A stretch of 64,000 nt of DNA from Chitinophagaceae bacterium. GTDB taxonomy: Bacteria; Bacteroidota; Bacteroidia; Chitinophagales; Chitinophagaceae. The notes below the pieces were generated by a model. The model was not told the DNA's origin, made no database searches, and saw only the letters and a list, made by a program, of their open reading frames with translations. How positions within the stretch are numbered: position 1 is the stretch's first letter; each line of letters starts with the position of its first letter. The DNA lies in contig JAMLHK010000002.1 of NCBI GenBank assembly GCA_023957155.1, positions 1 through 64,000 on the forward strand, in the 5' to 3' direction. The translations under genes and the position numbers were made by a program. This document shows, piece after piece, positions 1 to 64,000 of the stretch.

Positions 1-47
1 GGTTTAAATAAAAACGGAGATTCTCAATTTTTTCTTGAAAATCTCCG
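1..47 (-). terminator. Rho-independent terminator of tRNA-Glu
   Basis: An 8-bp perfect stem (CGGAGATT at 15-22 with AATCTCCG at 40-47) is extended by a TCAA/TTGA inner stem past one mismatch. On the minus strand it is followed by TTTTTATTT (positions 14-6). It lies directly downstream of the minus-strand tRNA gene, so it is the expected end of that transcript. Confidence 0.85.
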
Positions 48-52
48 AAATG

Positions 53-124
53 TAGCCCGTACGAGAATCGAACTCGTGATTCATCCGTGAAAGGGATGCG
101 TCTTAACCCCTTGACCAACGGGCC
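53..124 (-). tRNA. tRNA-Glu (anticodon TTC)
   Basis: The minus strand folds into a complete 72-nt cloverleaf. The acceptor stem pairs GGCCCGT with ACGGGCT (one G-U), with discriminator A. The anticodon arm is CATCC-CTTTCAC-GGATG with anticodon TTC, and the T arm is ACGAG-TTCGAAT-CTCGT. The 3' CCA is not encoded (ACA follows the stem), which is common in this phylum. A strong terminator follows and gapA diverges from it. Confidence 0.95.
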
Positions 125-283
125 ATTGTCAATTTTGGGAGTGCAAAGATATAGTTACAGTCATAACCCTCCAAAACTTTTTATAAATAGTTTTAACGCC
201 ACCGCGGTACTGTTTACCCGTTCTTTTCAATAATTATATAGGGTTATTTAATCATTTCTTCCCTGTTTATAGATCGGATGTCC

Positions 284-291
284 TAACTTTG
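284..291 (+). promoter_or_regulatory. Promoter -7 box for gapA
   Basis: TAACTTTG matches the Bacteroidota housekeeping -7 consensus TAnnTTTG exactly and lies 33 bp before the gapA start codon. The -33 element upstream is weak (TGTTTA). The assignment rests on the known consensus of the primary sigma factor in this phylum. Confidence 0.6.
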
Positions 292-323
292 CATCTCATT
301 TTAAAAAGCTAAACAATTGTACA

Positions 324-1334
324 ATGAGCACAGTAAAAGTTGCAATCAATGGTTTCGGGAGAATAGGGCGGTTAGTGTATCGCCGGATTTATGATATGGA
401 AGGCATTGATGTAGTGGCGGTCAACGATTTAACCAGCCCTAAAGTGCTGGCACATTTATTAAAATATGATACTGCACAGGGCCGCTTTAACGCTGATGTT
501 AAGGCAACGGACAATTCGATTATAGTGAATGGTGATGAGATCAAAATATATGCCCAAAAAGATCCGGCACAGATCCCCTGGGGAACACACCAGGTAGATG
601 TAGTGCTGGAATGTACCGGTTTCTTTGCCGATAAAGATAAAGCTTCCGCACATCTTAAAGCGGGCGCAAAAAAAGTCGTAATATCTGCACCGGCTACCGG
701 TGATCTTAAAACGGTTGTCTTTAATGTCAATCATGAAATATTAGACGGAAGTGAAACTGTTATCAGTTGCGCGTCATGCACCACTAACTGCCTGGCACCT
801 ATGGCTGATACCTTAGATAAAAAATTCGGCATTGTTAATGGGCTAATGACAACCATTCATGCGTACACCAACGATCAGAATACCCAGGATGCGCCTCATC
901 CTAAAGGGGACCTTCGCCGTGCAAGGGCTGCTGCCCAGAATATTGTTCCCAACAGCACCGGTGCTGCCAAGGCAATTGGCCTGGTATTGCCGCAGCTGAA
1001 AGGAAAATTAGATGGTACTGCTCAGCGTGTTCCGGTGCTTACCGGCTCCTTAACCGAGTTAACTACCATTCTTGCCAAAAAAGTAACGGTAGAGGAAATA
1101 AATGCGGCAATGAAAGCGGCTTCCAATGAATCGTATGGTTATACTGAAGATGAAATTGTAAGCAGCGATATCGTAGGAATGAGCTATGGCTCCCTGTTTG
1201 ACGCTACCCAAACCAAGGTGCTGACCGTAGGAGATGCCCAGTTGGTTAGAACCGTAAGTTGGTATGATAATGAAATGAGTTATGTAAGCCAGCTGGTACG
1301 GACGGTTCATTATTTTGCCAAGTTGATCAGCTGA
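324..1334 (+). CDS. gapA: Glyceraldehyde-3-phosphate dehydrogenase, type I
   Basis: Converts glyceraldehyde-3-phosphate, phosphate and NAD+ to 1,3-bisphosphoglycerate in glycolysis, in the cytoplasm. The protein has 336 residues, the normal length. The N-terminus carries the NAD-binding GFGRIGR motif, and the catalytic cysteine is Cys152 in SCASCTTNC. The C-terminal WYDNEMSY motif is present. No in-frame ATG upstream competes with the chosen start, and a good -7 box lies 33 bp before it. The next gene on the same strand is pgk, the following pathway step, after a 206-bp gap, so the two may or may not be co-transcribed. Nothing is unusual about the protein. Confidence 0.97.
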
Positions 1335-1540
1335 TAGTTGATAAACGGTATCGCCGGTTAGTTTCGGCAGGAATTTGCTTTAAACAAAAAGGATTCCTTT
1401 CCTGATTGCACCCTAAACAACAGACCTCCGGATCCGGATGTTCCTGTTATATCTGTAAAGTAAAAGGTTATATGACTGATGGACGGGTATAGCAGGGTAT
1501 CAGCAGGGTTCCGGTGCTGTCTATTTAAATTGTTTGTATT

Positions 1541-2740
1541 ATGTCGAAATTCTCTTCCTGTAATTTCAAAGACCAGAAAGCATTAGTCCGGGTGGATTTT
1601 AATGTTCCCCTCAACGAAAGATTTGAAATTACCGATGATACCCGTATGCGTGCTGCTGTACCCACGATTAATAAAATCCTGGATGATGGGGGTATGGTCA
1701 TATTAATGAGTCACCTGGGGCGTCCGAAAGGCGGGCCGCAGGAAAAGTACTCTTTAAAACCCCTCATTAAGCATTTAAGTGATCTTTTAGGAGGCAGAAC
1801 GGTATTGTTTGCCAATGATTGTATAGGAGAGCAGGCATATACCACGGCAGCTATGATGAGACCGGGTGAAGTATTACTCCTGGAAAATTTGCGTTTTTAT
1901 AAAGAAGAGGAGCAGGGAGATGAAGCCTTTGCGAGAAAGCTGGCGGGACTGGCGGATATTTACGTCAATGATGCTTTTGGTACGGCTCATCGTGCGCATG
2001 CTTCCACGGCGGTGATTGCCCGGTTTTTCCCGGTGGAGAAAAGAATGTTCGGGTTGCTGATGGAAGGGGAGGTGAAGAGTGCCGAAATTGTATTGCACCA
2101 GTCAAAAAAGCCGTTTACGGCAATAATCGGCGGGGCTAAGGTGTCTGACAAAATACTGATCATAGAAAATTTATTGAAGAAGGCCAATGATATTATTATC
2201 GGAGGCGGTATGGCCTACACGTTCATTAAGTCGCAGGGTGGTAAAATAGGCAATTCGCTTTGTGAAGAAGACCGCCTGGATGTGGCAGATGAATTGTTAA
2301 AGAAAGCTGCAGATATGGGGGTTAATATCCATTTGCCCTCGGATTCTGTTATTGCTGATAAGTTTGATATTAATGCAGCAGTTTCTTCTGCTCCCAGCAG
2401 GGATATTCCCGATGGCTGGTTAGGATTAGACATTGGTGAGGCGGCCAGGAGTGAATTTGCAGACGTGATCAGGAAATCAAAAACTATTTTGTGGAACGGA
2501 CCGATGGGAGTATTTGAAATGGAAAAATTTCAGTTGGGCACAAAAGCGATAGCGGAAGCTGTAGCTGCGGCTACACAGAATGGCGCCTATTCTTTAGTGG
2601 GCGGCGGAGATTCCGTAGCTGCGGTTAACCAGTTTGGATTTGCGGATAAAGTGAGCTACGTATCTACCGGCGGCGGCGCTATGCTGGAATATTTTGAAGG
2701 GAAAACCCTGCCGGGGATAGCTGCTGTTTCAGCATTGTAA
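1541..2740 (+). CDS. pgk: Phosphoglycerate kinase
   Basis: Transfers phosphate from 1,3-bisphosphoglycerate to ADP, giving ATP and 3-phosphoglycerate. The 399-residue protein has the usual PGK length and two-lobed layout: the N-terminal substrate lobe has VRVDFNVPL and [10 protein letters not shown], and the C-terminal nucleotide lobe has the WNGPMGVFE and GGGDSVAAV segments. It follows gapA on the same strand, so two consecutive steps of lower glycolysis are adjacent. It converges on lepA; the 58-bp gap holds an AT-rich 9-bp inverted repeat (TTTGAAATT 2748-2756, AATTTCAAA 2786-2794) that could be a weak two-way terminator. Confidence 0.97.
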
Positions 2741-2798
2741 TTTAAGATTTGAAATTTGAGATTTGAGATGGAGTTCTTCATTATAAATTTCAAACCCC

Positions 2799-4592
2799 TT
2801 AGTCTTCGAGCTTTAGTACTGCTAGGAAGGCTTCCTGCGGGATTTCTACGTTACCAATCTGGCGCATTCTTTTCTTTCCTTCTTTTTGCTTCTCCAGTAA
2901 TTTACGTTTACGGCTGATATCACCCCCATAGCATTTGGCCGTAACATCTTTGCGCATGGCTGAAATATTTTCCCGGGCCAGTATTTTGGCGCCGATCGCA
3001 GCCTGTATGGCAATCTGGAACTGCTGCCGGGGTACCAGTTCCTTCAGCTTTTCACAAAGCTTTCTTCCAAAATCCTGGCCTTTGCTGCGATGGATCAGGG
3101 CGCTGAGGGCATCCACTTTATCCCCGTTTAACAGGATATCCATCTTCACAATATCTGCTTCACGATAACCTATGGGATGGTAATCAAAAGAGGCGTAACC
3201 ACGCGTCTGGCTTTTCAACTTATCATAGAAATCGAATACGATCTCTGTCAGCGGCATTTCAAAAACCAGCTCTACGCGTGTAGTCGTCAGGTAGCTCTGG
3301 TTAATAAGCATTCCTCTTTTGGTGAGGCAAAGCGTCATGATATTACCTATATATTCCGGCTTGGTGATGATCTGTGCTTTGATATAGGGTTCTTCGATCC
3401 GTTCCGTTTTTACCGGGTCGGGGAATTCGGTAGGGTTATTTACAATGATCTTCTCTTTCCTGGTGGTATAAGCAATGAAGCTCACGTTAGGCACGGTGGT
3501 GATAACCGTTTGATTAAATTCCCTTTCTAAGCGCTCCTGGATAATTTCCATATGCAGGAGCCCGAGGAATCCGCAACGGAAGCCGAAACCTAAAGCCTTC
3601 GACGTTTCCAGTTCAAAGGTCAGGGAAGCATCGTTCAGCTGCAGCTTATCCATGCAGTCGCGCAGTTCTTCAAACTCGTCTGTATTTACAGGAAAGATAC
3701 CGGCAAAAACCATAGGCTTTACTTCCTGGAATCCTTTGATCATTTCCGGGGCGGGGTTACCTGAAATGGTAATGGTATCCCCAACCTTTACTTCCTTAGC
3801 ATTCTTGATGCCGGTAATGATATAGCCCACATCGCCGCATTTCACCTCCGGCTTTTCCGTCATCTTCAGCTTCAGGATGCCGATCTCATCGGCTTCATAT
3901 TCCTGTCCTGTTGAAACGAACTTTACTTTATCTCCTTTTTTGATCGCGCCGTTCACGATACGATAATATACGATAATACCCCGGAAGCTGTTAAACACGC
4001 TGTCGAAGATCAATGCCTGTAAGGGGGCATCAGGATTACCTTTTGGCGGGGGGATCCGGTTTACAATGGCATCGAGAATACCCTCTACACCAATCCCGGT
4101 ACGACCGCTGGCCAATAAAATTTCTTCGGGCTTGCAGCCGATCAGCTCAATGATCTGGTCTTTCACTTCTTCAATCATGGCGCCATCCATATCTATCTTA
4201 TTGATCACCGGGATGATCTCCAGGTCATTATCAATAGCGAGGTAAAGATTGCTGATGGTTTGTGCCTGTATACCCTGGGTTGCGTCAACAAGAAGCAATG
4301 CTCCTTCGCAGGCTGCCAGCGCGCGGCTTACTTCATAGCTAAAATCCACATGACCGGGAGTATCAATCAGGTTAAGCGTATAGGTTTCACCATCGGAATG
4401 GCGGTAATCTATTTGTATGGCATGGCTTTTAATCGTAATGCCTTTTTCTCTCTCCAGGTCCATATCATCCAGTACCTGGTTCATCATATCCCGCTCGCTG
4501 ATGGTATTGGTAAACTGTAATAAACGGTCAGCCAGAGTACTTTTCCCGTGGTCAATATGAGCTATTATACAAAAATTCCGAATCTGCTTCAT
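2799..4592 (-). CDS. lepA: Elongation factor 4 (back-translocating GTPase LepA)
   Basis: A ribosome-associated translational GTPase with roles in elongation and 30S biogenesis. The 597-residue length is typical. GTPase motifs are intact: G1 AHIDHGKST (11-19), G3 DTPGH (77-81) and G4 NKID (131-134). EF-G-like domains II, III and V follow. The C-terminal LepA-specific domain carries [20 protein letters not shown] and the lysine/arginine-rich stretch [20 protein letters not shown]. The gene stands alone and converges with pgk. No lesion is seen. Confidence 0.97.
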
Positions 4593-4726
4593 GTATGCGC
4601 TGTTTCCTGAAAGAGAGTCTGCTTATCTGATTTTTTTGAACGGGCAAAGGTAAGTGATTTGGAGATCAATTGAAAGGGTATTTTAAGCCGTAATGAACGG
4701 TGTGAACGCATGAAAAATGCCCGGCG

Positions 4727-5725
4727 CTACGCTTTCAGCGGATTTTGTGAATCCAGGAATTCCTGCCGTGCCACCTTTGCTGTTTTATGATCTCCGGTGT
4801 GGCTCCAGCCCGGGGGCATAATTAAATACAGTAATTTATTTTTAATGCCGGGTGCTTTACGGATATCGTTCCATAGTGCGCCAAATTCTCCAAAATTTAC
4901 ATCAATGAAGCTGTTGGGGTTCATGGGACGGGTAATGCCATACTCGATGGGTATTTCCTTCTTTTCATTTTCAAAAGTTCCAAAAGCTTTGTCCCATATA
5001 TTTAACAGGTTACAGAAATTGGTATCCATGTATAACGGGTTCCTGGCATGATGTACCCGGTGATGTGAAGGAGTAAGGATGATTTTGTTCAGGAATCCCA
5101 TACGCCCGTCTTTCATGATGTTCTCTCCCACATGAATAAATGCGCCCCATGTTCCGTCAATGAACATAATGAAGAAAAGCAGGGGAGGATTTACTCCGGC
5201 AAGAATACAGATTGAGGTGCGTATAACATCTGCATAAGGCGCTTCAAGAAAAAAGTGGGTATAGGTTACCGAAAGATTCATGGTTTGCGGAGCATGATGG
5301 GTGGAATGAAGGCACCAGAGTATTCTTATCTTATGCGCCAGGAAATGGTAAATAAAATGAGAAAACTCCCAGATGATATACCCGTAAATAAACCAGTACC
5401 AGGTAAAGCTGGTTTTAATAAGGGCATATTTTTCAAATAGCCCGATACAAAAAGCTACCGCTGCAATGGAAATAAAGCGGGATACAAAGCGGTTGAAGAC
5501 GTAGATAAGGAACGGCACTTTGTAGTCTTCTACCTTGAATTTTTTATACGCAGCGCTCCGTATTATTTCTATAACCAGCAATAAGGGGATAAAAGGTGAA
5601 ATAGCGCCGAGGATACCCTGTAGGGTAAGTAAGCGGCTGTAATCTCCCGATTTGAACATTTCTATGAGCTGCCCCATGCTAAAGAAGCGGATCACTTCCT
5701 GGTATAATGTTTCTAAAAAATTCAT
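4727..5725 (-). CDS. Membrane fatty acid/sterol hydroxylase family protein
   Basis: A 332-residue integral membrane di-iron oxygenase of the sterol desaturase / fatty acid hydroxylase superfamily. Four to five hydrophobic segments are visible. The iron-binding histidine clusters are present in order: HFIYHFLAH, HSTHH and HRVHH. Members hydroxylate or desaturate lipids; the substrate here cannot be read from sequence. It diverges from the acyl-CoA-binding protein gene, which would fit a lipid role, but that link is inference. The start at 5725 gives a plausible amphipathic N-terminus before the first membrane helix. Confidence 0.85.
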   Translation of the reverse strand: MNFLETLYQEVIRFFSMGQLIEMFKSGDYSRLLTLQGILGAISPFIPLLLVIEIIRSAAYKKFKVEDYKVPFLIYVFNRFVSRFISIAAVAFCIGLFEKYALIKTSFTWYWFIYGYIIWEFSHFIYHFLAHKIRILWCLHSTHHAPQTMNLSVTYTHFFLEAPYADVIRTSICILAGVNPPLLFFIMFIDGTWGAFIHVGENIMKDGRMGFLNKIILTPSHHRVHHARNPLYMDTNFCNLLNIWDKAFGTFENEKKEIPIEYGITRPMNPNSFIDVNFGEFGALWNDIRKAPGIKNKLLYLIMPPGWSHTGDHKTAKVARQEFLDSQNPLKA

Positions 5726-5812
5726 ACGACAACAATATATGGTTAATTAAATATCCGGGCCAGGTGTTTTATGTAGCAAAGACTTATTATTTTCATATAA
5801 AATTACGGATAT

Positions 5813-6073
5813 ATGGAATTGCAAGCATTGTTTGAACAGGCAGCCGCAGATAGCAAACGCCTCGCTGAAAAGCCCGATAATGAAACCCTGCTGCAATTGT
5901 ATGCTTTATACAAGCAGTCTACTGAAGGTGACAACACGGGGGATGCACCATCTAATCCTTTCGATTTTGTTGCCAAAGCCAAGTACGAAGCCTGGCTCGC
6001 TATCCGGGGGAAAGCGAAAGCGTCTGCCATGCAGGAGTATATTGACCTGGTAAACAGGTTAAAAGGAAACTGA
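5813..6073 (+). CDS. Acyl-CoA-binding protein (ACBP)
   Basis: A small cytosolic four-helix protein (86 residues) that binds medium- and long-chain acyl-CoA esters. The whole protein is one ACBP domain. The signature segment YALYKQST-GD is followed by AKYEAWLAIRGKAKASAMQEYI, which contains the conserved Lys and Tyr residues that bind the CoA nucleotide. It diverges from the lipid hydroxylase gene with only 87 bp between the starts, so the two may share a control region. It converges with the gene at 6086-6922, with a 12-bp gap. Confidence 0.92.
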   Translation: MELQALFEQAAADSKRLAEKPDNETLLQLYALYKQSTEGDNTGDAPSNPFDFVAKAKYEAWLAIRGKAKASAMQEYIDLVNRLKGN

Positions 6074-6085
6074 TCTTTTCTCCTG

Positions 6086-6922
6086 TCAGCTCATCACTCC
6101 CCTTAAATATCCTGCTGATTCAGCAATGCCCGGCAGGGCGTCTTTCATATCTTTTTCAAATTCAATACTGCATACGCCGGTATATTTTATTTTGCGTAAA
6201 GCAGCTATCAGGGCCGGGAAATCAATAACGCCCCGTCCTGCTTCTATCGCTTTGCCGTCTGCCTGGGCAGCCGTAATATCTTTAATATGCAGGTCAAATA
6301 TCCTGTCTGCAAAGTCAGTTACCGCTTTTTCCGGCTTTACCCCTGCCCGCAAAGCATGGCCTATATCTAAGCACAGCCCCATACGATGATCCATTTTGCT
6401 GATCCGGTCATACACGTCTTTAGGGCCGGGGTACAGTTTGTCTTCCGGTCCGTGGTTATGAATAGCGATCCTGATATTGTATTCTTTTACTTTTTTTTCT
6501 GTATACTGGAGCAAGTCATAACCCGGAACGCCAACGATCATATTTACTCCCACGCGCTTGGCATAATCAAACGCGTGATCCACGGCAGCTTCCGTTTTCA
6601 TGTATATAACACCTACCGTATATACCTGTATGCCTCCATTCTTAAATTGGGTCAGCACTTCGTTAATAGTTTGTTGCGGACTGTTTAGCGGAAGATGGAA
6701 ATCCTTTACCGACAGGTTGCTTATTCCTACCCGGTTCATGATCGCAATGCTTTGATCAATGCTGTAATTAATAAAAGAATAGCCGGCCATCCCGATCTGC
6801 AAAAATTCCTTTTTAGGCAAACGGGTATGGTGTGCCGGCCCGGTAGTACCGGTAAGTGTAGGTAAACAGGTGGCTGACCAGGCCAGCGCAGAGGTTTGTA
6901 TAAATTTTCTTCTTGATGACAT
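6086..6922 (-). CDS. Exported xylose isomerase-like TIM barrel protein
   Basis: A 278-residue sugar phosphate isomerase/epimerase family protein. The N-terminus (MSSRRKFIQTSALAWSATCL) looks like a Tat signal peptide with a twin arginine, so export is predicted. The barrel shows typical family segments: VGVPGYDLL, IAIHNHGPEDK, MGLCLDIGHALRAG, DLHIKD and SIEFEKD. The His, Glu and Asp residues in these are the usual metal ligands of the fold. It diverges from the Gfo/Idh oxidoreductase gene. Exported barrel/oxidoreductase pairs are common in this phylum and often act on cyclitols or glycosides, but the substrate here is unknown. Confidence 0.82.
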   Translation of the reverse strand: MSSRRKFIQTSALAWSATCLPTLTGTTGPAHHTRLPKKEFLQIGMAGYSFINYSIDQSIAIMNRVGISNLSVKDFHLPLNSPQQTINEVLTQFKNGGIQVYTVGVIYMKTEAAVDHAFDYAKRVGVNMIVGVPGYDLLQYTEKKVKEYNIRIAIHNHGPEDKLYPGPKDVYDRISKMDHRMGLCLDIGHALRAGVKPEKAVTDFADRIFDLHIKDITAAQADGKAIEAGRGVIDFPALIAALRKIKYTGVCSIEFEKDMKDALPGIAESAGYLRGVMS

Positions 6923-7091
6923 CTGTTAGCTTTATAATTTGGGATTTAAGGTAAGCAATTTTTTTTATCCGTTCATAGGTGTGCGTTGCTTGCCGGGATA
7001 CGGTGTACAGAAGCGTATGATTTGTTGTTTGGGTTATGATCTTTACATTTACAGGAGGATTTGTATAGTAGAGAAACATAAAATCATATCC

Positions 7092-8474
7092 ATGCCGTTA
7101 AGAAATTTCTCCTTCAGGAATATCGCAGTGGAAACGTTTAATCAGGCAGCCGAATCCATTATTCTTACCTGGAAAGAAATTGCGGTTTTGCTGGGACTGA
7201 AGCAGGATATTTATAAAAACCCCCTGCATCGTCCGCTTAAAAGACCGGTAACGGCTATTCTGATCGGGGCAGGCAACCGGGGAAATATATATGCAGACTA
7301 TGCGCTTATTCATCCCAATGAATTAAAAATAACCGGTGTTGCAGATGAAAATGCGGTGCGTAACGGCCGGTTTGCACGTAAACATCATATTGCGGCGGGC
7401 AATCGTTTTTATAAATGGGAAGATGTTTTTGCAAGAGAAAAATTTGCTGATGCCGTGATCATAGCCACCCCGGATGCGTTACATGCTGCTCCCTGCCTTC
7501 GGGCGCTGGATGCAGGCTATGATGTATTGTTGGAGAAACCTATTGCACTTACCGAGGAAGATTGCAGGCAGATACACGAAAAGGCCAAGGCTACCGGGCG
7601 GATCGTAGGCGTGTGCCATGTATTGCGGTATTCTCCTTACTTCAGGCAGTTGAAAGAGATCATCACTTCCGGGATCATCGGAGATATCGTAAGCGTGCAG
7701 CACATGGAACCGATAGGTTTTGATCACATGGCGCATTCTTATGTAAGAGGCAACTGGCATAACAGTACCCGGTCTTCACCTATTATCCTGGCTAAATCCT
7801 GTCATGATACCGATATCCTGCGATGGCTCATTAATGAACCTATAGAAGACGTGCAGTGTTTTGGCGGATTGCGTTTGTTTACTAAGGAGAATGCTCCGGA
7901 AGGCAGTACAGATCGGTGTACGGACAATTGTGCCGTGGAAGGAACCTGCCCTTTTTCCGCCCTGCAGATCTATTACCGCGACAGGAAAAGGTTATATGTT
8001 TTTGATCTGCCCGAACAGCGCCGCAACTGGGATTATATCATCTTGAAAAAGCTGAAGACCACCGATTACGGGCGTTGTGTATATCGTATGGATAACGACC
8101 AGCCCGATCATCTTACGGTAAATATGCGTTTCGCAAAAAATATCACGGCGGTGTTTTCCATGGAGGGGCTTACTTCTTATGAAGGCAGATGTACCCGGGT
8201 AATGGGAACGAAAGGAGATATCGTCGGGGATATGGAAACCTATACCATCACGGATTTCAGGACGGGGCAACAAACTACCTGGAGCCTGAAAACCGATTTT
8301 CATGGTGGTGGGGATCATCGTCTTGTACAAGACTGGGTGCAGGCGGTTGGTCACCAGGACGCACAGATCCTTTCTTCTACTATTGATGTTTCGGTGGTGA
8401 GCCATCTCATGGCTTTTGCCGCGGAGCGGAGCCGGCTGAACCACAGCATTGAAGAGGTGAAGCTGCATAAGTGA
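7092..8474 (+). CDS. Gfo/Idh/MocA family NAD(P)-dependent oxidoreductase
   Basis: A 460-residue sugar or cyclitol dehydrogenase-like protein. An N-terminal extension of about 50 residues precedes the Rossmann fold with GAGNRG. EKP in the segment VLLEKPIALT carries the family lysine. The middle domain has many Cys and His (CTDNCAVEGTC), which is unusual and could bind metal. I chose the ATG at 7092 over the longer frame opening at 6939, because the upstream part is poor coding sequence and overlaps the divergent gene's control region. Its last 30 codons recur at 14042-14131 with only silent changes, marking a recombination endpoint. Confidence 0.85.
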   Translation: MPLRNFSFRNIAVETFNQAAESIILTWKEIAVLLGLKQDIYKNPLHRPLKRPVTAILIGAGNRGNIYADYALIHPNELKITGVADENAVRNGRFARKHHIAAGNRFYKWEDVFAREKFADAVIIATPDALHAAPCLRALDAGYDVLLEKPIALTEEDCRQIHEKAKATGRIVGVCHVLRYSPYFRQLKEIITSGIIGDIVSVQHMEPIGFDHMAHSYVRGNWHNSTRSSPIILAKSCHDTDILRWLINEPIEDVQCFGGLRLFTKENAPEGSTDRCTDNCAVEGTCPFSALQIYYRDRKRLYVFDLPEQRRNWDYIILKKLKTTDYGRCVYRMDNDQPDHLTVNMRFAKNITAVFSMEGLTSYEGRCTRVMGTKGDIVGDMETYTITDFRTGQQTTWSLKTDFHGGGDHRLVQDWVQAVGHQDAQILSSTIDVSVVSHLMAFAAERSRLNHSIEEVKLHK

Positions 8475-8592
8475 AGGTTGCAAGTTGCAAGTTGCAGGTT
8501 ACAGGTTAAAAGGTCAGTAGTCAGTGGTGAGTAGTGAGTGGCTGAAAGTTCGTTTAGTGTCAGGAAGTTTGTAGTTTGGGAGTTTATAGTTA
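8384..8592 (+). repeat. Left copy of 0.2-kb direct repeat bracketing the 8.6-14.0 kb block
   Basis: This segment contains the last 30 codons of the Gfo/Idh gene plus about 120 bp after the stop. It matches 14042-14278 in the same orientation. The coding part differs at four positions, all silent. The non-coding part differs mainly in the number of short repeats (TTGCAAG, GTGAGTA). The downstream part contains the dispersed GTGAGTAGTGAG motif (around 8528-8539). Confidence 0.85.
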
Positions 8593-8673
8593 GGATCAGA
8601 AATCAATCAGAAATCCCACATTATATCCCACTCCTCCTTATTTTCTTTTGTTGGATGCGTTATACATACACCT

Positions 8674-8707
8674 GCTTTTTAAAGATTAAGTCGTATTTTT
8701 AAAAAGC
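8674..8707 (+). promoter_or_regulatory. Inverted repeat just upstream of the sensor kinase gene
   Basis: GCTTTTTAAA (8674-8683) and TTTAAAAAGC (8698-8707) form a perfect 10-bp inverted repeat with a 14-bp spacer. It ends 12 bp before the kinase start codon. It could be an operator or a leader hairpin masking the start; the sequence cannot tell which. Confidence 0.45.
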
Positions 8708-8719
8708 AAGTTAACGGTT

Positions 8720-11092
8720 ATGTATTTTGGGTTCCCGCTGTTTTTATCACTTTGTTTGCTATGCTGTTTCTCCGCTCTGTCGCAGGAAAAGGAGAATGAG
8801 CTTATCCTATTGGCTGAGGCGGCGGATGCATTTAACCTGTCTTTCAAAAATGCCGACTCTGCGATGTTATTAGCTGGTAAAATATTAACGGAGGCGGAGG
8901 AACAAAACAGTAAAGAAGCGGTGTCCGGTGCATACAATGCTATCGGTTGGGCATTTATGCATAAAGGGCACCTGGATTCTTCTATCCTATACCTGCAAAA
9001 ATCGCTGCAGGGATACAGGGATATTCAGTCTGATAAAGATATTGTCCGTCTCAGCATTAATCTGGGGGAAGTGTTTACAAAAAAGAGTCAGTATGTGGCA
9101 GCCCTTCATCACCTGCTGGAAGGTGATTCTTTAAGTGTGGCTTTGAACGATATTCCTTTACAGACAGATATTAAGCGGCAACTGGCGATCGTATACAGGG
9201 AGTCGGGCGATGATTTGCAGTCATCCCGCTATTTTCAGCAGGCCTTAGCGGGCTTTGAACAAATGGGTGATCATTTCCGTTATACCAATACCTCTGTCAG
9301 CCTGAGTATCCTTTACCGAAAGATGGCATTGCCCGATAGCAGTCTGTTTGTTTTGGAACGAAGCCTGGCGCTGGCAAAGAAGCACAATGGTACATTATAC
9401 CAGGAAGCGATGATAGAAGAGAATATAGGAGAAACCTATTTTAGTAAACAGCAATTTGCAAAGGCGTTGTTGCATTTTCAAAAAGCCTACCGCTTCTTTC
9501 ATCAATTAGGCAACCAGGCAGACCTGGGTTATGAGGCATTGTCCATTGGTAAAACACTTGCTGCTTTACACCGGCATGCGGAGGCAGAGACCTACCTGCT
9601 ACAGTCGTATGCGATAAATGAATCCCTGATGATGATCAATTATCAGCATGACGCCTCCCACGAACTTGCTTCATTGTATGAACATCGGGGCGACTGGAAA
9701 AACGCCCATTACTATTTACGGAAGGCCAACACATTAAAGGATTCACTCGATCTTTCGGCACAGCTGGCAAAAATCGCTGAGCTGAAAGCCGTCTATAAAT
9801 CGGAAAAGCAGGAACGGGAGATGGCGCTATTAAAAACAAAGCATGAGCTTACTCAATCCCATGCCGCAAGAGCCACTCTGCTGCAATATATATTTATTCT
9901 TCTTTTTATTGCGGCCGCGGCAATTGCCTGGCTGCTGGCGTACAGAATAAGGATGAAAAATAAGCAGGAACAGATAAAGGAGCAGGAGCGTATAACGCAT
10001 GAACTGGAAGATGAACGTATACTCAACCTGTTTGCCGTATCACTGTATGGTAGAAATACGGTAGATGATATATTGTGGGATATTGCCCATAACTGTTTTC
10101 TGTTAATGCATTTTGAAGATTGTGTAGTTTACAAAGTGGATAAAGAAAGGAAGGTGCTGGTGCAGGCAGCGGCGGAAGGTCCTAAAAGAATAGAAGACAA
10201 CCGCGCGATATTCAACCCCATTGAGATACCGATGGGTAAGGGAATTGTGGGTACGGTAGCGGTTACCGGAAAATCCGAAATTATTGCCGATACAGGTAAA
10301 GATGAACGGTATATTGCGGATGATGCAGTCAGGGCTGCTGAAATAACAATACCCATTTTTGTGGATGGAGAGATTTTTGGGGTCATAGATTCAGAGCATT
10401 TTCAGAAGAATTTTTATACACAAAGGCATTTGGTCTTATTGCAAAAAATTGCTGCTGTCTGCTCGGAGCGCCTGGTTAAACTGCTGGCGGAGGAAAAGCT
10501 GAGAGGTGTTATTGCACGTGATCTTCACGATGAAATGGGCTCTACCCTCACCAGCATCCACGTTCTGAGCAACCTTGCCATCACACAGCAAAAAGAAACG
10601 AAAACGCCTTACCTGGAAAAAATAAAGGAATACACAGGTAACATGATGGAGACCATGAGCGATATCATCTGGGCAGTGAACCCGCAACATGATACCGTGG
10701 AAAGACTGCTGCTGCGAATGAAGGAGTTCTCTGTGGAATTACTGGAGCCGGCAGGCATGACCTGTCATTTTTCCATTGAAGGAGTACACAATGCCCCTGC
10801 GCTGCAAGCGGAAGAGAGAAAGTTCCTCTACCTTATTTTTAAAGAGGCGCTCAACAATGCGGTGAAATACAGCAGGGCCGGCATTGTTGATGTTGCAATA
10901 GCCGAAAGCGGGGGATTTCTTCGTATGACCATTACCGATAACGGGGTGGGTTTTGATCCAGGTTCCGTTAGTGGAGGTAATGGGTTGACGAATATGCGAT
11001 CCCGTGCCAAAGCGATCGGGGCGCGGCTGGATATCCGCTCTGCACCGGGGGAAGGAACAGTGGTAACACTGGAGAAACGCATCACATCATAA
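8720..11092 (+). CDS. TPR-GAF sensor histidine kinase (NarX/HisKA_3 type)
   Basis: A 790-residue membrane sensor kinase. A signal peptide (about 1-22, ending LSQE) leads into a periplasmic set of tetratricopeptide repeats (about 35-360), then a coiled coil, one membrane helix (about 388-410), a GAF domain (about 445-590), a HisKA_3 dimerisation domain with phospho-acceptor His603 in RDLHDEMGS, and a HATPase domain with N box EALNNAVKYS and G motifs DNGVGFDPG and GNGLTNMRSRA. TPR plus GAF suggests two inputs, one periplasmic and one cytosolic. The response regulator follows after 61 bp. Ligands are unknown. Confidence 0.92.
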   Translation: MYFGFPLFLSLCLLCCFSALSQEKENELILLAEAADAFNLSFKNADSAMLLAGKILTEAEEQNSKEAVSGAYNAIGWAFMHKGHLDSSILYLQKSLQGYRDIQSDKDIVRLSINLGEVFTKKSQYVAALHHLLEGDSLSVALNDIPLQTDIKRQLAIVYRESGDDLQSSRYFQQALAGFEQMGDHFRYTNTSVSLSILYRKMALPDSSLFVLERSLALAKKHNGTLYQEAMIEENIGETYFSKQQFAKALLHFQKAYRFFHQLGNQADLGYEALSIGKTLAALHRHAEAETYLLQSYAINESLMMINYQHDASHELASLYEHRGDWKNAHYYLRKANTLKDSLDLSAQLAKIAELKAVYKSEKQEREMALLKTKHELTQSHAARATLLQYIFILLFIAAAAIAWLLAYRIRMKNKQEQIKEQERITHELEDERILNLFAVSLYGRNTVDDILWDIAHNCFLLMHFEDCVVYKVDKERKVLVQAAAEGPKRIEDNRAIFNPIEIPMGKGIVGTVAVTGKSEIIADTGKDERYIADDAVRAAEITIPIFVDGEIFGVIDSEHFQKNFYTQRHLVLLQKIAAVCSERLVKLLAEEKLRGVIARDLHDEMGSTLTSIHVLSNLAITQQKETKTPYLEKIKEYTGNMMETMSDIIWAVNPQHDTVERLLLRMKEFSVELLEPAGMTCHFSIEGVHNAPALQAEERKFLYLIFKEALNNAVKYSRAGIVDVAIAESGGFLRMTITDNGVGFDPGSVSGGNGLTNMRSRAKAIGARLDIRSAPGEGTVVTLEKRITS

Positions 11093-11153
11093 GGGTATAG
11101 CGGGGAAAACATACAGATAGTAAATTGCATTTTTCAAGCGGAAACAAATATCC

Positions 11154-11789
11154 ATGCAGGTAAACATACTGATATATGAAGACAACGATAACCTGCGCGA
11201 GACTTTGTGTTATATGTTGACGCTCGTGGAAGATCACAGGGTATGCGGCGCGTTCCGGAACTGCATACAGGCAGAGGAACAGGTAAAAACCCTGCAGCCC
11301 GATGTTATACTGATGGACATAGACATGCCGGGAATGACCGGTATAGAAGCGGTAAAAAGAATACGGAAGTTCAATACCACCGTACAGGTGCTGATGCTTA
11401 CCATTTTTGATGATAACAACCATGTATTTGATGCAATCTACGCCGGTGCCAACGGCTACCTGCTCAAAAAGTCTGTTTCCGAGAAGCTGGTGCCGGCCAT
11501 AAAAGAAGTGCTGGAAGGCGGAGCCCCCATGACACCCGCTATCGCCCGGAAAGTGATCGGCATCATGCAGGAGTCTGCAGGCAGTACACCCCCCGATTAT
11601 AGTCTCACCGCAAGAGAAACAGAGATACTGCGGTCTCTGTCCCAGGGTAACAGCTACAAGATGATAGCCGCAGAGTTTTATATCAGCATTGATACCGTGC
11701 GCACCCATATCAAAAGAATTTATGAAAAGCTGCACGTGAACTCGCAGATTGAGGCAGTAAGTAAGGCGCTGAATGAAAAGCTGGTATAA
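11154..11789 (+). CDS. NarL/FixJ-type response regulator
   Basis: A 211-residue DNA-binding response regulator. The receiver domain (about 3-120) has the acidic pair Glu9/Asp10, phospho-acceptor Asp55 in LMDIDMPG and the conserved lysine in YLLKKS. The LuxR-type helix-turn-helix (about 147-208) has LTARETEIL and SIDTVRTHIKRIYEKLHV. It lies 61 bp after the cognate-looking HisKA_3 kinase, so the two are almost certainly a phosphorelay pair. Candidate targets are the two lipoprotein genes just downstream, which share an unusual upstream element; that link is inference. Confidence 0.93.
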   Translation: MQVNILIYEDNDNLRETLCYMLTLVEDHRVCGAFRNCIQAEEQVKTLQPDVILMDIDMPGMTGIEAVKRIRKFNTTVQVLMLTIFDDNNHVFDAIYAGANGYLLKKSVSEKLVPAIKEVLEGGAPMTPAIARKVIGIMQESAGSTPPDYSLTARETEILRSLSQGNSYKMIAAEFYISIDTVRTHIKRIYEKLHVNSQIEAVSKALNEKLV

Positions 11790-11874
11790 CGCCTTTCGGC
11801 TGCTTTCCGTTCAGTTGTGTTTCCTCACGCAACCTTGCAGCCAGCTATTGTATGCCGTCAATTTCCCGGGATAG

Positions 11875-11921
11875 TCACATCATTACGGTATTGCATAAAT
11901 GCCGTTATCTGCTCAATTTAG
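11875..11921 (+). promoter_or_regulatory. Shared upstream element, copy 1
   Basis: TCACATCATTACGGTATTG (11875-11893) and AATTTAGC starting at 11915 lie before the lipoprotein gene at 11945. The same two blocks, with the identical 40-bp offset, lie before the second lipoprotein gene (12736 and 12776). TATTG and AATTTAG sit at about the spacing of -33 and -7 boxes, so the element probably contains the promoter plus a regulator site. Confidence 0.55.
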
Positions 11922-11944
11922 CGTCACAATAATTTAGGAAAAAG

Positions 11945-12628
11945 ATGAAAAAATTAACTAATACACTGCGGGTACTCCTGGCGGTATTCATTTGCCAGTT
12001 GATGCTGGCGGCCTCCTGTAAAAAGGAAGACCAGGATACAGGAGGACTGCCGCGGGACGTGCAAAAATTCAATGGCGTTTATATTGACCCGGATGCCCGC
12101 CTGAACCCCTCGATAACGGAGCATCGTTACATAGAGTTCGATGGATGGTTTGCCCGCCGGAAAAGCGGTCATATTTTAGACCCCGAACACATGCGCCTTG
12201 TTGTAAACGAGTCGAAAGGAAAGGTATTTATTAAAACTGCTAATTTGCCGCCGGGGTCGGGTCCTATTCCGGGACCATCGCTATCGTCCAGTCAACATGC
12301 GCGGCTGCTGTATGTAGAGGTTGACAACAAGAGAATTTATTTCAGATATTATGTCCAGGACCAGTCGCACAGGGCGCTTCACGCAGACGATAATGTACAG
12401 ATGGGTGGAGAACAACGTATGTTACAAAAAGAAAACCATTGGATCATACATGATCTCTCCAGGAACAACGACTTCGCGGTGGTGGCTATAGAAAGCGCTT
12501 TCGAGCGGGGATGGTTTATCATGAACGCTCCCACCTTAAACGGCGATAACCGGATAAGGCTTATGGAGCGAACCGCTGAAAATGCCACCAAATGGCAAAT
12601 ACATAAACCCCCTGGCTTCGTATTCTAA
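11945..12628 (+). CDS. Putative lipoprotein of unknown function
   Basis: A 227-residue protein with a lipoprotein signal peptide: a charged start, a hydrophobic core and LAASC followed by KKED, so it is predicted to be lipidated at about Cys25 and exported. I do not recognise the domain. The mature part is rich in aromatic and charged residues with no membrane helix. It ends in a region with WQIHKPPG. It follows the kinase/regulator pair and shares its upstream element with the next lipoprotein gene. A good terminator (12670-12690) follows, so it is likely a single-gene transcript. Confidence 0.75.
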   Translation: MKKLTNTLRVLLAVFICQLMLAASCKKEDQDTGGLPRDVQKFNGVYIDPDARLNPSITEHRYIEFDGWFARRKSGHILDPEHMRLVVNESKGKVFIKTANLPPGSGPIPGPSLSSSQHARLLYVEVDNKRIYFRYYVQDQSHRALHADDNVQMGGEQRMLQKENHWIIHDLSRNNDFAVVAIESAFERGWFIMNAPTLNGDNRIRLMERTAENATKWQIHKPPGFVF

Positions 12629-12669
12629 TACCGGGATTTTATTTCTTATCAACAACGGGTGCTGTACAG

Positions 12670-12698
12670 CCCTGCCTGCGGGCAGGGTTTGTTTTTGT
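12670..12698 (+). terminator. Rho-independent terminator
   Basis: CCCTGCC (12670-12676) pairs with GGCAGGG (12681-12687) across a 4-nt loop, followed by TTTGTTTTTGT. It ends the transcript of the lipoprotein gene at 11945-12628. Confidence 0.8.
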
Positions 12699-12735
12699 GG
12701 AGTCATTTATTTGTTTCGCCACGGCCATATCCCTA

Positions 12736-12782
12736 TCACATCATTACGGTATTGTATAGCTGCAGTTGGTTTGCGAATTTAG
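12736..12782 (+). promoter_or_regulatory. Shared upstream element, copy 2
   Basis: Identical 19-mer TCACATCATTACGGTATTG (12736-12754) and AATTTAGC from 12776, with the same 40-bp offset as copy 1. It precedes the frameshifted TIG-domain lipoprotein gene (start 12854) by about 70 bp. Confidence 0.55.
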
Positions 12783-12853
12783 CATTGCGATAGTTGCTTA
12801 TCAAACAGCAAAGCCGCAGATAATTTTCATTTACCCATACAAACGATAATATT

Positions 12854-13955
12854 ATGAAACAGCAGTTTTGGAGATCATCCGTTATATGCACCCTCCTGCT
12901 TTGCCTTGCAGCAGGCTTCAACAGTTGTAAAAAAAGATACCGATCCCCAGGACGATGATGGTAGTGGCGGTGGCAATGGTGGCGGTGGCGCCTCATCCGT
13001 GAAGATCACGGGATACACCCCCCAAAAGCCCATATGGGGCGATGTAATAGAGATCACCGGTGAAAGCTTTGCCGCTAAAGTGGAAGACGTAGAGGTCTGG
13101 TTCCCGGGAATGTATACCCAGGGCAATGAAGCTAAGGGGGAAGTGCTCGAGGCTTCACCCACCAAATTGAAAGTAAGAACACGGTACAACACAGAGCAAC
13201 GGGACGGTTATGAATATCCGACTGCCAATAGTGCAACCAGCTCCATTGTAGTGAAAGTAAAAGGCAAGACTGAATACAGCACGGAACAGCACTATATCCA
13301 GTACAAGGCTGTTCCGTTCATTAACGCCGGCAATGGCGTCCGGCCCGAAACAGGAGGCACAGGAGCGATGATCTGGCCCGGCGAAAAATTCCAGGTGATC
13401 GGCAAGGGGTTCGGTGTCACCAAGACAGAAGGAATCCTCAAGATCAATGGGGTGGAGGCTGTTATTGATTCCGTATGGGGAAACGAACCGCAGGTATTTG
13501 GCGAAGGAAGCACGAATATGATGGCTACGTTCCCGCTGGCGGTGGCCAAACCGCAACCTGGGGGAGTACAGGGCCAACAGGATTATACGGTTGAATATAG
13601 CAGGAACGGGCGTTCTTACGTCCGCAAAATGCGCGGACATGCCATGCCGCTGATCACTATCTCAGGAAACACCCTGAAGGGCTTGTATAACAACACCGAT
13701 CATATTACCGACTTCACGATTACCGGAGAAAACCTTTACCCCACGGAGATACAGTTCCGGAGTATTACAGCGGGCGGACCGAATTTTACCGTAGCTGTGA
13801 CGGGCGCAGGTCTGGGAGCTAAAAGCGTTACGGCTTCTGTTCCGCTTGCCCTGATGTTTCCTCATGGGGGAAGGCAATATGGTGTCAGGTTGTATGAGCC
13901 TACAATGGACCAGGGTTTTTCATTGAATACGGTTATCTACGTTACGCCTAATTAG
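12854..13955 (+). CDS. IPT/TIG-domain lipoprotein, frameshifted at an A7 tract
   Basis: The ATG at 12854 opens a lipoprotein signal peptide (LLLCLAAGFNSCKK) that runs into a stop after 34 codons. The frame from about 12921 to 13955 carries the rest of the protein. The shift lies at seven A residues (12929-12935): six A would give SCKKDTDPQDDD and one continuous frame of 366 residues. After a Gly/Asp-rich linker, the mature protein has about three IPT/TIG-like beta domains (ITGYTPQKPIWGDVIEITG, WPGEKFQVIGKGFG, FTITGENLYP). Without slippage, the part read from the internal ATG-less frame would lack an export signal. It may be a sequencing error, phase variation or slippage-dependent expression. 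Confidence 0.75.
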
Positions 13956-13998
13956 TTTAAGGTTTGCGATCGGCAACCCGATGCAGGAGGGTCAGCCG

Positions 13999-14035
13999 CA
14001 AACCGGTCGATACGTGCGAGGGTCAGACCGGTTTG
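13999..14035 (+). terminator. Hairpin after the TIG lipoprotein gene
   Basis: CAAACCGGTC (13999-14008) pairs perfectly with GACCGGTTTG (14026-14035) over a 17-nt spacer. The following TTATAG is only a weak U tract, so it may stabilise the 3' end rather than terminate alone. Confidence 0.5.
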
Positions 14036-14041
14036 TTATAG

Positions 14042-14278
14042 TGATGTTTCGGTGGTGAGCCATCTTATGGCTTTTGCCGCAGAGAGGAGCCGGCTGAACC
14101 ACAGTATTGAAGAGGTGAAGCTGCATAAGTGAGGATTTCAGGTCTCAGGTTTCAGGTTGCAAGTTGCAGGGTAGAGGTTAAAAGGTCAGTAGTCAGTGGT
14201 GAGTAGTGAGTAGTGAGTGGCTGAAAGTTCGTTTAGTGTCAGGAAGTTTGCAGTTTGTAGTTTGGGAGTTTATAGTTT
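14042..14278 (+). pseudogene. 3' fragment of a Gfo/Idh gene; right copy of the direct repeat
   Basis: The fragment encodes the same last 29 residues as the intact oxidoreductase (DVSVVSHLMAFAAERSRL onward to KLHK) and the stop, then about 145 bp of matching non-coding DNA. There is no start or upstream coding sequence. Four base differences in the coding part are all silent (CTC/CTT, GCG/GCA, CGG/AGG, AGC/AGT). That pattern suggests the fragment was recently cut from a functional homologous gene rather than slowly decaying. Confidence 0.85.
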
Positions 14279-14549
14279 ATAGTTTATAGTGGCATAATAC
14301 TGAAAAATAGTTGGTAAAATCCTTTGAAAGCTAGAGCCGTAAAGGATTTGATGGAAGTTTACAGAAACCTGTCTGCCGACAGGCAGGTCAACAAATCATA
14401 CCTGAGGTAAAGCATCAGGAACCAAAAGACAAATAACAAATAAAGTGCGAAGCCAGAAACTCTAAATCCTAAACGAAATGCAATCTCAAATTTCAAATCA
14501 TAAATTTCAATCTAAAGCTGATTGCCGGTAGCTGAAAGCTATCAGCCCC
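14279..14549. other. Intergenic DNA with short repeats
   Basis: No gene is visible. It contains a TTTATAGT run (14268-14290), an inverted repeat AAATCCTTT/AAAGGATTT (14317-14325, 14341-14349), a short palindrome around 14369-14390 and the dispersed CTCAAATTTCAAATC motif near 14484. All look like the small intergenic repeats seen elsewhere in the window. Confidence 0.6.
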
Positions 14550-15314
14550 TCACACCTGTTTCACCCAGCTTGCTCCATAGTGCAGCAGCCGTTGTTCCAT
14601 TCGCTTATACACTTCTTGTTTCAGCGATGGTATATCTTCTACCGTTAAGCCCTGTACAGGTATTTCTTCCATAAAAACAGCCCTGCTTCTGCCCGGGGTC
14701 AGTGTAAATAATTTGCCGTAGGGCATCCTGTTAAATGAGTCGAGAAGAAGTACCGGTTTAACGGGAGTGCCCGTTTCAATGGCTATACGAAAAGCGCCAT
14801 CGAAAAATGATTTTAATGGCTTTCCCGTTTCATTAAATGTTCCTTCGGGAAATATTAAAATGGAAATTCCCTGTTGTAAAACGGCCTTGAGCTTAAGTAC
14901 GCTCCGGGAGCGGTCGTCAGGACTGCTGCGATTAACGGTTACTATGGCATTCTTATAGATATAGCCAAATACCGGGATACCTGCGGTTTCTTCTTTTCCT
15001 AAAGCACGTATAGGTTGCCGGTAGGTTTTAACAACGATGGCTGCATCAAGAAAGGAAATATGGTTGCTTACAAAAATGTAGGACTTCTTTTTATCATGGG
15101 GCACTTCGTATATGTTTTTATGGAAAATGCCCGCCAGCGGGAACCATATATCACCCCAGATCATGCAAATGCGGTAGATGATATTCCCTCCCTGCAGCGG
15201 TCCGCGAAAAGAGGCTATGATTACAAAGGGGAAGATCATAAGCATCAGCAATACAAACAGCAGCATGGCATAGACATTATAGAGCCATCGGGATATAGCG
15301 GTTAAGGATTTCAT
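14550..15314 (-). CDS. plsC: 1-acyl-sn-glycerol-3-phosphate acyltransferase family protein
   Basis: A 254-residue membrane-associated acyltransferase that puts the second acyl chain on lysophosphatidic acid in phospholipid synthesis, or a related lysolipid acceptor. A hydrophobic N-terminal helix (about 12-35) is followed by the catalytic NHISFLD motif (HX4D) and FPEGTFNETGKPLKSF, the glycerol-phosphate-binding block. Length is typical. It is the last of a minus-strand group but separated by 43 bp from the DUF4258 gene upstream. A second, more divergent acyltransferase lies at 40634-41377, so the exact acceptor of each is uncertain. Confidence 0.87.
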   Translation of the reverse strand: MKSLTAISRWLYNVYAMLLFVLLMLMIFPFVIIASFRGPLQGGNIIYRICMIWGDIWFPLAGIFHKNIYEVPHDKKKSYIFVSNHISFLDAAIVVKTYRQPIRALGKEETAGIPVFGYIYKNAIVTVNRSSPDDRSRSVLKLKAVLQQGISILIFPEGTFNETGKPLKSFFDGAFRIAIETGTPVKPVLLLDSFNRMPYGKLFTLTPGRSRAVFMEEIPVQGLTVEDIPSLKQEVYKRMEQRLLHYGASWVKQV

Positions 15315-15357
15315 GAAGGGTTATCTATATGATATATCAAATTATCTTATAACAGGT

Positions 15358-15750
15358 TCAATTGCAGTGGCATTGCCACTCTGCGTCCATATCAATGCAG
15401 GTGATCACTACCATGCCACGCTTTGAAGGCGCAAAAACAATACGAACCTGCTGGTTGTCGCGGGTAATGCCTTCTAAAGCATACTTAGGATCAGGTTTTG
15501 CATCCGGGTCGCTTTTGTTGTAGTTGATCTTTCCTTTTTGCAGTATTTCCTGTACTTCACTTTCGTCTATATGCCGGCAATCCATTCTGCAGCGGGCGTG
15601 GCGGGTATAGATGAGGGGAGTAAGTGCCCGGTTAAAGTACTCCTCTTTTCCGGCATGGTCCGGTGTTACCCGGTTGCTGAAATAGAGCCAGGAAAATATT
15701 GCACCTGTCAGCAATACAATAAGATAGCCGGTAATACGTCCCTGCTTCAT
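15358..15750 (-). CDS. DUF4258 domain protein, membrane anchored
   Basis: A 130-residue protein with an N-terminal membrane helix (about 8-24) and a DUF4258-like domain (about 48-125) with YTRHARCRMDCRHIDESEV and a central beta-rich part. It has a Cys-rich end (WQCHCN). DUF4258 proteins are small and of unknown function; some resemble toxin folds. The start codon overlaps the stop of the upstream SirB1-like gene by 4 bp (ATGA type), so the two are translationally coupled. Confidence 0.7.
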   Translation of the reverse strand: MKQGRITGYLIVLLTGAIFSWLYFSNRVTPDHAGKEEYFNRALTPLIYTRHARCRMDCRHIDESEVQEILQKGKINYNKSDPDAKPDPKYALEGITRDNQQVRIVFAPSKRGMVVITCIDMDAEWQCHCN

Positions 15751-16634
15751 AAGGCAGGGTTATCATGACTTAAAAGATCAGCCAGGATCAGCAGCTCTGT
15801 TTGTTTATGCAGTTTATCTTCCGTGTCGAAGCATTTGGCTAACTCTTCCAGTAAAAAATGAAGGATCATTTTTTGATCCAGGGGTTTAAAATAAGACGGG
15901 ATGAGCGGAATGCCCGTTTTGTTAAAATAGCTTTCCACATCCTTATGCGTGTATACATGACCGTTCATAGGGTCTATATAAAAATGGATATTGTCTTTAT
16001 TCTCCTTTTTAGGATTGAAGTAGTCGTATGAATTGTCAAAGTAAGCTAAAAGATACTGGCGTGGTATTTTAATGGCTTTTACGGGAATATCTAACAGCCC
16101 GCAGAGTAGCTGGTAGAGGATGCCGTTGATGATTGCGTTACCGCACCGGGTTTCCAGTACCCGGTTGATGAGAAATTCATCAGGGTGCTGGTAAGACACT
16201 TCGACTCCTTTGAATTTATAATAGCTGAAAAAAATACGGTTAAAGATATTTACCTGCTCCAGGGAAGTAAGATAGCTGTTAAGCTCAAGCCAGATATTGC
16301 GCTTGATTTTTTCTATTTCCTGGAGAACGGATATCTCTGCCATTTCGGGATATTGATATCTTGCCACCAGCAGCGCACCTTCCAGCAGCTCAGGTTGGGA
16401 AGACGTTGCATATACCGAAAACCGGGATTGCAGTTCGTGAAAGCGGAGCCGGTGTATCAGCAGGTCAATTTTTTGCTGGATGGTTTTATCGGGTGTGCTT
16501 TCCCATAATTGCTCCAGGTTTGGAATGATGGGTCTTCCATAGCTTACGATCCGGTTGCTGATGGTATCAAATACCTCGTGATCCGGGTCTTCTATAAGGT
16601 TCAATAATGCGTTTATTTCACTCGTTTCTTCCAT
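15747..16634 (-). CDS. SirB1/transglutaminase-like family protein
   Basis: A 295-residue cytosolic protein. The N-terminal third is helical, and the centre resembles the SirB1 (UPF0162) transglutaminase-like domain: LINRVLETRCGNAIINGIL corresponds to the family's R-x-GNPI-x-L block and precedes KAIKIPRQYLLAYFD. The enzymatic role of the family is not established. It shares a 4-bp overlap with the DUF4258 gene downstream, so they form an operon. The exact family assignment is moderately sure. Confidence 0.65.
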   Translation of the reverse strand: MEETSEINALLNLIEDPDHEVFDTISNRIVSYGRPIIPNLEQLWESTPDKTIQQKIDLLIHRLRFHELQSRFSVYATSSQPELLEGALLVARYQYPEMAEISVLQEIEKIKRNIWLELNSYLTSLEQVNIFNRIFFSYYKFKGVEVSYQHPDEFLINRVLETRCGNAIINGILYQLLCGLLDIPVKAIKIPRQYLLAYFDNSYDYFNPKKENKDNIHFYIDPMNGHVYTHKDVESYFNKTGIPLIPSYFKPLDQKMILHFLLEELAKCFDTEDKLHKQTELLILADLLSHDNPAL

Positions 16635-16793
16635 GCAAAATGTTGAATCCTGGATATCGTATAGACGAATGAACCCATTCGTTTATTGTTAGAGAATCGG
16701 GATAAATTTCGGGTGTGCAAACGGATATACCTTATTCTTTTTTCCACAGCAGGTGGACAAGTATGGAAAGCTGCGTATTGCAGCAATTCTTTT

Positions 16794-18167
16794 TTAAGAT
16801 ATGAAGTTGTAGTATTTTAATTTAATAATATCTGCGGGTATGGGTTTCCGGTTCCAGTGCGTATGTATGGCAAGCGCTGCGCCAAGCGCCGTTGCCTGGG
16901 CTATGGACGCGGCGTATACTTCAACACCCGGGAATGCTTTTGCAAGAAGGTTCATATATAGCGGGTTCTTTCCAAATCCGCCATCCACGAATATCCGCTT
17001 TACGTCAGAGCCTTTCAGCACCAATCCCGTTGCCGTGATCTGGCTGTTCATGATGTCTGACATCAACTGGTGATACGCCTCTTCGTAGCTGTTAAAAGTT
17101 TCCAGGTTTCTTTCGGGGAAGACAGTTACTGATGCCGGTGCTTTCGGCGGTGTATCCGGTTGCTGCTCTAATGCAGTAATGATCTGGCTGTTGTACTGCA
17201 CTTTGGTATAGTAATCTGCGGGTTTGTTAAAATGAGCGGACAATCTTTTTACCTGCTGTTCATGTTCGTAACCTGCAAACAGGCGGGAAGCTTTTACCGG
17301 CTTTCTCTGGTAGGTCATATAGCAAAGGCAATCCTGCTGTAGCTCTTCAACGGTAAGGGGGGTATCGTTAAACGGGTTAAAGCTGATAGACCATGTACCG
17401 GTGGAGATCAGTATAAAAGGTTCTCTGAAATGGGAGAGATAGGGGATGAGTGCCGCCGAACTGTCGTGTAAGCCAACGCCCACTTTAATTTTTTTTCCTG
17501 ACTGGGTTATCGCCGTTACGCCATCCGAAGCAAAGATGGGGGGGAGCTTATTTATAATGCCTTCCCGGTATACCCATTCATGGTAATTGTTTTGGGGAAA
17601 ATTCCAGAGATTGGTATGACAGCCGATGCTCGTAATATCAGTGCAGGTTTTACCGGTAAGCAGGTAGCTGATATATTGCGGCAGATGCAGGGAGCAGGCG
17701 ATTTGGTCGAATACTGCTTTTTGCTCGTACTTTAAGCGATACAACTGCATACCCGAATTTAGACTGCCTAATACGGGGGAAGCCGTATGCATGGAGAACA
17801 TGATCTCACCGCCATACCTGCCATAAAATTTTTTCTTTAATTCTTCCGGGTAGGGTTTCAGGTAATTATATAACGGTGTTAGTGGATTACCATCGCTGTT
17901 TATATGTACAAAACTGGCGCCGTAGGAAGTAAAATTAATGGCTACAATATCAAAGGTATCCAGTTCGGCTATTTCCTTAAACGATGTCCGGATCCACGTT
18001 GTCAGCAGTTCCAGGTTTTCACAGGGATAGTTGTCCTCATCTGTTGTTTCGGTAAGGGATACACTCTTTTCATATACTACTTCGTAGTCTTCATTAAACA
18101 AAAAAAGCTTTTTATTTGTTTTGCCAATATCATAAATGGCAATAACAGGTATACGACCACTGCTCAT
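16794..18167 (-). CDS. rhaB: FGGY-family carbohydrate kinase, probable rhamnulokinase
   Basis: Predicted to phosphorylate L-rhamnulose to L-rhamnulose-1-phosphate with ATP. The 457-residue protein has the two actin-like FGGY domains. The N-terminal phosphate-binding loop is YDIGKTNKK, and the C-terminal signature is VDGGFGKNPLYMNLLAKAF. GLHDSSAAL carries the catalytic Asp. The sugar is inferred from neighbours: rhaI, rhaM, rhaD and rhaT lie just upstream on the same strand. A toxin-antitoxin pair on the other strand separates it from them, and it has its own good promoter. Confidence 0.83.
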   Translation of the reverse strand: MSSGRIPVIAIYDIGKTNKKLFLFNEDYEVVYEKSVSLTETTDEDNYPCENLELLTTWIRTSFKEIAELDTFDIVAINFTSYGASFVHINSDGNPLTPLYNYLKPYPEELKKKFYGRYGGEIMFSMHTASPVLGSLNSGMQLYRLKYEQKAVFDQIACSLHLPQYISYLLTGKTCTDITSIGCHTNLWNFPQNNYHEWVYREGIINKLPPIFASDGVTAITQSGKKIKVGVGLHDSSAALIPYLSHFREPFILISTGTWSISFNPFNDTPLTVEELQQDCLCYMTYQRKPVKASRLFAGYEHEQQVKRLSAHFNKPADYYTKVQYNSQIITALEQQPDTPPKAPASVTVFPERNLETFNSYEEAYHQLMSDIMNSQITATGLVLKGSDVKRIFVDGGFGKNPLYMNLLAKAFPGVEVYAASIAQATALGAALAIHTHWNRKPIPADIIKLKYYNFIS

Positions 18168-18171
18168 GGCA

Positions 18172-18202
18172 TAAAGATAGGAGGTGGTATTTGAACAGCA
18201 AA
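18172..18202 (-). promoter_or_regulatory. Promoter of rhaB
   Basis: On the minus strand, TTTG (18202-18199) is followed after exactly 19 bp by TATCTTTA (18179-18172), close to the Bacteroidota -33/-7 arrangement TTTG-N19-TAnnTTTG. It ends 4 bp before the rhaB ATG, which predicts a leaderless or nearly leaderless transcript. Confidence 0.6.
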
Positions 18203-18521
18203 AAAGAGGTTAAAAAAACTTATTTCGGATCAGCAATGTCCGGCACAGCGGGGATTAATTTTTATTCCGTATTTGAATTGAGTAAGGTATTTTTATACGT
18301 TTTTGGTTATAGTGGTAAAATATTTTTCAGGTATCAGTCAACCGGATAAACATATAGTAATTACTTCTCATTACCGGTCTTTACTATATCTGTTTATAAT
18401 GTACTGCCGCTTCTTGCAGCAGGTATTTGTATATTCAAAGCTTCTTTCATCCGGGTGTTGTGTAGCGTGGACAAACATCTGCTGATTTTGAACAGACGCA
18501 GAGCGGTTCGATAAATTTTTG
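18203..18521. other. Gene-free region between rhaB and the toxin-antitoxin pair
   Basis: About 320 bp of AT-rich DNA between divergent starts. I see no open frame with coding character. It must hold the rhaB upstream control sites; no clear inverted repeat operator is visible. Confidence 0.5.
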
Positions 18522-18529
18522 TAAATTTG
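18522..18529 (+). promoter_or_regulatory. Promoter -7 box of the mntA-hepT pair
   Basis: TAAATTTG matches TAnnTTTG exactly, 16 bp before the mntA start. It implies a very short leader. Confidence 0.55.
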
Positions 18530-18545
18530 ACTATGAAATTCAATA

Positions 18546-18848
18546 ATGAACAGGCTTGCAGCATATACTAATGATATCTCAGAACTTTGTAAAAATCACA
18601 GGGTAAAGAGCTTGTATGCTTTTGGTTCCGTACTCACTGATAAGTTTAATGAGAGCAGTGACATTGATTTGATTGTTGATTTTGCCAATATGGACGTTGA
18701 GGATTATGCAGATAACTATTTTGATTTTAAGTTTTCACTACAAGACATATTAAAACGACCGGTTGACTTATTGGAAAGTAAGGCCATAAGAAATCCGTAT
18801 TTCAAACAGGCGCTTAATCAACAAAGACAACTTGTGTATGAGCAATGA
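18546..18848 (+). CDS. mntA: MntA-type nucleotidyltransferase antitoxin
   Basis: A 100-residue minimal nucleotidyltransferase. The active-site pattern GSX10DXD is intact: Gly27-Ser28, then Asp39 and Asp41 (SDIDLIVDF). In characterised pairs such proteins add AMP units to a tyrosine of the HEPN toxin and so silence it. It overlaps hepT by 11 bp, the usual order and coupling. The pair is AT-rich compared with its neighbours and runs against the flanking rhamnose genes, which suggests acquisition by transfer. Confidence 0.88.
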   Translation: MNRLAAYTNDISELCKNHRVKSLYAFGSVLTDKFNESSDIDLIVDFANMDVEDYADNYFDFKFSLQDILKRPVDLLESKAIRNPYFKQALNQQRQLVYEQ

Positions 18849-19176
18849 AATAAAAACATGGCTTTATGATATTTTAAATGCGATTATTGAAATTGAAAGT
18901 TTTTTTGAAGAAACACCAAAAACTTTTGCAAATTATCAAAATGACTTACGGACAAGACGGGCAATTGAAAGAAACATTGAAATTGTCGGAGAAGCCTTAA
19001 ACAGAATTTTAAAGCATGATGAGGCGTTTTCTATTACTAACTCAAGAAAAATCGTTGATACAAGGAACAGAATAATTCATGGCTATGACTCTGTTTCTGA
19101 TGAAGTAATTTGGGGAGTTGTCATTAAACATCTCCCAGTTTTGAAAACAGAGGTGGAAAAGTTGTTAAGTGAATAG
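18838..19176 (+). CDS. hepT: HepT-type HEPN toxin (predicted RNase)
   Basis: A 112-residue all-helical HEPN protein. The catalytic and modification motif RX4HXY is intact: Arg76, His81 and Tyr83 in RNRIIHGYD. Tyr83 is the expected site of AMP addition by MntA. The ATG at 18838 is preferred over an in-frame TTG six bases earlier. It overlaps the mntA stop by 11 bp. Both partners look functional, so the module is probably active and self-regulated from the promoter at 18522. Confidence 0.88.
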   Translation: MSNEIKTWLYDILNAIIEIESFFEETPKTFANYQNDLRTRRAIERNIEIVGEALNRILKHDEAFSITNSRKIVDTRNRIIHGYDSVSDEVIWGVVIKHLPVLKTEVEKLLSE

Positions 19177-19213
19177 TTTTTCATCCCGCAATTTACTCCT
19201 TTTGCTCTCTCTG

Positions 19214-19260
19214 GTACAGACCTTTAGCATCCATGTAGGAAAGTAAACTGGGGTCTGTAC
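19214..19260. repeat. Inverted repeat between hepT and rhaI
   Basis: GTACAGACC (19214-19222) and GGTCTGTAC (19252-19260) are perfect complements with a 29-bp spacer, in the gap where hepT and rhaI converge. It may be a two-way terminator or a trace of the insertion that brought the toxin-antitoxin pair. The remaining 200 bp up to rhaI show no gene. Confidence 0.45.
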
Positions 19261-19462
19261 TTTGACCAAATGAAACACCGGAAACGGCGATACAGAAAGA
19301 CAAAAGGATACCTGCAGATCTGTTTGTTTTCATTATACCCGGAAGTCTGTTTAATGAGGTATTGAAGTTTTACCACCGGGAAGATGCAGACATAAAAAAG
19401 TCGTGCATCGTATTTCCCGGTTATTGGTGTAGCCCACTTCCCCCGCCGCACTGTTCCGTCTT

Positions 19463-20737
19463 TTACAATCCGGTAGCCACCGTCTTTGTACCCCTGTTCT
19501 TAATGAGCTGTTCCCGTACTTTCTCTTTGCGGAACAGGGAAATAGGATCTAATGCTCCGCCTGCGCGTAGCCTGGATTCCGCTACTAAGGGACGGACATC
19601 TGTACGAAAAGCATGCTGCAGGATTTCCTGTGCCTTAACCACGTCATTATTCTGACGGGCTTCCTGTAATGCCTTACGGTCTGTTATAAGTGCCTGCGTA
19701 TAGGCAATGAGTATGGCTTCAACAGACTGGATCAGGTCTTCGAGCGGATCTTTTACATTGTGAGACGCGTCAATCATCCAGCCCAGGTCTGTGGCATGAT
19801 CCATTCCCCGGGCATCCATACCTTCTACCAGTTCATTAAAGATCAGGTAAAGCTGGTAGGGTTTTATACTTCCCGTAGTAAGATCATCATCTCCGTATTT
19901 GGAGTCGTTGAAATGAAAGCCGCCTAATTTTCCTTCCATCAGCAGGAGGGATACAATTTGCTCAATATTTGCATTGGGCAGGTGATGTCCCAGGTCTACA
20001 AGAGTATAAGCTTTATCCCCCAGCTTGCTGGAATACAAATAGGATTGACCCCAGTCGCCTACGGTAGTGGAATAAAAATTAGGTTCGTATGCTTTGTATT
20101 CCACGAATATTTTCCAGTTGTCGGGCAATGCTTTGTATATTTCCTGCAATCCGCTCAGGGTGTTCTGGAATGCTTCGCGGAAATTCAGCTGGCCGGGGAA
20201 GCATGACCCGTCAGAAAGCCATACGGTTAAGGAATTAGAGCCTAATTCCACGCCGTGACGGATCACTTCAATGTTGTGATCAATGGCCTGCCGGCGGATA
20301 GCTTTATTTACATTTTGTAAGGAACCGAATTTATAGCTGAGCGGCTGACCGGGCTGATCCTGGAAGGTATTTGAATTCATGGCATCAAACTTCAGTCCGT
20401 GTTGGGCGGCAAGCGCTTTTATATGTGCAGGATTTTCGGGTATATCCCAGGGGATATGCAATGATATGGCGCCGCTGGATTTGTTGAGTGCATGCAACAG
20501 TCCGATGTCCTCAATTTTTTCTTCCAGGCTGCGCGGTTCACCGCCGCCGGAGAATCTTCCGAACCGTGTGCCGCCGGTTCCCAACGCCCAGCTGGGAATG
20601 GCTATCTGAAAGGCAACCAGCTTTTCAATAATACTTTCGGCATTTTCAATATTTGTATTGCAATACGCCAGCCTGTTGCTGTGCGCTTTCTGTAGGGCTT
20701 CGTTATGGCCGTCAATCTTGTATTTTTCTAATAGCAT
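19463..20737 (-). CDS. rhaI: L-rhamnose isomerase, RhaI type
   Basis: Predicted to convert L-rhamnose to L-rhamnulose. The 424-residue TIM barrel belongs to the xylose-isomerase-like fold, not to the E. coli RhaA sequence group. Metal-binding segments are visible: FVEYKAYEPNFYS, TLVDLGHHLPNA, GGFHFNDSKYGDDDL and the Asp in LGWMIDASHNVKDP. The start at 20737 lies 13 bp after the rhaM stop, so the two are co-transcribed. Being the RhaI type with RhaM and fused RhaD/E matches the Bacteroidota rhamnose pathway. Confidence 0.9.
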   Translation of the reverse strand: MLLEKYKIDGHNEALQKAHSNRLAYCNTNIENAESIIEKLVAFQIAIPSWALGTGGTRFGRFSGGGEPRSLEEKIEDIGLLHALNKSSGAISLHIPWDIPENPAHIKALAAQHGLKFDAMNSNTFQDQPGQPLSYKFGSLQNVNKAIRRQAIDHNIEVIRHGVELGSNSLTVWLSDGSCFPGQLNFREAFQNTLSGLQEIYKALPDNWKIFVEYKAYEPNFYSTTVGDWGQSYLYSSKLGDKAYTLVDLGHHLPNANIEQIVSLLLMEGKLGGFHFNDSKYGDDDLTTGSIKPYQLYLIFNELVEGMDARGMDHATDLGWMIDASHNVKDPLEDLIQSVEAILIAYTQALITDRKALQEARQNNDVVKAQEILQHAFRTDVRPLVAESRLRAGGALDPISLFRKEKVREQLIKNRGTKTVATGL

Positions 20738-20749
20738 GGTATAAATTTT

Positions 20750-21064
20750 TTATGGCAGATAAAATACTTCTTTCAATGGGATGCTTACCGGCGATTCATC
20801 GTCATTTACATCCATGATGTCTTTCATAAAATGCCACCAGCGTTGCATGACAGGTTGCTGTGGCAACTGATCCATTACAGCAGGATCAGTTACCTGTAAA
20901 TACCCGAATAAATTTCCCGTTGATTCTTCTAAAAATATAGAATATTCCCGGATATTATTGTCTTTTAATAATGCACTCAGTTCCGGCCATATTGCTGCAT
21001 GCCGTTTCTGGTATTCGGCTTCAAATCCTTTATGCAGTTTCATGATGAAAGCCAGGCGGTGCAT
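20750..21064 (-). CDS. rhaM: L-rhamnose mutarotase
   Basis: Interconverts the alpha and beta anomers of L-rhamnose to feed the isomerase. At 104 residues it is full length. The family's catalytic His22 is present in QKRHAAIWPEL, with the conserved Trp-Trp pair in MQRWWHFMKDIM and a central GYLQV strand. It sits between rhaD/E (86 bp upstream) and rhaI (13 bp downstream) in the same operon. The 86-bp gap holds a palindromic repeat. Confidence 0.95.
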   Translation of the reverse strand: MHRLAFIMKLHKGFEAEYQKRHAAIWPELSALLKDNNIREYSIFLEESTGNLFGYLQVTDPAVMDQLPQQPVMQRWWHFMKDIMDVNDDESPVSIPLKEVFYLP

Positions 21065-21104
21065 GCAAGTTTGAAATTTGAGATCTGAGATTTGGTTCTT
21101 TCCC

Positions 21105-21146
21105 GCCTGCGGTCTGACCTTCCTCAGATTGGTGCCGACCGCAGGC
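21105..21146. repeat. Palindromic repeat in the rhaD-rhaM gap
   Basis: GCCTGCGGTC (21105-21114) and GACCGCAGGC (21137-21146) form a perfect 10-bp inverted repeat with a 22-bp spacer that contains TGACC and GGTGCC. The sequence is related to the repeats at 58332 and 60431. Next to it lies the TTTGAAATTTGAGA motif (21071 onward). In the rha mRNA it could act as a processing or stabilising hairpin. Confidence 0.6.
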
Positions 21147-21150
21147 TACA

Positions 21151-23268
21151 TTACCTCACAAATGCCATTGCAACGCCGCCGTCAATGTTGAGTACATTAC
21201 CGGTAGCCTTGTTTAGCAGTCCCCCGGTGAAAGCAAAACAGGCATTGGCGATATCTTCCGGCAGGATGATCTGGTTCAGTAAAGTACGTTTGGCATAAAA
21301 AGCAGGCAGCTCCTCTACGGTTATGCCGTATGCCTTAGCACGTCCTTCAGCCCAGGCGCCTGCCCATATTTTGCTGTCGGAAATAACGGCATCCGGGTTT
21401 ACCACGTTCACCCGGATATGATCTTTACCTAACTCGGCTGCATTTAAGCGGCTTAAATGCAGCTGTGCAGCTTTAGCCGATCCATAGCCTGCATTATTGG
21501 GACCGCTCACCAAGGCATTCTTACTTACAATATTTATAATGTCTCCCCCCATATCCTGCTTACGCATTTGGTTTACCCCCGATTGGGTAACCAGGAACTG
21601 ACCTTTTACCAATACATCGTACAGGATGTCCCAGTCTTTTTCAGTATGCTCTTCTATGGGTTTGGAAATGGATAATCCGGCACAGTTGACCACGATGTCT
21701 ATACCGCCAAAGTATAGCGCTGCGGTGTCAAAGGCTTTGTTGATGCTGTCGGCGCTGGTAACATCGAGCAACTCTGTTGTAAAGCTGTCTTTGCTGTAGT
21801 GGGCGCTAAAATCCTTTTTTGCGTTGGCCAGCCTTTCTGCATCGTTATCATTAACGATGACAACGGCGCCTTCATCAGCAAATTTTTTAGCAATGGCTTT
21901 GCCTATGCCGCCAGCGCTCCCGGTTACCAGGGCAATTCGTCCCGACAACGCTTTAGGCTTGGGCATACGCTGTAGCTTTGCTTCCTCCAATAGCCAGTAT
22001 TCAATGTTAAACGCTTCCTGCCGGGGCAGTGAAGTATATTCGGAAATCGCCTCAGCCCCTTTCATTACATTAATAGCATTAATATAAAATTCGGCGGCTA
22101 CCCGTGCTGTTTGTTTGTCTTTGGCAAAGGTAAACATGCCTACGCCGGGATACAGTATCACCACCGGGTTGGCATCGCGCATGGCAGGACTGTTGGGGTG
22201 CTTGCATTTTTCGTAGTAGTCGGTATACATTTTCCGGTAAGCCTCAAACTGCGGCTTCAGCTTTTCCTTTACGGAAGCCACATCGGCTATGCTTTCTTCC
22301 GGTGTGAGGTTCAGTACCAGCGGGCTGATCTTGGTTCTTAAAAAGTGATCAGGGCAACTGGTACCCATTGGCGCCAGCCGGTCTAAGTGATTTGAATTAA
22401 TATATTCCAGCACTCTTTCATCATCGGTAAAATGCCCGATCATTTTTATGTTTGAAGAGCAGAATCCCCTTAGTATAGGAGCCAATCCGGCCGCTTTAGC
22501 CAGTCTTTCTTCCTGAGGTAAAGAGGATATTTTCGCTCCTCCGAATACCGGTTTCTTTTTGATGTTTTCTTCAATATAAGCGGCACAGCGTTCAATGACT
22601 TCCAGGGTGTTGATGTAGCTTTCAAAGGCGGTATCGCCCCAGGTAAACAACCCGTGTGAGCCGAGCATGATACCCCTTATCCCGGGATTTTCATCCAGGC
22701 ATTGCTTTAATTTCAAGCCGAGATCAAAACCGGGACGCTGCCATTCTACCCAGCCGATGGTTCCGTTAAATAATCCCTGCGTAATACGTTTGCCGTCTTT
22801 CGCAGCAGCAATGGCGATGGCTGCATCAGGGTGCAGATGGTCTATATGTTTAAAGGGAAGAAAACCATGCAAAGGTGTATCAATCGAAGGTGCTTTGGAG
22901 CTCAGGTCAAAAATGCAGTGGTTAAACAGCTCCACCATTTCATCCTCATGATCAATGCCACGATATACATTGGTCAGGCTTCTCAGGCGATCTGCGTACA
23001 GTGCTGCCAGCCCGCTTTTCTTTAAGGTACCCAGGTCGCCTCCCGATCCTTTTATCCACATTACTTCTGTTTCTTTACCGGTAAGGGGGTCCGGGGCGAC
23101 CACTTTGCAGGATGTATTTCCTCCGCCATAGTTGGTGAGCCGCAGATCGGCGCCCAATAAATTAGAACGGTATATCAGTAATGCTACTTCGTCTCCCGCC
23201 AGCTTAGCGGCAGCTTCTTCATTCCATAAATAGCTTACATGTTTAAAATCAGTGACAGGCATATTCAT
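21151..23268 (-). CDS. rhaD: Bifunctional rhamnulose-1-phosphate aldolase / lactaldehyde dehydrogenase
   Basis: A two-domain fusion of 705 residues. The N-terminal class II aldolase domain (about 1-420) has zinc-binding KHIDHLHPDAA and GSHGLFTWGD; it splits L-rhamnulose-1-phosphate into DHAP and L-lactaldehyde. The C-terminal short-chain dehydrogenase domain (about 435-705) has VTGSAGGIGKAIA, NCAGLS and YGSAKAA with the Tyr-x3-Lys pair; it is expected to oxidise lactaldehyde to L-lactate. The ATG at 23268 is preferred to the TTG three bases upstream. It follows rhaT by 38 bp. Confidence 0.92.
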   Translation of the reverse strand: MNMPVTDFKHVSYLWNEEAAAKLAGDEVALLIYRSNLLGADLRLTNYGGGNTSCKVVAPDPLTGKETEVMWIKGSGGDLGTLKKSGLAALYADRLRSLTNVYRGIDHEDEMVELFNHCIFDLSSKAPSIDTPLHGFLPFKHIDHLHPDAAIAIAAAKDGKRITQGLFNGTIGWVEWQRPGFDLGLKLKQCLDENPGIRGIMLGSHGLFTWGDTAFESYINTLEVIERCAAYIEENIKKKPVFGGAKISSLPQEERLAKAAGLAPILRGFCSSNIKMIGHFTDDERVLEYINSNHLDRLAPMGTSCPDHFLRTKISPLVLNLTPEESIADVASVKEKLKPQFEAYRKMYTDYYEKCKHPNSPAMRDANPVVILYPGVGMFTFAKDKQTARVAAEFYINAINVMKGAEAISEYTSLPRQEAFNIEYWLLEEAKLQRMPKPKALSGRIALVTGSAGGIGKAIAKKFADEGAVVIVNDNDAERLANAKKDFSAHYSKDSFTTELLDVTSADSINKAFDTAALYFGGIDIVVNCAGLSISKPIEEHTEKDWDILYDVLVKGQFLVTQSGVNQMRKQDMGGDIINIVSKNALVSGPNNAGYGSAKAAQLHLSRLNAAELGKDHIRVNVVNPDAVISDSKIWAGAWAEGRAKAYGITVEELPAFYAKRTLLNQIILPEDIANACFAFTGGLLNKATGNVLNIDGGVAMAFVR

Positions 23269-23306
23269 CAAATTTTCTGTTAAGGTTTACTAATTTGTCG
23301 GTTTTA

Positions 23307-24362
23307 TCAGGGAAGCGAATTGCCATATCCTACCAACACTACCGAAAGTATAATAATGGCTATCCCTGCAATTATAGTAGCATACGTTTTTTTGCTCACT
23401 CCTTTCCATTCTTTCAATATAATCCCCCACATGCTGGATATCAGGATGATAAAAGCCATGTGCAGTATCCACGAGCTAGCGCCATTTCCCAACTTGCTTT
23501 CTCCCATTCCATAAAAGAAAAACTGGAGAAACCAGGTAGTGCCGGCAAGTGCTGAAAAAATATAATTCCCTTTAAGCGGTGTAGACCGGTTGGCATAATC
23601 GCCAAACGATTTGTTCTTCGCGTTCAGGAACATGCACCAGATAAAATTCGTTGTTAGTCCACCGAGCATGATCACTACAAAAATTACGTTGTTCCTGAAC
23701 AGGGGATTCGCTCCTGCTGCCTCGGCCGCTTCTCCCATTACCTTTCCTGCAGAAATGGCAAAACTCATGCAAGCGCTGAGAATACCGGAAAAAATGGCAA
23801 CGACCAATCCTACTTTCAGGTTAAATTCCTTAATGCTGGCCTGCTTTTCTTCTTTCGTCAATTCTTTTTCTTTTCGCATTCCGGCTAACCCGCAGATAGC
23901 GATCCCCACGAGGCAAACGACCACTCCCAGCAGCACGAACATGCCGCGGCTGGTTTGCAGCATTGATGAAAAGGTATCCGGCGAGCCGGCGTTGAATATA
24001 TCATTGTATATCGGCGGGATCAGGGCTCCGAAAGCAGAGCAAAACCCAAGGGCAACAGCCATTCCGAGCGACATACCCAGGTAGCGCATGCTCAACCCGA
24101 AAGTAAGTCCGCCGATCCCCCAAAGAACCCCGAGGAAATAAGTCCAGAATAGCGTATTACCATCTGTGGACTTTATTATATCCATGAAACCCGGCACTGT
24201 GAGCCAGGCGGCTATAAAAGGTACGATCAGCCAGGAAAAAAAACCTCCTACGATCCAGTAACTTTCCCAGGACCATCCTTTAACTTTCTTGTACGGTATA
24301 TAAAAGCTGCCGGAGGCAAATCCTCCCAAAAAATGAAAAATAACTCCTAAAATAGCTTGCAT
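23307..24362 (-). CDS. rhaT: L-rhamnose/proton symporter
   Basis: A 351-residue inner-membrane transporter of the RhaT family in the drug/metabolite superfamily, with about ten hydrophobic segments. Family segments include GGFASGSFYIPYKKVKGWSW near the N-terminus, WGIGGLTFGLSMRYLGMSLG and the C-terminal SSWILHMAFIILISSMWGI. It heads the operon rhaT-rhaD-rhaM-rhaI. The promoter is expected in the 150-bp gap to the divergent gene at 24515. Confidence 0.94.
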   Translation of the reverse strand: MQAILGVIFHFLGGFASGSFYIPYKKVKGWSWESYWIVGGFFSWLIVPFIAAWLTVPGFMDIIKSTDGNTLFWTYFLGVLWGIGGLTFGLSMRYLGMSLGMAVALGFCSAFGALIPPIYNDIFNAGSPDTFSSMLQTSRGMFVLLGVVVCLVGIAICGLAGMRKEKELTKEEKQASIKEFNLKVGLVVAIFSGILSACMSFAISAGKVMGEAAEAAGANPLFRNNVIFVVIMLGGLTTNFIWCMFLNAKNKSFGDYANRSTPLKGNYIFSALAGTTWFLQFFFYGMGESKLGNGASSWILHMAFIILISSMWGIILKEWKGVSKKTYATIIAGIAIIILSVVLVGYGNSLP

Positions 24363-24400
24363 TTCTCAGCCTTTTGTGTAAGAATAAATAATATGATATC

Positions 24401-24408
24401 CAAAAGTA
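24401..24408 (-). promoter_or_regulatory. Candidate promoter -7 box of the rha operon
   Basis: On the minus strand the box reads TACTTTTG, an exact TAnnTTTG match, 38 bp before the rhaT start. An AGTATACT palindrome overlaps it and could be part of an operator. No clear -33 box is seen at the usual spacing. No rhamnose regulator gene lies in the window. Confidence 0.45.
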
Positions 24409-24514
24409 TACTATACTCCCGTTAAAGCTGTCATGTGCTGTCATGTGTTCGGGAGAATTTACAGTATACAGGGCTATTTTTTTTGAACGTATATTTAGGC
24501 TGCAAAAATCAGAT

Positions 24515-27322
24515 ATGCGTTTACGCCTTTTGCTATTGCCGGTATTTTTATGGGGAGGGACTGTTTTTTCCCAGGAATTCGGCGCCAACCCGCCCTCTTT
24601 AAAGTGGCAGCAGATCAATACACCGGAGGCCCGGATTATTTTTCCCGGGGGACTGGATTCTCCTGCACAGCGTGTTGCCGGTATTATACACTATCTTAAC
24701 CGGCATACCGGTGAAACTGCGGGTACCGGTTTGCGTAAGATCAGTATGGTATTGCAGAATCAAACTACCTTATCAAACGGCTATGTGGGTCTTGCACCCT
24801 GGCGTAGCGAATTGTTTTTAACTCCCCCGTTTAACAGCTTTCAGCTGGGTAGCTTACCCTGGGCGGAAAAATTAGCCATTCATGAATACCGGCATGTACA
24901 GCAATACATGAATTACCGAAAAGGGGTGTCTAAGCTGGCCTATATTCTTTTTGGTGAGGAGGGCCAGGCTGTAGCCAATAATGCCGCCATACCCAACTGG
25001 TTTTTTGAAGGAGATGCTGTTTTCCAGGAAACGGCAGTTAGCGGGCAGGGGAGGGGACGGCTACCACTTTTCTTTAATGGTTACCTGTCGCTTTGGGAAG
25101 CGGGTAAGCAGTACAGCTATATGAAATTGCGTAACGGGTCGTTACGACATTATATTCCCGATCATTATGCGTTGGGGTACCTGCTTACGGCTTATGGCAG
25201 GGAAAAGTACGGAGACCGTTTCTGGACTGCCGTTACAGATGATGCGGCGAGGTTCAAAGGCGTGTTTTACCCTTTCCAGAAAGCAGTAAAAAAACAGTCC
25301 GGCATTTCTTATAAAACGTTTGTAGATCATGCGGTGCATTTTTATAAAGTGCAATCGGTCCCGGCTACGAGCAATTCCTTTATTACTAAGGGGAATAACA
25401 AATTTGTATCCAGCTATTCGTTCCCCGTATTTTCCGGAGAGGATTCACTGGTGGTGCTGAAAAAAACGTACCGTGATCTGCCTGCCTGGTGGCTGATTAC
25501 AAAAGATGGTGAGGAAAAGATCAGGGACCAGGATATTACCCGCGAAGATGATTTTACCTGCCGCAACGGAAAGATAGTATATACCGCTTATGAGCCTGAT
25601 GCCTTGTGGAGCGGGAGGGATTACAATGTAATCCGGGTATTGGATATTACGACAAAGCGGGTGGTGCAGCTAACGCACAGGAGTAAATATTTTCAGCCGG
25701 ATATATCGCCGGACGGCAACGAGATCGTTGCTACACAGTTCACGCCCGATCAGCGCCAGGAACTGCATCTGCTGGATGCATCAACCGGAGTTGTATTGTA
25801 CCGGGTTCCGTTATCTGCCGGTTCATCATCTATCTATACCTATCCCCGGTTTTATGATAAGGATCATATTGTTTCCTGCGTTAGAAATGCGGAAGGCTTA
25901 ATGTCGCTGGCAATGATTGACCTGCAAACGGGGGCAATGGAAAGTCTTCTTCCATGGAGCTATGAAGTAAAAGGATTTCCTTTGGTAAAAGGGGATACCA
26001 TTTATTTCTCTGCGAACAGTGGTTACCATGATGATATTTTTGCTATAGATGTCAAAACGAAAAATCTCTTCCGGCTTACGGATGAGCCCCTCGGCGCATA
26101 TCAACCGGCAGTTAATAGTAAAGGACGGTTGGTATGGAGCAGCTATACTGCCTTAGGCTTGCAGTTAAAGGAAAAGCAGATACAAACGGCGAGCCTGCAG
26201 CCGCTGGTGGTTTCAACATTGACCAATGCTGCTGATCTGTATGTACCGGGTGCATTACAGCAAACCGGCGGTAATATCTTAAGCCGGATCCCGTCCGGGA
26301 ATTACCCGGTTACAAAATATCGCCCGTTATCCGGGCTGTTTAATTTTCACAGCTGGCGTCCTTATTATGAGCAGCCCGAGTGGAGCTTTACGGTATACGG
26401 GCAGAACGTGCTTAATACTTTTCAGTCGCAGTTGTATTATGCCTATAATGAAAACGAGCAGAGCCATAGCACCGGTTTCAGCGGGTTATACGGCGGACGG
26501 TTTCCCTGGGTGACCGGCGGGGTGTCGTATACTTTAAACAGGCAGGTGCGGGACACGAATAGAACGATTAAGTGGAATGAGCTTAATGCTTCTGTTGGAC
26601 TGAGAGCACCATTTGATCTCACCGGGGGACGCTGGTATAAGACGCTTGCCCTGGCTTCTTCTTTTCATGTTAACCAGTCCTATATAAGAGGGCGGGATAA
26701 AGACAGTCTTGCCGGAAAGTTAGTGGACTATGTACAGTTCTCGGTGAACTGGAACAGCCAGGTTCAGAAAGCCGTACAGCATATCAATCCCCGTTTTGCC
26801 CAGTCCTTATTTTTACGGTATCGTACTATTATTAATAAATATGCCGCCCATCAGCTGCTGGGGTCGGCATCGTTGTATTTCCCGGGTATAGGTATCAATC
26901 ACAGCCTGGTGCTTAGCGGTGCTTTTCAAATGCGGGATACCGCCGGCCAGTATTATTTTTCCAACAGTTTTCCTTTTGCCCGGGGCTATACCGGTATTGA
27001 TGCTCCGCGCATGGGAAAGGGAAGTGTTAATTATCATTTTCCGTTGTTTTATCCCGATTGGGGTTTTGGACAGCTTGTTTATTTTCTGCGCATAAGAGCG
27101 AACCTGTTTTTTGATTACGCCCAGGTTAAAAGCTTGCGTACAGGGAACCTGTTTTCATTCCGGAGTACGGGAGCGGAGATGTTTTTTGATACCCGGTGGT
27201 GGAACCAGCAGCCGGTAACGTTGGGCATACGGTACGCACACCTGCTGGATCAGGCAAATGCCGGCATGGCCAGCCCTCATGTGTGGGAATTTATTTTACC
27301 GGTAGACCTGCTGAGCAGGTGA
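24515..27322 (+). CDS. Zincin / beta-propeller / beta-barrel fusion protein
   Basis: A 935-residue exported protein of uncertain function. A signal peptide (1-20, ending FSQ) is followed by a peptidase-MA-like domain with HEYRH at 123-127 and a distal Glu165 in NWFFEGDAVF, together a complete gluzincin-type zinc site. Residues about 310-600 contain TolB-like propeller repeats (FQPDISPDGNEIVATQF, YPRFYDKDHIVS, FSANSGYHDDIFAIDV). The last third (about 620-935) is rich in alternating aromatic strands (YGGRFPWVTGGVSYTLNR, FFDYAQVKSL) and ends like an outer-membrane barrel. ATG 24515 is preferred because the signal peptide begins there. It converges with the sulfatase gene. Confidence 0.75.
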   Translation: MRLRLLLLPVFLWGGTVFSQEFGANPPSLKWQQINTPEARIIFPGGLDSPAQRVAGIIHYLNRHTGETAGTGLRKISMVLQNQTTLSNGYVGLAPWRSELFLTPPFNSFQLGSLPWAEKLAIHEYRHVQQYMNYRKGVSKLAYILFGEEGQAVANNAAIPNWFFEGDAVFQETAVSGQGRGRLPLFFNGYLSLWEAGKQYSYMKLRNGSLRHYIPDHYALGYLLTAYGREKYGDRFWTAVTDDAARFKGVFYPFQKAVKKQSGISYKTFVDHAVHFYKVQSVPATSNSFITKGNNKFVSSYSFPVFSGEDSLVVLKKTYRDLPAWWLITKDGEEKIRDQDITREDDFTCRNGKIVYTAYEPDALWSGRDYNVIRVLDITTKRVVQLTHRSKYFQPDISPDGNEIVATQFTPDQRQELHLLDASTGVVLYRVPLSAGSSSIYTYPRFYDKDHIVSCVRNAEGLMSLAMIDLQTGAMESLLPWSYEVKGFPLVKGDTIYFSANSGYHDDIFAIDVKTKNLFRLTDEPLGAYQPAVNSKGRLVWSSYTALGLQLKEKQIQTASLQPLVVSTLTNAADLYVPGALQQTGGNILSRIPSGNYPVTKYRPLSGLFNFHSWRPYYEQPEWSFTVYGQNVLNTFQSQLYYAYNENEQSHSTGFSGLYGGRFPWVTGGVSYTLNRQVRDTNRTIKWNELNASVGLRAPFDLTGGRWYKTLALASSFHVNQSYIRGRDKDSLAGKLVDYVQFSVNWNSQVQKAVQHINPRFAQSLFLRYRTIINKYAAHQLLGSASLYFPGIGINHSLVLSGAFQMRDTAGQYYFSNSFPFARGYTGIDAPRMGKGSVNYHFPLFYPDWGFGQLVYFLRIRANLFFDYAQVKSLRTGNLFSFRSTGAEMFFDTRWWNQQPVTLGIRYAHLLDQANAGMASPHVWEFILPVDLLSR

Positions 27323-27427
27323 GCTACAGATATCTCCATTAATACATTTTAGCTGATCGTATTTAAATGCTGATGCAGCATATACATTAATCTGCTATTA
27401 GATCATTCTTATAGACTGAATCGCTTC

Positions 27428-28867
27428 TCAGTTACCATAAATGACCCATGGATCGTTTATATTTTTAATTTTATCAAAAACCTGTCTTTTAAATTTTTTA
27501 ACCAGTGTGGGTTCGTCGTCTGCTATATTCTTCAGTTGAAACGGATCAGATTGGTTATCGAACAGTAATGCTCCTGTTTCTTCGCCCTTATTATTCCGCT
27601 GCATTACAAATGTGTAACGGTCGTTTCTCAATCCCCGCATGCCTCCCAATGCATTCTGGGGGTTACAAACCAGGTAAAGCGAAAACTCGGGAGCTCCGGC
27701 CTTTTTGCCGGAGAAGTATCCCGCCAGATCCTGTCCTTCAACGCCAGGGGGGATCTGTCGCTCAAGTCCGATAAGAGAAAGAAGGGAAGGCATCATATCC
27801 GGAACGCTGATATGCAGATCGTTGGTTCCTGGTTGTAGTTTTCCGGGCCAACGGATTATTAAAGGGATACGAAATGATTCTTCGTAAGGAACTACTTTTG
27901 CCATCAGTCCGTGACTTCCCATCATTTCGCCATGGTCTGAAGTGAACACCACTATTGTATTTTCTGCCTGTCCGCTTTCCTCTAATGCGCTAAGGATCCT
28001 GCCGATCTGTTCGTCTACACCGGTTACACAGGCAAAATAATCAGCTACGCTCTGCCGGGCAGTATTGCTTTGTTCTCCTTGGGGAACGTTAGGCCGGTTT
28101 AATAGCTTATTAACGGGAATATCCCTGTATATTTCTTTATACTTTTCCGGCACCTGATCGTATGGGTTGTGAGGCGGGTTCATCGAAATGAACAAAGCCC
28201 ATGGCTTATCGGTGTTGGTTCCTATAAAGTCTATAGCTACATCAGCTTCGTGCTCCGGCGACCATTTTCCCGCGAACAAAGTGTCTTTCAGCGGAGCATC
28301 GTTTACCCAGTAATAAGGGTTAAAATGTTCGTTGTAACATCCGTAAGCATGCCAGAAGTCAAAGCCATGCCTTTTTTTCCCGGGGGGAGTGTATGCATCC
28401 CATATACTATTTCTCCAGTCATCCACATCCGGACCTTTCGGAGCATCAAGGTGCCATTTGCCGATATAGCCGCAGGAATATCCGTTACTTTTCAAAACAT
28501 CAGAAAAACAGGTTTCATCTTCATGCAAAAAATTTTGATACTTACGGGTGCTTGTATTACAATTTGTCAACACATTGTTTGAAAAGCTATACTTACCGGT
28601 CATCAGCATTGCCCTGTAAGGAGAACAAATCGGACGGTTGCTTACCGCATTAGAAAACACGATACCCTGTCCTGCGAGCATGTCTATATTGGGTGTTTTT
28701 ACGGGATCCTCTTTCATAAATCCCATTGCCTGGGCACGAAATTGATCCGGGAAGATAAAAAGCAGGTTCGGCTTCTTTATATCTTCTTTTGAAGAATCCT
28801 CCGGAAAGAGTGCGAATAAAATTCCCACTACTAAAAAGAGAGGGTTGAGCGGGGAAAATATATTCAT
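27428..28867 (-). CDS. Type I sulfatase
   Basis: A 479-residue arylsulfatase-family hydrolase of sulfate esters. An N-terminal hydrophobic segment (about 8-21) suggests export. Cys81 in CSPYRAMLMTG fits the C-x-P-x-R sulfatase signature and would be converted to formylglycine. The metal-site segments FIFPDQFR, GYIGKWHLD and FTSDHGEMMGSHG are present. It is the last gene of the polysaccharide-utilisation locus, 13 bp after a putative glycosidase. The sulfated substrate is unknown. A deletion scar of a second copy lies at 30118-30164. The maturation enzyme is not in the window. Confidence 0.9.
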   Translation of the reverse strand: MNIFSPLNPLFLVVGILFALFPEDSSKEDIKKPNLLFIFPDQFRAQAMGFMKEDPVKTPNIDMLAGQGIVFSNAVSNRPICSPYRAMLMTGKYSFSNNVLTNCNTSTRKYQNFLHEDETCFSDVLKSNGYSCGYIGKWHLDAPKGPDVDDWRNSIWDAYTPPGKKRHGFDFWHAYGCYNEHFNPYYWVNDAPLKDTLFAGKWSPEHEADVAIDFIGTNTDKPWALFISMNPPHNPYDQVPEKYKEIYRDIPVNKLLNRPNVPQGEQSNTARQSVADYFACVTGVDEQIGRILSALEESGQAENTIVVFTSDHGEMMGSHGLMAKVVPYEESFRIPLIIRWPGKLQPGTNDLHISVPDMMPSLLSLIGLERQIPPGVEGQDLAGYFSGKKAGAPEFSLYLVCNPQNALGGMRGLRNDRYTFVMQRNNKGEETGALLFDNQSDPFQLKNIADDEPTLVKKFKRQVFDKIKNINDPWVIYGN

Positions 28868-28880
28868 TGTGCTGTTGTTT

Positions 28881-30086
28881 TTAGTGCTTAATCCTGAAAA
28901 CAGCGATATCGCCAGGAGCTATTAACAATGCAAATGACCTGCTTTCCGATCCTGGTTTATAGATGTCTTTAAATACGCTTTCCAGTTTCCCGTTTCCTTT
29001 AATGTATAGTTTCATGGGCTGTTTAAAGTCCCGGTTTACAATGATGGCATACTGTTGTTTGTTGTTTTCGATCAGGGATACAATGGCGCCTTCTCCTTTC
29101 GTTCTTATTTTTTTTATCCCTTTGGGAGGTTCAATAAGGCGTTGTGTGCCGGCAGGAATATTTTCACCGGTATGCCCAACTGAGATAACTTTAGCAGACA
29201 GGAAAATACCCGAAAGACTTTGAATTTCCCGGTTTACTGTTTTGATCATTTCATATACATCTGTCCTTTTGTTATTGCTATCTATAGGGCCGTGATAGTA
29301 TGTGTATTGAGATCTGTTTCTGGGAGTCCAGTAGGTAAAATATTGTATGCTCTGTGCACCATAAGCCAGGTTGGTAAATACCTGCAACCTTATTTCTGCC
29401 AGCGTTGGAACCGGGTAATGACCATGCGCCACGCTCATGGCAAAAGCCCAGAAAGGCTTATTGTTTTTTTGAGCTGTTGTAGCCGCCATTTCCAGGTTTG
29501 CAAACCATTCCTCCCGCAAATGCCGCGCTCCTTCAGATTCAATTACAGGATAGTGGTCGAATGACAATACGGGAGGATCAACCGTTGACATATAATCATC
29601 CAGGTATTGCTGATAAGTATCTGCCCCCAGTTGCTGTGGTACTGCGTAATTGGGAAAAAGGTTGATGTAACAGGCATGCTGACTGTCTACTGCATGTATC
29701 TTTTTCATCCACTTACCGAGGTAAGGGAATTCTTTAGCGGAGGGTTCGTCTTTTAGAAAATATCCTGCTGTAGCGGGATGATTCATGAAACGCCTTACGG
29801 TGTTTTCAGGGTCTGTTTGTAATTCGGGGCAACGCACAATCAATTGAACACCGGCTTTTGCTGCCATATCCAGCATCTTTGCCATAGAGTCTGTTGAAGT
29901 GCTTCGTGTAAGGCTGATAGTGAGCCCGGCGTTCTTCATTTCTTCATAACGGGCCACACTTGCCTCATGGGGTGGCACTCCTCCCCAGGCAAAAATGGGT
30001 ATTTGTGTGGTATCCGCTGCACCGGCATATAGCTTTACGCTAGTTATTAAACAAAATGAACAGCTTATCAGCAGGTTCAATCTCAT
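28881..30086 (-). CDS. Putative TIM-barrel glycosidase, copy A
   Basis: A 401-residue exported protein with signal peptide (about 1-21) and a clan GH-A-like barrel. Glu114 in FLKDEPS resembles the acid/base position, and TLAEIRLQVF plus IQYFTYWTPR resembles the later barrel strands. A small C-terminal beta domain (about 310-401) ends GDIAVFRIKH. I cannot name the GH family. It is a tandem duplicate of the next gene, with the same length and about 85 percent identity by eye. A longer frame to 30164 exists only because a sulfatase remnant is fused in frame; the ATG at 30086 matches the start of copy B. Confidence 0.75.
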   Translation of the reverse strand: MRLNLLISCSFCLITSVKLYAGAADTTQIPIFAWGGVPPHEASVARYEEMKNAGLTISLTRSTSTDSMAKMLDMAAKAGVQLIVRCPELQTDPENTVRRFMNHPATAGYFLKDEPSAKEFPYLGKWMKKIHAVDSQHACYINLFPNYAVPQQLGADTYQQYLDDYMSTVDPPVLSFDHYPVIESEGARHLREEWFANLEMAATTAQKNNKPFWAFAMSVAHGHYPVPTLAEIRLQVFTNLAYGAQSIQYFTYWTPRNRSQYTYYHGPIDSNNKRTDVYEMIKTVNREIQSLSGIFLSAKVISVGHTGENIPAGTQRLIEPPKGIKKIRTKGEGAIVSLIENNKQQYAIIVNRDFKQPMKLYIKGNGKLESVFKDIYKPGSESRSFALLIAPGDIAVFRIKH

Positions 30087-30117
30087 TACTAGTGGTTTGA
30101 ATATAAAAGAGTTAAAT

Positions 30118-30164
30118 AATTTTTTCAAAGACCTGTCTTTTGAATTTTTTAACCAGAAATTCAT
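30118..30164 (-). pseudogene. Deletion remnant of a second sulfatase gene
   Basis: Positions 30118-30156 match the 3' end of the intact sulfatase (27466-27504) at 36 of 39 bases without gaps. Positions from about 30159 on match the sulfatase start codon and the DNA before it (28863 onward). The start codon is therefore joined almost directly to the C-terminal coding end, with about 1.36 kb missing. The remnant reads MNFWLKNSKDRSL and runs in frame into the copy A glycosidase. Confidence 0.85.
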
Positions 30165-30176
30165 TGTGCTCTTGTT

Positions 30177-31382
30177 TTAGTGTTTAATCCTGAAAACAGC
30201 GATGTCACCAGGCGCTATTACTAATGCAAAAGTCTTGCTTTTCGATTCAGGCTGATCGCTGTCTTTTCGTACGTTTTCCAGTTTCCCGTTTCCTTTAATG
30301 TATAGTTTCATGGGCTGTTTAAAATCCCGGTTTACAATGATGGCATACTGTTGTTTGTTGTTTTCGATCAGGGATACAATGGCGCCTTCTCCTGTTGTTC
30401 TTATTTTTTTTATCCCTTTGGGAGGTTCAGTAAGGCGTTGTGTGCCGGCGGGAATATTTTCGCCCGTATGCTCAACTGAAATAACTTTGGAAGACAGGAA
30501 AATACCAGAAAGACTTTGAATTTCCTGGTTCACCGCCCTGATTATTTCATACACATCTGTCCTTTTGTTATTGCTATCTATAGGGCCATGATGGTATGGG
30601 TATTGAGTTTTAATTCGTGGTGTCCAGTAGGTGAAATATTGTATTCCCTGTGCTCCATAAGCAAGGTTGGCAAATACCTGCAACCTTATTTCAGCCAGCG
30701 TTGGAACAGGGTGTAAGCCACGCGCCACGCTCATGGCAAAAGCCCAAAAGGGTGTAATGTTTTTTTGAGCTGTTTTAGCCACCATTTCCAGGTTAGTAAA
30801 CCACTCTTCGCGTAAATATCGCTTTCCTTTTGTTTCCATTACAGGGTAATGATCAAATGACAATACCGGGGGCTCTACTATAGCCATATATTCTTCCACA
30901 TATTGTTGATATGTATCAGTTCCCAACTGATCCGGTAAGGCATAGTTGGGGTACAGGTTGATGTAACACAGATGTTGGCTGTCTATGGCTTGTATACGTT
31001 TCATCCATTTACCGAGGTAGGAAAAATCTTTGGCGGAAGGTTCATCTTTAAGATAATATCCTGCAGTGGCCGGATGATGCATAAAGCGCCTTACGGTGTT
31101 TTCGGGGTCTGTTTGTAATTCGGGGCAACGTACAATTAATGTAACACCGGCTTTTGCTGCCATATCCAGCATCTTTGCCATAGAGTCTGTTGAAGTGCTT
31201 CGTGTAAGGCTGACAGAGAGTCCGGCATTCTTCATTTCCTCATAACGGGCTATACTGGCCTCATCTGGCGGTACTCCGCCCCAGGCAAGAATAGGTATTT
31301 GTGTGGTGTCTGCTGCGCCGGCATATAGCTTTGCAGTAGTTATCAGATAAAATAAACAACTTATCAGCAGGTTCAATCTCAT
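30177..31382 (-). CDS. Putative TIM-barrel glycosidase, copy B
   Basis: A 401-residue paralogue of the gene at 28881-30086. Signal peptide, putative acid/base Glu in YLKDEPS, the LSFDHYPV strand and the C-terminal beta domain ending GDIAVFRIKH are all conserved. Differences cluster in the middle (for example YMAIVEPP against YMSTVDPP; TRIKTQYPYHHG-type loop against NRSQYTYYHG), so the pair may have diverged in substrate. It follows SusD after a 175-bp gap that holds a large palindrome. Function beyond glycan breakdown is inference. Confidence 0.75.
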   Translation of the reverse strand: MRLNLLISCLFYLITTAKLYAGAADTTQIPILAWGGVPPDEASIARYEEMKNAGLSVSLTRSTSTDSMAKMLDMAAKAGVTLIVRCPELQTDPENTVRRFMHHPATAGYYLKDEPSAKDFSYLGKWMKRIQAIDSQHLCYINLYPNYALPDQLGTDTYQQYVEEYMAIVEPPVLSFDHYPVMETKGKRYLREEWFTNLEMVAKTAQKNITPFWAFAMSVARGLHPVPTLAEIRLQVFANLAYGAQGIQYFTYWTPRIKTQYPYHHGPIDSNNKRTDVYEIIRAVNQEIQSLSGIFLSSKVISVEHTGENIPAGTQRLTEPPKGIKKIRTTGEGAIVSLIENNKQQYAIIVNRDFKQPMKLYIKGNGKLENVRKDSDQPESKSKTFALVIAPGDIAVFRIKH

Positions 31383-31450
31383 TACAGGTGGTTTGAATAT
31401 AAAGGGGTAAAAATTAAATGCAGAGGTATGTTATCTATGCCATGTGAGAG

Positions 31451-31538
31451 GTCAGTGGTGAGTAGTGAGATTTCATATTTCAGTTCTCTCGCTTGTTGTT
31501 TCACCACTCACTACTCACTGTTTACTACTCACTATTCA
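31451..31538. repeat. Large palindrome of the GTGAGTAGTGAG family
   Basis: GTGAGTAGTGAG (31458-31469) pairs perfectly with CTCACTACTCAC (31507-31518). Further ACTACTCAC copies follow. It lies in the susD to glycosidase gap of the same transcript, so it could lower expression of the distal genes relative to SusCD. Related sequences occur at 8513-8540, 14184-14220 and 38338-38380. Confidence 0.65.
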
Positions 31539-31557
31539 TATTCGTCTTTTCACAAAA

Positions 31558-33378
31558 CTATTTCCAGCCAGTGTTTTGTACCAGGCTGCTATTCAATACA
31601 AGTTGATCTGCCGGCAATGGATACAGATAATAATAGTCAAGCCATCCTAACGGCATAGTGTTGTATATCACATATCCTTCTGTGCCTCCCCCGGCTATTG
31701 TTAGTGCATTTCCATATTTGGTATTATCTACCCATAAACCTGTCTGTTGTTTATTCAGGTAATTACCTTTTTTCCAACGGCGCAGATCATTAAAGCGAAA
31801 TCCCTCTCCCATCAGTTCTACGCGGCGTTCACGGCGTATTTCCCATAAAACAGGCTGAATGTCTGTATCCCTGTTCAGGTCAAAAGCGCCATCTATATCG
31901 GCAATGACCATGTCCGGCATCTTCACTCGCCGCCGAAGTTTGTTTATGGTCTGGTCGGCTATTGCCTGGTCAAATTGTCCCAGCTCATAGCTTGCTTCAG
32001 CGTAGTTAAGCAGTGCCTCTTCTATCCGGAATATCGGGGCATCGGTTGTATTCACAAATCCGGAAGCATCGGTAGTGGGATTATAAAATTTATAGAAATA
32101 ATATCCCAACTGAGATACCACAAATCCCTGCCCTTCATTGAACTTCCTGAAGTGAGGAGCTGCTCTCAATACATTGCCGACCGCTTGCAAATATGGAAGT
32201 CTCTTATATCCGGGAGATGAGATAGCCGTCATGGTATCCATGTATTCCCTGTCTGCATCTATGCCGGTATGTTTCCAGAAAGTGGTGTTTTGAGAAGTGA
32301 CTACATTACCGGTGGCATCGGTAGTAGTATAGACCCGGTAGGGAGGCAAAACGGTAAGATACAGCCTCCGGTCGCGATGCCTGAATTCATCATGCATGGA
32401 ATGGTCTCCATCATATACATCGCTCGTGCTAACAGGCTTACCATCCCGGCACAGATAGCTTTCAACGGCATCCTTTGTTAAATCAAAATACCATTCTGAA
32501 CTACGGAGATAACGTTGTATTCCATGAACATTTTGACCTGCTGCATACGAACGGTACAAAATAATACCGGCTTTTCCGGCAAGGTCTTCCGAATTAAAAA
32601 TCTGGTCATAGTCTGACAACAGCGTTGGAAAATCCGAAGCAAGTTTGGCAGATGCGGTAACAGAAGCCCGCAGGTACAACTCCGCATTACCCAGCCCATG
32701 ATATTTTCTCCAGGTGCCTTCAAACAATCCAAACCTAGAGATCAGCATTCTCACTACATTCACATTAACGGTATTGGCGCCATCGCCCTTCGGATTAATA
32801 TTTGTTTCTGCCCATAAAAGATTATCAAGAATGTTCTGAGCCACTACATCCCTCGGAGTACGCGATGCATATAATATATCTTTATCATTGTCTTTTACTA
32901 CATGCTCCAGCCAGGGCACATCGCTGAATTTGGAAAGCAATTGCATATACCTGGCGCTCCGGAAAACATATCCCACGCTTTTCCAGTGGTCTTTTTCCGC
33001 CTGCGACATGGCAGACTGGTCTATGTTGTCGAGCATGATATTCACCCGCCTTATAAAAGAAAAATCCCAGTCTCCTCCAGAAGAGGGTATGGTTACGAGC
33101 TGGTAAGCCCATTGGTTTGAATTGAGAGAAGCATTGTAGCAAAGATTGTCTGAATTGGCTTCTTCAAAAAGAAAAGTGGCAGTATTCAGGATAGGTCCCT
33201 GCCCGTAGCCATCAAACAGATCATATAACCCCCAGGTGTATGTTTTGAAGTTCTCATACGTTTTAAAGGATGTGGCTTCTGTTTGCTGATCTAAAGGCAC
33301 CTTATTCAAAAAATCTTTATTGCAGGATGCCATCAGCACAACAGCAAACAATAATATATAAAAACGGTTTTGTTGCAT
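31558..33378 (-). CDS. susD: SusD/RagB-family glycan-binding lipoprotein
   Basis: A 606-residue outer-membrane surface lipoprotein that caps the SusC porin and captures oligosaccharides. The signal peptide ends LMASC, with lipidation at Cys19, followed by NKDFLNKVPLDQQT, the typical SusD start. TPR-like helices follow and the C-terminal segment has RRERRVELMGEGFRFNDLRRW, a strong family signature. It lies 19 bp after susC, so the two are co-transcribed and form one uptake complex. Confidence 0.95.
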   Translation of the reverse strand: MQQNRFYILLFAVVLMASCNKDFLNKVPLDQQTEATSFKTYENFKTYTWGLYDLFDGYGQGPILNTATFLFEEANSDNLCYNASLNSNQWAYQLVTIPSSGGDWDFSFIRRVNIMLDNIDQSAMSQAEKDHWKSVGYVFRSARYMQLLSKFSDVPWLEHVVKDNDKDILYASRTPRDVVAQNILDNLLWAETNINPKGDGANTVNVNVVRMLISRFGLFEGTWRKYHGLGNAELYLRASVTASAKLASDFPTLLSDYDQIFNSEDLAGKAGIILYRSYAAGQNVHGIQRYLRSSEWYFDLTKDAVESYLCRDGKPVSTSDVYDGDHSMHDEFRHRDRRLYLTVLPPYRVYTTTDATGNVVTSQNTTFWKHTGIDADREYMDTMTAISSPGYKRLPYLQAVGNVLRAAPHFRKFNEGQGFVVSQLGYYFYKFYNPTTDASGFVNTTDAPIFRIEEALLNYAEASYELGQFDQAIADQTINKLRRRVKMPDMVIADIDGAFDLNRDTDIQPVLWEIRRERRVELMGEGFRFNDLRRWKKGNYLNKQQTGLWVDNTKYGNALTIAGGGTEGYVIYNTMPLGWLDYYYLYPLPADQLVLNSSLVQNTGWK

Positions 33379-33397
33379 AATGTTAAGCTTTAAAAAA

Positions 33398-36300
33398 TCA
33401 AAAGTTGAGGTTGAGCCCGATGCTCATTTTCTGCATAATGGGATATTGCGCTCCATACCCCTGGTCTTTGAGCTCAGGATCTACTCCTGCGGGTAAATGC
33501 TTTTGGGTAAGCAGGTCGTCCCCGCTCACAAAAAGCCTTAGGGAATTTATTTTAGCCCTTGACAGCCATTGCAGGGGAAGACTGTAACCCAGCGTGATAT
33601 TTTTTACCCTCATATAAGCTCCGTTTTGCAAAAGCCGTGTTTGTACGAGCTTATTATAGCTGCTGTTACCACCTCCCAAATTATAAATACGTCCATAAAA
33701 CGCATCGGTATTGTCAATGGTCCAGTAATCGAGCAGGTTGCTATACAACGTGCCATAGTTGGAGGAATAAGGATATGTAAGATCATTCACAACAAACAGG
33801 TCTCTTTTACCTACTCCCTGTATAAAGACAGAAACATCAAAACCATGCCAGGCGGCACGTGCTGAAAAGCCATACTGGTAGCGACGGTTGTTGTTGCCGA
33901 TGATCCTTCTGTCGCCGGGATTATCTACTGTATTGTCTCCCGTAAATATTTTCCCGTCTTTATCAAGGTCTTTGAATTTAATATCTCCGGGATTGGGATT
34001 TTCGCCCTGGTATTTAATTACACCATCGCGCAATTTCCCTCCCAGCAGGTTACTGTTCAGGCTACCGTCTTCAAAGTCTGCCACGGTATAAAATCCGTCT
34101 GTTTCATAGCCCCATATTTCTCCTATTTGCTGTCCCACATAATATTGGGTAAGCAGGCGGGTTGCATTAATATCGTATTTGGTAATAAAGGCCTTATTAT
34201 CGGAAAGTGTAAATCCGAATTGATAATTCACTTTTCCTATCTGGTCTTTCCATGCAGCCTGTAACCCCCATCCGGTAGATTTCAGATCGGCCGTATTTTG
34301 AAGGGGTGTGCTGGCGCCCAATACAGCAGGCAGTTGTGCACCGGGGATCAGCATGCCTGTTGTGGTACGCTTAAACAGATCGAAGCTGCCGGTAAACCTG
34401 TTGCTGAACAGCCCGAGATCAATCCCGAAATTCCTGGTGGTTACTTTTTCCCAGGTAAAGTCGCCACTGATCAATCCCGGGGCATCTAATGTAAGATACC
34501 TTACCCCGGAAACATCTGCCCAGTTGGAAGTAGGCCGGGTTTTCATTCCGGAATAATACAGGTAATTGCCTATAGACTGGTTGCCCACATTACCATAACT
34601 TGCCCTGAATTTCAGCTCAGACAGAACGGGTTTGAGTACCTTCATAAATGCCTCGTCCGATACTCTCCAACCGGCAGATACCGAAGGGAAAAATCCCCAT
34701 CTTCTGCCATCAGGGAATTTGGAGGAACCATCATATCTGCCCGTGGTTTCCAACAAATATTTTCCTTTATATGCATAGTTGAATCGGTAAAAATATCCCT
34801 GTACCGCGTATTCAGAAAATCCGTCAAAACCATTGGCGTCCGGCTGGATAACACCCGTACCGCCATCTAAATAGGGAAGGTTGGGATTGATCATGTTCGA
34901 CATCTGCGCATTCAGTAATTCAAAATAGGAGCTTTCCTGGTTAAAGCCGGCAACGAGGGTAAACAGGTGGTCGTCCAGTTTTCTTTCGTAGTTGCCATAG
35001 ATGTTCAGCGCGTGGTAGTCGGTAAAGTCGTTGTATTTATAGTACTTTGCCTTATCTGCAGTAACGGTAGGGGTGGGAACAAAACTGCTTAAAGTAATTA
35101 TATCAAACGGCTTGTCATAGCTGGTATTGACACTATTGGTTTTATCATAGGTGTATTCACCCACCACGTTAAATCCTTTAAATATATTCAGGGTTACTTT
35201 ACCGGACAGTCGTATATTATCTAACCTATCGTTGCTTACCGCCGCATTCTCAATCAGATTCTTTGGCGTGGCATAAGGCACATACACGCCGTCAATAAGA
35301 GAATCTCCAACAAGAGTATAGGAAGGCAATACTGATGCTGAACCGAATATGCCGAATCCAATTCCCGTATATGGGAATTGCTTGTTGGCATTAGAGTACA
35401 TGGTGCTTAGCTGGGCATTGGCCCACGGGGTAACCTGGGAATTGATAAAGCCGGTGAGGTTGTATCGTTTATAGCTATCCTTATGGGTGATCAGAATACC
35501 GTCTTCATCCGTAAAAGCACCTGCGATCCGGTAAGATGTTTTTTCCGTTCCCCCGCTTATAGCCAGGTTATGTGTTTGCTGAAATGCATTGGTAGAAACC
35601 ATTTCCTTCCAGACGTCATTTTCCCGCAAGGGATAGATGACGCCGTTTTGGATGGTATATCCCGATCCGTATTGAGACGAGTTTTGAGTATAATCATTCA
35701 ATAAACTTAACCAGTCGTCTACATTCTGACCGGTTCCCGGGCTGAAGTTCATGTCTTTGAATGATTGAACGGTTTGAAGTGGGGTAGCTTTCTTAGGCAC
35801 TTCCAGCGGGCGGCTGAAGACCAGGTTGTTGGAATAGTCAATGGTTGTTTTTTTGGCTCCTGCCTTGTTTTTACTGGTAAGCAGGATCACTCCCCATGCC
35901 GACCTGGCGCCATATATTGCAGCAGAACCTGCATCTTTTAAAACCGTTACCGTTTCAATATCATTTGGATTTATTAAAGAGAGCGATGCCACCGGCACAT
36001 TGTCAAGCAGGATCAGTGGCGACCCGTTGGAGCCTGAGCCTATGCTTGTAGTACCTCTTATGTTCAGTCCTGTAGAAGCTCCCGGTTCACCTGAGGAATA
36101 GGTGATCTGCAGATCGGGTATAACACCCTGCAGCAACTGCGCTATATTGGTAGTAGCCCTGCTGCCTGCTACTTCTTTCATATTTACGGTATTCACAGCG
36201 CCGGTCACATTGGTCTTTTTTTGCGTACCGTAGCCTACTACGATCACTTCCGAAGAAGCGGTAATTTCCGGTTGCATGCTGATCTCTAAAAAAGTAGTTG

Positions 36301-36949
36301 AGCCGACAACTATAGTTGTTGTTTTATATCCCACCCGGGAAAATTCCAGTATGTCTCCTGTATCGGCTTCTATTGTAAATCGCCCTTTTGAATCCGTGCT
36401 CACACCCTTACCGCTATTGCGTACTACCACGGATGCACCGTCAAGGGGTGTTCCCTTTTCATCCTTTACTACCCCGCTGATCTTATTTGCCGCCTCGGGC
36501 TGTTCCTGTATTCCGGGCGTATTCAAAAAGGGAACCGTCTTTTCTTTTATCACTACTGTTTTCCCGGTGATAATGTAAGTAAGGGGTTTATCTTTCAATA
36601 CTTCTTCAATCGCTTTTCCCAGCGGCATCCGGCGCAGGTTTACCGTTGCGTTACCGGCTTTTTCAATTACCTCGTAGGTATAAAAAAAATCATAGCCGCT
36701 TTGCTTTTGAATGGCTTTAAATATTCTTTGCAAAGGGGCATTTTTTTCCGACAGGGTGATCTGGGAAAAGCCTTTTGCTCCTGCGGTGAGGCAGGCCAGA
36801 AGTAAAAAAATGGCAGTTAGTTTCATTGCATTCAGCAATTGTTTGATTGAGCGGCTTCGTTTAAGCGCTTCTTCCGCAGCGCTTGCATTACTCCTGCGGA
36901 AAAAACTTCCCGGTATGGGACGGGCGAGGCCAAAAGCCTTTAATACCAT
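33398..36949 (-). CDS. susC: SusC/RagA-family TonB-dependent receptor with STN domain
   Basis: A 1183-residue outer-membrane porin for TonB-driven oligosaccharide import. After an unusual 41-residue basic leader comes the signal peptide (MKLTAIFLLLACLTAGAKG), an STN signalling domain (about 70-130), a carboxypeptidase-regulatory-like domain (about 155-235), the plug with VIVVGYGTQKKTNVTGAVNT and the 22-strand barrel. The STN domain marks a transducer that signals to the FecR/sigma pair just upstream. The start could also be the ATG at 36826, which begins at the signal peptide. Next gene is susD. Confidence 0.95.
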   Translation of the reverse strand: MVLKAFGLARPIPGSFFRRSNASAAEEALKRSRSIKQLLNAMKLTAIFLLLACLTAGAKGFSQITLSEKNAPLQRIFKAIQKQSGYDFFYTYEVIEKAGNATVNLRRMPLGKAIEEVLKDKPLTYIITGKTVVIKEKTVPFLNTPGIQEQPEAANKISGVVKDEKGTPLDGASVVVRNSGKGVSTDSKGRFTIEADTGDILEFSRVGYKTTTIVVGSTTFLEISMQPEITASSEVIVVGYGTQKKTNVTGAVNTVNMKEVAGSRATTNIAQLLQGVIPDLQITYSSGEPGASTGLNIRGTTSIGSGSNGSPLILLDNVPVASLSLINPNDIETVTVLKDAGSAAIYGARSAWGVILLTSKNKAGAKKTTIDYSNNLVFSRPLEVPKKATPLQTVQSFKDMNFSPGTGQNVDDWLSLLNDYTQNSSQYGSGYTIQNGVIYPLRENDVWKEMVSTNAFQQTHNLAISGGTEKTSYRIAGAFTDEDGILITHKDSYKRYNLTGFINSQVTPWANAQLSTMYSNANKQFPYTGIGFGIFGSASVLPSYTLVGDSLIDGVYVPYATPKNLIENAAVSNDRLDNIRLSGKVTLNIFKGFNVVGEYTYDKTNSVNTSYDKPFDIITLSSFVPTPTVTADKAKYYKYNDFTDYHALNIYGNYERKLDDHLFTLVAGFNQESSYFELLNAQMSNMINPNLPYLDGGTGVIQPDANGFDGFSEYAVQGYFYRFNYAYKGKYLLETTGRYDGSSKFPDGRRWGFFPSVSAGWRVSDEAFMKVLKPVLSELKFRASYGNVGNQSIGNYLYYSGMKTRPTSNWADVSGVRYLTLDAPGLISGDFTWEKVTTRNFGIDLGLFSNRFTGSFDLFKRTTTGMLIPGAQLPAVLGASTPLQNTADLKSTGWGLQAAWKDQIGKVNYQFGFTLSDNKAFITKYDINATRLLTQYYVGQQIGEIWGYETDGFYTVADFEDGSLNSNLLGGKLRDGVIKYQGENPNPGDIKFKDLDKDGKIFTGDNTVDNPGDRRIIGNNNRRYQYGFSARAAWHGFDVSVFIQGVGKRDLFVVNDLTYPYSSNYGTLYSNLLDYWTIDNTDAFYGRIYNLGGGNSSYNKLVQTRLLQNGAYMRVKNITLGYSLPLQWLSRAKINSLRLFVSGDDLLTQKHLPAGVDPELKDQGYGAQYPIMQKMSIGLNLNF

Positions 36950-37015
36950 AACTTTGTTTTGTTTGGGTTAATGAATAAATAATCTCGCTGATTGTATTAG
37001 GTGTTAATCCAGGCC

Positions 37016-37046
37016 ATGGCCAGAGTGTACCACCACTTCTGGCCAT
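37016..37046. promoter_or_regulatory. Hairpin in the fecR-susC gap
   Basis: ATGGCCAGA (37016-37024) and TCTGGCCAT (37038-37046) are a perfect 9-bp inverted repeat with a 13-bp spacer. It lies between the fecR stop and the susC start. There is no U tract on the minus strand, so an operator or attenuating hairpin separating regulator and transporter expression is as likely as a terminator. Confidence 0.45.
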
Positions 37047-37089
37047 TTATTATGTGTTTTTCAACCGTTACAATAGGGTCTTATCGGGG

Positions 37090-38265
37090 TTAAGGTGTTA
37101 TAATTATCTTTTTACCTTCTACCTTGCATTTTACACGTCCCGTGGCTTCCAGGATGTTAAGCACTTCGGAAATATTTACCTGCCTTGATATGGTCCCTCC
37201 AAAATGGGAAGTAACCTTTCCCTGGTATTCAATATCCACATCGTACCATCTTGACACCTGGCGCATAACCGTTTCGATATCTGCTTTTTCTCCAAAAATG
37301 AATTTTCCTGTTTTCCATGCCATTACTTCTTCCAGGTCTACATTCGCGGTAACAACAATTTTATCCGTGATCTGCGCCTGTTCGCCCGGACGTAAAATTC
37401 TGTTTGCCCCCGGGTTCTTCAATTGTATTGCTCCTTCCAGCAATGTCACTTTGGTATTGGCCTCATCGGTATAGGCGTTTACGTTAAAATGGGTTCCTAA
37501 TACAGTTACTTCTGTTTTACCGCTGATTACCTTAAAAGGCATAGCGGAATTATGCGCCACTTCGAAGTATGCTTCACCGGTTATGGAAACCTTTCGCTCC
37601 TTCCCGGTAAAAGCTACCGGGTATTGTATGGAGGATTCGGCATTAAGCCATACCTGTGAGCCATCGGCTAATTTTATGTACACTACTTTGCTGCCGCGGG
37701 GGTTGTACAGGGTGTTATACTGTAGCTTCGGGGCCGGTTTGCCGTCTTCTGTTTTATAGAGGATCTGCCCGTTAGCTAATTTTACCAGCTTTACATTATC
37801 CTGCATGGCTAACTGCCCGCTGCCGGTGCTATCGAGATATAACTTACTTCCATCGGACAGTGTAATGACGGCTTTGTTGGCCGCAGGTGGTGTTATATCA
37901 TTCGAAATAATAGTTTGTACAACTTTTTCCGGTATTTCCTTTTTACGAAGTAAAAAGAAATAGCTGCCCAGCCCCATAATCAGTAAAATAGAAGCTGCTG
38001 CCATCCAGCGTTGCCAGCCGCGTTGACTGATGAACGGCGGATCTCCGGCAGGCGGGTGAAGAATATTCTGCAATATCAGGTCGCCTTCCCCGGCAGGCAT
38101 ATCTTTTTCTAACGGGGTTTGTTCCCAATGGGTTTCCATTAGTTTTTCAAGAGCCTGCTGGTTTTCGGGCAGCAGACAAAGTAAAGCCAGTTCCTTCCTT
38201 TCTTCGGGAGAACAGGTGCCGGCACAGTAGCGCCTAAACAGGTAGGGTAAACGTTCATTGCTCAT
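37090..38265 (-). CDS. FecR-family anti-sigma factor
   Basis: A 391-residue single-pass inner-membrane protein. The cytoplasmic N-terminus (about 1-84) binds the sigma factor. A membrane helix (about 85-106) is followed by a periplasmic FecR domain (about 180-275, with VWLNAESSIQYPVAF and TGEAYFEVAH) and a DUF4974 STN-like C-terminus. It receives the signal from the STN domain of SusC and releases the ECF sigma factor. It is placed between the sigma gene and susC, the standard order in this phylum. Confidence 0.95.
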   Translation of the reverse strand: MSNERLPYLFRRYCAGTCSPEERKELALLCLLPENQQALEKLMETHWEQTPLEKDMPAGEGDLILQNILHPPAGDPPFISQRGWQRWMAAASILLIMGLGSYFFLLRKKEIPEKVVQTIISNDITPPAANKAVITLSDGSKLYLDSTGSGQLAMQDNVKLVKLANGQILYKTEDGKPAPKLQYNTLYNPRGSKVVYIKLADGSQVWLNAESSIQYPVAFTGKERKVSITGEAYFEVAHNSAMPFKVISGKTEVTVLGTHFNVNAYTDEANTKVTLLEGAIQLKNPGANRILRPGEQAQITDKIVVTANVDLEEVMAWKTGKFIFGEKADIETVMRQVSRWYDVDIEYQGKVTSHFGGTISRQVNISEVLNILEATGRVKCKVEGKKIIITP

Positions 38266-38337
38266 ATATGGCGCTATTGAATTAAACTATTGCTATGTTA
38301 ATTATAACATATCGTATTTTCGGGTGAATAGGCAATT

Positions 38338-38380
38338 GTCAGTAGTGAATTTATTCACTGCTCACCACTCACTATTCACA
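38338..38380. repeat. GTGAGTAGTGAG-family repeat between sigma and fecR
   Basis: AGTAGTGAAT (38341-38350) pairs with ATTCACTGCT (38353-38362) with one mismatch, and CTCACCACTCACTATTCAC follows. It occupies the 232-bp gap between the sigma and fecR genes; the rest of the gap shows no gene. Confidence 0.55.
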
Positions 38381-38497
38381 AAATGATGCGGCATATTATG
38401 GTTAACATAGCACTATATAATAAATAGATAATACAGCTTTTTTACGGGTATATGACGAACAGGATGAGAAAGAGGATGAGGCGGCAGGGCAACTTTT

Positions 38498-39121
38498 TTA
38501 TGAAAACTGGTATATAACCCAGATTGCCGTTGCCTGTAACCCGTATTGCTGTCCGATCTCTTCCCGTAAAAACCTGAGGGCTTGTCCTAAGTGAGTTTTT
38601 ACTGTGTTGATGGATACGCCGAGTTGCTCGGCAATCTGTTTGTGCTTTAGTCCGTCCTGGCGGCTGAGAAGGAATACCTGGCGTTGCTGGGGGCTGAGCC
38701 GGTTTACCGCTTGTTGTATGGAATCCCGGATCTCTTTCTGGCAGGCAGGATCGGCGTGGGAGAGAAAAGGGATATTTTCCTGCTGCAGCTCAGACAGGAT
38801 CAGGGTTTCTTTAGCCATACGCCGCAACCCGGTGATGGCCTGGTTATGACATATCCTGAACAGGTAGGCGTTTATGTTTTCGATACCGGCCATCTTTTCC
38901 CTGTTGTTCCATATTTTCAAAAACACATCATGGACGGTATCCTCTGCTGTTTCGCGTGAAGCGGTGATGCTGAAAATATAATGATAAAGTCTGCCCCGGT
39001 AGTGATGAAAAATAGCGGTAAAAGCTGCTTCACTGCCTGCGGCTAATTGCAATAGCAGTTCCTGTTCATTATATGGTGGCCGGATGGGTTCCAAAGACTT
39101 CGTATTCCAAAAGTAAAACAA
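38498..39121 (-). CDS. ECF sigma factor (Bacteroides expansion family)
   Basis: A 207-residue RNA polymerase sigma-70 factor of the ECF group. Region 2 (about 35-95) has YIFSITASRETAEDTVHDVFLKIW, and region 4 (about 140-190) has RLSPQQRQVFLLSR and SINTVKTHLGQAL. It is expected to drive the susCD locus when released by FecR. No ATG exists at the N-terminus. The frame opens at TTG 39121, but a TACTTTTG promoter-like box (39115-39108) overlaps that start, so TTG at 39094 is an alternative. Confidence 0.92.
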   Translation of the reverse strand: MFYFWNTKSLEPIRPPYNEQELLLQLAAGSEAAFTAIFHHYRGRLYHYIFSITASRETAEDTVHDVFLKIWNNREKMAGIENINAYLFRICHNQAITGLRRMAKETLILSELQQENIPFLSHADPACQKEIRDSIQQAVNRLSPQQRQVFLLSRQDGLKHKQIAEQLGVSINTVKTHLGQALRFLREEIGQQYGLQATAIWVIYQFS

Positions 39122-39294
39122 ATTAGATGTGCAACTCCGGGATGTAACAAGTTTTGTGAAGATACAGACAGAATTACTTTTTTAAAAACAAATCCATATT
39201 CCGCGGCCGGAATGTTGTTTTTTAATACCCGTACCTTTCTTTCGCTTGTCCCGGTGTTTTGCAGGGAGGAACCGGGTTGCCGGGCGCCTGTTGG

Positions 39295-39759
39295 TTATAA
39301 GTCTCCCGTTACATTAAATGTGATGGCGGGCGCCATGATTTTATTCCCGTTTTTTAGCCGTACAATGATATTATCGAGGAGCATCTGGTCGCCTTTTGCG
39401 GCGTTGTCTTTTATACTTTGCCGCCATAGTTCAGACATCAGGTTGGTATTACTGAAGTCATTAACTCTCATGTCATCGGCTGTTTTTCGTTCGCCTGTTT
39501 GCGGGTCTTCATAGCTGTTCTTGAATTTATAAATAGAGCGAAAACGAACAACGGTAAAGCGGTTTCCTTTTTCATCACTTGCCGTGAGGGTAGAGTCAAT
39601 GATCCTGCCCAGGGTTTCCGGGCTGATATTCCCTCCTTTAGCCCCTCCGAGAGCGATAACTATTTTAGGATAGGCAGCAGGCGATTCTGCTTTCTTATTA
39701 TTTTGTGCAGACAGGCTTGCGGTGAACAGGAACATCAATATACTCAGGAATATCTTCAT
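39295..39759 (-). CDS. Exported protein of unknown function
   Basis: A 154-residue protein with a clear signal peptide (MKIFLSILMFLFTASLSAQ) and no lipobox. The mature part has a glycine-rich turn (ALGGAKGGNISPETLG) and beta-strand-like segments, ending AITFNVTGDL. This resembles short beta-sandwich modules found in Bacteroidota secretion proteins, but I do not assign a family. The ATG at 39759 is preferred over a longer frame because it begins the signal peptide. The HAD hydrolase gene ends 59 bp upstream. Confidence 0.6.
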   Translation of the reverse strand: MKIFLSILMFLFTASLSAQNNKKAESPAAYPKIVIALGGAKGGNISPETLGRIIDSTLTASDEKGNRFTVVRFRSIYKFKNSYEDPQTGERKTADDMRVNDFSNTNLMSELWRQSIKDNAAKGDQMLLDNIIVRLKNGNKIMAPAITFNVTGDL

Positions 39760-39817
39760 GCGTAAAATTTTCAGGACTTCTTCCGTTTTAATAAACGCCG
39801 GCAAATTAATATTTATT

Positions 39818-40477
39818 TTAAAGAAAGTTTTTCAGTAGTTCCCCGTTAAATTCGGTTAAGCTGTTCAGCCGGAGGTCTGCCGCATTCCACCTGGGCTCAT
39901 GCTGTAAAAGCCTGTCGGGTACAACCACACATTTCATCCTTGCCGCTTTTGCCGCTATCATACCATGAAATGAATCTTCAAAGCAAAGACATTTAACAGG
40001 CACGGAGTTTAATTCGGCAGCACAGGTAAGATATACTTCCGGGTGAGGCTTACCAAAAGGCAGGTGCTGGGCAGAGGTCATTGCCTGGAGGTAATGCCGG
40101 ATGTTTAATTTATCGGTTACTACATGAACCACTGTCATCGGGGATGAAGTGGCCAGCCCGATCTTATACCGGTGTTCTTTAAACAGGGCAAATATTTCCT
40201 GTACACCGGGCATGGGGATGGCTCTTGCATCAATTTTTTCGATGGCTTTACGGATGGTTAATTCAACCGCACCGGGAATATGGGCAGGGTTAATCTTTCC
40301 ATAGTGCAGCCAGTAGGTAATCCATTCTTCCGTACGTAATCCACGGGTAGTATGGTATTGTTCACCGGTCAGCACGATATTAAATTCCTGTAAAACTTCT
40401 GCGGCTGCTTCTTCCCATAAGGGTTCGGAGTCTATAAGCAACCCGTCCATATCAAAAATTACGGTATCTGTTTGCAT
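39818..40477 (-). CDS. HAD-family sugar phosphatase (HxpB/YniC-like)
   Basis: A 219-residue cytosolic HAD hydrolase. Motif I is FDMDGLLIDSEP, motif II is in GLATSSP, and motif III/IV is FGKPHPEVY plus CFEDSFHG. This pattern groups with 2-deoxyglucose-6-phosphatase / beta-phosphoglucomutase-like enzymes that hydrolyse hexose or pentose phosphates. The ATG at 40477 is chosen; the longer frame would begin with 21 residues unlike any HAD protein and overlap the divergent acyltransferase's upstream region. Confidence 0.85.
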   Translation of the reverse strand: MQTDTVIFDMDGLLIDSEPLWEEAAAEVLQEFNIVLTGEQYHTTRGLRTEEWITYWLHYGKINPAHIPGAVELTIRKAIEKIDARAIPMPGVQEIFALFKEHRYKIGLATSSPMTVVHVVTDKLNIRHYLQAMTSAQHLPFGKPHPEVYLTCAAELNSVPVKCLCFEDSFHGMIAAKAARMKCVVVPDRLLQHEPRWNAADLRLNSLTEFNGELLKNFL

Positions 40478-40633
40478 GTTGCAAATATAAAGGAATCGGT
40501 GTGAGGTATTATGGTCAGCCGGTATACTGCCGGCAGACATCTTTATTCGTACATTGGTAAACTATCCGGAATTAAAGCGTGTTTGCAAATAGTTCTATAT
40601 TGCAAAATAAACGAGGATTATAAAAACGCATTA

Positions 40634-41377
40634 ATGGTTCCATTTTTAGAAAGACTGCGACATGTAAAACTGGTGCGAAAGATCGTATATGTCATTATCG
40701 GGTCCCTGACTTACCCGGGACTGGCGATGATTAATCGTTTAAAAATTACGGGTATGGAATACCTGAGGAATTTACCTTCGAAAAATGTATTGTTTGTCAG
40801 CAATCACCAAACATATTTTATGGATGTGATTGCTTTTTTACATATTTTCTGCGCGGTAAAATGGAGAAAAAAAAATAAGCTGGGCATTCCTTATTACCTG
40901 CTCAATCCCTTTTCGAATGTATATTTTGTATCGGCAGAAGATACGATGAAAAAAAGCTTTATGAGTAAACTGATGGCTTTAGCCGGTTCCGTAACCGTTA
41001 AACGAACCTGGGTGGAAGAGGATAAGGCCGTCCGGAAGGGATTGAACTATACGGACAGCCGGAAGATACTGGAAGCCTTAAGCAAAAGCTGGGTGATTAC
41101 TTTTCCCCAGGGTACTACTACGCCCTTTGCTCCCGGACGTAAAGGCACTGCTTTTCTTATCAGGCAACGGCAATGTATTGTAGTGCCTATCGTAATAGAT
41201 GGTTTTAATAAGGCTTTTCATAAAAAGAGCCTCAGGCTTTTACGGAGAGGAGAGGTGCTGACCGTGAATTTTAAGCCGCCGCTTTCTATTAATTATGAAG
41301 ACAGCCTGGATACGATAATGGACCAGGTGATGGATGCAATAGAGCAAAGCGACCGGTATAAATTGGGTGCTACGTAG
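40634..41377 (+). CDS. Lysophospholipid acyltransferase family protein, variant motifs
   Basis: A 247-residue membrane-associated acyltransferase. The catalytic block reads NHQTYFMD, so His and Asp are five residues apart instead of four. The second block reads FPQGTTTPFAPG with Gln in place of the usual Glu. The rest (KNKLGIPYYLLNPF, TVKRTW, VVPIVIDGF) fits the fold. I recall a Bacteroidota subgroup with these variants, so it is likely functional, perhaps on aminolipids or other special acceptors. The ATG at 40634 is preferred to a frame opening at 40511. Its end overlaps the thioesterase gene by 8 bp, tail to tail. Confidence 0.78.
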   Translation: MVPFLERLRHVKLVRKIVYVIIGSLTYPGLAMINRLKITGMEYLRNLPSKNVLFVSNHQTYFMDVIAFLHIFCAVKWRKKNKLGIPYYLLNPFSNVYFVSAEDTMKKSFMSKLMALAGSVTVKRTWVEEDKAVRKGLNYTDSRKILEALSKSWVITFPQGTTTPFAPGRKGTAFLIRQRQCIVVPIVIDGFNKAFHKKSLRLLRRGEVLTVNFKPPLSINYEDSLDTIMDQVMDAIEQSDRYKLGAT

Positions 41378-41903
41378 TTTTTGTTCCGTTAGAAAAAAGC
41401 GCTTTCAGTTCAAGCGCGTCATCGGGCTTCATTTTTCCACCTAATACCAGCCGGAGTTGTCTTCTTCTCATCGCTCCATCATATAGTTTCAGTTCGTCTT
41501 CCGATACCGGGATGATTTGGGGTACGGGCGATGGAGCGCCTGCATTATTCAGCGCTACAAAAGTGTAGTAAGCCTCGTTGCTTTTGTATTTGTGTTGTTT
41601 TTTCAGATCTTCTCCCCATACGTGCAGGTGCACCTCCATGGAAGTGGTGAATGCCCGGCTCACTTTAGCTTCTATATATACCGCGTTTCCCAGTAGGATA
41701 GGCGCTTCAAAAGAAATATTATCAACAGAAGCCGTTACTACGGGTGCGTTGGCATGCTTTTGTGCAGCGAGTGCCGCAGCAATATCCATCCAGTACATGA
41801 GCCGACCTCCCATAAGATTTCCAAATACGTTGGTATCGTTCGGTAATACCAGCTCTGTCATCATGATTAAGGATTCACCTGCCTTCTTTGAAATGACTTC
41901 CAT
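41370..41903 (-). CDS. Acyl-CoA thioesterase, hotdog fold (YciA/BFIT type)
   Basis: A 177-residue cytosolic thioesterase that hydrolyses acyl-CoA. The hotdog signature NVFGNLMGGRLMYWMDIAAA includes the catalytic Asp and the Gly-Gly helix cap; SVDNISFEAPILLG forms the following strand. The ATG at 41903 is chosen over one six codons upstream because it follows the usual family N-terminus. The start lies about 170 bp from the PorG-like gene's end. Tail-to-tail overlap with the acyltransferase suggests nothing about shared control. Confidence 0.88.
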   Translation of the reverse strand: MEVISKKAGESLIMMTELVLPNDTNVFGNLMGGRLMYWMDIAAALAAQKHANAPVVTASVDNISFEAPILLGNAVYIEAKVSRAFTTSMEVHLHVWGEDLKKQHKYKSNEAYYTFVALNNAGAPSPVPQIIPVSEDELKLYDGAMRRRQLRLVLGGKMKPDDALELKALFSNGTKTT

Positions 41904-41948
41904 TAAAAAAAATTTGTACAAAGATAAGAAGCCCGGCAGATAGCCCTG

Positions 41949-42038
41949 TTATGTATTTGCAATGAAGGTATAAATGACCAGCAGGGCTATTAAAGCAATT
42001 CTGATCGTGATAATATGGGAAGCAATAATTCTTTTCAT
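41949..42038 (-). CDS. Possible 29-residue membrane peptide
   Basis: A short frame encodes MKRIIASHIITIRIALIALLVIYTFIANT: a basic N-terminus followed by one membrane helix and a stop. It is too short for usual gene calling. It lies in the same orientation as the genes on both sides, between the PorG-like gene and the thioesterase gene. Such single-helix peptides can be real small proteins, but chance cannot be excluded. Confidence 0.35.
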   Translation of the reverse strand: MKRIIASHIITIRIALIALLVIYTFIANT

Positions 42039-42074
42039 CGTTTTTCGAAATATGGATTAAACAGATAAAGGGTA

Positions 42075-43061
42075 TTAAAAAACCATCGGACAGCGTAAAA
42101 TACCAGACGATCTGCCGCCACTATCTCCTAAGCGTACTGCTATTTTTATTGTGCCGGAATAATAAGAATCATTACGGGTGGGGGTACCCCGTTTATCCCC
42201 TGCATTATAAGAAGGGATCCGTACTCCCGGGCTTACCTGCTGTGCTTTGTTGTGCATTTGTTTTGCAATAGCCGCTGTTTGCGATCCGGCTCCGAAGAAG
42301 CTGTCAAAATCGCTGTCGTCAATAAAGCGGGTACCGATATCATCAATATAATCGGTAAAGGTTTTCCTGTTCACGATTTCAAATGCCGCACTTATCCTGT
42401 CGGAAAAGTAATAGCGTATACCTATACCATAAGGAATATTGATTTGAGTAAGGCTGTATTCTTTTTTATCGGGATATTGAGGCATGCCCTGACCTTCCGT
42501 GCGCAGCGGTTTCAGATCAACCCAGCTCTTCGTTCCGTCAGGCGCCGTATATTCTCCTTTGGGATTGAAATGAAAGACACCTACACCGATGATACCGTAA
42601 GGACGGAATTTATGGTAGAGGTCTTTTTCATCATTCTCCAGGAAAACCAACGGGTATACCTCACCTGTCAGGCTCAGCTCCTGTATGGGCGTTCGCACGG
42701 AAAGGTTCCTGTTTTTACGGGCAACTTCTGCACCGCCTTTGTTCGCAATAATGCTGTCCGCTCCTTCGAGGGTAGTGAAGTTTGCAGATAGCGTTATACC
42801 CAGGAATTCACTCGGACGAACAGTAAGGTGAACGCCTTTCATCAGCTTTGTCATCTGGATATTGTTATCCTTGATGAAAGTTTTTCCGGTACCATAGGTG
42901 CCACCGAGGTCGCCAAGCAAATTAGAAGGACCTACGCTTACCCCGATCTCGTAAACGGGGCGGCTAAAGAAGATATACTGCCCGTATGATCTTGAGGAAA
43001 GAAAACTTACGGTAGTAACAATAAGGGCCTGGAAAACCCGGTTGAGTAGTTTTTTAGTCAT
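42075..43061 (-). CDS. DUF6089 (PorG-like) outer-membrane barrel protein
   Basis: A 328-residue protein with a signal peptide (about 1-27) and an eight-strand-type beta barrel. The N-terminal block YEIGVSVGPSNLLGDLGG, the YGIIGVGVFHFNPKG strand and IPYGIGIRYYFSDRISAAFE are typical of the DUF6089 family that includes PorG of the type IX secretion system. It may serve the secretion of proteins such as the one at 61110 onward, which has a T9SS sorting tail. It is a stand-alone gene here. Confidence 0.82.
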   Translation of the reverse strand: MTKKLLNRVFQALIVTTVSFLSSRSYGQYIFFSRPVYEIGVSVGPSNLLGDLGGTYGTGKTFIKDNNIQMTKLMKGVHLTVRPSEFLGITLSANFTTLEGADSIIANKGGAEVARKNRNLSVRTPIQELSLTGEVYPLVFLENDEKDLYHKFRPYGIIGVGVFHFNPKGEYTAPDGTKSWVDLKPLRTEGQGMPQYPDKKEYSLTQINIPYGIGIRYYFSDRISAAFEIVNRKTFTDYIDDIGTRFIDDSDFDSFFGAGSQTAAIAKQMHNKAQQVSPGVRIPSYNAGDKRGTPTRNDSYYSGTIKIAVRLGDSGGRSSGILRCPMVF

Positions 43062-43197
43062 GAGAGCGGATTTATGCTTTCAAAAAGTAATGGACTGACT
43101 TATTTAACGGCCTGTCTTAAAAAATAGTATAGAAAAAAGGAGGGCAGGTTTTCGATGTGACAGGTAAAGAAGTGCAGGGAAAGAAGCACGTTATTTT

Positions 43198-43644
43198 TTA
43201 AGGAAGAATCATTTTAATATGTTCTATCTTGTCTTCCAGGTAGATGTCGCTTTTTTGTACAAATCCGAATGATTCATAAAATTTTTTGAGGTATAACTGG
43301 GCGCCAATCCGTATAGGAACATGCCCAAATTGCTGATACACAATAGCAATGCTACGGTTTACCAATGCTTTACCCATACCGGTTTTTCGTATATTTTGCT
43401 TATTCACAATCCTGCCGATCACGGCTTCCTGATATAGTGTACCGGGTGCAAATATGCGGGAGTAAGCAACCAGATTATCCTGGTCCCACGCGCATAAGTG
43501 CCACGCTTTCTGATCATTATCATCTGTGTCGAGGTAGTTACACTGTTGTTCTATAACGAACACTTCCATACGCAGCCGGAGTATTTTATACAATTCGCTA
43601 ACCGAAAGCTCATTAAATGATTTAAGAGACCATTGTATCTGCAT
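43198..43644 (-). CDS. elaA: GNAT acetyltransferase, ElaA type
   Basis: A 148-residue GCN5-related N-acetyltransferase. The ElaA-like opening LYKILRLRMEVFVIEQQCNY and YLDTDDNDQKAWHL are conserved. The acetyl-CoA-binding loop is present as RKTGMGKALV. The acceptor is unknown. The start lies 33 bp after the rarA stop on the same strand, so it may be expressed from the rarA promoter. Confidence 0.9.
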   Translation of the reverse strand: MQIQWSLKSFNELSVSELYKILRLRMEVFVIEQQCNYLDTDDNDQKAWHLCAWDQDNLVAYSRIFAPGTLYQEAVIGRIVNKQNIRKTGMGKALVNRSIAIVYQQFGHVPIRIGAQLYLKKFYESFGFVQKSDIYLEDKIEHIKMILP

Positions 43645-43677
43645 AAGAATTTGATGTATGCTAACAAAATTTCACAC

Positions 43678-44937
43678 TCAGTATCCATATTTATCTTTCC
43701 ATAATCCTTTCAGCCATTTCCTTAATTCCTCTTCTCTTGCATTATTACCCGGGTTATAAAATGCAGTTCCCTTTATTTTTTCGGGCAGGTATTCCTGTTC
43801 TGAAAAATTATGCTGGTAATTGTGCGCATATTGATAGCCCTTACCATAATCCAGGTTCTTCATCAATTTAGTGGGTGCGTTGCGGATGTGCAGGGGCACC
43901 GGCAGATCGCCATGTTGTTTGACGGCAGCTATTGCCCCGTCAATAGCAAGATAAGCGGCATTGCTTTTGGGTGATGAAGCGAGATAGGTGGCACATTGGG
44001 AAAGGATGATCCTTGATTCGGGATACCCGATTTTGTTCACTGCTTCAAATGCGGCGTTGGCTAATAACAGGGCATTAGGATTGGCATTCCCGATATCTTC
44101 GCTCGCGAGGATAACCAGCCGTCTTGCAATGAACTTGACATCTTCTCCTCCTTCAATCATTCTCGCCAGCCAGTACACGGCGGCATTGGGATCGCTGCCC
44201 CGGATGGATTTAATGAATGCGGAAATGATATCATAATGCTGTTCTCCGCTTTTATCATACAGGGCAATACGTTTTTGGGCGATGTCCATTACCAGCGAAT
44301 CGGTAATCATGACTTCATCACCCTGAACGGCATCGGTTACTATTTCCAGGAGATTCAGGAGCTTTCTTGCGTCTCCTCCCGAAATATTAATCAGGGCTGC
44401 GGTTTCTTTCAGGGTTATTTTGCGACTATTGATTACCGGGTCTTTTTCGATGGCCAGGGTCAGTAATTTTTTCAGGTCTGTTTCATTAAGCGGCTTTAAC
44501 ACATACACCAGGCACCGGCTTAGCAGGGCGGCATTTACTTCAAAAGACGGGTTTTCGGTTGTGGCGCCGATGAGCGTTACCGTTCCTTTTTCCACTGCAC
44601 CCAGCAGGGCATCCTGCTGTCCCTTGTTAAAGCGGTGAATCTCATCAATGAATAATATGCTTCCCTGTTGAAGCTTTGCTTTTTCCAGTATTTCCCTTAT
44701 CTCTTTTACTCCCGCACTGATGGCGCTTAGTGTATAGAACGGAACATGAAGCGTATGGGCGATAACATTTGCAATGGTTGTTTTTCCTACGCCGGGAGGT
44801 CCCCATAAAATCATGGAAGGGATCCTGCCTTGTTGAATGGCTTTACGCAACACACTTCCATCGCCGGTAAGATGTTCCTGTCCTACCAGCTCATCTAATG
44901 ACCGGGGGCGGAGCCGTTCTGCCAGTGGAGTTGCCAT
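43678..44937 (-). CDS. rarA: Replication-associated recombination protein A
   Basis: A 419-residue AAA+ ATPase (MgsA/WRNIP1 family) that acts at stalled replication forks. Walker A GPPGVGKT lies at 46-53 and Walker B ILFIDEIHRF at about 94-103; the sensor segment GATTENPSFEVN and the C-terminal tetramerisation region (YLARMIEGGEDVKFIARRL) are intact. Length is normal. The downstream elaA gene is 33 bp away. Confidence 0.96.
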   Translation of the reverse strand: MATPLAERLRPRSLDELVGQEHLTGDGSVLRKAIQQGRIPSMILWGPPGVGKTTIANVIAHTLHVPFYTLSAISAGVKEIREILEKAKLQQGSILFIDEIHRFNKGQQDALLGAVEKGTVTLIGATTENPSFEVNAALLSRCLVYVLKPLNETDLKKLLTLAIEKDPVINSRKITLKETAALINISGGDARKLLNLLEIVTDAVQGDEVMITDSLVMDIAQKRIALYDKSGEQHYDIISAFIKSIRGSDPNAAVYWLARMIEGGEDVKFIARRLVILASEDIGNANPNALLLANAAFEAVNKIGYPESRIILSQCATYLASSPKSNAAYLAIDGAIAAVKQHGDLPVPLHIRNAPTKLMKNLDYGKGYQYAHNYQHNFSEQEYLPEKIKGTAFYNPGNNAREEELRKWLKGLWKDKYGY

Positions 44938-45264
44938 TATGCAAAAATAGGTGAATCTTATCCTTGTTTTATTTTTGAACTGTTGAACATAAGATGAATC
45001 ATATAAAAGCTCCTTCTTAAATCGTTGTGTCAGTCCCGGTTCTCCCGCAAATCCCGCGGATGATCGCAGAAAATGCTGCCTGTCGGCTGGTATCGGGGTT
45101 ATAACGGGATTTGAGATAGGTAATACTTTGCTGTTGCTGTGATGCCGTGCCGGTGGCGTTTTGCTTTTTTATGCACACCCGGAGTATATTTTCTGACCCC
45201 GGTATGGAAAGCGTTAGCTAACTTTACAGCAATATCCTTTCACTTATCTTCAAGGTCTGATATC
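44938..45264. other. Divergent control region of rarA and the lactate dehydrogenase gene
   Basis: About 330 bp with no convincing gene. TAACTTTA at 45219-45226 resembles a -7 box and lies 38 bp before the lactate dehydrogenase start. No strong inverted repeat or terminator is seen. Confidence 0.4.
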
Positions 45265-46419
45265 ATGAATCTTAAATATAACCCCCGTTACCCTTCCATA
45301 GAAGATTTAAGAAATAAAGCAAAAAGAAAGATACCCCGGTTTGCATTTGAATATTTAGATGGCGGATGTAACGAAGATGTCAATCTGCACCGGAACACTG
45401 CGGAGATCCGGGAAGTGCAGCTGTTACCGCACTATCTTGATGCACATAAAGGGTCTGACATGCGTACGGAATTGTTCGGGCATACTTATGATGCGCCTTT
45501 TGGGATTGCGCCTGTGGGGTTACAGGGACTGATGTGGCCAAAAGCTCCTGAAATATTGGCGAGGGCAGCATTTGAACATAATATTCCCTTTGTGTTAAGC
45601 ACGGTTTCTACGAGCTCTATAGAAAAGATCGGTGAGATCACTAACGGCCGGGCATGGTTCCAACTGTATCATCCTGCAGAAAACACGCTCAGGGATAAGA
45701 TCATACAAAGAGCAGCGGCAGCACAATACCCGGTGCTTGTTATTTTGAGTGATGTGCCCACTTTTGGATTTCGTCCGCGCGACATCAGGAACGGGTTGGC
45801 CATGCCTCCTAAAATGTCGCTTACCAATATGCTTCAGATCATGGGTAAGCCGGAATGGGCAATTAAAACGCTGATAAATGGACAGCCGGCTTTTGAAATT
45901 TTAGAGCCGTATATGCCTAAAGGGCTGAATCTAAAACGGCTTGGTGCATTTATGGATCAAACTTTTTCGGGGAGACTTAATGAGGAAAGGATTGCGCCTA
46001 TCCGCGATATGTGGAAGGGGAAGCTGGTATTGAAAGGGATAGCCGGCGAATCGGATACCGAAAAAGCCATTCGGCTGGGCGTTGACGGGATTATTGTTTC
46101 TAACCATGGAGGAAGGCAATTGGATGCGGGGCAGTCAACCATAAAGCCGCTCACTTCCATTGCCGCAAAATACGGGGATAAGATAAAAGTAATGATGGAC
46201 AGTGGGTTGCGATCAGGTCCTGATGTAGCAAGGGCACTTGCTTCCGGGGCACAGTTTACCTTTCTTGGCCGATCTTTTATGTATGGCGTGGCCGCGTTAG
46301 GGAAAGAAGGCGGCAATCACACTATTGCAATCTTAAAAACGCAGCTTCAGCAGGTGATGGAACAGATCTGCTGTGAGAAAGTAAGCGACTTCCCGAAACA
46401 CCTCATCACTACCTCGTGA
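45265..46419 (+). CDS. lldD: FMN-dependent alpha-hydroxy acid dehydrogenase (probable L-lactate dehydrogenase)
   Basis: A 384-residue FMN enzyme of the LldD / glycolate oxidase family that oxidises L-2-hydroxy acids to 2-keto acids at the membrane. FFAFEYLDGG-type opening is present as PRFAFEYLDGGCNED, substrate/FMN segments are APVGLQGLMWP and WFQLYHP, and the active-site His281 lies in SNHGGRQLD, followed by DSGLRSGPDVARALASGA. The ATG at 45265 is preferred over a frame opening at 45139 with no family similarity. It could take the L-lactate made by the rhamnose pathway to pyruvate; that link is inference. Confidence 0.87.
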   Translation: MNLKYNPRYPSIEDLRNKAKRKIPRFAFEYLDGGCNEDVNLHRNTAEIREVQLLPHYLDAHKGSDMRTELFGHTYDAPFGIAPVGLQGLMWPKAPEILARAAFEHNIPFVLSTVSTSSIEKIGEITNGRAWFQLYHPAENTLRDKIIQRAAAAQYPVLVILSDVPTFGFRPRDIRNGLAMPPKMSLTNMLQIMGKPEWAIKTLINGQPAFEILEPYMPKGLNLKRLGAFMDQTFSGRLNEERIAPIRDMWKGKLVLKGIAGESDTEKAIRLGVDGIIVSNHGGRQLDAGQSTIKPLTSIAAKYGDKIKVMMDSGLRSGPDVARALASGAQFTFLGRSFMYGVAALGKEGGNHTIAILKTQLQQVMEQICCEKVSDFPKHLITTS

Positions 46420-46439
46420 TTATCCTACCGGGGGGTTAT

Positions 46440-47033
46440 CTATTCGTGTTGTTCAGTAGTTTTGTTCATTGCCCTGCGGATCTGGCGTTGTAATTCGGGG
46501 ATGGTTTCTTCCATGAACCAGGGATTGATTTTCAGCCAGTATTGATTCCTGGGCGAAGGATGCGGTAGTGGAAAATACCGGGGGAGATATTCGGCGTAGC
46601 TTCTTACGGTTGCGGTAAGACCGGGTTTGATGTTTTTCCTCAAATAGTATCGCTGGGCGTATTGTCCTATCAATAGCAGGAGGGGCATGACCTTAAAATG
46701 TTGTAATATCTGCGGATGCCACAGCGGAGCGCATTCCGGGCGGGGAGGCATATCGCCCGATACGGCTTTGCCGGGGTAGCAAAATCCCACAGGCATTATA
46801 GAAAAGATCTCAGGGTTATAAAAAGTAGCATCATCCACTCCCAGCCAGGTCCTTAATTTTTTTCCGCTGGCATCATTCCAGGGGATCCCGGTTTCATGAA
46901 CGCGTCTGCCTGGCGCCTGCCCGATGATCACAATTCTTGACCGGCTGCTCAGTTGTACTACCGGGCGGGGTCCGAGAGGTAAATGGTCTTTGCAAACCTT
47001 ACATTGTTGTATCCTTTTTATAAGTGTGTCCAT
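46440..47033 (-). CDS. Uracil-DNA glycosylase family protein
   Basis: A 197-residue DNA-repair-type protein. Motif 1 is GQAPGRRVHETGIPWND, which fits the UDG superfamily, and motif 2 is PLPHPSPRN. There are three cysteines near the N-terminus (CKVCKDH plus others), reminiscent of the iron-sulfur-containing groups but not a full set. Base specificity is unknown. It lies 14 bp after the DUF488 gene in the same direction and is probably the last gene of the GT2-DUF488-UDG run. Confidence 0.82.
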   Translation of the reverse strand: MDTLIKRIQQCKVCKDHLPLGPRPVVQLSSRSRIVIIGQAPGRRVHETGIPWNDASGKKLRTWLGVDDATFYNPEIFSIMPVGFCYPGKAVSGDMPPRPECAPLWHPQILQHFKVMPLLLLIGQYAQRYYLRKNIKPGLTATVRSYAEYLPRYFPLPHPSPRNQYWLKINPWFMEETIPELQRQIRRAMNKTTEQHE

Positions 47034-47047
47034 TGATGTCCTTATTG

Positions 47048-47584
47048 CTATTGGCTCTGGTCTGCTGCATAGCTTAGCTTACCATTTACAATATTTGCGG
47101 GTGCGGTATAGGTATGTTCTTCTGCTTTTTCAATACCCATAATGTGCCATACTTTCCAGCCGTTTACCTTTAAATAGTCTGACACCATGCTTCTGTGACA
47201 TCGCCACCACAAGGCTTCCGAGCACATATAAGCCGTACGGTACTGCATAGCTGCCTTTTCGAGTATGGCTATACCTTCTTTAAAATCATCTGTTTCCATA
47301 TAATCTGCGTAACCGCGGAAGGCAGGATGTCTCCATGCGGTATTTGTTGAGTTGGCATTTACTTTTCTCCTGCCGCCGAGCTGTCTGATATGAATATACC
47401 GGATATGCGCCTGTGGTAAGGCGATCTGCAGGTTTTCCTTATTAAACCAGGGGAACTTACGTGACCCCGGAAAACTCCGGATATCTGCTACCTGTTCTAT
47501 CCCGAAAGATTGAAGCATGGCGGTGTACTGCTCAAAAGTATGGGTAGAATGTCCAATGGTCCAGATGGTTTTATCGTTATTCAC
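47048..47584 (-). CDS. DUF488 family protein
   Basis: A 178-residue cytosolic protein of unknown function. Family hallmarks are TIGHSTHTFEQY at the N-terminus, VADIRSFPGSRKFPWFNKE, LGGRRK and the C-terminal CSEALWWRCHRSMVSDYL block with paired cysteines. The start overlaps the GT2 stop by 4 bp, so the genes are translationally coupled. Confidence 0.9.
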   Translation of the reverse strand: MNNDKTIWTIGHSTHTFEQYTAMLQSFGIEQVADIRSFPGSRKFPWFNKENLQIALPQAHIRYIHIRQLGGRRKVNANSTNTAWRHPAFRGYADYMETDDFKEGIAILEKAAMQYRTAYMCSEALWWRCHRSMVSDYLKVNGWKVWHIMGIEKAEEHTYTAPANIVNGKLSYAADQSQ

Positions 47585-48249
47585 CGGGAAGCTTTTGTCA
47601 TCAGGTTATTGGTAATGGAGTCGGGTATCTCCCGATGATAAATATAGGTGGGGAAATCTGTTTTCACTATGGTTGCGCCCAACGCTACGGCTCTGTCGAA
47701 GAAATCTGCGTCATGTCCTAAGGTTATTTCTTTAAATCCTTTCAGCCTGGATATGAGTTCCTTTTTGATAAAGAATGTGCCGCCAACTACACAATTGTTC
47801 AGGTGAACCATTTTTTTATGGTCTGACCGGTCGGGTACATAGGGGCTCCCCATCACATGTATTCCGCCGTGCAGAAGATCAATCCCCGGGTTTTCTGTCA
47901 GTATAAGTTTTCTGCAGGCAAGATGATCCGGGCTATATTCGTCATCTGAATCCAGGAAAGTGATGTATTTTCCTTTTGCCAGTGTGGTGCCGGTATTCTT
48001 CGATGCCACACAACCGCTCTTTTCCTGCCTGTGGTAGGTAATTGTATTGTTTTTCAGGTAGGGGGCAATTTGTTTTTGGGTATTGTCTGTACTGCCATCA
48101 TCTATGATAATGGCTTCCCAGTCGTTTTCTTTTTGCAGGGTCAGGGAATCTACTGCTCTTTTTAACAGGCTGGCCCTGTTGTGTGAGGTGATGATAACGG
48201 AGAAAAAAGGTAACTGAATGGCAGTATATATATCTTTTGCATGGGTCAT
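47581..48249 (-). CDS. Glycosyltransferase family 2
   Basis: A 222-residue GT-A fold transferase. The nucleotide-binding start FSVIITSHNRASLLKRAVDS and IIDDGSTDNTQ are followed by the DxD-type metal site FLDSDDEYSPDHL. No membrane helix is visible, so it acts in the cytoplasm or at the membrane face. Acceptor and donor are unknown. It lies 15 bp after the reductase gene and overlaps DUF488 by 4 bp, an odd mix of functions in one run. Confidence 0.88.
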   Translation of the reverse strand: MTHAKDIYTAIQLPFFSVIITSHNRASLLKRAVDSLTLQKENDWEAIIIDDGSTDNTQKQIAPYLKNNTITYHRQEKSGCVASKNTGTTLAKGKYITFLDSDDEYSPDHLACRKLILTENPGIDLLHGGIHVMGSPYVPDRSDHKKMVHLNNCVVGGTFFIKKELISRLKGFKEITLGHDADFFDRAVALGATIVKTDFPTYIYHREIPDSITNNLMTKASR

Positions 48250-48264
48250 CTCATTTTTCTGTGT

Positions 48265-48951
48265 TTAAAATTCTTCAATAACGATTTTACTTTTCTCAGC
48301 GCCAAGTTCCAGCAGGTGTTCAGCAACATCTTCCACCATAGCATCGGGGCCGCAGATATAAAAATATTGCGAAAGGTTTTTTATTTTTTCCCTGAGATAG
48401 TTTAAGTCGGCTTTCCTGTTATCATACAGGGGATTCTTTTCCTGGGTGAGTGTATTGATAAAGTTGTTCCCCAGCATGTCTTCAAACTCTTCCTTAAGGA
48501 TAATATCTTTAGTTGTTTTGTTAGAAAAGATCAGTTGATTATTACTTAAGGCGCCCTCTTTTTGTAATTGCCTTAAAATAGCGATAAAGGGAGTTACTCC
48601 TGCGCCCCCGGCAATGAAAGTGCCAGCTCCTTTGTAATGTATTGCACCCCAGGTATCGTGAAGGATCAGCTCATCGCCTGCTTTCAGTGTTGCCAGCTTA
48701 TGGGTAACGCCCTGGTGATCAGGATATATTTTAATCGTGAACTCCAGATGATCCCAGTCATTTAAACCGGTAAAAGTAAATGATCTCCTTTCTTTCAGCC
48801 AGTCCGGCTGGTTAATAACGATATCGGTTGCCTGTCCGGGTTTGAAAGAATATTGCCCGGGCCGGCTTAGCTTAAACCGTTTTACATCATGCGTAATATA
48901 TGCTGTGTCCAGGATCTGTACAATATGTTCTTCGTCAGGATAATTTGCCAT
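48265..48951 (-). CDS. FAD/NAD(P)-binding oxidoreductase (flavodoxin reductase-like)
   Basis: A 228-residue ferredoxin-NADP reductase-type protein with no iron-sulfur domain. The FAD-binding block is ERRSFTFTG, the NAD(P) loop is FIAGGAGVTPFIAILRQL, and the C-terminal YICGPDAMVEDV is conserved. It may pass electrons to a flavodoxin or ferredoxin. It lies 23 bp after the usp gene and is followed by the GT2 gene, so the run usp-reductase-GT2-DUF488-UDG is probably one transcript. Confidence 0.85.
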   Translation of the reverse strand: MANYPDEEHIVQILDTAYITHDVKRFKLSRPGQYSFKPGQATDIVINQPDWLKERRSFTFTGLNDWDHLEFTIKIYPDHQGVTHKLATLKAGDELILHDTWGAIHYKGAGTFIAGGAGVTPFIAILRQLQKEGALSNNQLIFSNKTTKDIILKEEFEDMLGNNFINTLTQEKNPLYDNRKADLNYLREKIKNLSQYFYICGPDAMVEDVAEHLLELGAEKSKIVIEEF

Positions 48952-48974
48952 ATACTATGTTTTTAACAGGAGTC

Positions 48975-49451
48975 TTAATGCTCTTCAAATATTTTGACCG
49001 GGACGATAAACAACGGTACGGTACTGTGACGTAATACTTTTTGCGTAACACTGCCCAGCATTATTTTATTTATTCCACGCCTGCTGTGTGTGCCCATAAC
49101 AATAATGTCTGCACGGATGGCTGTGGCCGTTTCCAGGATACATTCGCCGGTATCCCCTTCCTCTACTGCCGTTTGAATGGTATCATCTCCTAAATGTTGT
49201 GTCATCTGATCCAGGTAATCCCTGGCCGCTTGTTTTATTTCCTCAACCGGGGTGGTTTCAAGAATATCAAGGTCACTGAAGGCATCCAGTCCCAATACGG
49301 GCGAATAGCTGCGGGATGCATAATAAACAGCATCTGTTGTAACATGCAGCAAAGTAACCTGGGCATTCATGGATTTAGCCAGCGTATATCCCGCTTCGGC
49401 AATTTTAGGTGCGGTAGTGCTGTAATCAAGCGCTATTAAAACTTTTTTCAT
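48975..49451 (-). CDS. Universal stress protein (UspA family)
   Basis: A 158-residue cytosolic protein. The N-terminal VLIALDYSTTAPKIAE and the ATP-binding pattern GTHSRRGINKIMLGSVTQKV (G-2x-G-9x-G-S) are present, so it is of the nucleotide-binding kind. It probably leads the minus-strand run that continues with the reductase. The upstream 170 bp (49452-49621) holds no gene. Confidence 0.93.
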   Translation of the reverse strand: MKKVLIALDYSTTAPKIAEAGYTLAKSMNAQVTLLHVTTDAVYYASRSYSPVLGLDAFSDLDILETTPVEEIKQAARDYLDQMTQHLGDDTIQTAVEEGDTGECILETATAIRADIIVMGTHSRRGINKIMLGSVTQKVLRHSTVPLFIVPVKIFEEH

Positions 49452-49621
49452 AAACCCTGTATTTTTATTTCCCGGTGAAATCGTTTCAGGAAAGTTAACA
49501 CTTATTGCGCAAATAAATAAGGTATAGCTGCATAATGCAAATGTACGTCCTGGGAGTAGAGGTTTTGTCTCAAATGGCAGGTTGTAGAATTATGCTGGTG
49601 TTTTCTTTTTATTGGATGTTG

Positions 49622-49777
49622 TTAATCGTTTTTTATTTGCAGGTCTTTTGAATGGCATTTTTTTCCCGTTGCTTTATAGTAAGCAATTACTTCACTAATA
49701 CGCTTTCTTTCTTCGTTTGTCAATGGAGTTGAGTCAACTACAAAGTCAATACCCAAAGGCTCTTTAATGTGTCCCAT
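49622..49777 (-). CDS. Small conserved protein beside the GNAT-like pseudogene
   Basis: A 51-residue protein with MGHIKEPLGIDFVVDSTPL and an amphipathic helix (LTNEERKRISEVIAYYKA). I recall short Bacteroidota proteins of this pattern next to GNAT-like genes. The ATG at 49777 is preferred over a longer frame that extends into the upstream gene. It starts 13 bp after the stop of the decayed GNAT-like gene. Its function is unknown; a toxin-antitoxin relation is a guess. Confidence 0.6.
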   Translation of the reverse strand: MGHIKEPLGIDFVVDSTPLTNEERKRISEVIAYYKATGKKCHSKDLQIKND

Positions 49778-49790
49778 TGTTTGAATGATT

Positions 49791-50319
49791 TTAAGTTGAA
49801 AAATATTTTTTAATAAGTTTGAGTGCATCTTGAGGAAAGATAACCATTTTGTGTCCACCTATATGAGTCGCACCTAAAGTTTTTTCATAGTGTGCTTATT
49901 AATTTTGTCTTTGAAGTAAATGAAACAAAGCCTTGATAACCTTTATCCCACGAGGACTTGCACGTAAATGCAAATAAATTACCCGGAACTCCTTCATACA
50001 ACTTATTTCTACCTAAATTAAATGCAGCACTTTCGATAAGATGTAAATAAAAGTGGTCAGTATAATCACTGATACTCACAAGACCTTGAATAATTTCAGG
50101 ATTGTGTCTGATGGTCAACTTATAAATATTTCTGTCTGTTAACTTATACTCGCTTGTCCAACTGAATTACCAGCCCTTTTTCTTAGTTACAGACTTCAAG
50201 CCAGTCTTCGAAAGTGGATAAATACCAGCGGGAAAACTGTCTCCCGAAATAGTATTTACAATGCTATTTGTAAGTCTGTCAATCTCAATCCCAATATGAT
50301 ATCTTGCCTGTTTAAACAC
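49791..50319 (-). pseudogene. GNAT-like acetyltransferase pseudogene
   Basis: Three reading-frame pieces form one protein of about 175 residues. The first piece (from about 50319) has IEIDRLTNSIVNTISGDSFP and ends at a stop after KKKGW. The same frame goes on with FSWTSEYKL and LHLIESAAFNLGRNKLYEG to KTKLI. A frameshift near 49895 then leads to HYEKTLGATHIGGHKMVIF and the final stop at 49791. So there is one nonsense change and one frameshift. A TAACTTTG box (50331-50324) precedes it. Its low GC content differs from the flanks. Confidence 0.75.
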
Positions 50320-50594
50320 TATTCAAAGTTACTAAATATATTGAGATTTTCCTTGTGGCGAGGGGGCGCACCATTACCACAACACCGTGATTTCTGCTGC
50401 AAATATCTGTTAGGGGCAGGTGTCCCGCTTGTTTACAAATATTTTGTGTTTTCTTTTTAGCTAAAAAATAAATAGGGGACAAAGGGTTAATATTTATTCG
50501 TGTGTCCGCCGCCCGGGTCTGTCCATGACTGTATAGAGAAGGATGGGAACATGAAGAGGAATGCTTATCTTTATGTGTAATTGAACCGGTAATT

Positions 50595-50984
50595 ATGGAA
50601 GAGAAATACAATGTATCAACAGGGCAGAGACCGGAGGGCGACCGGGTGTTGGATGCACCCTTGGTAAGTATAGATATCCCCGGGTTTGTAAGGCAAATCA
50701 AAAAGGAGGCGGCCTGGGAAAACAGTGATCGTAATGCCATAACCGTATACAAAACGGATGGACTGCGGATGGTGCTGGTTGCACTCCATAAAGACGCTGT
50801 ACTGGCTAAACATAAGGCAGTTGGGATCATCACGGTACAGGTGTGGGAAGGTGAAATCAGGTTTACTACGGATGAAAAATCGGTAATATTGAAACAGGGG
50901 GAGGTATTGGCTTTACACAAAGGGTTACATCACAGTGTAACTGCAGTACAGGAATCGGTGTTTCTGCTCACACTAACAACGTAG
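50595..50984 (+). CDS. Cupin domain protein
   Basis: A 129-residue single-domain cupin. The core has VLVALHKDAVLAKHKAVGI and the second motif GEIRFTTDEKSVILKQGEVLALHKGLHHSV, with His in place of several metal ligands, so a metal site is possible. Such proteins are often sensors or small-molecule isomerases, but no substrate can be named. The ThuA gene follows after 13 bp, so they are probably co-transcribed. Confidence 0.82.
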   Translation: MEEKYNVSTGQRPEGDRVLDAPLVSIDIPGFVRQIKKEAAWENSDRNAITVYKTDGLRMVLVALHKDAVLAKHKAVGIITVQVWEGEIRFTTDEKSVILKQGEVLALHKGLHHSVTAVQESVFLLTLTT

Positions 50985-50997
50985 CCTGTAAAATAAT

Positions 50998-52569
50998 ATG
51001 CTTATCAGCCACTTTTACAGATGCCTGCTGTTTTTTTGCTTAAGTATGTCCGTGTTTACCGGTATACGGGGTGAAGTAAAGCCACAGGCAAAAAAAATTG
51101 TCATCTTAGCCGGTGCAAAAAGCCATCCTGCCGGTTTTCATGAATATATCAAGTCTGCCCGTTTGGTAAAGGCCATGCTGGAGAAAAACGGTCGTGGGAA
51201 ATTTGCAGTTGAGATCTTTTATGATTGGCCGGATGATGAAACTGCGCTGGATCATGCCGATGCCATAGTGTGTATCTCTGACGGAAGAGACGGGCATTTA
51301 TTTCGCGATGCCTCCTTTTTAGTGCCTGAACGTGTGCCCGTGATTGCAAGGCAGATGAAACGGGGCTGCGGGCTGGTGACTTTTCATTTTTCCACTTTTG
51401 CGCCGGATATATATGGTGATCAGGTGCTGCAGTGGAGCGGTGGTTATTTTGACTGGCAGGATGAAAAGGGACAGCGCAACTGGTACTCGGCTATTTTGAA
51501 CAGCGATACGGAAGTGATCCCGGCTACGCCTTCACACCCGGTATGCCGGGGTGTAAAGCCGTTTAAAATTAATGAGGAGTTTTATTACAATATCAGGTTC
51601 CCGGATAACAGGGCCGGCTGGAGCCCTGTACTGACCGTTCCGGCATTAAACAGTGATAAGCCTGATGGCAATGTAGTGGCCTGGGCGATAGAAAGGAAAG
51701 ACGGGTCCCGGGGTTTTGGAACTACGATGGGGCATCATTTTGCTAACTGGGAAAATGATGATTTCCGTAAGCTGGTTTTAAATGGCATTGTGTGGGCTGC
51801 AGGATCAGAAGTGCCTGCAGGCGGTGTGAATGCCCCATTTTACGATGACAGGACTGTAACTGAATTGTTGTTCGGAAAGCGCAGGAAGGCGCTTATTCTT
51901 ACCGGTGATAATATTGAAGCGCATGAATGGCCGAAAACCACTGCTGCTTTGCAGCATTTGTTCGAAGATCAATCCCCTTTCCATATTGATATTTCAACCG
52001 GTATAGAAGACCTGGGACAATACAGTCTTTCCGATTATGACCTGCTGATATTGAATTATTGCAACTGGAATCATCCCCAACCGTTAAGTGATCCGGCTAA
52101 ACAATCTTTTACGGATTACCTGTCTTCCGGCGGAGGATTGCTGATCCTGCATTTTTCAAACGGTGCTTTTCATTCTTCCTTACCCAATGCGTCTGCCACG
52201 GATTGGCCGGAGTACAGGAAAATATGCCGGCGGGTATGGGATCATTCTGCCAATAGTGCACATGATGCTTATGGAATATTTACGGTAAATATCCGGTCGC
52301 GTTCCCATTCTATTACCAAAGGGGTAAAAGATTTTGTAACGACAGATGAATTGTATTATAATCAAAAGGGCTCAGAACCTATAGATACCCTGTTGTCTGC
52401 CCGGTCAAAAGATACCGGGAAAGATGAGCCGCTGGCATGGGCTTACCAGTATGGGAACGGGCGTGTTTTTCAAACAGTATTGGGACATAATGCCCAGTCG
52501 TATACTTCCGATGGCTTCCGGCGTGTGTTGCTGCAGGCTGCAGGCTGGGCTTCAAGAAAGAAAAAATAA
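50998..52569 (+). CDS. Exported protein with two ThuA-like domains
   Basis: A 523-residue protein with a signal peptide (about 1-26) and two ThuA (trehalose utilisation-like, glutamine amidotransferase-fold) domains. The first (about 30-275) has VILAGAKSHPAGFHEY and GDQVLQWSGGYFDW; the second (about 290-520) has ALILTGDNIEAHEWPKT, DYDLLILNYCNW and GGGLLILHFSNGAFH. ThuA domains are common in exported Bacteroidota proteins; many are linked to sugar or cyclitol catabolism. A tandem pair in one chain is less usual. It follows the cupin gene. Confidence 0.85.
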   Translation: MLISHFYRCLLFFCLSMSVFTGIRGEVKPQAKKIVILAGAKSHPAGFHEYIKSARLVKAMLEKNGRGKFAVEIFYDWPDDETALDHADAIVCISDGRDGHLFRDASFLVPERVPVIARQMKRGCGLVTFHFSTFAPDIYGDQVLQWSGGYFDWQDEKGQRNWYSAILNSDTEVIPATPSHPVCRGVKPFKINEEFYYNIRFPDNRAGWSPVLTVPALNSDKPDGNVVAWAIERKDGSRGFGTTMGHHFANWENDDFRKLVLNGIVWAAGSEVPAGGVNAPFYDDRTVTELLFGKRRKALILTGDNIEAHEWPKTTAALQHLFEDQSPFHIDISTGIEDLGQYSLSDYDLLILNYCNWNHPQPLSDPAKQSFTDYLSSGGGLLILHFSNGAFHSSLPNASATDWPEYRKICRRVWDHSANSAHDAYGIFTVNIRSRSHSITKGVKDFVTTDELYYNQKGSEPIDTLLSARSKDTGKDEPLAWAYQYGNGRVFQTVLGHNAQSYTSDGFRRVLLQAAGWASRKKK

Positions 52570-52622
52570 AGGGGATAATGTCCCTGCCACGAGGGAAGAA
52601 AAAATAACAGCGTGGTTTATAT

Positions 52623-52650
52623 AAAAAACCGTCATAGCATGCCGTTTTTT
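52623..52650. terminator. Candidate two-way terminator
   Basis: AAAAAAC (52623-52629) and GTTTTTT (52644-52650) can pair around a short inner stem in the gap between the convergent ThuA and GT4 genes. A and T tracts flank it on both strands. The inner stem has mismatches, so confidence is modest. Confidence 0.35.
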
Positions 52651-52652
52651 GC

Positions 52653-53798
52653 TTACGGCAGGAGATGCTGATATAATTCTAATAGTCCGCTCCATATTTT
52701 TTCATTGGTGAAGTTATCCTGAACAAATTTTCTGCCGTTCTTTCCGTATTGTGCTCTCAGCTCCCTGTTGGTGATCAGTTTTTCAAGTGTGGCAACAAGC
52801 GCCGGGACATTAGCTTTTTCAAATAATTCCCCGTTAATACCCGGCTGTACGGCATCCCGGCATCCCGGTATATCAGAAGCAACAACAGGTACTTCCATAG
52901 CAGCGGCTTCAATCAGCACATTCCCAAACCCTTCCCGTAGAGACGGCACTACCATGATATCAATGATATCATAAACCGGTGTTACATCAAACAGGTTACC
53001 CATATAGAAAATATGTTCGTCATGGTGTAACTGGTGGAGTAGTTGCACTGGTAGCGGGTCTTCTTCCACTACGGGCCCGGCCAATACCCAGCGTAAAAAG
53101 GGATATTTCTTTCTTAACGTATTAAACGCATCAAGTAGAATAGCAATTCCTTTGTCCCCGGAGAGTCGCCCGATATAGCCGATAACGATCTCATTGCCTT
53201 CAAACCCAAATTGTTTTTGTAATTGCAATGACTGCACCCGGAGCGCTTCATTTCTTGAAAATAAACGGAGGTCAATTCCATTGGCGCTTCCCCTGCCTGT
53301 AATGATACCTTTTCCGGGAGGAAGGATCTTTCTTTTTTCAGCGTGCGTTTTTAAGCTGGGACTTACCACAATAACTTTTCCCGCAATAGCACATGATATT
53401 TTTTCCGTGCCGGAAATCAGCCAACGCATGATGCCTTTTTGCGTGTCTGATAATAGTCCGTGGAGGGTAAATATACGCTTGTTGTGCCTTGTTATCCAAC
53501 AGGCGAGCATGATAAGAAAACCTGATTTGGGATTGCCTGCATTAATAATGTCCGGCTTTTCTTTCCGGATAAGCCGGATAATGCGGAGGAGCTGAAAGAA
53601 GTCGGTGAATGGCGTGATCCTTTTAGTAAAAGGTATAGGATATAACCGGGCGTTTTCTTTTTGGGCTAACATGCTGATCTCTTCTCCCGGGCCGCTGATA
53701 ATAACGACTTCAAAGCCATGCTGCACTAAAAACGCTACCTGCCCTTTTAGAAAATGAGCACAAAATGAACTGGAAACACCCAATAGAATTTTCGGCAT
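52653..53798 (-). CDS. Glycosyltransferase family 4
   Basis: A 381-residue GT-B fold transferase. The N-terminal domain begins ILLGVSSSFCAHFLKGQ. The C-terminal nucleotide-sugar domain has IGYIGRLSGDKGIAILLDAF and PSLREGFGNVLIEAAAMEVP with the EX7E motif. It likely adds a sugar to a lipid-linked glycan at the inner face of the membrane. It diverges from a gene for a polytopic membrane protein, which would fit a small surface-polysaccharide cluster. Confidence 0.9.
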   Translation of the reverse strand: MPKILLGVSSSFCAHFLKGQVAFLVQHGFEVVIISGPGEEISMLAQKENARLYPIPFTKRITPFTDFFQLLRIIRLIRKEKPDIINAGNPKSGFLIMLACWITRHNKRIFTLHGLLSDTQKGIMRWLISGTEKISCAIAGKVIVVSPSLKTHAEKRKILPPGKGIITGRGSANGIDLRLFSRNEALRVQSLQLQKQFGFEGNEIVIGYIGRLSGDKGIAILLDAFNTLRKKYPFLRWVLAGPVVEEDPLPVQLLHQLHHDEHIFYMGNLFDVTPVYDIIDIMVVPSLREGFGNVLIEAAAMEVPVVASDIPGCRDAVQPGINGELFEKANVPALVATLEKLITNRELRAQYGKNGRKFVQDNFTNEKIWSGLLELYQHLLP

Positions 53799-53913
53799 AA
53801 TACATTAAAAGCAGTTAAAAATAAGGCTTAGTGGTAACACCGTGAAAATTTATTCAATCAGGGTAGAATAGATTATTTTAGCGACTTGTCTTTATAACCA
53901 TTAATAAACGGAT

Positions 53914-55167
53914 TTGTCTTTCATCCTTTATATCATTGCCGGGTTGCTTTATCTTGCCGGGTTGAGCCTGCTCTTTGTTTGGCTTAATCAAAAACGCGGT
54001 AATCCCGTACCGGGTAAATGGCTGGTAGCGGGAGCGTTTGCTGCGAAAGTGATAGCCGGAATGGCATACGGGTATTTATATGCCCATGTTTTTGATACCA
54101 GTGACAGTTGGACCTATTTTAATGAATCGCTTGTTGAATACCGGAAGCTGCTATCCGATCCTGTTCTTTTTTTTACTACAGGTCTCCGTTTTAATAATGC
54201 CGCCGACTTTTTTTCTACGGCTGATGATGCTTTCTGGAGTAATGCAGGAGAAAATATACTGATTAAGCTACTTGCTGTTTTTAATGTACTCAGCAGAGGG
54301 AATTACTATATTAATGTTATTCTGTTTAATGCATTGTCTTTCTGGGGGCTTTATTGTATATACGTGGTTACCACCCGGTATATTAAAAATAACAGGCTGT
54401 TTGTGTTTTTCCTTATCTTTTTTCTTCCTTCCTGTCTTTTCTGGAACAGCGGATTAGATAAAGACGGGCTGATCGTTTACTTTACGGGGATATTGATATA
54501 TGCGCTCCATTACTGCATCACCGTAAGACCCTCCCCGGTGCAATTGGTAGTTTGCTGTATAGGGTTTATATCTGTTTTTTTATTGCGTAATGTAAATGCG
54601 CTGATCCTGCTGCCTGCAGGTGCCGCCTGGTGGATGTCCTCCCGGTTTTCTATTAAAACATATCGTTCATTCCTGGTTGTTTATGCTTCCTGTATTGTAT
54701 GCTTCTTTCTTTCGGCACATCTTCCTTCCTCATTTAACCTGCCGCTTAAACTTGCAGAAAAACAGCACCAGTTCCTGTCATTACAGGCAAATACGGTATT
54801 GCCGCTATCTTCATTAGAACCTGACCTGAAGAGCTATATAAAAATTCTGCCGCAGGCGGCTAATCATGTTTTTTTACGTCCTTATATCACGGAATTAAAA
54901 GGCGTTTTTCATGTCATGGCTTTTGCAGAGGTCGTATTGGTGATGATCGTGCTGGTCCTTGCTGTTGTATCCGGCCGACAGCAGATATATAATCATCTGG
55001 CTGTTCCTTTCTACCTGTTCCTCATCATGATTGCACTGACCGGCTTGTTGCTGATCGGGTATACCGTACCCTTTCCCGGAGCCATTGTACGATACAAAGC
55101 CTTATACCTTGTTTTTTTGCTGATTCCCTTTTTTGATTTATTACGATGGAGAAAAAATAAAATATAA
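53914..55167 (+). CDS. Polytopic membrane protein of unknown function (TTG start)
   Basis: A 417-residue protein with about ten membrane helices, from FILYIIAGLLYLAGLSLLF at the N-terminus to YLVFLLIPFFDLLRW at the end. A periplasmic-type loop with SDSWTYFNES and a central loop with SFNLPLKLAEKQHQFLS are visible. The pattern recalls O-antigen polymerases or GT-C transferases, and it sits head to head with a GT4 gene, but I cannot assign it. An in-frame stop lies three codons upstream and no ATG is near, so TTG at 53914 is the only reasonable start. Confidence 0.7.
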   Translation: MSFILYIIAGLLYLAGLSLLFVWLNQKRGNPVPGKWLVAGAFAAKVIAGMAYGYLYAHVFDTSDSWTYFNESLVEYRKLLSDPVLFFTTGLRFNNAADFFSTADDAFWSNAGENILIKLLAVFNVLSRGNYYINVILFNALSFWGLYCIYVVTTRYIKNNRLFVFFLIFFLPSCLFWNSGLDKDGLIVYFTGILIYALHYCITVRPSPVQLVVCCIGFISVFLLRNVNALILLPAGAAWWMSSRFSIKTYRSFLVVYASCIVCFFLSAHLPSSFNLPLKLAEKQHQFLSLQANTVLPLSSLEPDLKSYIKILPQAANHVFLRPYITELKGVFHVMAFAEVVLVMIVLVLAVVSGRQQIYNHLAVPFYLFLIMIALTGLLLIGYTVPFPGAIVRYKALYLVFLLIPFFDLLRWRKNKI

Positions 55168-55264
55168 ATTAATAATATATTTTTATTTTTTCTTAATGAG
55201 TCTGTGTTTTAGTGTTTATTTATAAATAATTTGTTCAAAAAAGATATTTTATATAAAAAAATAA

Positions 55265-55272
55265 TAGTTTTG
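55265..55272 (+). promoter_or_regulatory. Promoter -7 box of glnN
   Basis: TAGTTTTG matches TAnnTTTG exactly, 40 bp before the glnN start, in a very AT-rich 145-bp gap. A -33 box at the usual spacing is not clear. Confidence 0.5.
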
Positions 55273-55312
55273 TGTCGTATTTTATTAAATAACAAAAAAA
55301 TAAATGTATTAA

Positions 55313-57508
55313 ATGGAATCGCTTCGCTTTAAGGCTATCAATCATTTATCCGGTTTAGGCAAAGAAATTATTGTAGAAGGAAACCAGAAGATCACCAGCA
55401 TTTTTGGGGAAAATGTGTTTACCTTAAAAACTGCACGGGAATACCTCAGTGATGAAGCTTATAAGAGCTTAGTTGCTGCTATCAAAACAGGTAAAAAAAT
55501 AGACCGTACTATGGGTAATCACATAGGGGCCGGATTAAGGCATTGGGCTGAAGCAAAGGGGGTTACTCATTTTACGCATTGGTTTCAGCCGTTAACCGGT
55601 ACTACTGCGGAGAAGCATGATTCTTTTTTTACGCTCAAGGGCGATGGAATGCCTATTGAAGAATTTGATGGTGCTTCGCTGATACAGCAGGAGCCGGATG
55701 CTTCCTCTTTTCCTTCGGGGGGACTGAGAGCCACTTTTGAAGCAAGGGGGTATACGGCATGGGATCCGACCTCACCTGTTTTTATTATGAATATAGGGGA
55801 TGCCAATACCCTTTGTATTCCTACCATCTTTGTTTCTTATACCGGTGAATCCTTAGATACCAAAACACCGTTATTACGTTCACTGGATGCATTGAACCGG
55901 GCAGCGGTGGATGTATGTAATTATTTCGATAAAAATATCACCAAGGTAATTGCCACCTTAGGCTGGGAGCAGGAATATTTTGTTATTGATGCCGGTTTGG
56001 CCAATGCCCGCCCGGATCTCATCATGACCGGCCGTACTGTTTTTGGACATTCTCCGGCAAAGGGACAGCAGTTGGAAGACCATTATTTTGGTTCTATTCC
56101 CGAGAGGATCTATGCTTTTATGAAAGATTTTGAAGAGGAGGCCTACCGGCTGGGTATTCCTTTGCGGACACGGCATAATGAAGTAGCTCCCGCGCAATTT
56201 GAGTGTGCCCCGATTTTTGAAGAAGCCAACCTGGCGGTTGATCATAATATTCTTTTAATGGATGTGATGACGAGGATCGCAAGACGGCACAACCTGATGA
56301 CCCTTTTGCACGAAAAGCCCTTTGCCGGTATCAATGGCAGCGGTAAGCACAACAACTGGAGCATGTCAACGGATACGGGAGTAAACCTCCTGGCTCCGGG
56401 GAAAACACCGAAGACCAACCTGATGTTCCTTACCTTTTTTGTGAATGTAATTAAAGCCGTAGATGATTATGCCGAGCTGCTTCGGGCCTCTGTAGCTTCG
56501 GCGGGTAATGATTACCGGCTGGGTGCCAACGAAGCGCCTCCTGCTATTATATCCGTATTTATCGGCACATACCTGAACCAGGTTTTAACTGAAATTAAAA
56601 CAAGGGTGGGGGATAAGTTTTCCGAACAGGACGAAATCCTGCTGAAATTGGATATACATAAAAACATTCCCGAGCTTTTATTAGATAATACTGACCGTAA
56701 CCGTACTTCTCCTTTTGCCTTTACCGGTAATAAGTTTGAATTTCGTGCCGTGGGTTCTACGGCCAACTGTGGTATTCCGATGACAACCCTCAATGCCATC
56801 GTAGCTAAAACCCTCACGAATTTTAAAAAGGAAGTGGATGCACTGATTGAAAAGGGGGATAAAAAGGACGTGGCGATAATGCAGGTCATCCGGGAATATA
56901 TAACCAGCTCCGAAAAAGTACTGTTCGATGGTGACGGGTATAGTGAAGAATGGCACCGGGAAGCCGAGCGCCGCGGGTTGCCCAATGTAAAAGCCACCCC
57001 GTTAGGATTGGATGCAATGGTGACCGATAAGGCAAAGCGTATGTTTGAGGATCTGGGTATTTACCAGCCTGCGGAACTGGAGGCAAGACACGAAATTGAA
57101 CTGGAAAAATATATTAAAAAGGTACAGATCGAAAGCCGTATACTCGGCGAGTTGTGTACCAGTCATATTTTACCCAGCTCAATCAAGTACCAGAATGTGC
57201 TGATCAGCAATATTAAAGGGATGAAGGAACTGGGATTGCCGGAAGCATCTTATGCTAACCAGTTGCGGATCCTTGAAAAGATATCAGAGCATATCGCAGC
57301 GGTAGCCGATGGAGTGGAAAAAATGATCGGTGCCAGGAAAATTGCCAACAAGATTGAGCATACCCGCACTAAAGCCCTGGCTTACCAGAGCCAGGTTAAG
57401 GACAGCTATTTTGATAAGATCAGGTATCATGTAGATAAGCTGGAGTTACTGGTGGAAGACCAGTATTGGTTGTTACCTAAATATCGTGAACTGTTGTTTT
57501 TAAGATAG
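55313..57508 (+). CDS. glnN: Glutamine synthetase type III
   Basis: Joins ammonia to glutamate with ATP, the main nitrogen-assimilation step. At 731 residues it has the long type III form, unlike the 450-residue type I. Active-site segments include GWEQEYFVIDAGLA, RTRHNEVAPAQFE, GINGSGKHNNWSMSTD and NKFEFRAVGSTANC, characteristic of GlnN. The N-terminal type III extension has TGTTAEKHDSFF. It is a stand-alone gene with a strong terminator behind it. Confidence 0.96.
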   Translation: MESLRFKAINHLSGLGKEIIVEGNQKITSIFGENVFTLKTAREYLSDEAYKSLVAAIKTGKKIDRTMGNHIGAGLRHWAEAKGVTHFTHWFQPLTGTTAEKHDSFFTLKGDGMPIEEFDGASLIQQEPDASSFPSGGLRATFEARGYTAWDPTSPVFIMNIGDANTLCIPTIFVSYTGESLDTKTPLLRSLDALNRAAVDVCNYFDKNITKVIATLGWEQEYFVIDAGLANARPDLIMTGRTVFGHSPAKGQQLEDHYFGSIPERIYAFMKDFEEEAYRLGIPLRTRHNEVAPAQFECAPIFEEANLAVDHNILLMDVMTRIARRHNLMTLLHEKPFAGINGSGKHNNWSMSTDTGVNLLAPGKTPKTNLMFLTFFVNVIKAVDDYAELLRASVASAGNDYRLGANEAPPAIISVFIGTYLNQVLTEIKTRVGDKFSEQDEILLKLDIHKNIPELLLDNTDRNRTSPFAFTGNKFEFRAVGSTANCGIPMTTLNAIVAKTLTNFKKEVDALIEKGDKKDVAIMQVIREYITSSEKVLFDGDGYSEEWHREAERRGLPNVKATPLGLDAMVTDKAKRMFEDLGIYQPAELEARHEIELEKYIKKVQIESRILGELCTSHILPSSIKYQNVLISNIKGMKELGLPEASYANQLRILEKISEHIAAVADGVEKMIGARKIANKIEHTRTKALAYQSQVKDSYFDKIRYHVDKLELLVEDQYWLLPKYRELLFLR

Positions 57509-57527
57509 TATCCTCATGGATATCGAG

Positions 57528-57565
57528 AATGCCCCGGTACTGTACTGTGCCGGGGCATTTTTTTA
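57528..57565 (+). terminator. Rho-independent terminator of glnN
   Basis: AATGCCCCGG (57528-57537) pairs perfectly with CCGGGGCATT (57550-57559), followed by a run of eight T. It lies about 20 bp after the glnN stop. The stem is symmetric enough to serve the convergent gene too, as an A run precedes it only weakly. Confidence 0.9.
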
Positions 57566-57600
57566 TTCATTATTGAGATGCTTTTACCCAAATTGTTTTC

Positions 57601-58212
57601 TTATTGATTAAGCGCTTCGATAGCGGCCGGGATATCCCTGTGTACTTTTCTCCTCGCAATAAATTTATCGCTTAAAGCGCTGGTTACTGAAGGAACATGA
57701 CTATAAAAATCAGCCAGGGCGGCACGCATTTCTTTGAGTTTTCCATAATTATGCAGGTATAGATGAGCATTATCAGTGCTTCTTTCAAGCGTATACACGA
57801 TATGTACGCTGTTTACTTTATCACCGGGAACAATCGAGTAACATGAATAACCGGTAGCATATTCCCCTTTTGAAAATATAGTCATAAACCTATACAGGGT
57901 GTCTTTCGTTGCCTTCCATGAAAAATTATATTTTCTGACGGGCTTAGAATAGAAGTCATACTGCTTGTTTTTGTATGTAAATGAAAAGGCCTTGATCTCA
58001 CCGGGCTTATATTGTGTTTCTCCCAAGCTGTCTGTAATTTTGACTTTTGTAAACAAATGTTCTTCGTGAATGTCCCCGAATAATCCCTTAGGAACTTTTA
58101 TACAGGCTGGTATAGTATCGCCCTCAATATTGATAAAGTACCCGTTTATTTCCTGGCTGTAACCCGCCTGAAAGATGAGATATAAAAACAATGTGGTTAG
58201 TGAAGATTTCAT
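57601..58212 (-). CDS. Exported protein of unknown function
   Basis: A 203-residue protein with a signal peptide (about 1-19, ending GYSQ) and no lipobox. The mature part begins EINGYFINIEGDTIPACIKVP, a start I recall from uncharacterised Bacteroidota proteins, and contains YKPGEIKAFSFTYKNKQYDFY. The C-terminal quarter looks helical. It converges with glnN. The function is unknown. Confidence 0.65.
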   Translation of the reverse strand: MKSSLTTLFLYLIFQAGYSQEINGYFINIEGDTIPACIKVPKGLFGDIHEEHLFTKVKITDSLGETQYKPGEIKAFSFTYKNKQYDFYSKPVRKYNFSWKATKDTLYRFMTIFSKGEYATGYSCYSIVPGDKVNSVHIVYTLERSTDNAHLYLHNYGKLKEMRAALADFYSHVPSVTSALSDKFIARRKVHRDIPAAIEALNQ

Positions 58213-58268
58213 AAGTGAAAGGTTGGTATGATTAGATAAAAATAGCGCTATTTTTTAAATCTTTAACA

Positions 58269-58470
58269 CTGGTTGGTGTTGAGCAGTGGGCAATGTGTTT
58301 GGGTATCACCAGCAACATTTCATAGTCCTTCCCGGTCTGACGCTGTCGCGTGCCGACCGGAAAGGCTGCGGTCGGCACCGCAGGTCAGACCGCTTTCGGA
58401 TTAGAATGTTTGCTACCGTTGGTGTTGTGCACAGCGTATTGCATTTGAGCTTCACCAACAACGTTCCACA
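58269..58470. repeat. Composite intergenic repeat, left of the cytochrome/VCBS gene
   Basis: Two imperfect copies of a 57-bp palindromic unit (GTTGGTGTTG ... TCACCAACAAC; 58269-58325 and 58414-58470) flank a different palindrome (58332-58392). In the latter, CGGTCTGAC (58333-58341) pairs with GTCAGACCG (58384-58392). Related units occur at 60286-60336 and 60431-60478. The rest of the 58213-58570 gap holds a small AACCTTTGAAAGGTT palindrome near 58530 and no gene. Confidence 0.7.
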
Positions 58471-58570
58471 GCCGGGGGGGTAATAGTGTAAAGTTGCTCC
58501 AATATCTCTTGCAGATAAGGGTTTCCAACCTTTGAAAGGTTCGGAATCCTGTTTACTATGGTTTTAAAAC

Positions 58571-60151
58571 TCAACGGGTAGTGTTTTCCAAAACAATGAC
58601 AGAAGGTCCTTCTGATAACCATCTCTTACCAAGCCCGGTGGTATCGCCATCCGGCAGAAAATATACAAAAGAGCCCAATACAAGATCTGTATCTCCATCC
58701 CCGTCCATATCGCCTGCATCCATTACGATCCATCTTCCCCGGGAGGCTTGGGGAAATGAATAATCATCAAATTTTAAATTTCCTTTATTCTCTAAATACA
58801 CAAAGCTTTCCTCGGGATAATGACGATAGTCGGGGAAATAGGAAATAGCGGCTATGTCAGGATCTCCATCGAGGTCATAATCCCGTACTATTGCTTTATA
58901 GGCGCCGTTCAGGGGATAGAACCATGCCTGCTCAAAATTGCCCTTCCCGTCATTCAGGAAAATATAAATACCATGATACTCCTTAAGCATGGGTGTTTTG
59001 TCGGCGTTGTCTCCACAAACATATACTATGTCATCAAAGCCATCCTTGTTGAAGTCCGCCAGCTCCATATACTGGGACCCATTGAGCGGTGAAAAAGACA
59101 ACAACCGTTTCTCCCGGAATTTACCTGCTCCCAGGTTCTCATACAAAAAAATGCCTTCATCCCCCTGCGCCATGAGCACATAAATATCCGGCAGTCCATC
59201 GTTATTGGCATCCCTGATTATCGCCGTGACCGCCCCCGGTTTTGCCCGTAACACGTTTTTGTTATAACCGCTTTTGCCATTGTTTTCATACCAGGCCAGC
59301 TCGCCGGTTTCGTTGCCGAATTCGCAGGCCACGATGTCTTCCAGCCCGTCATTATTCAGGTCTCCGTATGCCATACAAACAGGACGCTGTAAATTGGAGA
59401 TAACCGTATTGCCGGGCTGATATGCTTTCTCCAACCCGGTTTGTACCATTTGCTGCACGGCGCCAAAGGGCGCATCAGACGGAAATATCCCTCTGCCGGC
59501 TATTGTGAGGTATGCCTCGTTTGATCTTTCATCAAACTGAACGGGCGTTGATTTCATAGGTATGCTGTAATTTTCCCGGAGGTCGGGAGTCAGGAAGGTC
59601 AACCTGTTGAAACCGCGTTTGGAGTCGTTATATATGATACCCCGGTTATCCGGCAGGATCTTAACCATACTCGTAAAAGCCGGGCGGTGGGCAAAAGAAG
59701 CTTCCCTGTATTTAAAATGCTTAAGCCCGATCTTAATAGGATGATTGCGAACCGGAATTGGTATGCTATCTGGTGCATGCTCAATGAAATATTGTACGAT
59801 ACTGTCCCAGTCAGCTTTTGCTAAAACCGGCTTTTCCGGGTAGATGTCGGCCTTGCGCACTATCTCACCACTAACACCGGGATCAAATAAACTATCGGGT
59901 CTGCCGCCGCTGTTGTATATGCCCATCCGGTGACCCATTGCGGGAAGCACATCGTTTTTCCATATTTTTTTTGGCAATAATTCCGGACCGACAAAAGCAT
60001 GGCACCGGCTGCAATGTGCTGTTGCCAGCGCTTTCGCCGAAAGCCCGGATACAGGCGGCTCACCCGGTTCCGTATGTTCATGTTGTCTTCCTGTATTACA
60101 TGAAACAAGCAGGCTGACCAAAATGCAAAATGAAACGATTTGCTTTTTCAT
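58571..60151 (-). CDS. Cytochrome c-like / VCBS repeat lipoprotein
   Basis: A 526-residue lipoprotein lipidated at Cys18 (SLLVSC). A single heme c site CSRCH (47-51) lies in a short cytochrome-like region followed by KKIWKNDVLPAMGHRMG, where Met could be the axial ligand. Residues about 200-520 hold five FG-GAP/VCBS-type calcium-binding repeats (DLNNDGLEDIVA, DANNDGLPDIYV, DFNKDGFDDIVY, DYDLDGDPDIAA, DMDGDGDTDLVL), forming a propeller. This resembles planctomycete/Bacteroidota proteins that tie heme to surface glycan work, but the role is unknown. Repeats bracket it on both sides. Confidence 0.8.
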   Translation of the reverse strand: MKKQIVSFCILVSLLVSCNTGRQHEHTEPGEPPVSGLSAKALATAHCSRCHAFVGPELLPKKIWKNDVLPAMGHRMGIYNSGGRPDSLFDPGVSGEIVRKADIYPEKPVLAKADWDSIVQYFIEHAPDSIPIPVRNHPIKIGLKHFKYREASFAHRPAFTSMVKILPDNRGIIYNDSKRGFNRLTFLTPDLRENYSIPMKSTPVQFDERSNEAYLTIAGRGIFPSDAPFGAVQQMVQTGLEKAYQPGNTVISNLQRPVCMAYGDLNNDGLEDIVACEFGNETGELAWYENNGKSGYNKNVLRAKPGAVTAIIRDANNDGLPDIYVLMAQGDEGIFLYENLGAGKFREKRLLSFSPLNGSQYMELADFNKDGFDDIVYVCGDNADKTPMLKEYHGIYIFLNDGKGNFEQAWFYPLNGAYKAIVRDYDLDGDPDIAAISYFPDYRHYPEESFVYLENKGNLKFDDYSFPQASRGRWIVMDAGDMDGDGDTDLVLGSFVYFLPDGDTTGLGKRWLSEGPSVIVLENTTR

Positions 60152-60285
60152 CTGATAATAAAGAGGGGTTTGAACACTGGCTCAAAACTCTTTAGACCGG
60201 TACCCCGGATAAAAGTAAAGAATTAACCTTAGCCTTACCGTACAAAGTTTTGCCGCGGAGCCTCACTGGGGCTTAGTCGTCATTG

Positions 60286-60478
60286 CTGTTGTCGGGCGAA
60301 GGCAATGTGTTCAGGCATCACCGGTAACGATGAGTATTTGAACAACCCTTATCTGCTGTTGTTGGCAGAGCTGAATCACATAACCGGCGCACGGATACCA
60401 GTAGTGGCGCCAATGTATTCATTGATCTTTCCGGTCTGACGCTGTCGCGTGCCGACCGGAAAGCCTGCGGTCAGACCG
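60286..60478. repeat. Composite intergenic repeat, right of the cytochrome/VCBS gene
   Basis: Positions 60286-60336 resemble the 57-bp unit at 58269 and 58414. Positions 60431-60478 are a copy of the 58332 palindrome, identical over the first 33 bases, with CGGTCTGAC (60432-60440) pairing with GTCAGACCG (60470-60478). No gene is seen in the 60152-60555 gap. Confidence 0.7.
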
Positions 60479-60555
60479 CCGGGAATGCACCCGCTATGAT
60501 CTTTTGGAAAAATGATGTATATTACTTTATCCTCCTGCCCATAAACCTTATTAAT

Positions 60556-61089
60556 ATGAAGTACACACCATTTATCCTCCTGCTTTTTTTCTTTGCTGCC
60601 ACCTCCTGCAAAAAAGACAGGCTCACCAAAGAAACCCAAAAGGGAGCCCATACCTTTTCCTGCTTAATTGATGGCAAAGTTTATAAGCCTTGTTCCGAAC
60701 CCCGGATCGTCGGTAGTCCTCCTTATATTCCTCCTCTTAACGGAGGACTGTCTGTTTCGGGTAGTGGAATGACGGCAAGGATAAGTGCGTCCTGTTATAA
60801 ATCCCGGGCATGGGATAAGAATGTTTACATTGAAATAGGCAACTTTACCGGTACCGGTACTTATTTGCTGTCTGACTTGTCTAACCGGTTACAGTACACT
60901 GTTAACGACAATAATGCAACAAGGGTGTATTCTTCACTTAATACAAAATCAGGCCGGGTAATTATCACGAGAGATGACAGGAGAAACAAAATTTTATCCG
61001 GCACATTTGAATTTGACGGAGCGGATAATAATGATCCGGGGAAAATTATTAAAATTACTTCCGGGCGTTTTGATATTAAATACCAGTAA
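60556..61089 (+). CDS. Putative lipoprotein, DUF6252-like
   Basis: A 177-residue lipoprotein with lipobox FAATSCKKD. The mature domain opens TFSCLIDGKVYKPC, which fits the DUF6252-type beta domain found in Bacteroidota lipoproteins, and ends GRFDIKYQ. The ATG at 60556 begins the signal peptide and is preferred over the frame opening at 60496. The esterase gene follows after 20 bp in the same direction, so the two are likely co-transcribed and may act together at the cell surface. Confidence 0.72.
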   Translation: MKYTPFILLLFFFAATSCKKDRLTKETQKGAHTFSCLIDGKVYKPCSEPRIVGSPPYIPPLNGGLSVSGSGMTARISASCYKSRAWDKNVYIEIGNFTGTGTYLLSDLSNRLQYTVNDNNATRVYSSLNTKSGRVIITRDDRRNKILSGTFEFDGADNNDPGKIIKITSGRFDIKYQ

Positions 61090-61109
61090 CATAATCAAAA
61101 TTAACAGAT

Positions 61110-64000
61110 ATGAAAAAGAAACCTACCATCCTTTTAGCAAGCTTATTGCTAAGCGTCATGCTTTTTGCACAGGATAATATAACCTATACTAAAATGGCTG
61201 ATTCACTGCTTTTTCCTGTCAGTAAAAGTCAAATTACAACAGGGATACTTTATGACAGGGTGATGCCATTTGCCGGGCTTCATGCATTCAATAATACGGA
61301 TACCTCTTCTTATTTGCATTTTTTTCAGGCATATTCAGAACTATATAGTGCAGCTTATAGTAATGGGTCAATGATGAATGCAGCGCAAATTGATACCCTG
61401 AGCAATGCAATGTATTATACCAATAATGTAATCCCGGTGGGGGTGCTCTATTATGATTTTAACCTGATTGATACCCTTGCCATTGCAAATAACCTCTTCT
61501 ATAAAGGACCGGATTCGCTGCTGCATGATGTTCCCGGAAGAACGGGCAATCCTTTCAAGCTGAAAACCATAACAGTGGCTGCTGCGCTGTCACAGGATAC
61601 GCTCAGCTATGGCACAGGCAATATTACATTTAAATATGTCAGTCAATTATTTCTAACCAATAAAGCAGTTACCATAACTTCAATTTATGCAGATTTTGGA
61701 AGTGGAAATCAAAATTTAACTTCCGGGAATAATGTGACCGTTTTTTATCCCACATCAGGACAAAAAACCATCAAATTCACTATAACCTATAGCAATGCAC
61801 AAACGGTAACCGTATACTCAAAAATATTTTTAAGTTCGCCGCCTGTTTCCGGCAGGTTTGGAGAGCCTTTTGACCCCGATGTAATGGTAAATATTGATGA
61901 TATAGCGTATGGGTACAAGGGTTACGGGGAAGCCGCTAAAATATACAATAGTGGGGAGTATGGTATCTATTATCATAGAACATCTCCTGGTGGTCCCAAA
62001 GAAATGATCCTTAAAAAACCGATCATCATTCTTGACGGATTTGATCCATTAGAAGCACGGAAAATTCGTGATCTTTATGGCGTCTATCTTCAATATACCT
62101 CATCAGCAAATTTTGGCAAGGAAATGCTTGATTTAGGATATGATGTTATTGTAGTAAATTTCCCCAACAAACCAGAAACAAAATCTGTTTATATTCCTGG
62201 AATTGGAACACTAAGCCATGAAGAAACCCGGGTACAAGGGGCGGATTTTATTCAGCGGAATGCCTTTTTATTAGTAACGCTTATTGAAAAGATAAATCAG
62301 CAGTTAGCAGCAAATGGAAGCTCCGAAAAACTAATTGTTATTGGACCAAGTATGGGAGGTTTAATAAGCCGATACGCGCTTAGATGGATGGAGCTTAATG
62401 GAAAGGATCATAACACAAAACTTTGGATATCGTTTGATGCCCCTCATAAAGGAGCCAACATTCCTATTGGAGATCAGTATTTCATAGATTTTTATGCTTC
62501 GAAATTAAAAAGTGAATCAGCAAAAGATGCTAGAGATAATAGTTTGAATTCTCCGGCTGCCCGGCAAATGTTGCTGCACCATTTTACGGCCAATTCCACT
62601 ACTCCTGCCGGCGCACCGGATCTTAGAAATAATTGGCAAACGGAATTAGATAACCTCGGGTATCCCCAGAACCTCAGAAAGGTAGCTTTAATAAATGGCG
62701 CTATCAATGGCACTACCCAGGGAACAGCCTGCCAGAATGTATATAAATTAAAGGTTAATGCTCATGTTCCTAATGTATTCCTTCTCTTTGTGCAAATTAT
62801 TAGAGTTACCGAAGGGAATATTTGGTTTACGGGGAATAATGGAAACGCCTGTGAGGTATTTAAAGGATGGACCGGGGCACCTTTTATTTCCAACTCAAAG
62901 TCGGCGGCTGCACCGTCATCGAGTAAAAGTTATGATATAGCCCCTGGAGGCTATTATGATGCGCAGGCACAATTAGGAGGGTCTAATATTAAATTTAGTT
63001 TTCTGTTTGGTAAACTTTATAAACCTTCTGTTATACCAACAACGGGTTATTTTGGCATGTGGACTGAAACGCAATCTCAAATATTAAACCCCAATCACTG
63101 CTTTATCCCCACCTTTAGCGCATTAGGAATGAATATTACCAATAAAGATCTTTCGGAAAATTTGTATAACAGGGATCTTACCTGCACGGGCGAAACGCCA
63201 TTTGATGCCTATTACGCACCATTAGTGAACCAGGAGCATATTACGTTAACCGCAGAAAATGTTGCCTGGATAAAAGAGGAAATAGCAGGAAACAAGCAGA
63301 TGTCTTCCGTAAATTATGCTGTGTTATATCCATTGGTACAAACAGGCGGCGCTGACCCGGTATGTACAAATGCTACTTTCCAGATCAACAATCTGCCATC
63401 GGGTTCAAGCATATCCTGGCAATCTTCTAACCCTTCTATCGCTACCGTATCCGCAACAGGTAATCCTGTAACCTTAACGCAACAAGGCACCCAAAGTGGT
63501 GCAATTACTCTAACTGCAACTATTGCAAGACCTTGTTCAGAAAGTAATGTTGTCATGACAAAAACAATAACTGTAGGCGCCCCTTCATGTCCTCCAATTC
63601 TTGCACAACGGTTTGGTAGTTCCTGCTACTATGATCCTGCGGTAACCTTGTCTGCACCGGGCACCATCGTAGAGTTTAGCTTTGATAATGTAAACTGGTT
63701 TGCCGGTACGCAAAGCGGCAGTACGTTTAGGGCCGGCTCTGGCTCATTCCTGGGGCCAACGAGTGTAATGGTATATGCCAGAACAAGCAATGCCTGTGGA
63801 AAAGGTCCCGTACAATCAAAGAACCTTTCTATACCCCAGCCTCCGGGACGCTGCCTGATGTCTCAGCCTCCTGCTGCCAGCCGGACAACTGCTGAGCAAT
63901 TACCGGATGCGGAGAATGAGCCTGCATCTGTGGAAAATATTTCCGTTCATCCCAACCCTGCAGGCAGTAAGCTGACCATTGTAATGCCCCCGTTATTAAA
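61110..64000 (+). CDS. T9SS-secreted alpha/beta-hydrolase (esterase/lipase-like), 3' end off the window
   Basis: The frame from ATG 61110 stays open to the window edge (at least 963 residues). A signal peptide (about 1-21, ending MLFAQ) is followed by an N-terminal beta region, then an alpha/beta-hydrolase domain (about 300-560) with IIILDGFDPLEA, nucleophile Ser414 in IGPSMGGLISRYALRW and SFDAPHKGANIPIG. Ig-like/BIG2-type segments follow (SWQSSNPSIATVSATGNP). The last visible residues VHPNPAGSKLTIVMPP are a type IX secretion sorting tail, so only about 40-60 residues are missing. Substrate unknown. Confidence 0.85.
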   Translation, partial: MKKKPTILLASLLLSVMLFAQDNITYTKMADSLLFPVSKSQITTGILYDRVMPFAGLHAFNNTDTSSYLHFFQAYSELYSAAYSNGSMMNAAQIDTLSNAMYYTNNVIPVGVLYYDFNLIDTLAIANNLFYKGPDSLLHDVPGRTGNPFKLKTITVAAALSQDTLSYGTGNITFKYVSQLFLTNKAVTITSIYADFGSGNQNLTSGNNVTVFYPTSGQKTIKFTITYSNAQTVTVYSKIFLSSPPVSGRFGEPFDPDVMVNIDDIAYGYKGYGEAAKIYNSGEYGIYYHRTSPGGPKEMILKKPIIILDGFDPLEARKIRDLYGVYLQYTSSANFGKEMLDLGYDVIVVNFPNKPETKSVYIPGIGTLSHEETRVQGADFIQRNAFLLVTLIEKINQQLAANGSSEKLIVIGPSMGGLISRYALRWMELNGKDHNTKLWISFDAPHKGANIPIGDQYFIDFYASKLKSESAKDARDNSLNSPAARQMLLHHFTANSTTPAGAPDLRNNWQTELDNLGYPQNLRKVALINGAINGTTQGTACQNVYKLKVNAHVPNVFLLFVQIIRVTEGNIWFTGNNGNACEVFKGWTGAPFISNSKSAAAPSSSKSYDIAPGGYYDAQAQLGGSNIKFSFLFGKLYKPSVIPTTGYFGMWTETQSQILNPNHCFIPTFSALGMNITNKDLSENLYNRDLTCTGETPFDAYYAPLVNQEHITLTAENVAWIKEEIAGNKQMSSVNYAVLYPLVQTGGADPVCTNATFQINNLPSGSSISWQSSNPSIATVSATGNPVTLTQQGTQSGAITLTATIARPCSESNVVMTKTITVGAPSCPPILAQRFGSSCYYDPAVTLSAPGTIVEFSFDNVNWFAGTQSGSTFRAGSGSFLGPTSVMVYARTSNACGKGPVQSKNLSIPQPPGRCLMSQPPAASRTTAEQLPDAENEPASVENISVHPNPAGSKLTIVMPPLL

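Follow-up and report, generated by a model that had tools for sequence, protein, structure and literature searches.

Genes of the locus and its repeated gene end

In the 64-kb window, which is the whole stretch of DNA analysed, an intact Gfo/Idh/MocA oxidoreductase gene is followed on the same strand by four genes (the block) for a sensor histidine kinase, a NarL/LuxR-type response regulator and two lipoprotein-like proteins (lipoproteins 1 and 2), beyond which lie palindromic repeats, an orphan copy of the oxidoreductase gene end and a PlsC-type acyltransferase gene (Table 1). The HisKA_3 and HATPase_c kinase adjoins the Response_reg and GerE regulator, a pair that we take to be a NarL-type two-component system. 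The domain make-up of both proteins is like that of NarL-type systems with HisKA_3 kinases; unlike these, the block adds lipoprotein-like neighbours with no firm Pfam family and a promoter motif that they have in common with the regulator gene. The two genes were classed as lipoprotein-like by eye, from a signal-peptide-like start ending in cysteine. For lipoprotein 2, an IPT/TIG match fell below the Pfam curated cut-off (19.9 versus 20.9 bits), and an AlphaFold model of lipoprotein 1, with a mean pLDDT of 34, was unusable. Compared with an intact copy in genome G008, the lipoprotein 2 gene is frame-interrupted near 12930, which corrects an earlier sequence-only reading of this DNA; frequent sequencing indels are not apparent, since eight flanking genes gave full-length or near full-length alignments with genome G003. 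The region holds six terminator-like hairpins against 5.8 in shuffled sequence, and thus no excess. There was no Rfam match at gathering score between 8300 and 14700 and no conserved RNA structure at the kinase-regulator junction, where the fold was no better than that of shuffles (86 of 200 as good). A recombinase domain was found neither in the four block genes nor in the six neighbours scanned, a set that leaves out the small neighbours at 5813-6073 and 15358-15750.

Table 1. Genes, repeats and promoter motif copies at the locus (positions in the window).
Feature	Positions	Strand	Remarks
Gfo/Idh/MocA oxidoreductase gene	7134-8474	+	intact; Pfam GFO_IDH_MocA; 3' end forms the left repeat
Left repeat copy	8384-8591 (208 nt)	+	last 30 Gfo/Idh codons and 117 nt of period-7 array
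Sensor histidine kinase	8720-11092	+	Pfam TPR repeats, GAF, HisKA_3, HATPase_c
Motif copy upstream of regulator	11081-11100	+	3 mismatches; overlaps kinase gene end; -7-like box 11121-11128
NarL/LuxR-type response regulator	11154-11789	+	Pfam Response_reg and GerE
Motif copy upstream of lipoprotein 1	11874-11893	+	-7-like box 11914-11921
Lipoprotein-like gene 1	11945-12628	+	no Pfam family
Terminator-like hairpin after lipoprotein 1	12668-12689	+	homologous sequence in G008
Motif copy upstream of lipoprotein 2	12735-12754	+	-7-like box 12775-12782
Lipoprotein-like gene 2	12854-13955	+	frame interrupted; intact copy in G008
REP-like palindromic repeats	13956-14041	.	directly before right copy; palindrome with exact arms at 14000-14034
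Right repeat copy	14042-14277 (236 nt)	+	orphan Gfo/Idh 3' end and period-7 array
PlsC-type acyltransferase gene	14550-15314	-	Pfam; adjoins Gfo/Idh in relatives with the empty site

The direct repeat around the block, noticed in the sequence-only reading, is real and could be given exact ends. It holds the 3' end of the target gene, and the Gfo/Idh gene is completed on the left side only: at the right copy there is no gene body, as had been claimed, but only a 30-residue match to Gfo/Idh (14040-14129) preceded by the palindromic repeats. Alignment of the two copies confirmed that the coding part differs at 4 of 91 nt, every difference being silent, while the part after the stop codon differs at 4 of 117 aligned nt and by indels of 14, 7 and 7 nt. 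These indels are all multiples of seven because the DNA after the stop codon is a period-7 array, with a self-match at shift 7 of 0.58 in the left copy and 0.63 in the right, while shifts that are not 7 or 14 gave 0.18-0.33. When 8300-9200 was searched against the window's own genome, only the right copy stood out as a further strong match (E 1.7e-74); the next best covered 33 nt at E 1.1e-6, so that chance similarity is excluded. Period-7 arrays also lie directly 3' of the Gfo/Idh stop codon in G003 and G001, and both repeat copies therefore look like authentic downstream flanks. Upstream of the start of the tail (the repeated gene end) the two copies have no clear similarity, which marks a non-homologous join at the right copy.

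The palindrome at 14000-14034 ends 7 nt before the right tail and folds better than shuffled sequence (z -3.4; none of 200 shuffles as good). With exact arms it occurs at two places in the window's own genome (G000), one of them outside this locus, and at seven places in G010, six on one contig; the other ten genomes of the genus and the control gave none. Like REP palindromes (PMC3733652), it is a short extragenic palindrome present at several places, but by this strict pattern it is low in copy number. The REP family is marked also by GTAG/CGTC end tags and a RAYT partner transposase, and "REP-like" denotes here a dispersed palindrome.

Insertion of the block and its counterpart in a second genome

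The locus was compared across 12 genomes of the genus, the window's own included. A Gfo/Idh ortholog was present in 11 of the 12, being absent from G008, and orthologs in ten of the 11 other genomes shared 84-92% aa identity. In four genomes (G003, G001, G010 and G011) the Gfo/Idh gene is directly convergent with the PlsC gene, with one tail and no block, and the matched coding ends are 97, 187, 127 and 21 nt apart, respectively. These are the relatives with one repeat copy and no block that the sequence-only reading had pointed to as support. In G007, G005, G002, G006, G004 and G009 the two genes lie on separate contigs, and in G007 a different, convergent gene comes after Gfo/Idh. A tree from four proteins (Gfo/Idh missing for G008 and one small protein for G010) separated the window's genome, G003, G007, G010, G001 and G011 from the other six with a support of 0.999; the order inside this clade was weak (0.28-0.57) except for G003 with G007. 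The empty site is thus found in four of the five other clade members, that is, four of the 11 other genomes, and the genes flanking the block on both sides match the order in G003. The block is an insertion, most simply gained in the window's lineage given the empty site in four of five clade relatives. The same relatives rule out an ancient, stable arrangement.

The block was also found as a unit elsewhere: all four genes stand in identical order at a different place in G008, the one other genus member among the 12 genomes to have them. The kinase matched its G008 counterpart at 71% aa identity, compared with at most 54% in the other ten genomes. Among 394 genomes of the family, a sample from a larger family, lipoprotein 1 had matches at E 0.001 in three (the window's genome, G008 and, at 3.8e-4, G067) and lipoprotein 2 in seven, with strong matches for either protein only in the window's genome and G008. 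A pattern scan of genome contigs returned 59 stretches with one confirmed locus for lipoprotein 2 and 13 stretches for the kinase, none of which was confirmed as a relative. Lipoprotein 2 was the sole block protein compared with phage and plasmid collections (50,697 and 72,556 records) and matched none of them; carriage by a plasmid or phage was set aside for this protein. A further observation in G008 is a remnant of the lipoprotein 1 gene end with its terminator, downstream of lipoprotein 2, so that this cluster offers another instance of an orphan gene end.

Divergence between the window and G008 is uneven along the block. The dS was 2.32 for the kinase and 1.52 for the regulator, compared with 0.53 for lipoprotein 1 and 0.13 for lipoprotein 2 (340 codons after the interruption); three core genes gave 2.79 or saturated values. 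In 100-nt windows most of the kinase and regulator sequence was 54-80% identical, apart from 98% at 11092-11191 across the kinase-regulator junction; lipoprotein 1 had 70-93%, and the stretch between 12692 and 13891 had 92-99%. BLAST placed this junction tract at 11086-11200 with 97% identity, synonymous sites included. Two readings fit such high-identity tracts, short-tract exchange between lineages or constraint on the DNA itself; a dS of 0.13 for lipoprotein 2 could not be explained by protein constraint alone. Since kinase and regulator divergence from G008 comes close to that of core genes, a single recent import of the whole block from a G008-like donor is ruled out. The pattern suggests rather that kinase and regulator have long been present in both genomes, or else that a distant donor supplied them, and that the lipoprotein genes were exchanged more recently. 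The proposal of a mobile sensing module thus holds in part: the unit does recur in G008, but only its lipoprotein genes look recently exchanged, the kinase and regulator being near core-gene divergence.

A shared motif and a putative regulon

A 20-nt motif, ATCACATCATTACGGTATTG, was traced from a direct repeat that precedes each of the two lipoprotein genes. At up to three mismatches it matched three times in the 64-kb window, upstream of the regulator and of lipoproteins 1 and 2, and not once in 100 shuffles. The same three sites were present in an 18-kb stretch of G008. Across the 12 genomes the exact 18-mer core was found at four places, every one upstream of these lipoprotein genes, and eleven more matches to the motif had one or two mismatches. 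Specifically, one of these was a 1-mismatch copy in G008 upstream of an unlinked lipoprotein 2 homologue (42% identical), eight (L139-L142, L144 and L146-L148) fell inside open reading frames and two were in G007. The last ten are compatible with chance because a reversed control pattern gave 4 matches at up to two mismatches, compared with 15 for the motif.

Bacteroides-type promoters have a -33 element at a usual spacing. For the -7 element the Bacteroides consensus is TAnnTTTG (PMC4747536). At seven sites (three in the window and four in G008) the fit to this consensus peaked exactly 20 nt after the motif, the -7-like boxes having only four of the six consensus positions at six sites and all six at the unlinked homologue. 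Over four separate sites the fit summed to 18, a value reached by none of 5000 shuffles at offsets 15-25; the sites are not fully independent since the two lipoprotein leaders resemble each other. General scans for sigma-70 promoters and for terminators gave no excess over shuffles. The motif is likely, on this sequence evidence, to be a candidate regulator site overlapping the -33 region. Since the window holds this motif only ahead of the regulator gene and of each lipoprotein gene, the block looks like a self-contained regulon, in which the kinase-regulator pair would activate the gene of its own regulator along with both lipoprotein genes via a common promoter site.

Origin of the orphan gene end

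For the origin of the orphan tail we favour, with roughly even confidence for and against, homologous recombination at Gfo/Idh combined with an illegitimate join at the palindrome. In the window's lineage the four-gene unit would have entered the short stretch that separates the convergent Gfo/Idh and acyltransferase genes, on incoming DNA in which it followed a Gfo/Idh 3' end. Homologous recombination would have taken place within the resident Gfo/Idh gene or before it, while the far end of the incoming DNA, the REP-like palindrome, would have joined illegitimately inside the last 30 codons of the resident gene. The incoming tail would now complete the working Gfo/Idh gene, and the resident tail with its post-stop array would have stayed as an orphan beside the acyltransferase gene. 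The left copy does complete the working gene and lead into the block, and the right copy is most simply the resident tail because the native downstream neighbour is retained there. This route does not account for the original placement of the unit after a Gfo/Idh gene, which counts against it.

A derivation of the right copy from a functional homologue, as argued in the sequence-only reading from the silent differences, is weakly supported. Under a simple multinomial model, divergence of both tails as functional gene ends was favoured over a dead right copy with a likelihood ratio of about 5 (4.9-5.8). By the codons of relatives, only two of the four silent differences look derived in the right copy; the test is weak because one other looks left-derived and one is ambiguous. 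The tail-to-tail Ks (0.18-0.24) is of the same order as the lipoprotein 2 dS against G008. A second full Gfo/Idh gene whose end matches the right copy, anticipated as its source, was not present in the window's own genome (88% complete), and a donor tail about 95% like either copy was not found among 58 genomes searched, the best ortholog reaching 82%. Nor did the genomes compared include one near enough to serve as donor or to count as a strain of the same species.

The same figures bear on a second possibility, which we hold to be clearly less probable: that the insertion itself made the repeat, by a replication template switch or the fill-in of a widely staggered break, leaving copies that were initially identical and later diverged, the right one as non-functional DNA. 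One such event would give the observed layout with no need for a Gfo/Idh tail in the donor DNA, the tails are mutually closest (4 of 90 nt differ, compared with 15-26 to ten orthologs), and the count of only two right-derived differences suits it as well. Against it stands the likelihood ratio already given, along with the probability that all differences would be silent, 0.003-0.007 if all four arose in a non-functional copy and 0.05-0.08 if two did.

Crossover of a circle into the Gfo/Idh 3' end, the route put forward in the sequence-only reading, whether through a lost integrase or through RecA acting on captured homology, is unlikely. The completed gene on one side and truncated end on the other resemble the e14 insertion in icd (PMC6379469, whose cited passages make no mention of silent differences), and the empty site of relatives fits; in principle the unit could then leave by recombination between the copies. 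However, a recombinase is absent from the four block genes and the six neighbours scanned, the gene tail on the circle would already have had to be cut off precisely at the palindrome, lipoprotein 2 is without a match in phage or plasmid records, and the G008 unit does not lie at a Gfo/Idh ortholog, that genome having none. Very unlikely is an assembly artefact joining two strains about 4% apart, only one with the block behind Gfo/Idh, so that the second tail would belong to the other strain, for while the window's genome is a draft (26 contigs, 88% complete, 4.35% contamination) and the tail differences look like strain-level silent changes, the 461-kb contig is without an N run in the stretches read, the join between palindrome and tail offers no common upstream sequence to mislead an assembler, and the left and right flanking genes match the G003 order.

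Events of this kind are known, and the details here are new. In E. coli, the e14 element replaces the 3' end of icd with its own, and 163 bp of the former end persist as a duplicated pseudogene (PMC6379469). The present locus likewise has an element inside a gene's 3' end with the old end left behind; e14 is a prophage with site-specific integration, whereas the insertion here has four genes and no recombinase was found. Orphan Rhs C-terminal fragments (PMC3967940) are similarly displaced fragments, about 95% identical, downstream of a main gene, but they encode a different, reusable toxin end, while at the present locus the encoded C terminus stays the same and newly gained genes separate the two copies. 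The homology-facilitated illegitimate recombination invoked for T6SS effector swapping (PMC11751169) also combines one homologous with one less precise join and places imported genes downstream of a conserved gene's 3' end; in that case many strains show the exchange, whereas the present case is one genome, with no donor found. A literature search for a comparable module returned none, which is no proof of absence.

A wider reading, which we consider improbable, is that of a RecA-driven mobile regulon: a cassette using a captured housekeeping-gene 3' end as its attachment homology, so that insertion never breaks the target gene, with the lipoproteins separately exchanged between lineages at their shared leaders. 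If this were true, sensor, regulator, promoters and surface lipoproteins would move as one cassette, and recombination between the two tails could release it again.

The locus offers a clear before-and-after case of a whole sensing unit gained beside a housekeeping gene without damage to that gene. It also provides a concrete 20-nt candidate binding site for a two-component system, set at a constant distance from the promoter box; the lipoproteins presumed to be the targets of this system have no firm Pfam family. The steep fall in dS along four linked genes may be a sign of lipoprotein genes swapped behind a fixed regulator.

Junction and gene-end sequences shared with G008

Across the junction between the sensor kinase and response regulator genes, a 115 nt segment of the window (11086-11200) shared 97% identity with G008, a genome of the same genus in which the block's genes occur in the same order, whereas the coding sequence on either side shared ~72%. 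A search for an RNA structure signal at this junction in the window found none. The remnant of the lipoprotein 1 gene end in G008 comes with a terminator stretch of 48 nt, which shares 98% identity with the terminator that follows lipoprotein 1.

Coordinates of repeats and of the gene-end remnant in the window and in L101, the locus of G008 that holds the block's genes
Feature	Coordinates	Position or description
Degenerate period-7 arrays	window 8475-8591 and 14133-14291	after the Gfo/Idh stop
Lipoprotein 1 gene-end remnant	L101 3540-3712	downstream of lipoprotein 2
Two dispersed repeat families	L101 5943-6254 and 9406-9696	each up to ~300 nt, several copies in G008

Repeats at and around the locus

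The kinase-regulator pair of G008 is flanked by the two dispersed repeat families. In a further congener, G010, the palindromic repeat is arrayed head-to-tail at a spacing of ~85 nt (contig C17, ~40100-40760; L133-L135). Degenerate period-7 arrays also follow the Gfo/Idh stop in G003 and G001 (spacers of loci L097 and L098), and short matches to the window's arrays occur at many places in the genomes of the genus. The heptamer repeats described in some Bacteroidetes differ from these arrays in sequence (PMC4679880).

A second region of high similarity to G008

Two further segments of the window, containing by eye a sulfatase, a SusD/SusC pair and two related secreted-type genes, shared 91% (27399-30121) and 87% (31548-34299) nucleotide identity with contig C2 of G008, other pieces within the same 20 kb giving only 64-76%. 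Judged from these identities, the two segments look like a second stretch of recent sharing between the lineages of the window and G008.
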